Below, one piece after another: positions 1-64,000 of a DNA stretch of 64,000 bases; the stretch's first letter is position 1; the number at the start of each line of letters is the position of its first letter. The stretch lies in NCBI RefSeq assembly GCF_026210795.1, contig NC_089444.1, positions 1,726,501 to 1,790,500 on the forward strand, read 5' to 3'. The notes beneath the pieces were generated by a model, which was not told the origin of the DNA, ran no database searches, and saw nothing but the letters and a program-made list of their open reading frames with translations. The position numbers were made by a program, and so were the translations under genes. The stretch comes from Rhizophagus irregularis (taxonomy: Eukaryota > Glomeromycota > Glomeromycetes > Glomerales > Glomeraceae).

Positions 1-9
1 TTACTTCAG

Positions 10-1090
10 ATAAAAATATGTACTAATTCATCTTTATACATAGAAGCAGTAAGTCAGGTGAGATTAAAAAAGAAATTTTAAGGTTTGCAATTTTTAAATA
101 AATTTAAAGTCTGATAATTTTTCGAATAAAAGAAGGCCTTACAAGATACCTATATTCCAGCTGAAGTGAGTAACGAAATTGTTTTAAATCAAAACATTTC
201 TGTCACTGATAATTAACTTTTTAATTAGAATCACAATTTAGATGATGAAATTGTAATGCTTAATGCGCGTTTGACGCAATGGTGTTTCATAAATGCTAAA
301 GCAGAACGCGCGTTTGAGTGTCAAAAACGAACTGCAGAGGTAAAGCTCATTTTGAACCAATTTTTGTTTGAGAGTGAAATAATGTTAATAAATTATATTA
401 GGCACAATTATTGGATGCATGGGAATTGCTTGTCGAGAAACAAGAAGAATTGTCAAAGACAAGTAGGAAATTTACATTAGAAAAAGAAATCATATTTTTA
501 AATACGACTTTAAAACTCCAGGTATTTCAGTTTTAAAATTATTTAATAATAATTAAAAAAAATTAATTTTATTCACTTTATACGACAATTTAGCAAAACA
601 TATTATTACAAATCAACGAACATTTTGAGATTTTTAAGAAACATTATATTTCATTCGCATCGTCTTTAGCAAGTACTACGACGACAATGCCAATTGCCAA
701 TATAATAACTGGAGAATTAGGTATCCTTGCTCGAAAATGAATTCCTTATTTATTGTTTTCTAAAGTCTAGTTCAATTTTTATTTCTACAGGTCAATTGAA
801 GGATGAAATTATCACGTGTTCATTAGTAGCCGAAGACGTTTTACGTAAATGGGACATGGAGTCACCACTGGTAAGAATTATTTGTTCTTTATTTAAGGGA
901 ATTTTGTAATTAATTTATACCGTGTCTTTGAAACCAGATACATGATGTCGCTTTCTCCATGTACGTATTATGTACGAACATCAAAGAAGGTATCCAAGAG
1001 TTAAATGAGTGCAATGCTCTTCTTCGGGAAATTTCTGAAGCTGAAACTATTGAAGCTAGCTTGAGAATTCAAAAAGTCGAAACTATTTAA
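10..1090 (+). CDS. Augmin subunit of the HAUS8/QWRF family, 3' part (5' end outside window)
   Basis: Seven exons can be joined in phase: 10-57, 133-165, 229-339, 402-521, 594-720, 791-870 and 938-1090 (stop TAA 1088-1090). All introns are short with GT...AG ends. The product (about 200 residues in the window) is helical and coiled-coil-like. The segment ARLTQWCFINAKAERAF followed by an AxxLLDAW motif and a long helix matches the C-terminal layout of plant QWRF/AUG8 and animal HAUS8, the microtubule-binding subunit of the augmin complex that promotes branching microtubule nucleation in the spindle. Here the signature tetrad reads QWCF instead of QWRF. The family assignment comes from recognised motif order, not from a search. 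No start codon is visible, since the first exon opens at a splice acceptor at the window edge. Confidence 0.7.
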
Positions 1091-1456
1091 TGATAACTAA
1101 TTATGCCATATAGCAATCCTTCTTGTTTTGGCTAATTTAAATTTTCCCTTTTAAATTGTAAATCAAACATTATGTCTTACTATTGTACGTCTTGTAACAG
1201 ATAGTATAATAATAAAGTAACCCAGATGTTACTTTTATAATTATACTAATTTAAGCTTATTAATTTTATTGTGCCATTTGTTTGGAAAAATGAAATTAAA
1301 ATTCAACACACACTTCCCGGTCAAAAGTATTCGACCACCCTAAAAATTAAAAAATAATTAAGAAAATAGAATTTTTTAATAAAATTTTACATTTATTTTA
1401 AAGTATGAAACATTAAAAACTATTTAAAAGTGTTTTTTTTACTTAAATAGTCTGTA

Positions 1457-1581
1457 TAAATATTTAAGGGTATTGCTAAATCTTTGCACCAGCATCAATG
1501 AGCAGAGTTTATGACATTTTAATTCTGCCCAAAATTCTACTTTAATTACCAGTAGTGATGTTTAGCAATACTCAATATTTA
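1457..1581. repeat. Small palindromic MITE-like element
   Basis: The left arm (TAAATATT..GGTATTGCTAAAT) is the imperfect reverse complement of the right arm (TTTAGCAATACTCAATATTTA), about 24 bp each, enclosing about 75 bp. A related motif (TTAGCAATACTCAA) recurs near 29940-29955, so this is probably a dispersed family. No clear TSD beyond AT-rich flanks. Confidence 0.45.
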
Positions 1582-1827
1582 AAAAATGTGAAAAATTTTA
1601 TTTTTAACTAGATTTTTTGACTAAAAAATACCTTGTATTTTTTGTTAAGAAATCTGCCTTTGAAAATTGTTAAGATTTAGTAAAAATAATGGCTTTATAC
1701 ATATAAAATTTGCAAAAATTTATAATAATTTCAACTAGCCCAGTGGTACCAACAAAAATTTTATGATTATGTGACATACTTTTTTAATCATCACAAGCAG
1801 CACATCCTACCAGATTTTCACTATTTA

Positions 1828-2015
1828 CAGTCAGACTTCCATAATTACACATCCCTTGGGACTATATGCATAATTTTCAAAATAGTGCATTTAAAGAGGA
1901 TATGCATTTATAGAGGTAAAATAATTAGAGATTGAAACTGAACCAAAGAGTGGATTTAGAGAAGGTATACATAGTAAATGCAATTATGAAGAGTGCAATT
2001 ATAGAGGTCTAACTG
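1828..2015. mobile_element. 188-bp pogo/mariner-type MITE with TA target site
   Basis: The left end CAGTCAGACTTCCATAATTA pairs with the reverse complement of the right end (CAGTTAGACCTCTATAATTG). Both sides are flanked by TA, the usual target of Tc1/mariner/pogo elements. There is no coding capacity. The termini are of the same type as those at 14624-17970 and 23399-28660. Confidence 0.65.
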
Positions 2016-4444
2016 TATATTTATCTGAAGAACTTAGTTTTTTTTTGAGTAAATAAAATCTTATTTGTCACTCATTATTTGTTACTGTTTATTTCACATG
2101 TTCGTATATAATACTGTAATGCCAGCTTTATTGTAAAATTTTTGTTAGTGCTGCTAAGATAGTTAATAATTTCTCAATAACTGCTGATTCAATTTTTTTA
2201 ATAAATAGCTTTTTATATCTTAAATTTAAAAATAATGTATATTTTTGGTTGAATATTTTCTACTGAAAAGTATATATAAAAAATCATTTTTGAATTTTTT
2301 AAAATTAAATTTATAGTTTTTCTTTAATTAATAAGTATAAAAATCATATTTAGACACTATTTAGACTGATATTAAAGAATGTATTTTCATTTTTTAATCT
2401 ATTAAAATTCCTTCTGGTTAAGCTAATTATTATATAACTTTTATTTTTCAAATGAATGAAATTATATATAAGTATTTATAAGAAATTTATATTTCAATAT
2501 AAGATCATGCTGGGTTGCTAGTATTCCTTCCTATATTGGATATTTCAAACTATATTTAAATAAAACTTTTAGACCTAAAAGTGTAACTTGTAACTTATTT
2601 TAGAGATATTTAAGAGTTTTCAATTAAAGCAAATATTTTTTAAGAAAAATTTAAAATTATAAATAAAATATTAATTTATTATTTATTTTTCTTGCAATTT
2701 TTAGTAATATAAATATTATTGAAAAATTCTTTTTTATTAGCTTATTAGAAAACTTATTATATATTTTATATACTACGGTATTTTACTGAAGATATTCTTT
2801 AATTAAAAAAAGTATTAAACAATTAATAAAAATATTTTATTTTACAAAAATACAGTAATATTTTTAATGATTTTTGTAATATTTTATTTTATTTTATTTT
2901 TTTATCACATTATTTTCTTGTAATAAACTAATTTGTTATCAAAATTTTATTTTAAAAATTCATAACTTTTTGTACAATGATCAAATACAAAATTAAAGAA
3001 TTTATTTTTGTTCATTTTACGGAAAATGGGATCCAAATGTTTAACATTTGGTTTGTTCAGAATCAGATTTTATTATATAAATAATATTTTATTAGTATAT
3101 TAAACACTAATATACTCTTTATTTATTTATTTTTATATAAAAGTAATTTTTAATTATATATTAATTAACTCACTGGGTACATCCACAGAAAAATTTTATG
3201 TTTACGTAGGGTAAAGTTAAAAAAAAATAAAAAAAATTATATATTAATTATATTATACAGTAATAATTTATTATATTAATTATTATATCCCGATTTTACT
3301 TTTAATATTTAAGAAACTAAATAATAATATTAAAACAAAATTGGCGGGCCAAAATTACACTTCTTCCATTATACCAACATCTTATTCCTTTTTGTAGGTT
3401 TTAGATGTTAATTTTAATGATAATTTTTAGGACAGGTTTTTCTTTGTTTTATTTTTTATATCAGGGTGGGTTGCATCTGGGCTGGCCTTGTGCTAGGTAG
3501 GAGTGTATCTTGGTCCTTTATTTCCAGTGTATTATGTATGCTTGTGTAAATCCTTTGTACAAGACGCGTTTTTTACCTATCTAATAAGGCAAAATACTAG
3601 ATAATTAATGTAAATTTAATATAATATAAATTAATAAAATATTAGTTATAATAATATATATTAAATAATGAAATGATAATTGCAAGTAAAAAATGCGCAG
3701 TAAAAATTAAACGTACATTTTAAAAATTCGATATACATATATATATATAATGTGTGGATTAGTTTAAAAATAATCTATCTATAAATTATTATTTTTGGTA
3801 ATAAATTTAAAACTATAATTATATTCCTGAAAACAAGGACTTTTTATACTGTGTAAAAAACACCTGCGGATAATCTACCGATTATCTGTTTAATTCCGCT
3901 TCTGCATTGATATTGTATATCATACATTAGAGAAACAAAGGAAAATTCAGACAAGACAGGAGTGAATACTGGAATAGCACAGGTAACTACAGAAAAATTG
4001 AGAATTAAACAGTTTTTATTGTTTCCGAAAATTTGAATTGTGCATAATGAGATGCACTGAACGCCTTTACTTTATTATACAGAAGATACAAGATCAATAT
4101 ATCCCAAAGTCATGGGACAACGAGAGATTTACAAATTTAGATACCTTTTAGGAAGAATGGTGGCGTGATTATAGACCACCAATTTCTTAATCTAGCATGA
4201 TTGAAACTTTCTTGGTTTGACGTAAATTCCCTAATTTTAAAAACTTTCACGATATTTTCACGGTCTTATTGCTATACTTTATATTGTCCCGCAAATCTTC
4301 TCTCAAATTTCTTTGCAGTTCCCTCCCCCTTCCCCACTTTCTTATACAAATTATCCCCACAAATTCCACTTTGTAGTATCCTTTGATTTTATCTTTAAAT
4401 TCTCCTTTTTTCAATTTTTCCCATAAATTTTTTTTTTCAGTCTT

Positions 4445-5578
4445 ATGTCTCCAATTTTTGATAATCCTTTTAAAAATCCGTCTTCAAAATATCTTGTGCC
4501 CCTCATGCGATTCTTAAACTTACCAACAAAAACTACTACTTCTTCACTTTCTTCTACAACAGGAAATGGAAAACCACCTACTAAAACGAACGATTGTATT
4601 TATGCAAAGATACTTGTAAAACTTACTCAGGAATTTGGTGACGACTTACTTGGGTTATTTGCCTACGGCTCCAGAATTTACGGGAATGCTTGTCCACATA
4701 GGTAATGTTTAAATTTTTTTTTTTTATATTTTACCTTTTGAATTACCTCTTTTAAAATTCATATTCTAATACCGATTCTCGATTTTTTTCTTTGACACTC
4801 AATTCATATACCATAGTGACGTAGACGTTGACGTTTTTATTAAATCTCAAAGAAAATGTCGGCGGAATATCTTTATCGATGGATTGGAGGTAATTATGAT
4901 AAAAAATATATATTTATATTATTTTATATAATATTATTTATTTTAAATGATAATTTTAATTCATTACATTTATTCGATTAAAAGGTTGAAATGTTTATTC
5001 ACCCACCAGAACATGTTTTCCACATCTTGACATATGATTCATCCGGTATTATTTTGCGATGTTATACATTTGGCCGTATTATTTATGACCCAAATAATAT
5101 AATTCCACAATTACAAAAATTGGCTAAACTTCGCTGGGAGGCAGGACCACCAGCCCTTGAACCAAAGGACAATTGGCGACCACGTTATGAAATCGCAGAT
5201 TTATTACGTGATTTGGAAGATAGTGACTTTGTACGTGATGAAGCTACAGCACATTTCCTATTGGTAAAACTAGTAGAACGACTGGCGCGCATTCAAGAAC
5301 GCTTATGTCGTCGTTGGCCTGAAAAATTGAAACGTTGTATTGAAGGTTGGGAAAGTTGGGATTCATTTGGAGGAAGATTGGCTAAGCGTGCACTAAATTC
5401 AAATTTAAAATGGGCCGAAAGATTAAGGTGTGCGAGAGATTTAGCAAAATATGTTCTTGAACCAATTGGGGGTGTCATGCCAATTGAATGGAAAATGGAT
5501 TGGGAGGAAATACCTCCTGCGGAAGAATCATTTAGAAAATTAATAATACCAAAAATAGAAGTTTTCATATCCTCATAA
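4445..5578 (+). CDS. Nucleotidyltransferase-fold (NTP_transf_2-like) protein
   Basis: Three exons, 4445-4701, 4817-4889 and 4985-5578, join in phase to about 307 residues. Residues about 70-125 carry the nucleotidyltransferase signature: a GLFAYGSRIYG glycine-serine motif, the acidic pair in SDVDVDVFI, and a third acidic strand in GLEVEMFIHP, which is created exactly across the second splice junction. The C-terminal 180 residues are helical and charged, as in the all-helical substrate-binding domains often attached to this fold. The substrate cannot be told from sequence; family members move nucleotides onto proteins, RNA or small molecules. The three catalytic acidic positions look intact. 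The ATG at 4445 follows a pyrimidine-rich stretch ending in CAG, so an upstream non-coding or short coding exon is possible. Confidence 0.75.
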
Positions 5579-7267
5579 AATAACAAAGAGAGAGATGTGG
5601 GGCATGTACAGCAAAGTTATACAAATTTTAATTTTGGCATCTGTTATTTACACGGAATTGATTTCTTTGTATCTTTATTATTATTATCATTTATTTACCT
5701 TTCTCTCTCTCTCAATATAGACAAATAATTTTATTTATTAATTAATATATTTTATTTCTCCATTTTTCCACCTCCTTTCCACATTTTCCCCACATTTTTC
5801 TTATTCAATACTTCACGCAAAAGCTAAAGTTGCATAGAACAATATATATATAAATATATATGTATATTTATTTGTATAGAATATATAATTGATTTTTTTT
5901 TTATGCTGCATAATTAATAAAATTAAAACATTTTGAAACAAATTTCAATTTTTTAAAATTTTTTCCTCATTGATTAACAGAGAAATTGGTGGGGTGAAAG
6001 GAAATCATTTACTAAACCAAATTTAGTATGATTAGAATGATCTCATGAGATTTAAATTGTTACCAATTTTATAAACTAATCGTCAATACGTAACCCCACA
6101 CTTTCTTTCCGGTATAGACCCGAATTCTGATTTAAACTATATTTATAGCATGAATAAATTCATAAATGAATAAATAATGCATGACCCGCTTACAAAATTA
6201 AAAATACAATAAATATATTGTCAGACCGATCGTTATCAACGGCAAACCCAAATATTACAACGACGCTTTATATAGCAAATTGAATATAATGGTTTATAAA
6301 ACATCATTGTTAATTATTAAAAAAAAATGTACTTTGTAGATTAATTGCTTTTGGTATCACAAAGTGCAACTTTATTAGTTAAATCTTTCGTTTCCGTTTT
6401 TATTTGTTATTAGAATTAAAGGAATTAACTCTTTTTTTTTTTAAACAGCTTTTAAAATTCTTTAATTCTCTGCTTTATATTATAAATAAAACTATTCATG
6501 AATTTCAAATTTATTCATTATTAAACAATAATAATAAAAAAAAAGAAATAAAATTACCAGGTTTATATTAGAGTTTGGATCCGTTGTCCGTTTTGTAAAA
6601 TTGTAATTTACGGTTAAGAATAAATGGGTTTTTTGCTAGGAAAATGACCTTCTGAGACTAGATTTTAGATTTTAAGTAAATGGTAATTGAAAATTCTATC
6701 AAAAATTAAGACCAATAAAATTTGTTTCTAAATTTATCTACATCACGTGATAATGATCGCTATGTAGATCATTTCCATTTTTGGCGATACCCGTTCCACA
6801 AAAAATAATTTCCTGAAAATAAAATTAACCTTTTTGGAAATTTGTGTAACATTTTCTACATAAAAGGAAATGATCTGCAAAAAAAATTTTGGCCGGAGTT
6901 ATAAATTTGGCCCGAATTATAATATCCACTAGTGTAGGCCAAAACGGAATTGTTATTATCAAATCACATGACACTATTTTTTACCTGATACGAATTTTGT
7001 TAGGAAAATGACCTTCTGAGATATTGTTACACAAGTTACACAAAATTTGTATATTTAATTTATTAACCAATCAGAAAATGCAATATCACATCATTGTACA
7101 AAAAATTCTTGGCAAAATAAATTTAGCGTTAAAAAATTTTTAAAAAATAAAATAAATATGCAGAATGATGTTTTATAACTAAAATAGTATTCTTTTTGCA
7201 CCTCATATTTATAACCATAATTTGCCCCCTTTTTTTTAATAATTTTTTTTTTTAAAAAAAAACAATA
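5579..7267. other. AT-rich region without genes; one direct repeat
   Basis: No exon is supported. The string TAGGAAAATGACCTTCTGAG occurs at about 6637 and again at 7001 in the same orientation, so 6630-7020 may be a duplicated or transposon-derived block. The segment up to 5700 is probably the 3' untranslated region of the nucleotidyltransferase gene. Confidence 0.5.
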
Positions 7268-7359
7268 ATGACGTTAAGACCATTTTATAATTTAGTTCAG
7301 TTAGGTTTAGATGAATATGAAGATAATGAACTAGTATTAAATATTGTACATGACTTAAC

Positions 7360-8737
7360 AGGACCCCGCTTACTTCTAATAGAGGTCTCCGAAAATATAA
7401 GGTAAAATTTATATTAAAAAAAAATTTTAGGTCTCTTAATAGATAAAGGTAAAATTATATATATGACAAATAAAGGTCTCCGGATATGTAAGGTAAAGTT
7501 AAAATAGGTTTCCGGTTTTATAAGGTAAAATCAAATATAAGTTTACAAATGTTTCGGTAAATAATAAGGTAAAATTGTATATAAAATTTAATATTTACCT
7601 TATATATACTAATTTGAAATATTGTACAACAATTATTACAATATTTGGTAATATACGTTTTATAATTTTTTCTCAAAATAAAAAATTTATTCTCTTCTTT
7701 ATACTTGTAAAAACCATTTTATATTTTTAATTTTATTTGCATTAGCACTATCTTTTTGAAAATTATTACAAAAATTAGCTTTTAAAATATAAAAATTCGT
7801 ACAGCAATTAGCAACTTCAGAATTTAATTTCAGTACTTTGGTTAAATCAAATCATATTTTACTATCTAAGAAAGTTGTTTAGTAAGGTCGAACTACTTAT
7901 ATTTGAATTTTTATAGCAGTTGGAGTAATATTTATTGCATACGAGCATTTTTTTATTTTAATATTAACTTAAAATTTACGTTTTTTGTTTATTAAATTCG
8001 GAGCGTAATTTGGGCATTTTAGTCAAATGAAATCACCTTTTTAAGCTTAAGTAATATTGTTCGGCGAGATCGAAACTACCTGAATATTAATTTTCATAAG
8101 AATCAGTTTAATATTTACGGAATACGAGCAATTTTCGCACTTTTAATTTTTTTTTATTTTCCCGATCAGTGATTATAGGGCGTAATTTGGGCACTTTGGT
8201 CAAATGAAATCACTTTTTCATGCTTAAGTAAAGTTGTTCGGCAAGGTCGAAAATATTTAGATAAATATTTTCATAGCAGTTGGATTAATACTTATGGGGT
8301 ACGAGCATTTTTTCATAATAATACCAATTACGAATTTATTTTTTTTAAAAAAAAATTAATTAGATTTTTTTAAAGAAAGTAAGTGAATAATAGTTTTGAA
8401 GTAAAGTTAAAGATGTGTGTCTTTAAGATTTTTTTTATAGTATTTTTGTAATTCAAAGTACTTTTTTTACTAATAAAAGTTATTTATCTTTAAAGAATAA
8501 GAATTAAACTTAGTAAAAATAAAAAATTTTTAAAATTTATTGTAATGATTATAAAATATTTTGTTTATTTAATATTTAAAAAAATTTAGGTCTCTGAAAA
8601 TCTAAGGTAAAATTTAATATAATTTTAAAAGGTCACTATATATATATGGTAAAATTATGAGATAAGAAAGGTTGGTAAAATTACTAGTAAATCTGAAATT
8701 TTGCCCGGAGACCTTTATTAGAAGTAAGCGGGGTCCT
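7360..8737. mobile_element. Non-autonomous hAT-type element, copy A1 (1,378 bp)
   Basis: Terminal inverted repeats AGGACCCCGCTTACTTCTAA / TTAGAAGTAAGCGGGGTCCT are flanked by a perfect 8-bp TSD, GACTTAAC (7352-7359 and 8738-8745). It has no ORF of note. Subterminal copies of GGTCTCCG..AAGGTAAAATT occur repeatedly at both ends and may be transposase-binding sites. The middle holds three degenerate tandem units (about 7800-8320) with the motifs TTTGGGCAYTTTRGTCAAATGA, GTTCGGCRAGGTCGAA and ACGAGCA. A nearly identical copy lies at 47997-50043. The 8-bp TSD points to the hAT superfamily. Confidence 0.85.
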
Positions 8738-9000
8738 GACTTAACCCAATTTTTTGAACAACAAAATTGCACATGTCGTCATTCTAAAAAGCAAAAGGAT
8801 TTGCGAACTTGTTATGAAAAAGTTGGATTTAAACATTTTTTTGAACGATATATTGAATTAAAAAGTTTAGATAAAAAAGAATTAGAGTTAGTTATCAAAG
8901 CTCAACTTATGGTATTTGAAATAACTAATAAAAAATCAGATAATACTAATTCAAATACATAAAGATATAGATATTGTTATAATCAGGGTTGTGGTAGTAC

Positions 9001-11328
9001 TAGGGTGTCCAGGATGGGTTGATCACGATTTTATCACGATTTTGGCAATTTTTTTGCGATTTTATCACGGTCACGATTTTTAACAAAAATTTGCGATTTT
9101 CACGACTTTTTAATTTAATTGGATAATCTTTATTGATTTCAATTGGACGATCAATAAAATCTTTTTTTTTAGCCGAAAAAATTTCTAATCCTAACCATTT
9201 TTGTTCTAATTTTTTTTTCTATAAAAATGGTTGCTCCACATGTACGTTTGTCACAAAGTGCAGAGTATCGAGAGAATTATATTGTACAAGGCAATGTGCT
9301 GTGGTGTCGATTTTGCAATACAGGAGTTGAAGCATAAAAGAAAAGATACTGTAGATAAACATCTTCGTACAGTAAAACACCTTAAGAATAAAACTACCGA
9401 TATTAATTCGCCAATTCAAAGAACTATACCATCATTTGAAAATACAATAAGTGAAATAGAAAGAGTTAATACTGATGTAGTGGCTGCTTTCACATCTGCA
9501 GATATTCCTTTAGAGAAGATTGAAAAATTAAAACCATTTTTACTAAAATATTGTAAAAACGGTATGAATTTTATATTTTAAATTAAACTAACTTTACTTT
9601 ATTACAATAATTTACTTATATAATTATTTCCATTTGCATTTTTATTTTTATAGGAGGCTTAATTACTGGAGCAAATCAGCTTCGTGAAAAATATCTTCCA
9701 TTATCGTATGAAATAGAATTTCAAAAATTGAAGACAGTTATAGTTAATAAAAGTATTTGCTTAACAATTGATGAGACTACTGACCGTTGTGGTCGTCACG
9801 CTGTTAATATTTTATTTAGTTTTGATAACCAAACTAAATTAGCTAGAACAAATTTTATACCTAATGTTAATGCCTCAATGATTTCTCAATTTGTTATAGA
9901 TACAATTCATCTATATAATATTCCCTATCAAAATGTTATTTTTTTTATATCTGACAATGCTTCATATATGAAATTGGCATATTCCCATTTATCTCCTTTT
10001 TTACCAAAAATGAAACACAATTGTTGCCTGGCACACATCCTTAATCTAATTGGTGAAACTTGGATTGATTTTCAAAAATTTGAATTAGTTGACAGATTGG
10101 TTTCTAATTTCAAAGCAATTTTTGTTTATAATTCACAAAGAAAAATTCGTTGGAAGGAGCATTTACTGCGAAATAATGTTGAATCTCCTACTTTAGCTCC
10201 ATTACCTGTGAAAACACGGTGGAACTCCTGGTTTTCATTTTTATATTGGATCAAACCTATATATCCTCATGTAATTACATTTATTAATACAGAATATTCT
10301 ATCAATCATGATTCAAAAGCTATCCGTATCTTCAGACTTTTTGTGAACATCATGATCATGTTTCATACGTTGAAATTTTTATATTTTTTATTACATACAA
10401 TTGTGGCAGGTAAGAAAATAAATTATTAGCTATAACTTCATTAATTTTATTATACTTATCATTTATTGAATTTTATTCGATTGTTTAATGATTTGGAATT
10501 CTTTAAAATACGAAACAAAGTATATCTCCCTTTGTTTATTCACGAATAATAAACCTTCAAGCTTTTCTTTCATCATAAGAAGGAATCCTCCAGTTTCAAA
10601 TGAAATAGAACAAATTTTTAATGAAAGAAATTATGATAGAGAACCATTTATCTCATTATTTTCTAAGGCGTTTGTGTTGGCTTATGAAAAGTGTGAAAAA
10701 CATATATCTAATCATCCAGCTTTACCATTATTTAGAGCGATACAATGCTTTGATCCAAGATTTATTCAGTCCAATACGGCACATCATAATATGGGAGACT
10801 ATAGAATTATTGAAGAATTTCAATTTCCTATGGATATTTTAATACAAGAATGGGGTATTTACTGTGGATTAAATGAATCTGTTGAAGAATTTGAAAATTT
10901 AGATGTATATTGGCGAGGTAAATCACATTTATTACCAGAACTTAGTTCATTAGCTTTGAGATATATATGGTTACCAGTATCTGGTGTAGATATTGAACGT
11001 AGTTTTTCTAGTTACAAAAGTATATTATCGGATAGAAGAGTGGCACTTAAAGAAGAAAGCATTAAAATGCTTAATTTTCTTTATTTTAATCTGAATGGTA
11101 ATATTGATATTAATTTGCTAGTTAGGGAATAGTTTATAGATGAAATTTTTGTAAAGACGAAAAATTGTAAATAAAATAATAAAAATAAAAATTGTAAGTT
11201 TTTTAATGTTAATTCTGGTCGAAATTATGTTAATTTCGGCCAAAATTATAATCGCGATTTTCGCGATAAAATCGTGAAAATCACACGCGATTTTTAGACC
11301 ATCACGACAACCCATCCTGGACACCCTA
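9001..11328 (+). mobile_element. hAT transposon (2.3 kb) inserted in a MITE
   Basis: Terminal inverted repeats TAGGGTGTCCAGGATGGGTT / AACCCATCCTGGACACCCTA are perfect over at least 20 bp. The 8-bp TSD GGTAGTAC is perfect (8993-9000 and 11329-11336). Subterminal repeats of TCACGATTTT occur on the left and ATCGTGAAAATC on the right. It carries its own transposase gene (9227-11132). Confidence 0.9.
9227..11132 (+). pseudogene. hAT transposase, near-complete but frameshifted
   Basis: The N-terminus from the ATG at 9227 has a BED-type zinc finger: LWCRFC, then the H..H pair in KHLRTVKH. A single extra base near 9331 shifts the frame between them. An intron (9562-9654) joins to the catalytic core: TIDETTD (first Asp), ISDNASYM (second Asp), CCLAHILNLI and TRWNSW. 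A second intron or decayed stretch (about 10411-10580) leads to the C-terminal dimerisation domain, ending LPVSGVDIERSFSSYKS..LSDRRVALKEE. This domain order is diagnostic of hAT transposases. Whether a spliced, full-length product could still be made depends on the 9331 shift. Confidence 0.8.
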
Positions 11329-13045
11329 GGTAGTACACCTGTACTAGCAAAATTCTAGTACGTACTGTACTAGCAAAAATTTCGTACAAGTACTAAGTAT
11401 ACTGTACTAATACAATTATTACTTTTTAGGATATAATTTAACCATTTTAGGTAGATATCATATGATCAATATTGTTTATATTTATAAAATTAACCAATAA
11501 AATTTATTAATAGTATGTACTAAAATTATATTTGTACTAAATTTTCAAGTACAAGTACAGTACTTAGTACTGTACTATACTGTACTAGTACTGTACTAGT
11601 ACAATTCATAACCCTGGTTATAATGCTTCTTTGCCTTTATGTAAACCAGCATTTTTAAAATTATGTGGAATTAATGATTATTTACTTGGTACTTTACAAA
11701 ATCATTTACATACAGAAGGATTAAGTGAGCGTATTCATGAAAATATAGGACGTATACCTATGACTGACAATAGAGTCTTCCTTAATTCTGAGATTACATT
11801 TCCATTAAAACAATTTTTAGTTCAATATAGCTGTATTCATGGTTTACCTTCTCCATTACGACATAGAAATGATTCCAATACATTTATTTATCTTCCTACT
11901 GATAGAACATATACTTCTGTTTATAAAGAATACAAAGATTATTATTATACTGAATATGATGAATCAAACCAAATAATTTCTTATTATACTTTTCAGAGAC
12001 TTTGGATTGAAATGATGCCATATCTTAAATTTCAAGCACCAGCAAGTAATCTTTGTGAAATTTGTGAGGGATTTAAGGCTAAAATAAAAGTAGCAAAATC
12101 TGATGCAGATGAACATGAAAAAGTTCAAATTCAATATGAGAATCATCAAAATTAGCAAAACTTGAACATCAGCATTATAATGATAATATTGAGAAAAGTA
12201 AGAATGATTTAACTATTGCACATGTATGCTATGACTGGGCGCAAAATGTTTTTATACCATATTCACCACAACAAGTTGGTTCCATTTACTTTAAATCAGC
12301 TTCTTCTGTGCATCTTTTTGGAGTTTGTAAAACTGAAGGAGGGCAAAATCATCAATTAAATTTTGTAATTGGAGAGAATGAACTTCCAAAAGGTACTTCT
12401 AAAAGTGCTAATACAACGATAAATATGGTATACAATTCACTTCAAAAATTTGCTCAGAATGGAAAAAAACATTTACAAATTACTTGTGATAACTGCACTG
12501 GGCAGAATAAAAACAATTTATCGCTTTGGTTTTGGTCCTAGTTGGTTATGCTTAATTGGTATGAAGATATTACGGTTAATTTTATGATTCCTGGTCATAC
12601 AAAATTCATATGTGACTCATTTTTTGGTCATATTAAAAAAGTATATTGGAAGCATAAAGTTAATACTATTAATGATGTTAAAAACATTATAAATAATTCA
12701 TCAAACGGTAATGAAGCAATTTTATATGATAACGGAATAAATTGGAATTGGTACGATTTTAGTGCATTTTTTAAGAATCATTTTGTACCTCTCCCTAATA
12801 TAACACAATTCCATCATTTTCGTTTTAGCTCTGAAGATATTGGTAAAATATATGTATCAAAAGAATCCGGTGGTGTAGAATTATGTTATAAATTATTAAA
12901 AAGTGATAATTTTAATAAAAATAGTAAACCCGATTTAATTACTACTGTATCTTTAACAGAAGAACGACAAAATTACTTATATTCAAAAATTTGACAATAC
13001 GTTGATGAACCTTACAAAGATGAGTATTGTGCAAAACCAAAATAA

Positions 13046-14623
13046 TTATAATTTAAAAAATAAAAAAATAAAAATTTAATTTATTAAACTTTAAAATGAT
13101 TATAAATAATTCAAGTATGAAATAAAATTATTGCTGTAGTATAAAAGAAACGTTAATAACGTTTCTTAAAGTTAATTTTGAATAAACACCCCTATTACAA
13201 TTTACTCAAGATCTTCAAGACTATTTCTAAAAAGAAAGAAGAAAAGGAATATTAATATCATTCCTAGAGAAAAAAACAAAAAAAAGAATTTACTTACCAT
13301 TTCAAAGTCTAAGGCTAAAATCCAGTCCAAGAAGGTCGTCCCTAAAGAGGAAGAAGAAAAAGAACGTTAATATCGTTCCTGGAGTAAAAAAAAAATAAAA
13401 AAAATAATTTGCTTACCATTTCAAGTCCAAGCAAGGCCAACATCCATTCCAAGAAGGTCGTCCCTAAAGAGGAAGAAGAAAAAAAGCGTTAATATTATCG
13501 TTCCTAGAGTAAAAAAAACAAAAAAAAAATAATTTACTCACCATTTCATTTGCAAGGCTAAAATCCATTCCAAGAAGGTCGTCCCTAAAGAGGAAGAAGA
13601 AAAAGAACGTTAATATCATTCCTGAAGTAAAAAAAAAACAAAACAAAAATAATTCGTTTACCATTTCAAAGTCCAAGGCCAAAATCTAGTCCAAGAAGGT
13701 CGTCCCTAAAGAGAAAGAAGAAAAGAAACGTTAATATTATCTTTTCCGGAGTAAAAAAAAACAAAAAAAAAAATAATTCACTTACTATTTTAAAGTTCAA
13801 GGCCAAAATTCAGTCCAAAAAGACTGAAAATATAAAAAAAAGTTTCAAAATATTAAAAAAAAAATAGATGATCAGATTCGATCAATCCAACCAAATCTAT
13901 AAAATAACTGCAGCTACTGTGGCTAAAATAACGATTTAAATTTTTTAAAATCGTTTAATGTAAATTTTATTAGTATGCCGATCATTTCTGAATCTATTTT
14001 TAGATTTTGGTACTAATCGTTACACAAAAATTGAAAATCAAATTGCTCGTTCCGGTAATAAAATAATATGTTACAAAATTTAATTACATAAAGTTTATGT
14101 ATTATATATTCATATAAAACAAAAATCTCAATTTTTATAAAAAAATTTCAGAACCTCATTTTCCTAGCAAAGAACCCAAATGTCTTTTAAATTACAGGGG
14201 CGATTAAATTATACGGACACTTTTCAAAGTGAAAAAACTTACATATATATTACTAAAATGAAAATAAAAAATCAAGCTAAATACATTCATTACAACTTTA
14301 ATTATTAATTCGAATAAAAATAAAAATTCATTCATTTTTATTTGTCACAATAACTGCTTTAATTCTATAAGATATGCAGGTTATTTACATTTTATAATAT
14401 TATACTTTCAACTACTTTATCAAAGTATTTATAAAAAATGTAAAATATTTAATATTATATGAGATTATATGCTCAATATAAGGTTTACAAAGTTCACTAA
14501 TTTTTTTAAATTTAAAATTGTATCTTAAAATATTTCAATATCTAGTAATTGGATTTTATGATCTTAGATTCATTAAAATTGTCTTATTAAGACAAATTTG
14601 TACTTTTAAGATCAATACAAATA
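13046..14623. other. Intergenic region; holds intron-like array 1
   Basis: Apart from the array at 13200-13850 there is no supported gene. A hairpin, AAGAAACGTTAATAACGTTTCTT, lies at 13147-13169. 13860-14620 is AT-rich and featureless to inspection. Confidence 0.5.
13200..13850 (-). repeat. Intron-like tandem array 1 (about 121-bp units)
   Basis: The motif GAAGGTCGTCCCTAAAGAGG recurs at 13331, 13453, 13574 and 13695 (spacing 122, 121, 121). Weaker units lie at both edges. On the - strand each unit reads as a pyrimidine tract TTCTTCTTCCTCTTTAG, a mini-exon of 43-47 nt (13299-13341, 13417-13463, 13542-13584, 13662-13705) ending GAAATG, and a GTAAG or GTGAG donor. The intervening introns are 75-80 nt and hold a small hairpin, GAACGATATTAACGTTC, about 30 nt before the acceptor. 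The splice-site reading is inference from sequence; the tandem repeat itself is seen directly. Confidence 0.75.
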
Positions 14624-14779
14624 CAGTCAACTCTCTTTATAGTCACACATTTGGGACAGTCCATATTTGGTGATTATAAAGAGATGTGACTATATAAAAA
14701 ATTTCTTATATTTGTATATCATAATTCCGGCCAAAAATTAACATAATTTTAGCCAGAATTATACTTAAAACTTTATTGT

Positions 14780-15180
14780 ATCGTAACTTCGCCAATATTA
14801 ATCGTAGAGAGATGATCTTACCGCCATTCGATTCGTCTTGATGAGACGGTTCTAATGGTATAAAATATGTCGAAATCCAATCACTAGATTAATTTCCGAA
14901 ATTAAAAAAATATTAATAGTTTTTGTGTAATAACTCTGTCAATATTGAACTTAGAAAGACGATTTTACTACCATTCAATTCGTCTTGATGAGACGAATCT
15001 AATGGTATAAGATACATCGAAATCCAATCACTAGATCAATTTCCGAAATTAAAAAATATTAAATGGTTTTTAAGTAATAACTCCGTCAATATTGATCACA
15101 GAGAGATGAGCTTACCACCATTCGATTCGTCTCGATGAAGCGATTCCAACGAGCTATAAATCGTGTTTTTACAATCACTA
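14780..15180. repeat. 147-bp tandem repeat, three units plus one remote copy
   Basis: CCATTCRATTCGTCTYGATGA occurs at 14824, 14971 and 15118 (spacing 147). Each is preceded by TCAATATTGA-like sequence and followed by CAATCACTAGAT. A fourth piece of the unit appears at 17694, after the 1 kb repeats, so the 1 kb block looks inserted into or flanked by this array. Confidence 0.7.
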
Positions 15181-15509
15181 GGTACCGAGAAATCTAGCAA
15201 AATGTTAAATGGTGCAGTAAACGTAAATCAAGAAATATTATAATGCCGATGTTTAACATTTTGTTGAATAACTCATCAGCCAGTGATTGGAAAAGGATAA
15301 AACTTCGGGTAAAGTTGGGGTATGCGATTCTGTAATAGTTCAGTTTTTCTTTGCTTTAATTTTATTTTAGTTTAGATTTCTTTACTTGTATGAGTCGTGA
15401 AGCTACTCTTTTTATTTTTTATTAGTTTATTTTCTTATTTTTGTAATATTGTTCGATTACTTTTCGAAGTCCAAAGTATAAATAAAAGATAAAGTCATAA
15501 GACTGTTTG

Positions 15510-17690
15510 CACAGGAAAAGGATAAAACTGCCTAAAATGGCTCGATGGGGGATGTCTTCTACATGGTGCTGTTACCTGAGGAATTAAGTATTCGGTTTAA
15601 TGGTTGCCTATTGAAGATGATAGGACACAGACCCGAGATTAGTCTCATAAGAGGCAATGGGTGGTCTGGCCGTAAACAATAGCAAAGGAAAAGGATAAAA
15701 TTAGGGTTGGTGCACCCTATCTCAAGGTCATTGGCATCACGGGTGACACCCTTCTATTGTTCCAAAACACAACATGGTGGAGGTCTTGCATGGCTTCGAT
15801 TCTCATGACCACAGAAATAAAAAGAATTTTACTGCGATCGCTACAACCAATAGCGTGAAGGTACAGGGATTAGTGTAGTTGGACTGCATCATGGTGAATT
15901 AGTGTGTACGGTTAGGCCGCACATTTCAACTAAGGGTCATGGTGTTTTTCTAACGTTCCCTATGAGGCCATTGGCATGTGCGCAGTTTTGTCCTTGAGGT
16001 CACTACTATACCTTGGGGGGACTTCCTGTCCAGGTGGTCACTCTACGATACCGCTTAGGGTCAGTAATGGCTAGATGGTCGTCTAGATGGTAAAGCTAAG
16101 GGTGCAATGTGCTGTAGTTAGACCTCATGACCTTAGACCAACCAAGGTGTTCGTGCACAAAACAGGTAGCATGGCTATGGGGTTCGATTTCCTACTCCTT
16201 GGGTCCTAGTTGGTGATCCCTGGTGGTTGATACCCACCATAAGGGGTGATCCTGGACAGATGCCTGCTACTTCCTGTTTGAGTGGTCGCTCTGAGAGTAT
16301 ACTGCTTTTAGGAGGGGTAAATCAACTGTACTATCGGTGCTAGGTAATCGCAGGCTGTAGTGGCCTTTGAGTGAGACTTAGTACCTAAAATGGTGGTATG
16401 GAAGGGTATTAGATGGTTGATGTTACCTGTCGAAAGTCCTCCATGAAAGTAGATGCTCTCTAAAGGTCGTTAAATAAATTGAGTATCAGTATCGTACAAT
16501 GAGTATAGGATGAGTAGGCGGCGTGTACTGCAAAACTTCAGATCAGCCTAAAATGGCCCGATGGGGGATGTCTTCTATAATGGTGCTGTTACGAGGAATT
16601 AAGTACTCGGTATAATGGTTGCCCATTGAAGATGATAGGACGCAGACCCAGATTAGTCGTAAGAGCGATGGGTGGTCGGCCGTAAACACTTGCAAAGGAA
16701 AAGGATAAAACTAGAGGGTTGGTCACCTATCTCGGTGGTTAGTCGTGAGACCTCAAATTAAGCCTTGAGTGTGGTGAGGTCGCAGGTTCGATTCCCATGA
16801 CCACGGAAATAAAAAGAATTTTACTTGCGGACGTTACGAAGAATAGCGTGAAGGTACAGGGATTGTTAGTTGGACTGCATCATGGTGAATTAGTGTGTAC
16901 AGTTAGGCCGCGCATTTCGTAGGGATCGAGTGTCTTAACGTTCTATGAGGTCGTGGCATGTGCGCAGATCCTGTCGAGGTCGGCTACTATACGCCGGGAG
17001 GGGCTTCCATGTCGGGTGGTCGCTCACGATACCGCTTGGGGTCAGTAATGGCTAGATGGTCGTCACAGATGGTAAAGCTGAGGGGTGCAATGTCTTAGTG
17101 GTAGTTAGACGCACGGTTAGGTCTTCGAGCCCAGCCAGGTGTTCGTGCGCGGAGACAGGTAGCATAGCTATGGGGTTCGATTACCTTACTTTCCGCAGGG
17201 ACAGGTTAGTGATCCTGGTGGTTGATACCCGGCATGGGGTGATCTGGACAGATGCCTGCTATGCCCTTATGTCAAGTGGTCAGCTACTGAAAGATATACA
17301 GCTTTGGGGTAAAACAACTGTACTATCGGTGCTAGGTAATCGCGGGCTGTAGTGGCGCTTTGAGTGAGCTTAGTACCTAAAATGGTGGTATGGAAGGGTC
17401 TTAGATGGTTGATGTTACCTGTCGAAAGTCCATGCATGAAAGTAGATCTCTCTAAAGGTCGTTAAATAAATTGAGTATCGGTATCATGCAATGGGTATAA
17501 GATGAGTAGGCGGCGTGTACTAGCTTCAGATCAGCCTAAAATGGCCCGATGGGGGATGTCTTATAATGGTGCTGTTACGAGGTTAATGCGGTATAATGGT
17601 TGTTAGGTGAAGATGATAGGACATAGCCGAGATTATGCCATAAGATGAATGGGTGGTCAGGCCGTAAACAACTAGAGAAAAGGATAAAAC
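15510..17690. repeat. GC-richer 1-kb tandem repeat with tRNA-like modules
   Basis: CCTAAAATGGCYCGATGGGGG starts units at 15531, 16548 and 17536 (about 1,017 and 988 bp apart; the third is truncated). The block is clearly richer in G and C than its surroundings. Inside unit 2, RNA polymerase III-like boxes are visible: an A-box-like CTCGGTGGTTAGTCG followed by the B-box GGTTCGATTCCC (about 16730-16797), TTAGTGGTAGTTAG followed by GGTCTTCGAGCCC (about 17092-17141), and GGGGTTCGATTACC (about 17172-17185). The motif GGAAAAGGATAAAA recurs at 15280, 15515, 15683, 16697 and 17682, near module borders. None folds as a convincing complete tRNA, so these are best read as tRNA-derived SINE-like modules. 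Unit 1 has decayed boxes. Confidence 0.65.
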
Positions 17691-17972
17691 TACCGCCATT
17701 CGATTCGTCTCAGTGAGACGATTCTAACAATGTATGATACATCTTTGTACGATTATTAGATGCCAAGTTATTTAATATATTCTTTATATAACTGTGATTA
17801 TAAACGATTTTTTTTAATATAAGATTTTTGAGGATAGGTGTGATAGTACTATAGATAGATTGTGACTATATAGGATAGATTTTAATAATAAAGTGTTTTG
17901 AACATTCAACTGGTGTGACTATATAGTAGAATGTGACTATAACGGGAGTGATTATAGAGGGAGTTGACTGTA

Positions 17973-19601
17973 TACCTTTAAGAATTTATTCTATAATACC
18001 TTATAATCCAGTAATTAAAATTTATGATTTTTAGCTTATTGGATTTAATTTAGTTTATTAAAATAATTTGATTGTAGTAAATTAGTAAATTTATACTTAT
18101 CAAAACAATATTAATAATAAAGTTATGCAATTTTTAAATTTTGTGAATTGTATAATAAAAATTAGAAAAATTATAGTTTTAGAATTTTGAAAAATATATA
18201 TATAAATTACATTTTAGTTTTGGCAAATTAGTCCAAATTTAGCCTTAAAGTTTAATTTAAGTTTTTAGCAAATTTAGTATATATATTATAAGCTACAATA
18301 CCTTAAATTATCTTGCAAATTTTGCAAAATTTTACTATTAATAAAGGGTATTTAAAACTTGTAAAATAATTAATTGCCAGTCCGCTACTTAACAGTATAA
18401 AATGATCAGCAATCTATAATTAATTTTGACAGATTTTCATATATTAAATACTATTGCTCTGGAATGGTATTTGCATTATCTTAAAAACACGTCATAACAA
18501 TATAAATACTTTAAAATTTTACTAGAAAAAGGTATTACATTACCTGGATATGTTTTCCAAACCCGGTAGAATCAAGGTGTGCCAAAAAAAAAACTAAAAA
18601 GAAAAATAAAAAAAAATATTTTTTTTTTGTTATTTTGTTAATTTGGTAAAAAAAATAATATATACTATTTTTCAATAGTGTAAAAAAAAAACCTCATAAA
18701 ATTTGCAAAATTCATGTATAAAAAATCTCAATTTAACTAAAATATAAAGTGAAATGGGGACTTCCTTTAAGGTGAACTTGTTAAATTTTATATCTAACAA
18801 TAAAAAATTTTTTTTTTTGTGACTTATTCATGTTTAATGTTATTGATCGGAAAGTCATCATTACATTTAAACATGACCTTGTGAGATAAAATCAATATCA
18901 AAATATGCCAATTAATGTAATTCATATAAAATCTGCGCCAGATCTACAAATTAATTTTGTACTATTAAGTGACAGACTAACAATAAAAGTATTATTACAC
19001 ATTACACTTAAGGATTATTTAAATAATAAAATCACTAAAGAATATATTTATTTTTATAAATTTTTTTTGTTATTTATTATTTATTTTAATTAAGAATTTA
19101 TTTAATTTTTACTACTGATGAAATTTGAATTTTAATCAATATTGATGATTTTATTAATTTTTTATAATGCCAAAAATCTATACTCAACAATAAAAATATA
19201 ATATTTAAAATTCTTTAACTTTTTAAAAAATATACAATTTTAAAAAAAATAAACTAATTTTATTTTTTAAAATAAGCTTTATCAAATTACTGATCAGATT
19301 TTTAAAAGAAAATTTATATAAAAAGTTATAAACATTTGAAATTGCATGATTTTCATATGATTAGCCTAAATTTAAAATAAAATATGTTGATCAGAACTTA
19401 TAATAATTTAGGCCAATACTATGCATTATAATAATACTAACCTAAATTATTATAATCTGAAATAAATGAAAAAAAAAATTTATTAATATGATTTTTATAA
19501 AATAATAGCTGCATTTTTATTATTAAAATTTATTTTTTCTTATATTTTATCTTATTTGTAATAAAAAATTTTAAAAACTGCATTTTTATTAGTACTTTAT
19601 A
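17973..19601. other. AT-rich region, nothing recognised
   Basis: No gene, inverted-repeat element or long repeat is supported here beyond A/T runs. A 62-residue ORF near 18905 has no recognisable motif and AT-driven composition. Confidence 0.5.
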
Positions 19602-20664
19602 TAGAGCTCCGAACAGGTCAGCCAAATTCAGGTAACCTGACCTGACCTGACCTGAAATTCAGGTCAGGTATGAAGATTGACCTGACCTGATTGACCTGTT
19701 GACCTGAAACTATTGATTCTACTATATAATAAAAGTGAGTTGCAGTATTGCGATTCACTTTTTTATATTGATTTTATATAATAAAAGTGAGTTGCAGTAT
19801 TGCGATTCACTTTTTTATATAGATTCTATATAAAAAAAGTGAGTTGCGGTATTGCGATTCACTTTTTTATATAGATTCTATATAAAAAAAGTGAGTTGCG
19901 GTATTGCGATTCACTTTTTTATATAGATTCTATATAAAAAAAGTTAGTTGTGGTATTGCGATTCACTTTTTTATATTGATTCTATATAATAAAAGTGAGT
20001 TGCGATATTGCGATTCACTTTTTTATATTGATTCTATATAATAAAAGTGAGTTGCGATATTGCGATTCACTTTTTTATATTGATTTTATATAATAAAAGT
20101 GAGTTGAAATATTGCGATTCACTTTTTTATATTGATTTTATATAATAAAAGTGAGTTGCGATATCGCAACTCACTTTTTTTATATTAATTCTATATAAAA
20201 AAAGTGAATTGCAGTATTGGGATTCACTTTTTTATATGATTTTAATATAAAAATGTTGAATCGCAATATTTCGAGAAAAAACTTTGCGAAAACGTTTTTT
20301 TCATAATATTATATTAAAAAAATGTTTCGTGACGTTTTTTTTTTTGATATTTCAATAATAACGTTGCGAAAACATTTTTTTCATAATGTTATATTAAAAA
20401 AAAACCTTTTGCAATATTTTTTTTCAATATTTTAATAAAAAACGTTGCAAAAACGTTTTTTTTCATAATATTATATTAAAAAAAAAAGGTTTGTACTGTT
20501 TTTTTTCAATACTTTAATAAAAATAGTCCTGAAATTTTTCAGGTTTCAGGTCAGGTCAGGTCAAACAGACAACCTGATATAACCTAACCTGACCTGACCT
20601 GAAAAAAAATTTCAGGTCAGGTTGATCAATTAACCTGACCTAACCTGACCCATTCGGAACTCTA
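19602..20664. mobile_element. Non-autonomous hAT-type element carrying a satellite (1,063 bp)
   Basis: Ends TAGAGCTCCGAACAGGTCAG and CTGACCCATTCGGAACTCTA are inverted repeats. The 8-bp TSD ACTTTATA is perfect (19594-19601, 20665-20672). Both subterminal zones consist of repeated ACCTG/CAGGT pentamers in opposite orientation (CTGACCTGACCTG on one side, CAGGTCAGGTCAGG on the other). The core holds a 52-bp satellite and repeats of AAAACGTTTTTTTCATAATATTATATT. Confidence 0.85.
19725..20235. repeat. 52-bp hairpin satellite, about 10 units
   Basis: Each unit holds AAAAAGTGAGTTGCGATATT followed by GCGATTCACTTTTTTATAT. The arms AAAAGTGA/TCACTTTT can pair around a TTGCGATATTGCGA core. Eight units keep the GCGATTCAC core; one has GCAACTCAC and the last has GGATTCAC. 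Confidence 0.8.
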
Positions 20665-20672
20665 ACTTTATA

Positions 20673-21272
20673 TAAAAATTCCAGTTTTTTATTGCAGAAT
20701 TTCAGAATTTCAGATTATATAATATAAAATCAACTTAGAAAATCATATAATTATTATTTTAGCATTATATAAATTTACTAATAATAAAATTTAAATAGTT
20801 TTAATAACTAAACATCAGTTGATATATTTTTAAATAATTACTATTTAAAAAAATTTTAAATATCAGATTTTTCAATTATTCTATTACTAAATGATACAAA
20901 TCATTTTATTATTTTTTTAGTGATAATTATAAAGTAATGTTTCTGCCCAAAACTCATTTAATAATAAAATTCAAAAATCTGAAACTCAAAAACTTTATTT
21001 TTAATGAAAAAATTGGTAAATCTGAAACTTTTCTAAATTATAATTAGTTTCAAATAAATATAAAAACAGTTTAGGCAATTAAGTTTATTATAAAAAATAG
21101 TTTTGAATTGAATTTGACTAAACTAAAATTTTAAAAAAATATTTTTGGTAAGTATTCTTATTATAAAGTCTATAAAATTATTAATTAAAATTTATATTAT
21201 AATTTATGTAATTTTAATAAAAATAATTGTAAATGATATTGTAACCCAAAAATAGAAAATAGAATAAGAGTA
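20673..21272. other. AT-rich spacer, nothing recognised
   Basis: About 600 bases of A/T-rich sequence with no gene, repeat or inverted-repeat element that I can support. Confidence 0.4.
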
Positions 21273-21369
21273 CTGTCAGATATTACCTAATATTTTAGGG
21301 GAAGGAGGGGTAATTATAGATCTTAGGTTACATATAATACTATATAAGGAATTATATATATGGTGCATA

Positions 21370-21613
21370 TAAGGTTGCTTGCCGAAACCTAAGGGTTTAG
21401 GCAAGATGGCGTTTCGCCGAAAAGCAAAATTCTGCTGAAACTATATTAAAGTTATATTAAAAAACTGGCGAAACTTTGGAGAATGGCGAAACTGCCGAAA
21501 CTTATTATAAATGCCGAAACTGCCGAAACTCTGCCGAAACTATAATAAATCTATAGTAAAATTTTGACGAAACTAATCGTAGGATTTTGAAGAGGTTTAG
21601 CAGAACAACTTTA
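21370..21613 (+). mobile_element. 244-bp hAT-type MITE, family B, copy 1
   Basis: It starts TAAGGTTGCTTGCCGAAACC and ends ..AACAACTTTA. TSD GGTGCATA (21362-21369) / GGTGCGTA (21614-21621), one mismatch. It is rich in CCGAAACT repeats. Same length as copies at 54008, 58007 and 60784. Confidence 0.85.
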
Positions 21614-21621
21614 GGTGCGTA

Positions 21622-21858
21622 TCGGGATCTGTCTACTTCACTTAAGATAGGTTACTGTAGCACAAGGTAAAGTTTACATATAAAACTCTTTGAAAATCCT
21701 ACTATAAAAGGAAATTTTATGTTACATTGTTATGATTTTTTTCCTTTTTAGTTAATTAACCAATAGAATTTAAGCAAATTCTAAGGTAAGGTTTTATATG
21801 AAAGTGAAATTTTTACGGTGGCATGCAATATGGCTTAGTAGTAGGCGGGTTCTCATAT
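21622..21858 (-). mobile_element. Old MITE related to 45835-46049
   Basis: The internal stretch with TTATGTTACATTGTTATGAT and AATTAACCAATAGAATTT is the reverse complement of the 45835-46049 element. The ends (GGATCTGTCTACTTCACTTA / GTAGTAGGCGGGTTCT) are degraded forms of the GGACCC..CTTACTT termini. No clean TSD. Confidence 0.6.
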
Positions 21859-22352
21859 AAACCTTTAAAGCTAATCAATAGTCCAAATTTTATTTTATGA
21901 TGATCATTACTAAATTAGGATTTATTACTTCTAAATGAGGCAATAGTCTAACTTTATTTAGTAATTAAAATTTCGATCACAATTTATTATAACAAATAAA
22001 TCAATATAATTGGTTATAATCAATATCACATGATAGAATAATTCCAAAATTTTCTCATTTATATATAAATTAATATAGAGATATATAAAAATATGCTAAC
22101 TTTAAACTTTAATAACTTTTGAAATATGTTAGATAAAGGAAAAGTAATCTGATAATTTGAAAGAGAAGAACTCAAAGTGTAATTTTATCAGTTTACATTT
22201 TTAATTATCATATAATTTTAACAAGTAGTTAGCTTTTTAAAATCACTAATTTTATTTGATGAGTTTAGGTGATATGCATCATATAACATATCTTACCTAG
22301 AAGAGGGAGTAAGCTTTTATATTAAAGTAATATTAGGTAATATCTGACAGTA

Positions 22353-23004
22353 CCCTAAGTGTACAACATTAATAGATATATATAATTATGAATTAAATCC
22401 TATACAAATAGTATATCTTAATACTAAATATAAATATTTTAATAATAAAATAATGCAAGATTTAAAGTTTTTTATAGACTGTAAAATGGCATTTATTATA
22501 CAATTAAAAATTTTTATTATTTTATAAACAAAATATTTATACCATTTATATAAAAATAAAATAAAGAAAATTTTAATATATTAGCAAGATTTAAAGTTTT
22601 TTATAAACTGTAAAATGGCATTTATTATACAATTAAAAATTTTTTAAAAAAACATTATTTCATAAATAAAATATTTATATCATTTATATAAAAATAAAAA
22701 TAAAGAAAATTTTAATATATTAAAATATTGTTATATTAAAATTTGTTATAACTAAAGTTACTTGTCTAAATCTTTTGAAAATTTTACAATTAGTTTCTTT
22801 AAGATTTTACTATAACTTTATTATAGTTTTATCATTAAGTTTCATTTTTTTTCAGACTTTTTAATAAAACTTTCATATAGTTTTAATAAAGTTTTACTAT
22901 TTTAACATTTTACCAATTTGCTAAAAGTCTAAAACCCTTTAGTTTTTCTAGCAACTTTAGTTATAATAAAAGCTAACTGAATCAATTAACTGATTTTTAA
23001 TATA
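22353..23004. repeat. 129-bp tandem duplication and old family-B MITE
   Basis: GCAAGATTTAAAGTTTTTTATA begins two consecutive copies at 22455 and 22584 (spacing 129), both followed by AATGGCATTTATTATACAAT. The old MITE at 22753-22959 lies just after. Nothing else recognised. Confidence 0.65.
22753..22959 (-). mobile_element. Diverged family-B MITE (207 bp), copy 5
   Basis: It starts TAAAGTTACTTGTCTAAATC and ends TAGCAACTTTA, with TSD GTTATAAC/GTTATAAT (one mismatch). It follows the reverse-orientation family-B layout (ATTAGTTTC, TTTACTATA, TTATTATAGTTT) but with many substitutions and deletions, so it is an old copy. Confidence 0.65.
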
Positions 23005-23683
23005 CAGTGTGTTACAAAAAAAACTGGAAAATTATTCACGTGATAAAAATACATGTTATACACTCAAAATAAACGCAACTTACATTGTGTAAATTGTATA
23101 GTAAACCTGAGACCCAAGGCTATATTTTGATATCTTTTGAAGTTATAAATACTTACATTATCTTTTAAAAAAATTGGCAACAATTATTTACTTCAAAGTA
23201 AAAAATATAACAGAAAATTAAATTAAATTTATAAAATATTGGTGGATTAGATTTAATTTAAAATACTCAATTATTGTTAAGAATAATGCCAAAAAATAAA
23301 TATCAAAAAATCTGCAGTAAAGAAACATTTATGGTAGAATGATGGGAATTTTATTCTTCAAATTATTACAATTTCGGTATATAGTAAAAATGCTAATACA
23401 GTCAAACTTTTATATAATGATATGTTGGGACATATATGAAATTTTTAGAAAATATCGTTATATCAAAGTTAGAGCTTTCCACCGGATTATCCTATGAATA
23501 ATTTAGGATAACCCATTGGGAAATTTGAAGATCCGGATATCCTGTCAAATTAGGATAACGGGTAATCCGAGTAATCATCCTAGAATAATCCGAATTATCC
23601 TAGGATATAATCGGAACGTAATTACGTAAGTACATAACACCATTTTTTTATTTTTTTTTCGTTGTCAGATTGTCAGAAGCCTT

Positions 23684-24869
23684 CAAACTGGAAATGTGTC
23701 ACTCACGTTAGCAGACGAAATCAAAAAATATAAAACAGATGCTCTTATCGAATTTTTACAGAGAGAAGAGGACTTGGAGCTTGATGACTTGAAAGTTATT
23801 CGCGAAGAAAAAGTTAATGGGCGTGACTTTCTCAAGTTAACCGAAGAAAAACTTGAGCGACATAAAATGAAACTGGGACCTGCATCGAGGCTTGCAGACT
23901 TCATTAAGGAGTGTAAGGAAAAAGAAGCGCTCATTTTCCTCGTATAAGACTCAGAAAGACTTAAAAGAGGTATTAGCAAAGTATGGGATTGATGGTAATG
24001 GGATAGGTGCAATCCGTCAATTTCCACCAAGTGAGTCCTATCTTCTCAGTTTATTATTTACAAACTATTACGTGAGTTGATGAGCTAATTTTAATGTTCC
24101 ACTTTCTAGAAACATATACACTCGAAGACGATGATGAGGAATTGAAACAATGTATAAGGGAAATAAAATGCAGGTTGGGAAATATGGGGACTATTCTTGC
24201 CGATAGCAATAAAGCCATGTGGTGCGAATATATTTCGGTCATTCTTCAGCTTGATACATGTATCTTTCATCATGAGTTTGCCGTTTTTTTACTAATCCCT
24301 ATAATTAAATTGAGTTGAAAAAATAAATTGATAATATACCAAACCAATTGAATTTCATTTTTACACTTACAACTTCGTACAAATTGAGTAAGATATCTTG
24401 AAATATTTCCCATGAAGTATCAGGTCTTCGCTATATATTGTCAAGAGAATAACAAAAAAAGAAATTACTTTGGCTCCCCAGTTAGAAATTGTTGGTGAAG
24501 AAAATACCGGTCGAGTCTATTATACAATCAAGGCCCTTGAGGAACTTATTTGCATCACGGAAGGGATATTATATCAAGTAGTCATTAGCTTTGCTCAGAA
24601 TCGCGGGTGATGCATTCGGAGATGACTTTGATTATATCTATGGAATCGTTACAATAGCTACAGATTGGTATTTCATCCTTTACGCTTCAGACGGAATATA
24701 TTGTACAAGTAAAAATTCTCTTAATATCCGATTTACCGAGTCTGCTTTGAAAGAGAATTCGGAGGATGAAAAAGAATTGTGTAAAAATATGAAGCGAGTA
24801 ATAGAAGTTATTGTTGGGTTATTGAAGGATAGGGTAGATGTTAAGAAGGAGCCGGCGATGAAGAAATAA
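23684..24869 (+). pseudogene. SAM-domain protein with nuclease-fold-like C-terminus, decayed
   Basis: The N-terminal 75 residues (LADEIKKYKTDALIEFLQRE .. MKLGPASRLADFIKEC) form a SAM domain. A second block (YKTQKDLKEVLAKYGIDGNG) follows after a frameshift near 23920, then an intron (24031-24109) and a charged stretch. The C-terminal part (EENTGRVYYTIKALEEL, ICITEGI, DFDYIYGIVTIATDWYFILY) looks like a PD-(D/E)XK-type fold. Where an intact member would show D...ExK, this copy has Y and I, so the site appears lost. Other damage: two extra bases at the expected start codon (23694-23699), and a deletion around 24600 before AGDAFGDDFDY. I recall this as a multicopy family in arbuscular mycorrhizal fungi; the nuclease reading is inference. 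Confidence 0.55.
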
Positions 24870-25155
24870 CGAGTTCAAGAGTATTTTGAAAACAAATAAT
24901 CATGCATATTAGATAGAAATTTCATGTATAGGGTTGCGTTCTGAACTTGTAATTTATTTTCGAGGTGCTTTATTAATAATTTATCATTGTAATAAAATAA
25001 TAAAAAATTTATTTTTCATTTATAGAACGATCACAATAATTCTTTATTTAGTAAAATAATTCGGCAAAAGCAAACATGTAAGGAGTGGTGGAGCAAATAT
25101 AAATTCTAATTAATTAATACGAGTACATATAGTGAAATAAACTCTAGTAAAATTG

Positions 25156-27305
25156 TCACATATTATTATTATTATTATTATTAAACATTTCACCTACTCC
25201 AACTAAATTGCCGTTTCTTTTCAAAAAAATTAAAGCTTCAAATAAATCCGCCTTTATACTTGTCCTTTTTGAGGACATTATCAATCCAGCATCGCTAAAG
25301 ACCCTTTCGCTTGCCCCCAATGTTGCTTGGATAGATAAATACTTTCGTGCCAATTGTGCTAAGACCGGAAATTGACTCTTATTTACGTCCCACCATTTTA
25401 AAGGATCTTGATCGTTTTTGATTTGTGCCATTACTAAATATCGTTCAACTTCATTATCTTCAGTCTGAAGATCATGAGATTCATCATCTGAGAACAAGCT
25501 TCTTTTATAAACTCGTGTTGAAGTTTTTCTTTTTTTTGGTTTTGGCTCACATTCCTCTAGTTGAATATTAAAATTCTTTGCTAATTCATAAATTTCGTGG
25601 AGATTAGCTTTTGCTAATACCTTTTGTTCATTGTTTGCAAATGCTGTTTTTTTTTACGTGGATCCAAAAGTGCCGCAATAAGTGCTTCCTTTTCAATTAC
25701 CTCAAAATAATTTTCAAGTGCCTTATAAAGATTTGATTTAATATCATCCAAAAGCCCGAAGGTATTAGTAGGAGTATTTATTTTGATTTTTCGTCTGGCA
25801 TCAGGTTCATCATCTTCATCAACTTCTTCAAATTGATGATTTTCAAACGCATCATCATTTGTTTCCAAATCTAAATTAGAGTTTATTGTTAGACTAAACA
25901 TAGTTTTGAGTTTAATGATACCTGGATATATGTAACTCATTGTAGCATATTTCGTCCCTTCCAATCTTTCTGTTAACTCAGCAAAGGGACCCAAAATTTC
26001 AAGCAAATCTCTTATAATTTCCCATTCATCATTAGTAAGGTTAACTTTATTTAACCTTTTCACGTCCTCTTTAGCATTATTGTCTTTGCATGCATTTAAT
26101 GATGAAATAACAATATCAATATAAGGTTTTAAAGCAATTAACCTTTCCCATGCTATATATGTATTTGACCAACGTGTTTCAACATCGGTTATTGCCTATA
26201 AAAAATTCCATGTAAATCACTCCCTTCTTCAACATCGTCTGAAATTTTTTTTTGCGCATTTAAAAGACGCTTATTTTGCTTTGGTGAAGTAAAAAAATTA
26301 ATTAATCTTTTTGCACGTGCAATTAGAATTTCAGCAGTAAGTAATCCCTTCCCAACTACCAATTGGATTGTGTGTGCAGTGCATGATAATCTATGTAACC
26401 AAACTATTTGATTAAGACACTTTTTCATGTTAGATGTGTTATCTGTAGTACAAAAAAAAACCTTATTTTGCAATTCCCATTGAGTAATAATTTTCTAACG
26501 CATGTTGAATAGCTTCTCCGGTATGTGGATAGGGCATATATTGAATAGCTAAAGTAATTTCTCTCATTTCAAAATCGGGTGTAATAAAGTGACATGTGCA
26601 CCGAAAGCCCTGCTTACTACGTGAAGTCCAAAGGTCACAAGTAAGTGAAACTGAAGCTGCATTTTCATGGATATACTGCTTAAGCTTATTTTTTGAAAAT
26701 TCATACGCTTCAAATATTCTTTTTCGAAATTCTTTATCACTTGGAAGTTCAAAATTTTCACTTAAAAAGCATTAATAAATCGACGAAAAGAAGGAGATTT
26801 TAAAAGATAAAGAGGTTGAAAATCCAGAATGAGCCATTCAAAAAGAAGAGTTTCCAAATATTTTTGCCGATCTGGTGTCATTTGTGGATGTGAATCTGAT
26901 GAAATAGTATAACGATCAATTTTTACTTGTTTTAAAGATGGTGTAATAGTTGCTGAAGGTTTAGAATGTTCATAAATTTTGTGTTTTCGATTAAGGTGGC
27001 TAATAATATTACCAGTAGGACCGGAAGTTTCAATTTTTGAAGTACAGTTTTCACCGTTATCTAATTTTTGATTACATTCAAAAATAAATTTATTTGGATT
27101 TGATGGATGATTTTTTCGCTCACCCCAATTATATACCCAACTGCGAAGTTTTGATCCTCCCTTATTTTTAGTTTGAAAATCTAAATCATGTTCTTCTTTA
27201 TTAAGAAGTTTATCAAACGCATTTTTTGTATATTCTTCTATATTAGTATTATCTAAAGGTGATGTTACGGGCGTATGATTTTCTATATCAATTATATCAA
27301 TATAG
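25156..27305 (-). pseudogene. hAT transposase (Ac-like with BED finger), decayed
   Basis: Read on the - strand it begins with a BED-type finger region (GGSKLRSWVYNWGERK, Cys pair in FECNQKLDNGENC, then HLNRKH, about 27100-26980). The core follows: VSLTCDLWTS (first Asp, about 26650), TTDNTSNM (second Asp, about 26445) and LSCTAHTIQLVVGKG. The C-terminal dimerisation domain has KWWDVNKSQFPVLAQLARKY and SERVFSDAGLIMSSKR (25395-25250). Several frameshifts and stops break the chain (near 26765, 26490 and 25660), so it is inactive as it stands. The 5' end appears cut by the LTR-like sequence at 27306. Confidence 0.8.
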
Positions 27306-27983
27306 TGTTATGCGAATTTTTGCGCATGTGATTTCCGATATTATATGGTGATCCGATGAAATTCGGTACATTTGTGTACATGTCGATTTCCGGTGTTATG
27401 AGACGATTTACGCCGATATATGATTTGTGTATATCGGTTAACTATATTAAAGATATTGATTTTGTTTGATAGATTTACTTATATATCGTTTTTATAGTTA
27501 TTTTATTTTATTTAGATAATTTATTTATATTATTTATTTTCTTTATTTGTATTGTTTATATATAAGATTTTATTAGAAGTTATTGTAGGGAAATTAGCTC
27601 AATAGTAATTAACCGTCTAAAATTATCATTTGTACTTTATTAAAAATGGCTTATAATCGTATTGTAATTGTATTGATATATTACGAAATCAATAACCCAT
27701 CAATAGACATCTATAGATTAGATTTTGCCTTCGATGACAGGAAAAAGAGATGACGGTTAGATAAAATAAGATATAAATACACCTTCCGCTAACTCTTTGA
27801 TAGAGTAGTTACCATATAGCTATTTTTCTGTAGTTATTTTGTCGTTAAATATCTTTAAGATATATTTCCTATCCCTTTCTGTCACTTTTTATCACTTTGT
27901 TGTAAAGATCCGAATTTACACCTGTTTAATAAAATCGTTATATTTGGTCAATATTACACGTTGTTTCTAACAGTCATATAACA
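27306..27983 (-). repeat. Probable solo LTR (678 bp)
   Basis: It begins TGTTATGCG and ends ATATAACA, so the ends are TG..CA with a 6-bp inverted repeat TGTTAT/ATAACA. On + strand a TATA-like GATATAAATACACC (about 27770) and a TAATAAAATCG polyadenylation-like word (about 27928) are placed as in an LTR, so the LTR may read in + although strand is uncertain. No 5-bp TSD could be made out, and no retrotransposon interior is present. Confidence 0.45.
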
Positions 27984-28660
27984 GTTGTTGTTATAACCAT
28001 TGCGTATTTTCATTTATCGTATTTATAGTGTTTACCTTGACGATTCTTAACGAACAATACCGGAAGTACCTTGGATAGGTAGTATTGAGTAAGAATTTTG
28101 TTGGTATTCGTGTAGTTATACGATATAAGTCATCCGCCATTCGTCCCTTAATTACCGTCATTATTCGGTAACAATAGTTATCTTCAGATTGTACATGTGT
28201 TTCTAAAGTTCTTTCAGTTGACATATTTAGATTAAACTTTAAAATATTCTTTGTTCTATAAATTCTTTGAATAAAAAAAAAAACGTTTTTTTAAAAGTAG
28301 TACAAAATAACAAATATTTATATATGATTGCCGATTTGTGCATGACTATCAAATCAGTCAATCAGATTATACATATTAATCATTTTTCAGGATAATCCAG
28401 ATAATCTGGATAATCTATAGAATTATTCATTCATAATTTCTTAAATCCGGATATCTGTATAAAATTAACCGGATATAAATTTGGATAATAGGATAATCCG
28501 GATAAATCCTAGGATTTTATCCGTTCAAGGAAAGCTCTAATCAAAATTATACCGATATTTATATGTCCTCACATATAGTAGGAAAATAAAATTTTATTGG
28601 TATATCAAGTTTTTAATAGTATATCGGTATATCGAATATCGGTATATCAAGGTTAGACTG

Positions 28661-30534
28661 TAAATGGTTTAAATTACAAAAATGCATGTAATTTACTTAA
28701 AACAAAACCAATTTTTATTATTTAAATTATAAAATAAACTTAAATATTGGGGCTATATTTTGACATCATTTAGAATTCTAATGCTTTTTTACTTTTTGAG
28801 AAAATTAATTACAAACGTTGATTTTAAAGAAAAATTTAGCATGAAATTCATAAATTAAAAAATAGATGCAAATTCACTAGAAATTTCTTGTATTTTATTA
28901 AGATAAATGGAAAAAATGCGAATAAAAAAAAAATTCTTTAACAATATAAAGCATTTTATGCAAAAAAATATAAATTTACTCTAAAATAGTTATAAAAAAT
29001 TTTTAAATAAAAAAAATATAATTATAAGCTTAATTATAGAAAAATTACTGAAATAAATTCTATATTAATTTATTATTGATAAAATCTATGGATTTCCATC
29101 TTTCAAATAAGTTATTTCACATATAATTTGATGAGATCGTCATGGTGTTATGATCAATTTTTTAATTTCAGTTTTTTTTATATCACACTGTATCTTTTAT
29201 AGATTTATTTTTTTAGAACTTTTTTCTTTTTCTTTAATTTTTTTTATATTTTACTTACTTTATAGTTTTATATTTTAAATTATAGAATTAATACTAATAT
29301 TAAAAATTGTAGTCATGTATATGTAGGGTGTATTATTTTATTATAATTCATATTGCTAATATCTGATAGAAAATACTTTACATACAATTATTTCAAAATT
29401 ACTTTAATATAATGGAATTAATTTCAGCTATATTATGATATATATATAAATCTGATTATATAAATGCAAATTGCTAATTAAAGTTTACTAGTGATTTGAA
29501 TAATTTAAGATGTTTTTACATTTTATTTCTTTAATTTTACAGGAAAATATCATGAAAATTATGGTATAATGAGTTTTGCAGTTTTTTTAGCATAAAAAGT
29601 AGGATGTTATATGTTAAGATTTTTACATTTCATACATAGATACCTACCAAGTAATTTACAAAATAATAATATTAAATTCTATATTGGTAGTTGTTTCTTT
29701 AATATATACTTTCTATTAATTTGTAATTTAATAATTTTGTATTAAAATGCATCGCAAAAATAAAAATAAAAAATAAAAAAATTGATAAATTACTTAATAG
29801 ACATTGCTAATTCTCATCACAGGTGATTTTACTTTACTAGTATTAGCAAATATTAATAGTTGGAGTTTCATAACATTTTTAATTTTACCTAAAGTGAAAT
29901 TCTACTCTAATTCTGGTATGACAATTACCTGCAGTAATATTTAGCAATACTCAAATTTAAATTGTTGAAAATTAAGGTAAACAAATATAAATAAATTTTA
30001 TATACATTTAAAATAAATAAATAAATATTTTAACCCAAGATTAACCTAAGTAAAATTTATATAATTATATAATTTTGCCCAAATTTCCTAAATTATGGTC
30101 ACAATCAAAAACAAGCAAAACATTCATTATCAAAATTGGAAGAAAACTAGTCCAAATAATTAAAATCTATATAAAGTAAACCAAATAATAGCACAAATAA
30201 TTTTTTTTTTTTTTGAAAATTAAAGATTTCAGACTTGGCAAAATATCAAATTTTTAGGATGATGATTTATTTAACCCGGGGGGGGGGCAAGTAAATCTAA
30301 TTTATAAATTTGCTTATCGTTTTTAGTTTTATACAACGTCATAGTAAGTGACAGGATTCTTGTTTTCAAGGAGTGCATATATTTTCTAAGTTGTGATAAT
30401 AAAAATAGTAAACTACATTTACTACTCCAAAAATGTGGTACAAATTACAAAAAAAATGTAAAAAGAAATAAGCAGGGTAGTATAATTCAATAGTTACATA
30501 GATGGTACATGGGATAAACCAGTTTTATATGAAT
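28661..30534. other. AT-rich region without genes
   Basis: It contains the right end of the Tc1-type shell (to 29190). A G9 run lies at about 30279-30288. The stretch 29810-29960 resembles the inverted element at 1457-1581 (TTTAGCAATACTCAA). No exon supported. Confidence 0.5.
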
Positions 30535-32424
30535 TTATAATAATGATGTATTTTTAACAATAAATGCCATAGTAAATAGCTCTTTGTCCATTAAGACTAA
30601 AGAATTGCCATCGGGATTCCATCTAATATTATTAACTTTAAAATTAACTATACAAATATCAAAATAAAATTAAATAAGTTTTTATATTCATAGTATGATG
30701 TATAAATAAATTCTTAGACCACTTACCGGCAGGTACTTCAATTATTTCAGCACCAGATTTTTGACCTGACCAAAAATATATATTTTCATTACCACAGCAT
30801 ATTACCAATTGTTCCGCATTTATAGGACTCCAATAGAAATGTCGTATTGGAGATATTTGTATAATCAAAACTATAGGCTTCATTAGTGAAATATCCCAAA
30901 TCCAGAGACAATTAGGCATATTATCTGTTGATTATAACAAGAACGTTTTAGCCAATAAAAAATATTTAAGTTCTAAGTAGAAAACTTACCATTACGTGAA
31001 GCTATTAAACTGCCACTAGCATTGAACTTACAGACACCAACACCAATTTTTGGATTTGGTTTGTCCGGATCAGGTCGAATTGATTGTAACTCTTGGAGCG
31101 GTTGCTCTAAGATTACAACTATTCAATTATAAAAATATGATTTAGATGTCAGTCAAAATTATATATAATATTTATGACGATTTGACCTACAACGAGCGAT
31201 TATTCTTCCGGATTCTTTCAGACTATCTAACTCTTCTTTCCATATTGCCTAAATTTAAAGCAATTACATATGAATTAATTTTGTTATTTAATTACATTTA
31301 AGAAAAAACCTTTTTACCAAATCTCGATTATTAAGTTGTACAGCGTGTGTGAATTCAATGATTGGTGTCCAAGTGTAGTGATTAAGAAATCGAATTTTTT
31401 GATCATAACTTCCAATTGCTAAAAACTGACTAGAAGGTGCCCATGCAACAGATTTTACACCCAATCCGTTGTCATATGCTGAGTAAGATTGTTGGCATCG
31501 TCCATCAGGTGTATATATTAGAACTTTGTATTGAATACAGTTGTCCCATACTGCTATATACCGTCCATCAGGAGACCATGCCAAATTTTCCAAATCGATT
31601 GTATCCACTTTGAAATGCTACAAAATCGATATATACTTTGTAATTTATCAATAATACGCGTCAATAGTTTATGAAAAAACTCACCTTCATCATTTTAAAT
31701 GAATTATCACAATCATAGACACCTAAATAATCTTTACCATCCCGGCGTTCAGCTAAAACAAAGTAACGTCCATCTTTTCGAAAATCGTAACCTTGAGTAA
31801 CAAAAATAATGTGAGTAACACTCGTGTAGTAAATAGAATAAACCTTTGAAAAATCATTAAAAGAAATTCTCAGCAAAGCGGCACATGGTTTATAAATTTT
31901 ACCGACAAGAATATAAGACATACTGAATAATGATTAATTTACCTTTTTCATAATATTTAGGATATTGTATGTAGCAAACTTCTTTAGTTGTTAATGACCA
32001 TATCGTTACTCGCAACTATATATTTAAATATAGTTAAATATAAAAAATTAAAGATCTTAATTAATTGTAGTCGTTGTCGCAATACCTGAAAATCAGAAAA
32101 GCATAACAACGTTCTGGCGTCCAAGCTCCATTTTACGTTTGTTAATCCCGACGTTCCTTCTTCAATATCGGCACTCCATTTTTTATCATTTACTTGGTAT
32201 ATAGTAACTTTTCCAGTTTTATAACTTGCTACTAATATTAATTCTGAATCGGGAGACCATAAAACCTTCTGAATATTATCAGACCAAGTTATCATTAACA
32301 CTATTTGAAAGGAAGATGCTTCACGTATAACAAGGTGACATTTTGAAGCTGTTGCTAAGTACTTTGCGTTTGGAGAGAACCGACAGAGATACAAGGATTG
32401 CTTGAATAAATCAGTAAACTCCAT
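30535..32424 (-). CDS. WRAP73: WRAP73 (WDR8) WD40-repeat protein
   Basis: Eight exons on the - strand: 32086-32424, 31943-32015, 31685-31791, 31318-31617, about 31197-31248, about 30990-31116, 30727-30924 and 30535-30647 (stop 30535-30537). They give roughly 435 residues, close to the usual WRAP73 length. Start chosen at MEFTDLFKQSLYLCRFSP (ATG 32424), matching where family members begin. Recognisable segments in order: WSPDSELILVASY, VTIWSLTTKEVCYIQYPK, FRKDGRYFVLAERRDGKDYL, LAWSPDGRYIAVWDNCIQYK, VKSVAWAPSSQFLAIGSYD, NPKIGVGVCKFNASGSLIASRNDNMPN-type text and IRWNPDGNSLVLM. WRAP73 acts at centrosomes or spindle pole bodies in complexes with SSX2IP/Msd1-type and minus-end kinesin partners. The junction of exons 5 and 6 is not certain: the clear acceptor is out of phase with the best donor, so a non-canonical donor or an error is possible. 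Confidence 0.88.
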
Positions 32425-32544
32425 TTGAAAGAGTGGGTTTGACGTGATAATTTCGCGTAAACAACGGCCGCACATCTGTGGCAGCTTAACTTATATGGAT
32501 AAGATCTGTCTATCAATCATCACTGATTGCGTTTTTTACTTTTT

Positions 32545-32690
32545 TTATAATATTATGGAAAAAATGTTTTCGCAACCATTTTTATTAAAATATCGAAAAA
32601 AAATGTTGCATTTAATATAATATTATGAAAAAAACGTTTTCGCAACGTTTTTATTAAAATATCGAAAAAAATGTTTCGAATATAACATTA
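32545..32690. repeat. Dispersed repeat shared with 20250-20525
   Basis: Two units of ATATTATGAAAAAAACGTTTT followed by CGCAACGTTTTTATTAAAAT match, in inverse orientation, the tail of the hAT-type element at 19602-20664. It is probably a fragment of a related element. Confidence 0.6.
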
Positions 32691-32810
32691 CGCTCGCCAG
32701 TACCAGTCATGTGATTCGATAAATTTTTAGTTTTTTTGTTTAAATAAATTTTAATAAATAATTTTTCTGCAATTTTATGCAATAATAAATGAAATATAAC
32801 TTAATAATAA

Positions 32811-32964
32811 GGGTAGTGACATTTATTACGTAATATCCATTTACTATAAGCCTATACTCCCCCACCCCCATGTAATATGAAAAATCTTACATTACACTTA
32901 TATGTTATATGACCTTTAAATACCCTCCCACCCCTAAAATATTACGTAATAAATGTCACTACCC
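32811..32964. mobile_element. 154-bp PIF/Harbinger-type MITE
   Basis: Terminal inverted repeats GGGTAGTGACATTTATTACG / CGTAATAAATGTCACTACCC are perfect and extend to about 25 bp. A 3-bp TAA flanks each side, the usual target of PIF/Harbinger elements. The interior (C-rich CCCCCACCCCC and CCTCCCACCCC) is also partly symmetrical. Confidence 0.8.
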
Positions 32965-33262
32965 TAATGTGTATAATTTAATAAATATTAAATTGTAATA
33001 TAATTAATATTGATGAAGTTTTAAATTTATACCCAAATTATATGAAAAATCACAAAAAAAAGATATTTTTCCAACCATCCTCCAGCAAACACAAGTCCTT
33101 TATATAGTTTTTTCACCTCATAAAATTTTCGTTACACATCAATTATTATAGTATTGTGAAACTAACCTAATTTTCCATTATAAATTCCATTATTCAATTT
33201 CAATTAAAGTAATTGAAACCATAAAACTCTATTTGATAATAATAAAAAAAACATACCTATTA

Positions 33263-33520
33263 TCATGATATCCCTGGACATTTTTTCTGATAATGACCAA
33301 ATTTACCATACAATAAGCATTTACACTGTTGTTTTATAGGCTGAATGTTACTTTCATCTGCAATTTCTTGCATTGGAGCTCTCCTTTTTGATATTTCCAT
33401 TGTGCTTCTTAATCTTTTTTTTGATAGAACCCCTCTAACTTTAGTTACATGAGAACTGGTAATTTGTTCAATCAATTTTTTTTGTAATGAAACTATATTA
33501 TCATTTTCTTGATTAGACTC
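33263..33520 (-). pseudogene. C-terminal fragment of a transposase-type zinc-knuckle protein
   Basis: An open stretch on the - strand ends QCKCLLYGKFGHYQKKCPG, a CCHC-like zinc knuckle of the kind found at the C-terminus of MULE/FAR1-type transposases. The second Cys of the knuckle is replaced by Tyr. No upstream exon is visible before the MULE that starts at 33587. Likely a relic. Confidence 0.45.
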
Positions 33521-33739
33521 ATGGTGTTATCTTATTGAGTTCAGTCTAGTGTTTTTCACATAGATGAGAAGCAGACTATTAGTGACACAAAAATTACCTT
33601 CTTGACCCTCCTCATGTTACTTTCTTGATCCAATCAAAATATGCATAATTATGTATGACAAAAATATTTTTTTCTTGACCTGAAATGTGATAAAAAATTA
33701 TGTAATAAGTAGCACAGTATTAGTGATAATTAATAGACA

Positions 33740-34253
33740 TTTCCGATATTTTAAAAATTTTTTTTTTATTTTTTTTTATTTTTGTTGTATATTGGAAAAA
33801 ACCTATTTAACAGACTTTATTAATTTTATAAAAATTTAAAGGCTCTAATCTTCTATATATTAAAAAACACTGCAATCACGTGGGCGTTATGTTTAGATTA
33901 ACCATATAAATAAAGTCATTTGAATTGTGTAACCCTACTCCTATTTGTCGCCAATGTTACACAAGATCAAAAAGGAAATTTTATTTCTGGCAAAAAACTG
34001 AAATTTTGAGTTACACAGAATTCCATAAAAGGAAATTGACAGTTACGCGAATTTCCAAAAAAGGAAATTTTATCTTCTGTTACTTTTCAGAGAAATTAAA
34101 AAAATTGTGTTGCTCAAATTTCCAAAAAAGAAATTCTTTGCAGATCTTTTAATTCTGGCCGGAATTATGCCATTTTAATACATATTAACCGTTGTCGTAG
34201 ACAACGGAGTAACATAGTATTCTTTAAACGTAATAGTAAAGTCTTTTATTTTC
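33740..34253. other. Non-coding interior of the MULE, 3' of its transposase
   Basis: No ORF is convincing. AAGGAAATT words recur between 33970 and 34080. A perfect 8-bp-arm hairpin CCGTTGTCGTAGACAACGG lies at about 34189-34207. Confidence 0.5.
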
Positions 34254-34599
34254 TTAGCATACATTATCGGAACTTGAGAAATTCAAAGTACTGGACGCAG
34301 TTATACTACTATTATGAGATGTAGCAAATGAGCTAGAATTAAAAAGGTATGTAGGTGAAAGAGAATATGGGTTTTGATCAGGTGGACAATTGTTTGATGG
34401 TACCGTAGTAGAATTTGAATAGTACGGTACGGTGCTTAGGAAATGAAATTGGTAAATTTGTAGGAGATAATATATCATAAGAAGAATCAATGGAAGTTTG
34501 TATTGATTGTAAAACGGATGGTAAAGGCACAGGTCGAAGGGGCACCATTGTCCAAAATTCAAAAAATGCAAATTCCACATTTTTCTGGAAAATGGTGGG

Positions 34600-35480
34600 A
34601 AATTGTGGAAAATGCTGCATTACGCTGAGCAATTTTTTGGAATAGCATTATTACAACATTGTCCGATTTAGCAAATTTTATGAAAATTTGGGAAAATGCT
34701 ACATTATATCTCAAATGTAACATTTCGTAACATTTCGTAACATTGTTATAACATTGTCATTAAAATCAAATTTTGCTTTTTTTTTGTCAAATGTTTCAAT
34801 TTTCTTGCAAACTGGCGCATTTTTATGAAAATGCCACATTTTATCTCCAATGCGATATCATTGTAACAACATTTCATAAAATTGTTATAACATTGTCAAT
34901 TAAAATCAAATTTTGTCAAATATTCTGATTTCCTAGCAAATGGTGCATTTTTTTATGAAAATTCTATATTTTTTGTCAAATGTTGCATATTTTTAGCAAA
35001 TTTTATGTTTTTTGGTCAAATGTTTCACTTTCGTCAGAATGTTAAAATGTTACATTTTTTTTTTGAAAATGCTCAATAATATGGCATTACACTGGAAAAT
35101 GTAGCATTTCACCAAATTACACTAAAAAGCATCACAATTATCACATTTTTTGGAAAATTCCACATTACATTAAATTATACTAAAAAATGTAGCACTATAC
35201 TAAATTATGCGGCATTGCACTAAAAAATATCACAATTACACAGCATTACACTAAAAAGTACCACAATTATCATATTTTTTAAAAAATTTCGTGTTATGTA
35301 ACATTATGCTAAAAAATGCGGAATTGCACTAAAAAACACGGAATTGCACTAAAAAATGTGAAATTGCACTAAAAAACGCAGAATTGCATTAAAAACGCAG
35401 AATTGCACTAAAAAACGTGGAATTGCACTAAAAAACACAAAAAAAATACTACAATTACACAGGATAATGTAGCATTACAC
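34600..35480. repeat. Left subterminal repeat zone of the CACTA-like element
   Basis: Short degenerate units alternate: ACATTTTATCAAATG-like words up to about 35060, then GCATTACACTAAAAAATGTA-like words. From 35310 to 35440 there is a tight 24-bp repeat GGAATTGCACTAAAAAACAC. Similar words appear inverted in the right zone. Confidence 0.7.
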
Positions 35481-35654
35481 TTAATTACATTAAAATTGTT
35501 AGGATAATTTTTATTTATTTGTAAAATTACGGACATTATTAAATTTATAATATTTATATTCTAACGCATTATTTAACATTAAATTCACATTGTTAATATT
35601 AACAATGTATCAACACGATGTGTTATTTAATTTATACGAAACCTTACTACTGAA

Positions 35655-35765
35655 GACTCCCTCTTTTTGTCACTATAAACAGGCGGAGGGAGCAGCAATG
35701 GCTCTCCCCCTATAGGTACTTTATGGCTTCTACCTGTTTACAGAGGAGGGGCTTTTTGTAAAATT
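35655..35765. repeat. G/C-rich inverted segment
   Basis: CTATAAACAGGCGGAGGG on one side and ACCTGTTTACAGAGGAGGGG on the other share the inverted words TAAACAGG/CCTGTTTA, with CTCCCTC/GAGGGAG pairing nested nearby. Function unknown; it stands out against AT-rich flanks. Confidence 0.45.
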
Positions 35766-35890
35766 ATTAGATAGATATATATATACATCTATCAAAAAAA
35801 TTATAATAAAAAAAAAAAATTTTTTCGGGGAAAATGCCCCTATTTATATAAAAATATATATTACGTGTATCATGTGATATTACTAATAAT

Positions 35891-35930
35891 TACCGCAGCA
35901 GGCGCAGCTGAAGCTGCGCCTGCTGCGGTA
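35891..35930. repeat. Perfect 19-bp-arm GC-rich palindrome
   Basis: TACCGCAGCAGGCGCAGCT, a GA centre, then its exact reverse complement. It is by far the most G/C-dense short word in this neighbourhood and could extrude as a cruciform or form an RNA hairpin. Confidence 0.9.
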
Positions 35931-35984
35931 TAGCGAAAAAAAATTAAGTTTTTTTTAGTAAAAGCTTAATTTTTTCTCACGATC

Positions 35985-36180
35985 TTTCAATTTCTTTCGC
36001 CTTTTCCCATTCCCATTTCGTTCCCTTCCCTTTTCTCTTTCGTTCTCCCCTTCCTATTTCATTTTCCCTTTTTCTCTTTCATTCTCCCTTTTCTCCTTCG
36101 TTCTCCCTTCCCATTTCGTTTTCCCCTTTCTCTTTCGTTCTCCCCTTCCCCTTCCCTTTTCCCTTCCCGGAATTGTCTTT
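35985..36180 (+). repeat. Pyrimidine-rich leader of array 2
   Basis: About 190 bases of almost pure C/T on the + strand, made of repeats of CTTTCGTTCTCCCCTTCC-like words. It ends just before AATAATG and the first GTAAGTTTCG. It could be a promoter-proximal tract or a giant pyrimidine tract. Confidence 0.75.
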
Positions 36181-36193
36181 CAGAAAAATAATG

Positions 36194-37995
36194 GTAAGTT
36201 TCGAAGTGAAATGCTTCAAAACTTTTTAAAAATTGTGTTTTTAATATCTTTTAGGAACTGACTCCTATACTTGTTTTTTTGTAGATATTTAACGTATTCA
36301 ATTTCGGAAAATGAGTTTTGCCGTAAAATTCGCATTATTGAGAAGGGTCCCAAGATATGGTCTATTCATTCTTAGGTCGATGCGTGGAATTCTTATGTTT
36401 AGTAGGCGAGGTGAAGGAAAACCTTCGAAGAGGAGTATGGTTTGTCTTCAAGTTCGGTAAACCATGAAGTTTTGAAGCATTTGCTTCGATATGGTAAGTT
36501 TCGAAGTGAAACACTTTCACTTCGAAACTCAATTTTTTTTTTAATTTTTTATTAGGAAACGTTTAGAAAACATTTCCTTTATCCTTTTTGTAGGATCGGA
36601 GTGTTCGGAACGTTAGGTAAGTTTCATTTCATTATGAAACTTTTTAAAAAAATCTTTTTTTAATTCTTTTTGTAAGGAAACGTTTCTAACGTTTCCTATT
36701 TTTTTTGTATAGGTCTTTCGGTATTCGATTTTGGAAGTGGAATCAGTAAGTTTCAAAGCGAAACTTATTGATTTTTTTTTTAATTTATTTTAGGAAACGT
36801 TTCTAACGTTTCCTTTCTTCTTTTTTGTAGGATTTTTGATGCTTTTACTGAAACGAGGAAATGAAATGATGGTAAAGTTTCGAAGCGTTTCGCTTCGAAA
36901 CTTTAAATTTTTTTTTTACTTTTATAAGGAACGTTTTTAACGATCCTTTATTTTCTTTTGTGTAGGTTTTCGGTATTCGACTTCGGGAAGTAAAGAACCG
37001 AAAGGGTAAGTTTCGAAGCGTTTTTCGCTTCGAAACTTTTTTAAAAAAAATATTTTTAAAATTTTTTTTGTAAGGAAACGTTTCTAAGTTTCCTTTTTCT
37101 TTTTGTAGGAACACCGGACGTTTGGATGATAGAGTTCGAAACGAACCGGTGAGTTTCGCAACATTGTGTTGCGAAACTTTATTTTTATTTATTTTTTTTT
37201 AAGAAACGTTAACTAATGTTTCTTTCTTTTACTTTTTGTAGGTTCCGGACGTCAGGATGATGGAAACGACTGGTAAGTTTCGCAATGTTACATTGCGAAA
37301 CTTAATTTTTATTTTTTTTATTAAAAGAAACGTTTATATTAACATTTCTTTTTTACTTTTTGTAGGTTCCGGACGTTGAAATGAATGAAACGACCAGTAA
37401 GTTTCGTAATGTTACATTGCGAAACTTAATTTTTATTTTTTTATTAAAAGAAACGTTTATATTAATGTTTCTTTTTTACTTTTTGTAGGTTCCGGACGTT
37501 AGAATGATGGAAACGACCGGTAAGTTTCACAATGTTACATTGCGAAACTTAATTTTTGTTTTTTTTATTAAAAGAAACGTTTATATTAACGTTTCTTTTT
37601 TATTTTTTGTAGATTCCGGACGTTGGAATGAATGAAACGACTGGTAAGTTTCGCAATGTTACATTGCGAAACTTAATTTTTGTTTTTTTTTATTAAAAGA
37701 AATGTTAACTAACGTTTCTTTTTTACTTTTTGTAGGTTCCAGACATTTAGATAATGGAAATTGAAACGAACTGGTAAGTTTCGCAACATTGTGTTGCGAA
37801 ACTTAATTTTTATTCTTTTTTTTTTAAAAGAAACATTACCTAACATTTCTTTTTTACTTTTTGTAGGTTCCGGACGTTTGGATAATGGAAATCAAAACGA
37901 ACCGGTGAGTTTCGCAACATTGTGTTGCGAAACTTAATTAATTATTATTTTTTTTAAGAAACGTTAACTGACGTTTCTTTTCTTCCTTCTTGTAG
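36194..37995 (+). repeat. Intron-like tandem array 2, 13 donor/acceptor units with covarying hairpins
   Basis: Donors (GTAAGTTTC, GTGAGTTTC or close variants) begin at 36194, 36494, 36617, 36746, 36872, 37006, 37149, 37273, 37397, 37520, 37644, 37774 and 37905. From the second unit on, each is followed 85-103 nt later by a pyrimidine tract and TTGTAG-type acceptor. Mini-exons between them are 23-41 nt, typically GTTCCGGACGTTGGAATGAA then ACGACTG. Each intron has hairpin 1 directly after the donor (for example GTTTCGCAATG/CATTGCGAAAC) and hairpin 2 near the acceptor (GGAAACGTT/AACGTTTCC or AAGAAACGTT/AACGTTTCTT). Hairpin 2 contains a CTAAC or TTAAC branch-point-like word. Joined mini-exons hit stops in all frames, so this is not a protein gene. 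Splicing is inferred. Confidence 0.85.
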
Positions 37996-38149
37996 GTTTT
38001 CACCAGCTTTTACTTTGGCATCGGACATTAAATACATGAATGAATTAGAGGTGTGGATTACCCATGGATCATTGGATATCTGATGAATATAGATTAATAT
38101 AGATTCTCATCGTTAAATAATAATTGTGCATTTGTTAATAAATAATATT

Positions 38150-39090
38150 GTAATAAATTATGTAAAATTATTAAATCAATGTTTTAAATTGTTATAACGT
38201 TTACACTAAATTGTTTAAAATTATTACTAAATTTCACTCAATTGTCCGAAATTATTGCAAAATTTCACTAAATTGTCTCCGAAAATGTTGTGTTTATACT
38301 GTTTACACTCAATTGTCCAAAATCAGTAAAACATTTTCACTCAATTGTCTAAAATTATCCTAAATTTCACTAAATTATCAAAAGTTTAGCCAACATTTAC
38401 CGAAAAAATGCAAAATTCACCACAATTTTCCACAATTTGTATTACGTTTGCACAACATTGCTGAAAAATTCACCTAAATTTTCAACAATTTATATAACAT
38501 TACTAAAAATACACTACAATTTACCACAATTTGCATTACGTTTACATAAAATTACTAAAAATTTAACTAAATTCACCACAATTTGCATTACGTTTACATA
38601 ACATTACTAAAAATTTGACTAAATTCACCACAATTTGCATTACGTTTACATAAAATTACTAAAAATTTAACTAAATTCACCACAATTTGCACTTCGTTTA
38701 CATATCATTACTAAAAATTTAACTAAATTCACCACAATTTGCATTACATTTGCATAAAATTACTAAAAATTTGCCTAAAATTCACCACAATTTACATTAC
38801 ATTTGCATAAAATTACTAAAAATTTAACTAAATTCACCACAATTTGCACTTTTTGCATATCATTACTAAAGATTTGCCTAAAATTTCCCACAATTTAATG
38901 ATAATTTACTGAAAAATTTCTCAACATTTGAATTAGGAATTCTGTAGGAATTCCGCCATTTTGACAAAATTTGCCAAATTGTAAGACCTCCATTATCCCA
39001 AAATTGTAACACAATTTACCCCAATTTACCAGGATAATTCTCAATTTGCCAGAAAAATTCCAGGCAAATTTTGCGACAATGACATCTGTT
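38150..39090. repeat. Right subterminal repeat zone of the CACTA-like element
   Basis: Between 38480 and 38860, CACCACAATTTGCATTACGT followed by TTACATAAAATTACTAAAAA and TTTAACTAAATT recurs with a period of about 60 bp. Looser related words fill both sides. Confidence 0.75.
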
Positions 39091-40484
39091 CGACCTGTGA
39101 GGCTGAATATAGTCATTTCGCGAATAAGATTGCATGATTGTTGATTGAGTGTCTTGAAGTGGTAATGCAGTTAAAGGTTCATATGGATTTTTGATATTTT
39201 TAATGTTTTCCTAAATTAAGTATCGTTAGAAAGAACCGTATTTGTAATTAATTACTTTAATAAATTTATAATACCTTTGCATCCCGAATATTTTTTCAAA
39301 TTCTTTTTGTGCTTCTTGTTTGTTCAGAAGGTGAAATATTTCGTTCAGTAGTTTTAAGAATCCTACTTGGTTTTCTTGGGTTTGCTGATGATTTCAGAGG
39401 TGCCCCATTATTACCTTTATGATAATCAAGTTTTACAGGCTGGAACGGATCTTTATTATTCTCATTTGGTCGGGAGTATGATTTAAATATCGATATACCT
39501 AAATAAAATTAGCTAGATTAATTCATTAGAACTACTAAGCTTAAATTCTTTTTAAAATACTACCATGAGTTTTATATAAATCAATTATTTCTGAATAAGC
39601 AGCTTCAACATTACCATTATATATCACTAGATTTTTTGATTCTGCGGGTAATACTCTTTGCTTATTTTTAAAATATTGTACCAACTCCTTTTTAACTTCT
39701 TGCTTAAACAATAATAGATCCGAAACTCCAATTGATTCTTTAAAAATTGACACTGCATGACAGTGTTTGCAGACATCTCTGAATGGACCATTCCATACAT
39801 AATCAAAACATGTACATTCTCCTGTTTTTATATTGATTAAATAATATTCGGAATGTTCCAAATAATTTGGGATCTTGTTTAAGTGCTGTTCCATTAGCTT
39901 GTTATGCAACAGAATAAGCAAGTTTAAATTATACTTATCCAGCCAAATTAATTCATTGTTATATGGAGATTCTAATGCAAATGGATTATTTCCCTTTTTT
40001 ACATAAAAATAATCATCAATACCAGTGCATTTAACGTAATCCAACAGAAATAATAATCTTCCATGATTTATTCTGCGCAATTTATCTGATGCGATATGCG
40101 TAGCTTGTGATTCCTATTAAAAAAGAACTATTTTTATAATAAATAAATAAATAAATATAAAATGTAGTGATGACAATACCTGTTCAATTGTTTGCATATC
40201 AAATATTGTTGCAAGTCCAGCTTCAAACCTTAAATTGCCGCATTTATCTGTTAAATTTTCTCGAAGTAATTGAATGCCATACAATCGTTCAATAAAATTG
40301 ACAACTGTTCTTGTACCACTATATTGAGACTCAATTGTACGATTTAGTCTTTCCGTGTAATTATTTGTTGTCATGATATGCATTATACTTGGATTTTCAA
40401 GAATTCTTCCAGCATCTATAAAACTTAAAATCCATTCGTTACAAATCCAATTGTTATAGAGATCTTTAACTAATTTGTTTTTTA

Positions 40485-40781
40485 AGGACCCCGGATATCT
40501 AATATAAAGGTCATAATGGACTTTTGGCCAAAAACACCCCTTTTTGCTGAAACTCAAAAAATCGTTTTTTGTAAATATCTCAGCATCCAGTAATTCAATT
40601 TTAATGAACTTTTTTTTATTTTGTAGCCCTCATTTAGCTCTACAATTTAAAAAAAAGTTCATCAAAATTGGACCACTGGATGCCGAGATATTTACAAAAA
40701 ACGATTTTTTGAGCCCCTGAAAAATGGGCCAATCTGCCGAAAGTGTGACTTATGACCTGTTTTGGAGATATCCGGGGTCCT
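40485..40781. mobile_element. 297-bp palindromic hAT-type MITE
   Basis: Ends AGGACCCCGGATATCT / AGATATCCGGGGTCCT; perfect 8-bp TSD GTTTTTTA (40477-40484, 40782-40789). Most of the element folds back on itself (AAATCGTTTTTTGTAAATAT against ATATTTACAAAAAACGATTT). It interrupts the MULE transposase gene in phase. Confidence 0.9.
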
Positions 40782-42677
40782 GTTTTTTAATTCCTGTGTA
40801 ATATCCAGCGAATTAATAAATTCTGAATATAATGGTCCTAATTCTTTAGCTAACTCTATAGATCTACTTCTACCAACTATTTTAAATGCCAATGCTATTC
40901 GTATCTATAAAAATAAATTTATAAATATAAATAAATTATAACATAAATTCTTAGAATAAAAACGTGTATACCTTAATGGCCATGGTACTTTCCAATTATT
41001 CAGGTTTTCACCGAATGTCTGCATGATATGAAACCAACACAAAATTGTGCGGTCTACCACATTTTCGGTGGCTATTTTAGTTGGTCGATGTTTATCTATC
41101 ATTACCAACAGAATCCAATTGTGATTTTTGGCACATTCTGTAATCCTTTGAAAACCTTTTTCATTTGGCAAATCTTCATAATACCATTTATGTTCACAAT
41201 TTGAATCATTGCATAATATATTATTTTTCAATAATTTCAACGCAATACTAGTTGTCCAGTTATTTTCTTTATTAGATAATCCTAAATAAATACATAAATA
41301 AATTATCCACAAATTTAAAGTAAAATTTCAATTTTTTTTCTTACCAAATACTAATGGTGTACCAAATCCAGCATCATTTTCGGTTACAACTGCAAGTACT
41401 GGTGCGTGATCACTATTTAAGTCATACTTGCTATCAACTCCAATACAGTATTTTCCATACCTTTGAGCATTTTTTAACCATAATTGATTTGATAATGTTA
41501 ATTGATAAAAACGTTCTGAACTCGTTTCTGATGATGATAAATTGGGTTGTTGATAATAAAGAACATTTCCCTTTGGTTTAAGTATTTCGTTAACTAAATA
41601 GTGCAAGATTGTCAATGGTCCTGCATTTTCTTTAGTTTGTCTATCATCACGCACCAAAAACCTATACAATTTTTTATCCTCACATAATTCCTTTTGATTA
41701 CGTAATGCTTCTCGCAAATCTTCTTCGTTAGCACCATTGTAAGAAGCCAACATTTTTGCTTTAATATTTTTTGTTGTTTTATGGTCTGCTCTACGGTTTA
41801 TTATAATATTATCACGTACTTGCCTAGTTAAACTCAACCGGTTAATTTGTGGTGTATGTGTTGTAAGAACATTGGATGGTAAATGGCTATTTAAAACTTT
41901 TATTTTAAGAGGACATGGACGATCAATTTTAGATAAATATACTTCTGAAATGATGCGTACTTTGCACAAATGCATATCATTATAGTTTTTTAGATTATTT
42001 GGTAATGCTTCATTTTGACAACCTTCTATGCATTTACCAATTCCACCACATTCATATTGACAAGAATTACCATCTTCAGCACAATACATTACCCAAGACC
42101 AGCATAGTTTATCTTTTTTTACTCCTGCTTCAATTTGTTTAACTAGTTCCTCTCCCTTTTCTGTTAATTTAACTATATCATCAATCCGGTTAGTTGATTT
42201 TGTTTGACCAGTCTTTGTTCGCCATTCAATAAAATCAACAGCTCCTTCAACACGTTCAATTGTGATAATTCCTTCTTTAACTAATTCAGGAGTTTTCTTT
42301 TGACTTTGACTTTTTAAACGAATATTTTTAAGCAAAGGATGATTTTTTAGATAATATTCTGCAGTCCGACCAAATGGAACATTAACAGAATTTTCAGCAG
42401 TATTATATTCAATAAAATTTTCAAAGTTGCTATTATTCATTGTATTATATAAAATTGTGTAAAAAGAAAAAGTCAAGAGTCGCGTCATATAATAAAATGT
42501 AACACATATTATTTATGTAACGCAGTTATCACTAATACTGTGCTACTTATCACATAATTTTTTATCACATTTCAGGTCAAGAAAAAAATATTTTTGTCAT
42601 ACATAATCATGCATATTTTGATTGGGTCAAGAAAGTAACACGAGGAGGGCCAAGAAGGTAATTTTTGCATTAGTGAC

Positions 42678-44118
42678 AAATAATATGCATGAACATGCAT
42701 AATCCAAATATTACCATATTAGGAAAGGTTTAAACTGGTCTATTTATTTGTCACATGTCATTTTTATTGGACTGCACTTACCAAGATCACTGGACTGCAT
42801 TCAATAAGAATAGACTCTTAGATTCATTAATTTCTATTATATTATTTTATATTATTTTTTTTTTTATTATTAATTTATTATAAATGTGATCTTGTCTTAA
42901 TATAATTATGCTTACTTACATACATAAACTTGAAATAAGATAACAAATATATATAAAAACTAAGCATTATGAAACAAAACTACTTTTTCGAAGAAAAAGT
43001 TGACCTGTTACCTAAATAATCATATCTCCATTAAAAATAATGATACAACCCAAATTCTCAGATAACAGTAATGTGAATTTGCCAGTTCTGGAGTACCCGA
43101 TATTTTGACTTCTACAGCAGTTCTACAGCCCATACAGTTTCACCATTAAGTTTTCCATATAACCCACTAATCAGCCATTTAAACCCATTCAGCTATAGAG
43201 CCAAAATGCTCTAAAAACCATCCACAAAGCTGTTTTTAACTATAAAATCTAATCTTTGCTTTCTACCCTTCAATCTGCTCAGTAAGCCAACCCTGCTACC
43301 AAAATTAGGCATACCGCTTCATGTACTTAGTTAGCAGCTTATAGCAGTTAGGATAGTAAAAAAGTATGTAAGGTTTATAGCCTTATAGCGTCATTTTGAC
43401 ATGTAATAAGAAAAATAAGAAAAAGGCATGCTAGAATCACTTCAAAAAGTGATTTATTAGGATACAGGTATATTGCTTAGTAGCCTTCAAAGTCAAATTC
43501 AGCCATGAAAATAAAAGGTAATCTAAAACAATTTTGAATTATTCTAACGGTACCAAGTATATAAAAATAAAAAGAGGCTAAAATGCTCTCAAATTCAGAT
43601 TTAGCATCTATTTTAAACTATGATTATTACTACTCAATCCATTCAGAAAGCCAATTCAACTAGTTTACAATTCTGTCAGCAAGTAAATTGCATTTTATTA
43701 TGTGCTAGTGAAACTGAAGGCTGAATAAAGCAATCCACACCTCTGATATATAAGTAAATATAGCTCAGACTTAAAAAGCCAATTCAGCTAATTTTCAGCC
43801 CTGTCAGCAAGTAGATTGCATAACATGCCCATGAGACCAAAGGCTGAACAAAGGGCATGTGAGGCTGAACGGCAATCTATACCTCTGACACATAAGAAAA
43901 TACAGCTTTGTAAGCACACTTATAGCAAACAAAACCCAAGTTACAGAATAATTAAGACCCTTGTATACTTATAGTTAATCAAAGAGCTACACATACTCAT
44001 AGCTAACAAAAATAAAACCTGAAGGTCATGGAATAGTAACAGGTTATGAAAAATCTGAATTTTTTCTGCTCCATTTCAAAAATATAAATTGAATAAAACC
44101 TTTTCCTATATAAAAAGG
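42678..44118. other. Spacer with degenerate direct repeats
   Basis: No gene supported. CTGTCAGCAAGTARATTGCAT occurs at about 43673 and 43803, each with AAGGCTGAA and AATC..ACCTCTGA downstream, indicating a repeat of roughly 130 bp. The phrase AGCCAATTCARCTA precedes both. Confidence 0.5.
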
Positions 44119-45834
44119 ATGACAACTCGACAAGCAAGATCAGTTTAAGAAAGGCAAACAGTTCGTGAAGTTTTGGCAATACTCAAAGGAATGCAACCAC
44201 AAGAAATTCCATATTCATGATTAAATACCAGGCTTGCAGAGTACAGAGTGAAAATTCAAGAAATAAGAAATTTCCAAGCAGAATTTAAAAGACTTAGTGA
44301 TATAGATTCTAATCTACATTATGAGATAGAATTTCACTATCATGATCATGTAAGAATAGGTGGAGAAATCACAGATTCAAACTTTATAGCAGATATTGCA
44401 GTAGGAATTCCATGTAAATATAATCTAATTGAATTACTTAATAGTAATAGAAATGTTATCACACAAATCATTTGAGATGAGTATCAAAAATTAGGACCTA
44501 TAAAGATTCACAGGTATCTTTGGTACATTAAAACATATTACAGATTATCAGCAAGGATTGTTTGATGAAGCCCTTTCATTAACTCCCGGTGATGATTGTG
44601 TTCTTAGATATGGAGTACTATTTAAAACTTGCAATATACCAATACTTTCAGCAATAAATATTGATGATTCATTTAATTTTGCAGTAATATGGATAGTAGA
44701 AAAAATAGATCAATATCAAAATTATAAGTCAGACTGGTCCTTTGATCAGATGAAAAGTATCTTCATAAAAATTACACAATTCCAACCTTTAGAAAGTGCA
44801 GGCCATATCGATCTTCCCACTGATTTAGCTGCAAAGAAAGAAGTTGTGAATCCTAAAAATATAGATTTAAATGGGCAATTTTAAGTACACTTCATCTAAT
44901 AGAATAAAGTGCAGAATATATTGTCCAATATCGTCAGTATGTAGATATGTTGAACTTTAAAGGTATTGAATTTCCAGTTCAGGCAGATGAGATAATCCTT
45001 CAAAAATTTGAGTGACAGAATCCATCCATAGCTCTCTGTATAAGTGAATGGCAAGGTAAGCTCAACCCTATTTATGTTACTGACTATGATATAGCTGCAG
45101 GTAGGCGAATGATCGATTTACTTCTCATTAGTAATGGAAAAAAGCAACATTACTGCTGGATAAAGAATATGAGTTGTTTAGTAAATAAACGAACAAGAAA
45201 TGAATATGCAACACTTATCTGCTGATAGTGTATCTTGCACTTCACCATAATCAAGAAATTCATGAAAAGCATATGGCAATATGCTGAGGAATTAAGCATA
45301 GTCCACAGGCAAATTGCATGCCAAATTTAAAGAAAGGTGAGGATGTTTATCAGTTTAAAAATTGGAAGTGACGCATGCAAGTTCCATATTACTTTGTTGC
45401 AGATTTTGAAGCAATACTTAAAACTAAGAAAATTCAAGAGTATATTCCATGTTCATTTGCATATATAAAAGTTTATTATGATGGGCAATTATATTCAGAG
45501 AAAATTTATGTAAGACTAAACACTGCACAAAGATTTATAATTGAGATAACTCAGGAAGTTATGGCCATTTATGAGGAATATAAGCAATCTAAACCAATAA
45601 TTCCTTTATTGCCAGAAGAAGAAGAAATCTATAATAATGCTGAACATTGCTGGGTATGTGAAAAAGAATTTGAAAGGCTTGAAGAAAAAGTGAGAGATCA
45701 CTGCCATATAACAGATAAATATCGAGAAGCGGCACACAGTGCATACAATCTTTAGCTTCAAATAAAAGTAGGAGAAATGCACATTCCTGTCATCTTTCAC
45801 AACTTATCAGGTTATAATAGTCATAGAACCCGCT

Positions 45835-46049
45835 TACTTATAATAAAGGTTACTGTAGAAAATTGTTGTTTTACTAATAGTTTTTACCTTACTTTTTTTT
45901 TAAATTCTATTGGTTAATTAGCTAAAAAGGAAAAAAATCATAACAATGTAACATAAAATTTTCTTTTATAGTAGGATCTGCAAAGAATTTTATATATGAT
46001 TTTTATCTTAGGCCTAATGGTGACCTATCTTATAAGTAAGCAGGGTCCT
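45835..46049. mobile_element. Old hAT-type MITE in the polB pseudogene (215 bp)
   Basis: Ends AGAACCCGCTTACTTATAAT / TTATAAGTAAGCAGGGTCCT. The flanks AATAGTCA and GATAGCTA encode the same protein positions (NS, DS) and look like a diverged 8-bp TSD. Related, in reverse orientation, to 21622-21858. Confidence 0.65.
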
Positions 46050-46426
46050 GATAGCTACATGATTATACAAAGAATAGGTGCAATGGAATGCAAGGATGAA
46101 ATCAAAACAATTTCATATAATATGGAAAAATATATGGCATTTAAGTTAGGATTACTCTAATTTATCGACAGTATGCAATTCATAAAATCAGATCTTGATA
46201 AATTAGCATCCAATTTTGGTTTGTGAAAAAATTGCAAAGTACAAGATTGTGCTGATCCTAATCATCTTTGATGAATTGATAAAAATAGATGTTTTGTGTA
46301 TCCTGAAAAATTTAAGATTACAAAAAATCATATCCCTGTGAAAATATTAGAGATATTTATCAAGAAAAATGTTTATCTCTATGAGTATATGGATAGTTGG
46401 TCAAAATTTGATAAAGCTAATTTACC

Positions 46427-47684
46427 AGGACCCGAACAATATATATAAATGTAAATTTTGAGTTTGCTTAGCCAACATATAAAAATTTTTTCCTATATGA
46501 GATTTATTATTGCTTATTTGATAACATAATTTTAAAATAGTCAGATATAATTTGCATAGCAAAATATTAAATTATTAATAGACATCAGATATATATTTGT
46601 GTAGCAGGATAGATTTTTTTAATATATATATAATATAATATATATTTTACATTTTTCACATTAAAAAAAATCTAATAAAATATGTAAACAAAGTTATAAA
46701 CATATTTGTGTAAAAAAAAGTTACTATTTTTAATATAAAGATTAAGTTAAAACGTAATACAGGAAATATTTTTAGAAGTGCTTGTGTAATGTGTTTTTGA
46801 TAAAACAAATACACATCTGCGTAATATTAAAATTATAAATCATATACGTCAGTGTTGGCATTTGGCCGCGGCCAAGAATTTTTTTGGCCGATTTGGCCGA
46901 CCAAAATGGCAAAACGCCGATGGCCAACGGCCGTTTTCCAAATTTTCGGCCAAAAAACAAAATACTAATACTTTATTAAGGCTGTATTGGCATTTGGCCG
47001 CGGCCAAAGATTTTTTTGGCCAGTTTGGCCGGCCAAACTGGCCAAACGGCCAAATGGCCAACCCCGGCCAAACGGCCAAGTGCTAACACTGATATACGTG
47101 TCTGTGTAACATTTAAAAAATATATATTAAAAATGAGAGCAACGAGTAAGTGGAAAGGGAAAAATAAGTGGGTTTCTGTTTTTTTATAATTTTACACTAT
47201 AATTTTTGTAATAATCAATAAAAGTTATTTCATTTTTACTTAGAAAATTTTTTAAAAATATTTTTTTTGATAAATTTTACAGTAAATTTTAAAAATAAAA
47301 ATTCCACGTATTGGTAGCGTTATGAAAAACATGAATAAATCCATAAATATCTATTCAATCATGATAAAAATTTATATGTAAGTAGTTTCGATCCTGCTGA
47401 ACAACTTTACTTAAGAAGATTTTAAATGTTTCCTTTGACTAAAGTCCTAAATTACGCTTTGAAGTCACAGAACAGTTATACGAAAATATTAATAAGAAAC
47501 ATTTATAAGTTGTAATATTACAAAAAAGTAATAATAGCTTTATCCATGCATTATTTCAAAAATTTTTGTTTTTTTAGTTTTTTTTTATATACATATTTTA
47601 TAAAAAAAATTATATATTAATAAGTATATGTCATAAAATAAGTTGCTTTTTCATCTGACCTATATATATATTGTTTGGGGTCCT
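46427..47684. mobile_element. Non-autonomous hAT-type element (1,258 bp) in the polB pseudogene
   Basis: Ends AGGACCCGAACAATATATAT and ATATATATTGTTTGGGGTCC-T; perfect 8-bp TSD AATTTACC (46419-46426, 47685-47692). The polB frame (ANLP/PKNAF) closes in phase. Around 47390-47450 it carries, in reverse orientation, a unit similar to the internal repeats of element A. A second MITE (46850-47091) is inside. Confidence 0.85.
46850..47091. mobile_element. GGCCAA-rich hAT-type MITE (242 bp)
   Basis: Ends CAGTGTTGGCATTTGGCCG and CGGCCAAGTGCTAACACTG; perfect 8-bp TSD ATATACGT (46842-46849, 47092-47099). Both halves are packed with GGCC/TTGGCC words, and TTGGCATTTGGCCGCGGCCA appears twice (about 46855 and 46987), so two copies may be fused or the left arm duplicated. 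Confidence 0.85.
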
Positions 47685-47884
47685 AATTTACCACCCAAAA
47701 ATGCATTTTACAGTAAACTTAACAATATACATATTTTGGATAGTGAGTATGAGTATGCGCAATATGTTTGGGAAAAAACCAGATGTAATATCATGAGGAA
47801 TTATCACAATATTTATCTTAAAGCTAATATCTTCCTACTTGTGGATATTTTTCAAAGTTTTCAGAAAATAGCACTAAGTAAATA

Positions 47885-47996
47885 CAGTCAACTCCCTCTA
47901 TAGTTACTCCCGTTATAGTCACATTCTACTATATAGTCACACCAGTTGAATGTTCAAAACACTTTATTATTAAAATCTATCCTATATAGTCACAAT
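47885..47996. mobile_element. Fragment of a pogo/mariner-type end
   Basis: It is nearly identical to the reverse complement of 17859-17970, including CAGTCAACTCCCTCTATAGT and the preceding TA. The other end is absent; element A2 follows directly. Confidence 0.8.
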
Positions 47997-50043
47997 AGGA
48001 CCCCGCTTACTTCTAATAGGTGCCAAAAATATAAGGTAAAATTTATATTAAAAAAAAATTTTAGGTCTCTTAATAGATAAAGGTAAAATTATATATATGA
48101 CAAATAAAGGTCTCCGGATATGTAAGGTAAAGTTAAAATAGGTTTCCGGTTTTATAAGGTAAAATCAAATATAAGTTTACAAATGTTTCGGTAAATAATA
48201 AGGTAAAATTGTATATAAAATTTAATATTTACCTTATATATACTAATTTGAAATATTGTACAACAATTATTACAATATTTGGTAATATACGTTTTATAAT
48301 TTTTTCTCAAAATAAAAAATTTATTCTCTTCTTTATACTTGTAAAAACCATTTTATATTTTTAATTTTATTTGCATTAGCACTATCTTTTTGAAAATTAT
48401 TACAAAAATTAGCTTTTAAAATATAAAAATTCGTACAGCAATTAGCAACTTCAGAATTTAATTTCAGTACTTTAGTTAAATCAAATCATATTTTACTATC
48501 TAAGAAAGTTGTTTAGTAAGGTCGAACTACTTATATTTGAATTTTTATAGCAGTTGGAGTAATATTTATTGCATACGAGCATTTTTTTATTTTAATATTA
48601 ATTGACGATCTGCGAGTCAACTAGAGAAATTACATATAAAATTTGACGCAAATCATATACTAATTTGTCATAATACGCCGACTTTAATGATTTCTGATGT
48701 AACAAAAACTATAAGCATAGTTTACTAAAAATAACACAAACAATAAAGTAAATGTCACACTTTTATTTTTCAAAGCTACAAAGTGTAAAACTTTTTTTTG
48801 ACGAAATTTACCTTGGAAGCACGCGGCATTTACTATATTATTAGGTAAACTAAGGTTTTAAAAGTACAAATTATGGAAATTTTTTTATATTTCACTAAAC
48901 TTTCATGCATATTGCTTTATTTTTGATTTATTTTATTAGTAAACTATGCTGTAATAACTTCTAACTCGACAAATTCAAGACTTTTTCACACTCATTATAC
49001 AAGTGATATGGTATGGTAAAACTAGTTTTTGTCTTTCGAATCTCAGATCTCTTAGAAATTGGACTTTTTTCCAATATTACATTATGATTTTTTTTGCATG
49101 AGATTGGTGGGAAAACTGTGGAAAACTATTTCATTAAAGAAAAATGGCGTTATTTAAACATTTGGCTAGAGAAATTCATGAACAACACCACATTCGAAAA
49201 TGCGGCTTTTAATTAATAAATTTCCGTCAAATTTTATTATCATTTTCGCTACTTGACTTGCGGATCACCAATTAACTTAAAATTTACGTTTTTTGTTTAT
49301 TAAATTTGGAGCGTAATTTGGGCATTTTAGTCAAATGAATCACCTTTTTAAGCTTAAGTAATATTGTTCGGCGAGATCGAAACTACCTGAATATTAATTT
49401 TCATAAGAATCAGTTTAATATTTACAGAATACGAGCAATTTTCGCACTTTTAATTTTTTTTATTTTTCCGATCAGTGATTATAGGGCGTAATTTGGGCAC
49501 TTTGGTCAAATGAAATCACTTTTTCATGCTTAAGTAAAGTTGTTCGGCAAGGTCGAAAATATTTAGATAAATATTTTCATAGCAGTTGGATTAATACTTA
49601 TGGGGTACGAGCATTTTTTCATAATAATACCAATTACGAATTTATTTTTTTTAAAAAAAAATTAATTAGATTTTTTTAAAGAAAGTAAGTGAATAATAGT
49701 TTTGAAGTAAAGTTAAAGATGTGTGTCTTTAAGATTTTTTTTATAGTATTTTTGTAATTCAAAGTACTTTTTTTACTAATAAAAGTTATTTATCTTTAAA
49801 GAATAAGAATTAAACTTAGTAAAAATAAAAAATTTTTAAAATTTATTGTAATGATTATAAAATATTTTGTTTATTTAATATTTAAAAAAATTTAGGTCTC
49901 TGAAAATCTAAGGTAAAATTTAATATAATTTTAAAAGGTCATTATATATATATGGTAAAATTATGAGATAAGAAAGGTTGGTAAAATTACTAGTAAATCT
50001 GAAATTTTGCCCGGAGACCTTTATTAGAAGTAAGCGGGGTCCT
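47997..50043. mobile_element. hAT-type element, copy A2 (near-identical to 7360-8737)
   Basis: Same termini and interior as copy A1 apart from scattered substitutions, small indels near the left end, and a 670-bp insertion (48602-49271). The flanking octamers GTCACAAT and ACATCAAG do not match, so one side has been rearranged since insertion. Confidence 0.9.
48602..49271. mobile_element. 670-bp inverted-repeat insertion in element A2
   Basis: Copy A1 gives the empty site (ATATTAACTTAAA). The insert begins TTGACGATCTGCGAGTCAAC and ends with the imperfect reverse complement TTGACTTGCGGATCACCAA. Flanks allow either a TTAA or a TA duplication, so a mariner-type or piggyBac-like target cannot be separated. 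No ORF. Confidence 0.75.
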
Positions 50044-50263
50044 ACATCAAGTAATAAGTTACGTCAAACATCACATGTTACATCAAATGTCATATGTTAC
50101 GTTAAACGTCAAGTATTATGTCAAACATCACCTTGACGCATCTGCCATGACGTATGATGTAATGACGTAACCCTAAGGATAGGATAAGTTTGCACCCTTA
50201 GTATTTAATTTATTCCATTTAATTATTTTAAAAATTGTCATTCACTAAAATTTAATATTACAG

Positions 50264-52392
50264 ATATTATTTACTCTTGTAAAAGATAAAAAAGATTGGT
50301 ACCTTGATGAGTTGGCTTCTGAAATGGAAAGATTAACCGGCAAGCTTGTATCTATACCAACTCTATAGAGAGCGCTCAATCATCTTGGAATAACGAGAAA
50401 AAAGGTAGATTTTTAATCATTAATCATTTAGTTACTGAAAAATTATAACTAAATTTTTTTATTTTAGTTACAAAAAGCTGCCAAAGAGAGAAGTGAACTT
50501 TTGCGAAGTGTTTTTATGTATAAAATAGGAAGTGAATTTAGGCCAGAACAATTTGTTTTTATTGATGAAACATCAAAAGATGAGAGAAGTTTATCTAGGG
50601 CTTATGGATATGGTTTAAAAAATATGAGAGTTGAAAAACATGTGGTTTTTGTAAGAAGGAAAAGATATACTATCCTACCAGCATTAACATTAGATGGATT
50701 TATAGCTGCTGATATTATAGAAGGAAGTTGCAATAAAGAATGATTTCAAACATTTATTCTTACGCAAGTTGTATGTTTTTTTTTTCATTTATTTAATTCT
50801 TTTTTCCTTTTCATTTGTTTATTAAACATATGATTGTCTGGAGCGTAGCGAAGGACTATTTATTGTACGGAACTAGATAAATTTGTAGTACCGGTTTAAC
50901 CCATGTAATTTTTCCTTCCTTCCACCTACGTCATCACCACAATTTCCTTTTTGAAACATAATGCCCCTGCTTATTTCCCTTTATACTTTTTATTTTTAGT
51001 AACATTATATGCAATGTCCTTGATTACTTGATAAAGCAAAATGTATCATGTTCATTATATAAAAAAAAAGACCCTGTATTTGAAAAAATTTTGTCACGTC
51101 GCGTTACTCCGCGTATCACATCTGATAAGAACAATAATCAAACAAATAAGTCACATGAAAAAAAAAGTACTTTCCTATTTCCTTCGTCTTACCCTTCCCC
51201 TTACTTCTCTCACTTTTTCTGGTGTTTAGTTTCCTTGAGCGTGATATTTCAGGTTTTCATTTTTTTTTTCTTTAATTTTTTTATCTTGATGACCAGTTTT
51301 TAACATTTTTTTCTTTTTTAGGCATTGTTTCTTAGCCCTTTGGATACATAGAAACTTGGTGAGAACATCTGCAAATGTATTTTTTCGAATTTATTTATTC
51401 CAACAAAGCATTGTTAACATTCAATTTTTCTCTTTTTTTAGATGGTTGATGTTTAAAACAAAATACTGAAAGTTACCAGCAGCGCCAAGGAAAAATAGTT
51501 TTTTATGAATAAATTTTGGTGTAAACTTGGCCCTTTCAGACTTTTTTTTTTATTTTTCTTTTAATGAAATGTTACTAATAGTTCTTTCTTTTTTTCTTTT
51601 GTAGATGATTCTTTGAGTCTCTTGGACATATATTTTGGTAAGTGAAGTATTCTTTTTACTTAAATCAATTCTTTTAGCAATATGTTTGCTAATATTTCAT
51701 TCATCTTCACTTTTTTTAGAGTCATCTGGACGCATTAGATTTAGGTAAGATATTTTTTTTACTTTGTTATTTGTTTTAACAAAATAACGAAACTTTTACT
51801 AGTAACAATTCATTTTATTACTTTTTTTTAGACAGTTTCTTCAAATATCTATGGACATGAATTTCGGTAAGGTTGGAAATCCGGTTCTCCCTAGATGCAT
51901 TACGGTATGTGTTTAAATATTTTTTCTTTGTCTTTTTTTTTTATTTTTAACAAAATGTAACGTCTGCTAATATTTTGTTTGTTTTTTTAGTTGCAGATTT
52001 TAGGCAGCTTTTGGGTGACGAAACGACTTATTGCTCCGGACTTACAACGGTTCCCGTTTCCCTAGTTGTATTTATATTTTTTAGTTACCGCAGATGAATG
52101 AATATCCGAATAAAAATAGTGTTATTGTCATGGATAACGCAAAAATTCACCATGATGAAAAATTAGTAGAATCAATTGAACAAATGGGATGTGAAGTACT
52201 TTATTTGCCTCCATATTCTCCAGATTATAATCCGATTGAAATGGCATTTTCTGGAGTTAAATCATGGTTAAAAAAAAATAGAACATTTGTAAAAATTGTA
52301 ATGATCCAAAATATCCACTTTTATTAGCATTATCTCAGGTAACACCTGATATGGCAAAAGGTTATTTTAACAAATCAATTTATTTGTATTAA
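50264..52392 (+). pseudogene. Tc1-type (DD34E) transposase, damaged, with a 1.3-kb intron
   Basis: The first visible exon (after acceptor TACAG, to 50404) gives a helix-turn-helix part (WYLDELASEMERLTG). A short intron follows, and the second exon (50469-50770) has FVFIDETSKDERS (first Asp). A 1,314-bp intron (50771-52084) joins TQV to LPQMNEYPNKN. The third exon has VIVMDNAKIHH (second Asp) and PPYSPDYNPIE, giving 34 residues between Asp and Glu. Defects: a TAG in the helix-turn-helix (50366), a TGA at about 50741 and a one-base shift near 52298. After the shift, DPKYPLLLALSQVTPDMAKG runs to a stop at 52390-52392. The N-terminal start is missing, probably lost at the 50044 junction. Confidence 0.75.
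51322..51990 (+). repeat. Intron-like array 3, inside a transposase intron
   Basis: A run of donor/acceptor pairs lies within the larger intron: donors GTGAGA 51359, GTGTAA 51519, GTAAGT 51638, GTAAGA 51745, GTAAGG 51867, GTATGT 51905; acceptors TTTTTAG/TTGTAG ending 51321, 51441, 51604, 51719, 51831, 51990. Clear mini-exons are 51322-51358, 51605-51637, 51720-51744 and 51832-51866 (25-37 nt), and they share a TNTGGACAT/TCTGGACGC-like core. Implied introns are 82-87 nt. Acceptor-proximal hairpins with branch-point-like words are visible (TTAGCAATATGTTTGCTAAT, ACAAAAT..GCTAATATTTTGT). A pyrimidine-rich leader (51170-51215) precedes it, as in array 2. More degenerate than arrays 1 and 2. Confidence 0.6.
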
Positions 52393-52589
52393 TCTTAGAT
52401 TTTTTTGTTACATTATAGAGTTTATTTTATAGTTTATTTTAAAATTTTAAATAAAACGCAAAAAACTTTGTAATACAAAACTATCATTTATTATTAGCAA
52501 TTACATAACTCAAATAAAGCGGTGTAACATAATAGAAATATTGTAACGTAAATCAATAACAAAAAAAAATTATTTTTTATACAAAAAAA

Positions 52590-54578
52590 TCAGAGAAAAT
52601 TTTTTGCTTCTTTAATTAAGTTTAATCTACGACCAATTATTTCTATTCCAAATTCATTTAATAAAACTTCAGGATTAATTTCTGCAAGTTGTGATACTGT
52701 AATTTCCTCCTCTTCAAATTTTTGTAAATAAATTGTATATCTTGCTTCTCCAAACTTTTTGTCAAGAAGTTCTAAAAAATCTTTTATAGATGGTTCTGTA
52801 ATTTTATAAGATAATGAAGGTGTAGATTGTGAAGTTTGTGATGCTACATCTAAAGTTGAAGCAAATTGTATATGTGATGATGATGGCAAATATGACAATG
52901 CTTGTGATGATAGATACGAAAATAAATGTGATGGTGGATATGGTGGTGGATAAGGTGGCCATCCCAAATAATAAGAATGAGAATTTGGTGGAGATACGTA
53001 TTGTTGTTGGTAATAATTTGCATTATTATCAGATATATTATTATTTGTTGGTGATGATGATCTTGTTGAAACTTTTAATGAGTTCGCCATTCCAAAATTA
53101 GGATGCAGTGACGGAGTTTCGTAGTTACAATGATTTTTATACTACAAATAAATAACATGTTAAGTTATATTAATGAAATAAAAAAATTAAAATTTATATA
53201 TATTATACATACAATTTCATCTGTCCACATAGACAAATGTAATGTTGTGAGCAGTAAATGTCTGTCATCTTTGATATAACAATATCCTGTTTTATGGATA
53301 TTGCATTCATGCATTTCCTTAAGTTTTTTATGGATTTCTTCCTTTTTGAAATCAATATCATTTAAATTATCTTCTTTAGGAACGCGATTTTTTTTTTATT
53401 TTTTTACTTGGCAGTTAGTTCCAATTCATCATCTTCGCTCACAGATTCATTACCATCTGATATCTCTAAACTCTTCTAATAAAAACACAAATAATTAATT
53501 ATAATAAATTAATAGTATCCTTTAAAAAAAACTATAATACCTTTTTTCTTTTTGCCTTTTCTTTTTGTTTAACAGTTGCTGTAATCAATAAAGTCTTATC
53601 AGAAATAGTCAATCTATGGTACTCCCTTATAAATTCTTCAAAGTCCTCTTCTTCTTCTAAAATTGTACCAGCTCCTGTTCCTTTTTCTGCTTTATAAGAC
53701 AATTCATATTTAGTACGAACCACTAAACCAACTGTTTTGCAAACTTTTTGCAATACTAAATCATCAAATTCAAAGTAAGCTGGTATTTTTTCTAAGATAA
53801 TTGCTTTTGCTGGTTTAGTCAAATCAGGTGTTTTAATTACTAGTTTGAAATGGAAAGGAATATCAGAATTAGAATTAAGTACATTATTTAGTTTAGAAGG
53901 ATTGAGTGGCTTTATAGGCGTCTTTACAGTTTGGTTTTCTTTCTCATCAATTGAAATTAGATTATTTTTATTATAAGTATTTTGATCTCTTAAAAGTTGG
54001 CTGTTACTAAGGTTGCTTGCCGAAACCTAGGGGTTTAGGCAAGATGGCGTTTCGCCAAAGAGCGAAATTCTGCCAAAACTATATTAAAGTTATATTAAAA
54101 AACTGGCGAAACTCTGGAGAAAGGCGAAACTGCCGAAACTTATTATAAATGCTGAAACTGCCGAAACTCTGCCGAAACTATAATAAATCTATAGTAAAAT
54201 TTTGACGAAACTAATCGTAGGATTTTGAAGAGGTTTAGACAAGCAACCTTAGCTGTTACACTTCGCACATAAAGTAAAATTAAATTTTTTTGATAAATCA
54301 TATTGATATTTATGTATATCATTATTAAATTATAATAAAGCAACCAATATAGGATGACTTTCATTATGTTTATAAACTCCATTTCTGACATGACCAACTT
54401 GTAACTTTTTAGTTTTACTGCTATTTGTAGGTTTAAGAGTCTTTTCACAATTGCACACACTTCCTTCAGCCAAATTAACACCACAATAAAGGCATTTTCG
54501 ACACACAAAACAAGTTCCTATCTCGTATTTCCATTCTTTAGTAGTAATATTAAAGTTTTTTTCATCTTCAAAGTTTTA
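52590..54578 (-). pseudogene. SAM-domain protein of a repeat family, MITE-interrupted
   Basis: On the - strand the 5' end is cut at about 54578. Then come a Cys-rich region (CFVCRKCLYC..CNC, later LCAKC), interrupted in phase by a 244-bp MITE (54008-54251). A basic/acidic middle follows (PAYFEFDDLVLQKVCKTVG, EEEEDFEEFIREYHRL), a linker with a frameshift in a lysine-coding A-run near 53390, and an intron (53141-53211). A Pro/Tyr/Ser-rich tract (YYQQQYVSPP, WPPYPPPYPP) leads to a C-terminal SAM domain (DFLELLDKKFGEARYTIYLQ .. EFGIEIIGRRLNLIKEA). SAM domains usually mediate protein-protein or RNA binding. It could be a multicopy host family or a transposon accessory protein; the sequence does not decide. 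Confidence 0.6.
54008..54251 (+). mobile_element. 244-bp hAT-type MITE, family B, copy 2
   Basis: TAAGGTTGCTTGCCGAAACC .. AAGCAACCTTA; perfect 8-bp TSD GCTGTTAC (54000-54007, 54252-54259). Inserted in the Cys-rich part of the SAM-domain pseudogene; the CNSQLL reading closes in phase without it. Confidence 0.92.
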
Positions 54579-54693
54579 CACGTTCGCGAAAGTCACGAAC
54601 TCGATTTATAATTCATATAATAATTTGCATGTAACAAGACCAAGTAAATGATTGGATAAATTTTAATATTACACATGATTTCAAGTTTCGAGT
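54577..54693. repeat. Possible small inverted-repeat element
   Basis: ACACGTTCGCGAAAGTCACG on the left resembles the reverse complement of CGAGTTTCGCACGTGT on the right, enclosing about 75 bp. It separates the truncated SAM-domain pseudogene from the MULE remnant. No clean TSD. Confidence 0.35.
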
Positions 54694-55355
54694 TTCGCAC
54701 GTGTTTAGTGTTACTCTAAAATTACCAAAATACACTTTTCTGAAAACTGCAATAATTGAAAATTTCAATGAACTTCCATCATATCGAACCACAGAAAACT
54801 TTATTATTCCACAATTTGAGCTTGATGTCTTTGTAAATATTGATAATAAAGAAAAAGCAAGTGAATGGTTTATGGCATTTGAATCTAAATCAAAAATAAC
54901 AATGCTGGAAATTAAACGTTATGAGTTCAAAGAAAAACATGTACTTTTTCGCAAGATGAGGCATTGTATTCATAGTGATAAGGTTAAAAAAAAATAAGGT
55001 AGTCGAGAAATAAAATGCCAACAATCATCTCAGTTACGAAATACAAATTGTACTTCGACCATACTTTACTAAAAATGACACTTTTTTTGATATATATTTG
55101 TAATATTTCTGTAAGCCTTACAAAAACTCTACAAGAACATTTTGTTATATATTACAACCATGTTATCTAGGCTTATAATTTCATCTCAGCATTTTTGAAA
55201 TTATTTTTTTATATTTTTGTCATACATTTTAAATAGATTTTGAAATAAATATTTATTATTTTAGTAATTAATTGCACAATAGATTTTTAATTAATTTGAA
55301 TAATTACACAATCCTTTACACAATACATTGAAATATTACTATAATATATAATTAA

Positions 55356-58300
55356 TTATATTGCAGTATAATAGAAAACATTACGTACGTAATACACATT
55401 ATTTTCATCATGCCTTCCATTATCACAACCTGATTTTCGACATTGATGTACAAAATGCACATTTGGTTGATGATCCACCCATTTAACTACATAAATTTGA
55501 CGCCATGTGTGATCAGCTGATCGTTGAAGTCTATAACGTGAACAATCCAATTTTGAATCATTAGTATTTAATGAAATAAACCAATCTAATATTAAAAAAG
55601 GAATTTCTAATTGATCTTTAGTATGAAGAAAAATTGCCTGAATTCGCGCATAAGAAACTATTGTTGTTGCTTCATTTTCACCATCATTAATTGTATCAGT
55701 CGATATATCTTCCAGAACATTAATAATATCACCAACACGAAGATTCACGTCAATTTGATTGTTATTCTCAATTATAGAATAACTAATACTTTTAAAGTAT
55801 TTTACCTTTCGTGATGCAATATGTTTAATACAATTAAGTTCTTCTTGATATGCGCATTCAAGTTCAGAAAATAAATTATCATTAAGAATACCTTCTAAGC
55901 CAGCAGCTCGTAAATCATTCTTTTTATATCTTCCTTGAACTCTCATATTGATATAACTTTCATCCATACATGTTATTTGTGAAATATTTGTATCCTTTTC
56001 ATATTCCAAATCAATCATTTGCGGCGAAATATACCATAAATTAAGAAGTAGGTGTATACAATAATCTTTTGATAACATATTAAAATCAAATTGTTTTATT
56101 GAATTATACCTTTCATCAGTGCCTCCATCTAATAAAAATCGCAGGGTTTGTAAGCAGTTATCCCGATGTACAAAGTCTAGTTCAATATCCTTTTTATTTG
56201 AATGAGGAACGATGCCTTTATATAATCTGTGCATCATTTCCTTTGTGGGAACAGCCGTGTTTACTAGTGTTGCAAAATTTTTTGCATGCATAATAAAATG
56301 ACATTGAATATGAAAATTTGGTAGTCGGGTAATATTAGGAAAAATCTAAAATTAAATAAATAATCATCAATAAATTAAATATTTATAAAATTACGCACTA
56401 TATATATATTTCATTAATATATATATATCTTACCTTTGCAACTTGTATAGCCCATTGCATTAAACTTTGTTGCAAATTATTGTAACAATTTTCAGAAAAT
56501 TCTTTGTGAAATACCAAATATACCATTTTGGAAAAAGAAACCCATAAGTTTAGCAACCGATCTATCACCTGATTTTTTGTAATATTGTATACTTTAATTA
56601 AATGTTCAGTAAACGGCTTGTTTAACAATGTAACATTAGTTATTGCTCGATTAATAAGAAATGGCATAATCATGCTTAAACGAAGATAGTCAGAAAAAAA
56701 GTACGAGCCTAAATGGGTGATTGGATTTTGTTGGCGAGACCAAGTTGAAGGAAATTCAAAGTTACGCCAAGTTTTCAAAAATTCTTCCTCTCCCACTGCA
56801 GTTAATATTTCAAAAGTTGCTTGGAGCATTTCTTTAACTATGCCACCTATGCAGTGAAATGCATCATGTGGACACTGAAAATGCCGATCACGCATAACGT
56901 TATCAAAGACAGAAGGATTTTCTTGAATACCATATTCCATAGTAAGAAAATCTCGTTCAGTTTGAGTTTGTGTATTTCTTACTTCAGCAAATTGTAATGT
57001 GGTCTTGTGATGATACCGTCCATATTTTGCAATATCAAAAGAAATATCATGTAAATTATTATGGTGAATCATACAGTTACGACATCCATAATATGCATTA
57101 TGATTCTTTACTCCTGCTTGTTCATTACCTTCTGGTAAATCACTAGTAATAACACCTAATCCACCAGTGACCCATACGCGTTGATTATTAATTTCTAATT
57201 CGTATCCACGCTCAAGTTCTTGAATATCCTTAATAATTGGTTGAAGCACTTCGTCACTTGCAGCTGCGTAAGGAATAAAACCATAAAGAAAATGGTTTTT
57301 AAGTTTTTGCCGTAAAATTTGTTTCATGTTACCAATTTGTAAATAAATACCACCAATGGCATGGTAAGCATTACGAAATGGACCAAACTTGTCAATGTAA
57401 ATATCTAAAAAAAATCTATATGTAGGTAAATTAGAAGGTGGGTTTTGAATAGTTATATATTCAACAGGATGGTGATGTCGTAAATCAATTGATCGTGTAA
57501 TCCACCACCCATTAATATAATACACAATTTCAGTTATAAAATGTGAAAAATTACTAGGTTCACTAATATCAGTTAACCAGATATCTACCTTTGATATAAT
57601 ATTTGCAGGTTTGATAATAAGTGTATCGTCTGTCATCCATAGACATCCATCTTGAGAAGCAACTTTTCTATGTTTAGATTTTAGTATTGAAGGTAATGAA
57701 TCAAATTCAAAAATACACTCAATTTTAATACACATGTCTTGAGAATCATCAATATGTAATATAGATATAATTCTACCATAATATGTTTCACTTGTACGTA
57801 CGTCATAATATATGATAAAATCACTGAGACCATAAACAACTAATAGAAATTAATTAATATAATATTACAATTGCAATAAATTTTTATGTTAATTACACAA
57901 TATTTACCATTGTTCAATCTGATGCTTATTTCACCAAATAATGGTGATTTGTGCCAGAGTTCTCCGTGCCATATTTCACATTTGTTTTCACAATATATCC
58001 CTGGACTAAGGTTGCTTGTCTAAACCTCTTCAAAATCCTATGATTAGTTTCGTCAAAATTTTACTATAGATTTATTATAGTTTCGGTAGAGTTTCGGCAG
58101 TTTCGGCATTTATAATAAGTTTCAGCAGTTTCGCCTTTCTCCAAAGTTTCGCCAGTTTTTTAATATAACTTTAATATAGTTTCGGCAGAATTTCGCTTTT
58201 GGGCGAAACGCCATCTTGCCTAAACCCCTAGGTTTCGGCAAGCAACCTTACCCTGGACCAAAATACATGTGTTCACGTAATTGTGGGTTTGCTAATATAC

Positions 58301-59101
58301 GATGAAGAATATCTTTCAAAGGAAAAATTAAAGCTTGATCTGTAGATTTGGATGTAGATGGTGTGTTGCGATTATTAAGGCTGACAGTATGACCTTTAAA
58401 TGGAAGAAGTGGTAAGCCATCTCAGTATTTCTTAATAGTTGCAAGTGATATTGGAACATCTTTTGGATTGAATTTGGGATGTTTAATAATATTTGCAAAA
58501 TCCCTATAAGCTTCTAAACCTGATAAAAAAAATTATGATTAGAAATTTCATATCAGTAACAAAATATCAAAAATAATTCATGTTGATTTGAGAAAATCAG
58601 TTGTATATTACCTATTTGATGCTTTGTAATCCACAAAAATAATAAGAGCATAGTGTAATTTGGAAAATATGGTCCTGCTTCATTTCTAGAGTAGTGATTT
58701 TGTTTTTTATTTCCATCATACACCTTTTCGTTAAATTCTCTATTTGTTTCTTGGTCATCCCCAGAATTATTATAAAAATCATCACTATCGTTAAGATCGT
58801 TAAAAAAATTGCCATTATTATCAAAAATACTATAAAGATCATCATTTTCATTAATAGGAGTGTCTTCGGGTTGTAATAGGGTTCTATTTTTTTCGTGTAG
58901 AGTGTCTTCAGGTTGTAATAGAGTTTTATTTTTTTCATGTATTTGCGAGTTAATATTTATATTTGTGAAAGGGGAAGTTGTATCACTTGATAAAACATGA
59001 CTGAATATATTTGGACTTTTTACTCATGTACGTTTGGGTTTTCATAAACGAAAATCAGATGTTTGTTGTTGTTGATCAGCTCTAACTTGCCTTAAAAACA
59101 T
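55356..59101 (-). CDS. Large DDE-type transposase with C-terminal BAH-like domain (MITE-interrupted)
   Basis: The likely start is ATG 59101, but 58390-59060 carries a few stops and probable introns. Conserved parts: YFPNYTMLLLFLWITKHQIG and PKFNPKDVPISLATIKKY; YFGPGI/YCENKCEIWHGELWHK closes in phase after removing the MITE at 58007-58250. Then exon 56398-57735 has FFLDIYIDKFGPFRNAYHAI (candidate first Asp), YYGCRNCMIHH (CxxC) and CPHDAFHCIGGI. Exon 55356-56330 has LTNLWYISPQM-type text and a C-terminal segment (LRVGDIINVLED .. SYARIQAIF .. RQIYVVKWVDHQ) resembling a BAH domain. The family is of the CMC/Plavaka/KDZ type; which one is not settled by inspection. The two main exons are long and uninterrupted, so only the MITE and the 5' part compromise it. 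Confidence 0.6.
58007..58250 (-). mobile_element. 244-bp hAT-type MITE, family B, copy 3
   Basis: Reverse orientation (TAAGGTTGCTTGTCTAAACC .. AAGCAACCTTA); perfect 8-bp TSD CCCTGGAC (57999-58006, 58251-58258). It interrupts the transposase reading YFGPGIYCENK. Confidence 0.92.
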
Positions 59102-59365
59102 GATTTAAAAGTTTGAAAGGTATTTTTTTTTTCGGATTAATTCATTCCTTAAAATTGCAAATTTTTATTTATGATTTCACTATATTGGTTATATAGTTAC
59201 ATCATAGTATAATAATTTCGATAATAATTAGTAAGATGATGACTAACCTGTAATAGTTTAATTAGTTTAATTGAGTTTAAATAGTCTCAATTAATAATCG
59301 GTAAGACGATAAAAATTTAAATTATACTTTTTTTTCATTTAAAATTTTTTTAATTAATTTAAAAA

Positions 59366-61123
59366 ATGCCTCGTCCTCGTAAAAATACCAAACGTACTGC
59401 AACTAGAAATACGCCTCAACCTACTAATGAACCATCAACAACTTTTACTATACCTTCAATTGTTATTACTGATGATGTACTGAGCGTTACAGATAAGAGT
59501 AAGACGAAAGATCTAATAATTTAGTAAATTAAATTAATTAATAGAACTTTACATCTTATAGCAAAAAAAGATCTGAATGAACTAGACGACAATATTAACA
59601 CTTCAAATTTACCAAATAAGTATATAAAGCTTAGTAATGAAAAAAGTATGTTATTAGGATTGTTTTCCGTATTTTGTTTTTTGTATTTATAAGATCTAAC
59701 TAATGTAAATCAAATTTATAAAAATGATGAAATGTAATCAAGAGGTTGATAAAGTTCTGGTTCATAAAACTTCAATAGAAATTAATGATGATGATATAAA
59801 TGATGATGATACGATTGATACCAATGCAGATATTTATATTGCAATTCAACCAGAATCTTCTTCAACAAATGCGGAGCTATCTAAAAATGCAGTTCCATTT
59901 AAAGATGATACCGTTCCTTCTACAAAAGACCAAGATTCAGCAGCACTTATAACATCCCTTACATCTAATAATTTTACGCCAATATTTGCTGCATTGTTTC
60001 AAGCAATGACTTCAAGTATAATTACAACAACTACAGGATCCTTGGCTGCTAATTCGACAACCACTCCAACAGTAACTAATACTAATATGAATAATACAAT
60101 CTCAAATAATGTAAGTAGTATTTTATCAAGTAATTTTTTCAAATTAACGTATAAAATAAATTATATCTAACTATATATTTTATAGACTCAACTTGCCACA
60201 TTATTTATTAATGAATCAAAGGTTCTTTTTCTCTGTATACGTAAACCAACACCCGAATTAATTTTATCATTAGGCAGAGAATGTGCCAGACATCTTGGTA
60301 TCACTGAATTAAAAGCTGGCGAAATAAAGAAAAAGGGGTGTGAATGGTTCGAGTACGATTGTATGACCAATGTACTGAGATGGCCTTTAATTTTTTAGAC
60401 CACTACAGGTAAATGACTTCTTGTATAATTTTTTTTTTAACGTGTTATACTAATAGGCTAATTATGATTATTTTATTATTTTTATGTAGTGTAACTATGA
60501 GCAATCTTCCAAATTCATCTCACCTTCGTAACTTTGTGGATACAGATGATATTTTCAACATATTTGAACCGCAATTGAAGCAAATCAAAAAAGACCGATT
60601 ACTTGAAGATCAATCTTCGTTAATAATGCTTAAAAATTACTTAGTGGAAGTTATTTTAATTATGGTTTGTTACTTTGTGTGCAAAAATGTTGATCTAACT
60701 ATATATAACAATGCTACAAAAATTCGACGTACAGAATGGCGAAGTGCTATATTGGGTGATTTACACGCTCTTGATCATATGACTAAGGTTGCTTGTCTAA
60801 ACCTCTTCAAAATCCTACGATTAGTTTCGTCAAAATTTTACTATAGATTTATTATAGTTTCGGCAGAGTTTTGGCAGTTTCGGCATTTATAATAAGTTTC
60901 GGCAGTTTCGCCTTTCTCCAAAGTTTCGCCAGTTTTTTAATATAACTTTAATATAGTTTCGGCAGAATTTCGCTTTTCGGCGAAACGCCATCTTGCCTAA
61001 ACCCCTAGGTTTCGGCAAGCAACCTTACATATGACTGTTGATTTGCATATTATTTCAGAAAGTGGAATTACAATCGCACAAGATATTAATATTCGTGGCC
61101 ATATGAATTGGAATTTATCATAA
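59366..61123 (+). pseudogene. Second gene of the two-gene transposon (accessory protein), MITE-interrupted
   Basis: It starts MPRPRKNTKRTATRN at 59366, a basic N-terminus. Exons 59366-59498 and 59562-59645 join in phase; a further exon around 59690-60110 is Asp- and Ser/Thr-rich (NDDDINDDDTID, TTTTGSLAANSTTTPT). Later coding pieces read ATLFINESKVLFLCIRKPTP (from 60187) and LPNSSHLRNFVDTDDIFNIF .. KIRRTEWRSAILGDLHALDH (60511-60780). The last piece closes in phase after the MITE at 60784-61027 (HMTVDLHIISESG..MNWNLS, stop 61121). By analogy with two-gene transposons it may be a DNA-binding accessory protein, but no named domain is recognised. Some junctions are uncertain. Confidence 0.5.
60784..61027 (-). 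mobile_element. 244-bp hAT-type MITE, family B, copy 4
   Basis: Perfect 8-bp TSD CATATGAC (60776-60783, 61028-61035); the same 244 bp as copies 2 and 3 with a few substitutions. It adds a chance peptide (KVACLNLFKILRLVSSKFYY) to the upstream reading frame. Confidence 0.92.
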
Positions 61124-63808
61124 TAATTGTTAAATGTAAATAAATATAGTACATACTAATTAATACTATTGAAATTTGAAATTATATATATACATTTCAA
61201 AGCATTACAAATATATTTCAATGTATTATTACTGAATTGTAATACGTAACCATTGTAAATATTGCGAAATATAAAGAACATATTTTAAATTAATTTCAGT
61301 TAGTTTATTTTTGTAGTATTTTTGTTATTATTTATAACTTATTCATAAACCATTACAAAATATATTTCAGATATAATACAAATATAATTTACCATTACAA
61401 AAGTGTATCATAATTACATAAATACTACCGAAACACCACAGAAACATTACAAATATATATCAAAAAAAGTGTCATTTTTAGTAAAGTACACCTTCGACTG
61501 GAACGTTGGCATATTGAATTAAGTCATCCCCTGGAAATCAACATCAAATTCACACATAACCATGTAATTATTTCAGTAGAGTTATTAAGTTTTCGACGTG
61601 TCAATGAAAAGGTTTGTGAAAGATTCCTGGAGCTATTTAAGGATGGTCACTTTCCAGCATCTGCTATGTACACACATGAAGATGAACTTTATCTTAGTGC
61701 AGCTGATGAACAGAAGCTTTTGTTGTTACTTGCTAATTGAGCAAGTAGCCTGGATTATGACCATATTTTTAATCTGTTTCCAAGAATATGATTCACGTAG
61801 TGGAAAAGCATTTATCTTATGTGTGGTTACTAGCTTAATGAGCAGAGTTCACGAAAAGATCTTACAATCCAGTGAAATTTGTTATATGGATGCTTCTGCA
61901 TCTTTTGAACCTTTAAACACATCAATAACTTTACTTTACACAAGTTGTGCAGTCGGAGTCCTTCCTCTTGGATTGTTTATTACTTCTGATGAGCTCGAAA
62001 TAACGTTAGAGAAAGCATTAAACCTATTAAAGTCAATTCTTTCACAACATGCTTTCTATGGACGTGAAGCATAACTCAGCCCAAAGATTTTCCTCACAGA
62101 TGATTCAAGCGCAGAGCGGAATGCGTTAGAATTATGTTGGCATGAAAGTAATAATTCCATTTTGATTTATTGTTAATATATACCAATAATGATTTTAAAT
62201 TAATTATTTAATACTAATGAATGATTTTAAATCAATTATTTAATTTAATGTTTTTTTGAACAATAGAATAACAATTTTTTTATTAGGTTTATTAATTATT
62301 TAATTTAATATTTTTTTTTTATAATTTTATTTAATCAAATATTTTTTTATTAATTATTTATTCAAATTTTATTTATTCAATAAATTAAACGATTGAAATT
62401 AATGATTTTTTTTATAAATTAATTTTTTATTGTAATTTGAAAGGTATTCGCCTTCTCTGCACTTTTTATGTCTTGCAAGCGTTTTGGAGGTAGTTGCACA
62501 ATTCGAAGCATTATATCAATAAAGCAGATCATGAACCCATCATGTAAAAGATGAAGGAAATTCTTTATGCACCTTCGGATTTGGAAATGCATAAGTATTA
62601 CTGTGAATTTAAGCAAAGATTTTATAGTCAATATCCTCAATTACATAAACACTTTGAACTCATGTGGGTGCGTCGTAATATATGGGCTCTATCATTTTGT
62701 TCTGAACTTCATATTTGAGGAAACAACATGAATAATTATATTGAAAGAAGTTTCAGAATAATAAAAGATATAGTATTTGCAAGAATACAAGCGTATAATT
62801 GCGTATAAGTTTTTCAATTCATCACTCAAAACATGGAGAGGTTCTATTCACTTCGGTTGTTAAATTTTACACATAGACGTCCAGGATACTTGCGAATAGC
62901 AAAACACTTTCTATGTCCAGGATGGGATACTGTGAATATGGATTCTATCAAAAAGCATAGCATAGAAAATGAATTCTTTGTAGAAAGTGTGAATAACTCC
63001 AGTCATTTCTATACCGTAAATAGTGAGATTGGAACCTGTACTTGTCGAATTGGGATAACCGGTGCACCTTGTAATCATCAAGGTGCAGTTTCAGTAAAAT
63101 TTCATATATCAATGTTTAACTTTATACCATCTTTGACTTCTAATAACTGTATAATTTATGCTTACATTGCAATCGGTAAGAAAATAATTAAAAAGTAAAT
63201 TTTGTGATTCCACATTAATTTTAATTTTTTTCCTTTAGGTTATACTGCAGAGGACAGTTCCTTTTACGCATCATTACATGCAGAATTTATTCCACAAGAC
63301 CGAGAAGGTTTATAAATGGAAATAACAACGCCAAATAGCAATTTAACTATCGAGTATAGGTAAATTCTTCCTTAATAATTTGGTATAAAATTACAAATTC
63401 TTATTTAAATACTTTATTTTGTAGTGAATCAAATAAAAATGTCAAGGATGATATTACCACATTTATCAATTTTTTGGAAGAAATCAAGGAAGATATTCAA
63501 ATAGATGCGCACAATTACATACTGCACTAAACAAATTTGCAGAACGTTATAAAGCAGGAAAATTGAAATCTATCCCGTGGTTAGTGTTCTTTCTTTATGA
63601 TATTAATCGTGAGTTGGACCCAGCAGTTAATATCAGAAGTGGATTTATGATTCGCGTGCAAGTTGAATCTGTAAAACGATGAAAAACAAAAGGATCGAAA
63701 CGTAAGCGAAAACCATTTTCCATTACTAATAATAAGGAAAATCTGGAAAACTCAGACCTTCATCAGATCATTCCAGGTCGAAAAACAAAGAAAATTGGCA
63801 AAAAGTAA

Positions 63809-64000
63809 CATAATCTGAGCCAACGTTTTATACTTATATTTTATAATAATAATTACACATTTATATGCGATAGCATTTATTTTTATCAATTATAAGGGTT
63901 TATACATCCTATAATTAAAATATTTTTTTAACAAATAAATTTAATTTTTCACATTTTTAATGTTATTAATTATTATATATTATTATTAAAAACTCGAAAT
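63809..64000. other. AT-rich tail, nothing recognised
   Basis: 3' flank of the MULE pseudogene; no terminal repeat or gene identified. Confidence 0.4.

Follow-up and report, generated by a model that had tools for sequence, protein, structure and literature searches.

Here we describe a 4,572-bp mobile element of Rhizophagus irregularis, element A, which carries a tandem array of 13 intron-like units whose putative splice signals lie in small local hairpins. By its sequence features, element A is a non-autonomous DNA transposon of the CACTA/EnSpm type. Our confidence in this anatomy (transposon, intron-like units and hairpins) is very high. We further consider it probable that the array is the cargo of the transposon, a non-coding multi-intron gene that may protect the element. 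Element A occupies positions 34528-39099 of the window (the whole stretch of DNA analysed, 64,000 nucleotides with a G+C content of 27.9%), and its parts are as follows.

34525-34527, unstranded: left target-site duplication, AGG
34528-34538, plus strand: left terminal inverted repeat, CACAGGTCGAA
34937-35436, unstranded: left subterminal tandem repeats, with units of 20, 40, 59 and 129 bp
35892-35929, unstranded: GC-rich palindrome upstream of the array, with perfect 18-bp arms and a 2-nt spacer
36002-36168, plus strand: CT-rich tract, the presumed promoter region
36194-36284, plus strand: intron-like unit 1
36285-36493, plus strand: 209-nt exon with a 49-codon frame, also found whole in four other loci
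36494-37995, plus strand: intron-like units 2-13, with mini-exons of 23-41 nt between them
36593, 36712, 36830, 36965, 37108 and 37241, plus strand: ends of units 2-7
37365, 37488, 37612, 37735, 37866 and 37995, plus strand: ends of units 8-13
37274-37304, plus strand: hairpin 1 of the unit at 37273, as an example, a 14-bp stem beginning within the donor
37323-37352, plus strand: hairpin 2 of the same unit, with a branch-site-like word at the loop
37996-38160, plus strand: last exon and AT-rich 3' end with AATAAA-like words, the presumed end of the transcript
38180-38896, unstranded: right subterminal tandem repeats, with a 52-bp unit and others
39089-39099, minus strand: right terminal inverted repeat, TTCGACCTGTG
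39100-39102, unstranded: right target-site duplication, AGG

The array runs from 36194 to 37995 on the plus strand. Donors begin at 36194, 36494, 36617, 36746, 36872, 37006 and 37149 (units 1-7) and at 37273, 37397, 37520, 37644, 37774 and 37905 (units 8-13), which confirms the original prediction of about 13 tandem intron-like units. Ten of the 13 donors read exactly GTAAGTTTC, a string that occurs nowhere else in the window (chance expectation 0.56); the others are GTGAGTTTC (two) and GTAAAGTTTC (one). Introns in this array are 85-103 nt long and exons 23-41 nt, except for the first internal exon, which at 209 nt sets donors 1 and 2 300 nt apart. The predicted donor spacing of 123-143 bp therefore fails for the first two donors, and the predicted mini-exon length of 23-41 nt holds for all but this exon, which had gone unmentioned. 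The 209-nt exon has eight matches in the genome, five of which are the same exon in A-type loci and three of which are short, at 80-82%. The GC-rich palindrome at 35892-35929, just upstream of the CT-rich tract, stands out in an AT-rich genome and could be a promoter or a transposase-binding element.

Copies of the array are numerous. With the array as query, the genome (32 contigs, 146.7 Mb) gave 187 matches at a minimum of 39 distinct loci, 40 of 520 candidates having been scored. In an alignment of 20 fetched regions with the window, both ends are readable in 14 regions and in the window copy, only the left end in L017, only the right end in L009, L016 and L028, and neither in L014 and L022. 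The 11-bp inverted repeat (CACAGGTCGAA and TTCGACCTGTG) bounds the A copies, with point changes in two of them, and all 15 copies with both ends in view are flanked, as judged by eye, by matching 3-bp target duplications (AGG, TAT, CAT, TCA, TTC, AGT, TCT, AAC, ATT, AAT, CAA, TTA three times and AAT) that display no visible sequence preference. A pattern for the family-A end matched the genome 153 times and its reverse not once. Among 100 ends listed, 74 form 37 convergent left-right pairs, of which 24 span 3.97-5.46 kb, three 6.2-7.0 kb and six 7.97-8.79 kb, and four are longer. No long coding frame was found in element A, where the longest stretch free of stops, antisense to the array, has 117 codons. 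Most differences between family-A copies change CpG to TpG or CpA, the pattern that CpG methylation would produce.

The nearest relative lies in another copy for 168 of 195 units, which fits an array that travels whole, and in the unit's own array for the remaining 27 (4.6% expected by chance). Unit number is 13 in the window copy and 6-18 in the other copies parsed, best explained by gain and loss of units in tandem. The original prediction had suggested an introner-like family, in which the unit inserts or copies by itself and happens to be piled up in tandem here. The introns are indeed alike in sequence and structure, excerpts of PMC8469720 describe fungal introner-like elements that also fold, and coding-like sequence lies beside the units at two of 15 seemingly isolated matches (L048 and L033). 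Against this, copies stop at the inverted ends of the 4.57-kb transposon, not at donors and acceptors with a target duplication of their own, and the units are mostly closest to units elsewhere. The 15 matches that looked isolated among those listed were fetched with 0.8-1.5 kb per side, and 620-700 nt around each were read by eye; every one adjoins further, partly decayed units and none stands alone in a host gene, so dispersed introners are not supported. We regard the introner reading as very unlikely. In L048, a mitochondrial-carrier stretch (129-575; PF00153, E 1.9e-13) sits beside hairpin introns, as do open frames without a Pfam match in L033 (minus orientation, about 1300-1500). Gene fragments are a known cargo of CACTA elements, and both coding pieces are probably host gene fragments caught by array-bearing elements.

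The CACTA/EnSpm assignment draws on several features. The inverted ends start with CAC, reading CACAG and not CACTA in A, and ends of this type recur as CACAGGTCGAA in A, CACTGGTC[GA]AAAT in two further families, B and C, and CACTAGTCGAAATAAGGCAAATCGG in an element bearing the transposase tnp2. The target duplication is 3 bp in A (15 of 15 copies), B (CCT) and C (TGG), and subterminal repeats are present in A and, by eye, in B. A transposase-bearing partner with A ends was also found: C11:972207-980368, one of the six 8-kb pairs, is an 8,162-bp element with A ends and A-type right-hand repeats (88-91% identical; region L057). In the part read (974800-979500, 4.7 of 8.2 kb), it contains a 488-codon open stretch and a second one on the other strand. 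The end of the 488-codon frame, in region L056, matches the tnp2-type protein of L045 in two stretches, of 134 aa (43% identical) and 92 aa (51%). The L045 protein is itself assigned to PF02992 (56.8 bits), a domain with 155 matches in the R. irregularis genome and none in 14 control genomes; for the 488-aa piece, Pfam gave no match. Judged by this relative, which combines A ends and repeats with a tnp2-like frame, the array elements look like non-autonomous partners of a CACTA transposon. Neither a donor nor a branch hairpin pattern was found in the 4.7 kb read, so that the array would not be needed for movement in trans; judging from this part, it looks as if the array occupies the place of the genes in the transposase-bearing sibling, whose tnp2-like protein is a candidate mover of A.

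Other transposase-related sequences were noted during this comparison. The tnp2 element C1:3408196-3415148 has perfect 25-bp ends (CACTAGTCGAAATAAGGCAAATCGG) and the duplication ATA, and is inserted in a B-like left arm. The Plavaka domain PF18759 has 123 matches in the genome, one of which (C10:2364072-2364668) lies in a 15-kb span between family-A ends; none falls in the six 8-kb A pairs. Another group of elements begins with CACAGGTCGAAATGCTAAAAATTGGC or close variants (22 of 23 pattern matches, with seven from the reversed control), for example at C1:4221998 and C14:4218535; by eye, no transposase-like frame was found in 5 kb of its members L040 and L041. Open frames are also present at 39541-42488 of the window (minus strand). 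We take them to resemble a MULE-type transposase with a SWIM-like motif; Pfam gave no match for the frames at 41328-42488 and 39541-40080.

Families B and C have inverted ends, 3-bp duplications and arrays of the A design, with different exons and stems. Family B is represented by a 3,876-bp element (ends CACTGGTCGAAAT..GACCAGTG, duplication CCT) that interrupts the A-type copy in L022 (4406-8281, minus strand), and the corresponding empty site is visible in the window copy at 36583-36585. Its array has 14 exons by a short pattern, unlike those of family A, and a similar array is present in L035. Family C (C1:4308923-4311847, minus strand, 2,925 bp, duplication TGG) has the last 18 bp of B and a third kind of array inside; its pattern has one further match in the genome. 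In L036, A-type arms (best arm matches about 85-89% identical) flank a strongly diverged array.

Each array unit presents the signals of U2 spliceosomal introns in order, that is, a GT donor, a branch word, a T-rich tract and an AG acceptor, and we treat the units as candidate spliceosomal introns with predicted excision. Near the 3' end of 320 array introns, CTAAC occurs in 159 and TTAAC in 125 (overlapping counts). GT[AG]A precedes 215 of 247 hairpin cores and its mirror image TTAC trails ten, the core having been sought without the donor in arrays that had themselves been found by donors. A genome-wide search for the predicted donor-hairpin unit (a donor hairpin and then the start of a branch hairpin) gave 508 matches, and one for a branch palindrome followed by GTAG gave 418; the reversed patterns gave none in either case.

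The exons could in principle belong to a protein-coding gene of repeated exons, similar to the SP7-type effectors of this fungus, which have a repeated make-up, and the 49-codon frame of the 209-nt exon would suit such a gene. Yet exon lengths do not keep to multiples of three (remainders of 0, 1 and 2 in 43, 98 and 80 of 221 exons), unit number varies, and for 20 of 21 sequences the longest spliced frame falls inside the range given by 50 shuffles; the exception, L014, with 90 codons against 64 in shuffles, is an array of another family. On the strength of the exon lengths and spliced frames, we rejected the coding reading, which is highly improbable. The spliced products look non-coding, in agreement with what had been claimed for the mini-exons.

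RNAfold was run on three window units and returned both predicted hairpins in each (z -3.3 to -4.2); hairpin 1 of the third contains a mismatch. Stems in the window are 14-15 bp long with a 3-nt loop, and those named earlier (GCAATG/CATTGC, GCAAC/GTTGC, GAAGCG/CGCTTC and GAAGTG/CACTTC) are all present. Closing arms of the form GTTT..AAAC are found in 284 of the 320 array introns, compared with 8.8% after shuffling. Around the branch site, the best stem has a mean length of 9.4 bp, compared with 5.6 in shuffles (279 distinct, one skipped; a T/A run rather than hairpin 2 accounts for some of these stems), and it reaches 8 bp or more in 240 of the 279. The best donor stem averages 10.4 in array introns, 5.7 in shuffles and 6.1 in seven candidate coding introns, a small set chosen from the window by a script on sequence, one of which (an AT run) scores 12. 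By contrast, the mini-exons (195, as a set) fold no better than shuffles, with a mean z of -0.13.

The pairing is retained as the sequence changes. Over 137 distinct inner stems, the number of consecutive pairs is 3.87 with the stem's own partner, 2.18 with that of another stem and 0.67 after shuffling. In the 59 distinct hairpins of the commonest length (of 153), selected by a pattern that itself fixes four of the 14 pairs, 92.7% of cells pair, and pairing falls to 27-45% when the partner is slid. In the same set, 75 cells are altered on both sides, against 26.7 +/- 7.6 in shuffles, which upholds the paired substitutions originally proposed; of five covariation measures, two (the number of pairs altered on both sides and the number of pair types) do not rise above shuffles. 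As both-sided changes separate only a handful of unit classes, the independent events are few. As judged by these comparisons, the stems covary between unit classes.

In a second geometry, seen in family C and in loci such as L052, L053 and L055, a stem joins the last bases of the exon to intron bases immediately downstream of the donor, and its loop holds GTAA or GTATTT (AAACCAAGTTTC/GAAACTTGGTTT, TCCAAGATTC/GAATCTTGGA and GGAATTTCGAAG/CTTCGAAATTCT). Nine loci scanned hold 23 such exon-intron stems of at least 7 bp, some of which are T-rich and likely products of chance. With 8 bp required, six such loci have the stem at 17 of their 62 donor-like sites, compared with 24 of 1240 when the flanks are shuffled. 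Outside arrays, the junction hairpin was seen at one of 27 and none of five donor-like sites in window positions 40000-64000, and the scan of positions 1-12000 gave no qualifying donor-like site. The window also contains a second intron-like tandem array (13227-13822, minus strand), with units of about 121 bp, in which the branch hairpin is present and the donor hairpin absent. Given the two geometries and this array with a branch hairpin alone, what recurs is a hairpin around a signal and not a given sequence.

Hairpins in such number might instead serve as a source of small RNAs, the original prediction having named a mirtron-like source, with the hairpins or excised introns feeding RNA interference, as a silencing trap or a regulator of the transposon. 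Stems of 14-15 bp with a 3-nt loop are short for a Dicer substrate. Rfam returned no match to the array at the curated cut-off (seven were below threshold, two of them to mir-722). The many hairpins per transcript and the large AGO set of the fungus (40 AGO-like genes, PMC11075540) speak for this reading, which the short stems and the Rfam result nevertheless make unlikely.

Selection on the units was assessed in six pairs of young copies, annotated from both members. At non-CpG-type sites, change is not significantly rarer in any part of the unit than in exons: changes are found at 2 of 374 donor positions against 14 of 1212 exon positions (p 0.39), and at 8 of 285 in branch words, which tend to change more (p 0.05). 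An apparent slower change in donors and stems, seen in 12 pairs with one-copy annotation, was gone with two-copy annotation of six of those pairs. Most change between young copies is CpG decay, and G.U and A.C defects in distinct stems (37:25) match the strand bias of exons (77:59) that this decay produces. With no measurable constraint in young copies, the existing copies look like neutral relics, and the case for constraint would come from comparison between unit classes and families.

These data give weight to a process at the DNA level, quasi-palindrome correction by template switching at replication, which would keep the stems without selection on RNA and make the spliced array neutral baggage of a successful transposon. 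The absence of measurable constraint between young copies, stem defects at the exon baseline and both-sided changes that separate unit classes all fit such a process. It is at odds with donor and branch hairpins that recur in families with unrelated exons and in two geometries, and with mini-exons that as a set are not palindromic. We consider it rather unlikely.

Under the reading that we favour, a non-coding multi-intron cargo, the CT-rich promoter would start a transcript that runs through 13 tandem exon-intron units (6-18 in other copies parsed) and ends in the short last exon. Each unit would offer spliceosomal signals (GTAAGT, CTAAC or TTAAC, and TTTTTGTAG); one local hairpin would hold the donor, and a second would have the branch site in its loop. 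Units and families would have pairing in common rather than sequence. What results would be an RNA that is non-coding and spliced many times, conceivably the spliceosome-targeting RNA of the original prediction. Repeated contact with the spliceosome may let the transcript pass as host mRNA, unlike an intron-poor transposon transcript, and the hairpins may make each unit spliceable alone, whatever the unit number. The likeliest role of the array in our judgement, offered tentatively, is to let the element be taken for a host gene and so escape silencing. It is likewise conceivable, with no more assurance, that a CACTA group has evolved a non-coding, spliceosome-engaging cargo of minimal introns with covarying hairpins in at least two geometries, the array acting as an anti-silencing RNA passport or decoy, in which case intron number would be under selection in an element without protein. 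Published work offers analogies for such a role: introns are reported to raise expression cumulatively in Cryptococcus (PMC3744415), HUSH is reported to sense long intronless transcripts (PMC7618375), and R. irregularis has the 40 AGO-like genes mentioned above (PMC11075540). Counting against the favoured reading, a donor within a stem could hinder splicing, the second window array has no donor hairpin, and young copies are without measurable constraint.

Element A resembles non-autonomous CACTA/EnSpm (CMC) elements in its CAC-starting ends, 3-bp duplication, subterminal repeats and tnp2-bearing relative, and differs in its interior, which is a hairpin-intron array with non-coding mini-exons instead of deleted transposase or filler. 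Some introners are themselves DNA transposons; there, the whole transposon serves as the intron, with splice sites formed at its ends. Both these and element A are DNA transposons that spread spliceosomal introns, but element A contains many introns and its ends lie far outside them. Fungal introner-like elements and symmetrical stwintrons, as described in excerpts of PMC8469720, are also families of stably folded introns alike in sequence; they sit singly in coding genes, whereas element A units are in tandem in a transposon, and stwintrons have one symmetry over the intron length, compared with two local hairpins in each array intron. According to parts of PMC11075540, CMC-EnSpm and Plavaka families are present and expressed in R. 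irregularis and about two-thirds of its transposons are unclassified; that catalogue classifies transposons by protein domains, which the array elements lack, and the word 'intron' is absent from its main text. Part of the unclassified transposons may be CACTA derivatives with an intron cargo. We found no report of hairpin-intron arrays in transposons among titles and abstract starts in the open-licence PubMed Central literature. If the arrays are spliced, they form a natural series of 6 to 18 introns (in the copies parsed), with two hairpin geometries, no coding constraint and the transposase-bearing sibling as a control, in which one can test both the shielding of a transcript from silencing by its introns and the way donor and branch-site structure governs splicing.

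Two further repeats were observed. Tandem arrays of 52-bp and 80-bp units, with a palindrome in each unit, lie at 19722-20523 of the window, with no relation to introns seen. A miniature element of 352 bp, almost entirely palindromic and sharing the 11-bp ends of element A, is inserted in the right arm of the A copy in L020 (positions 5661-6012).
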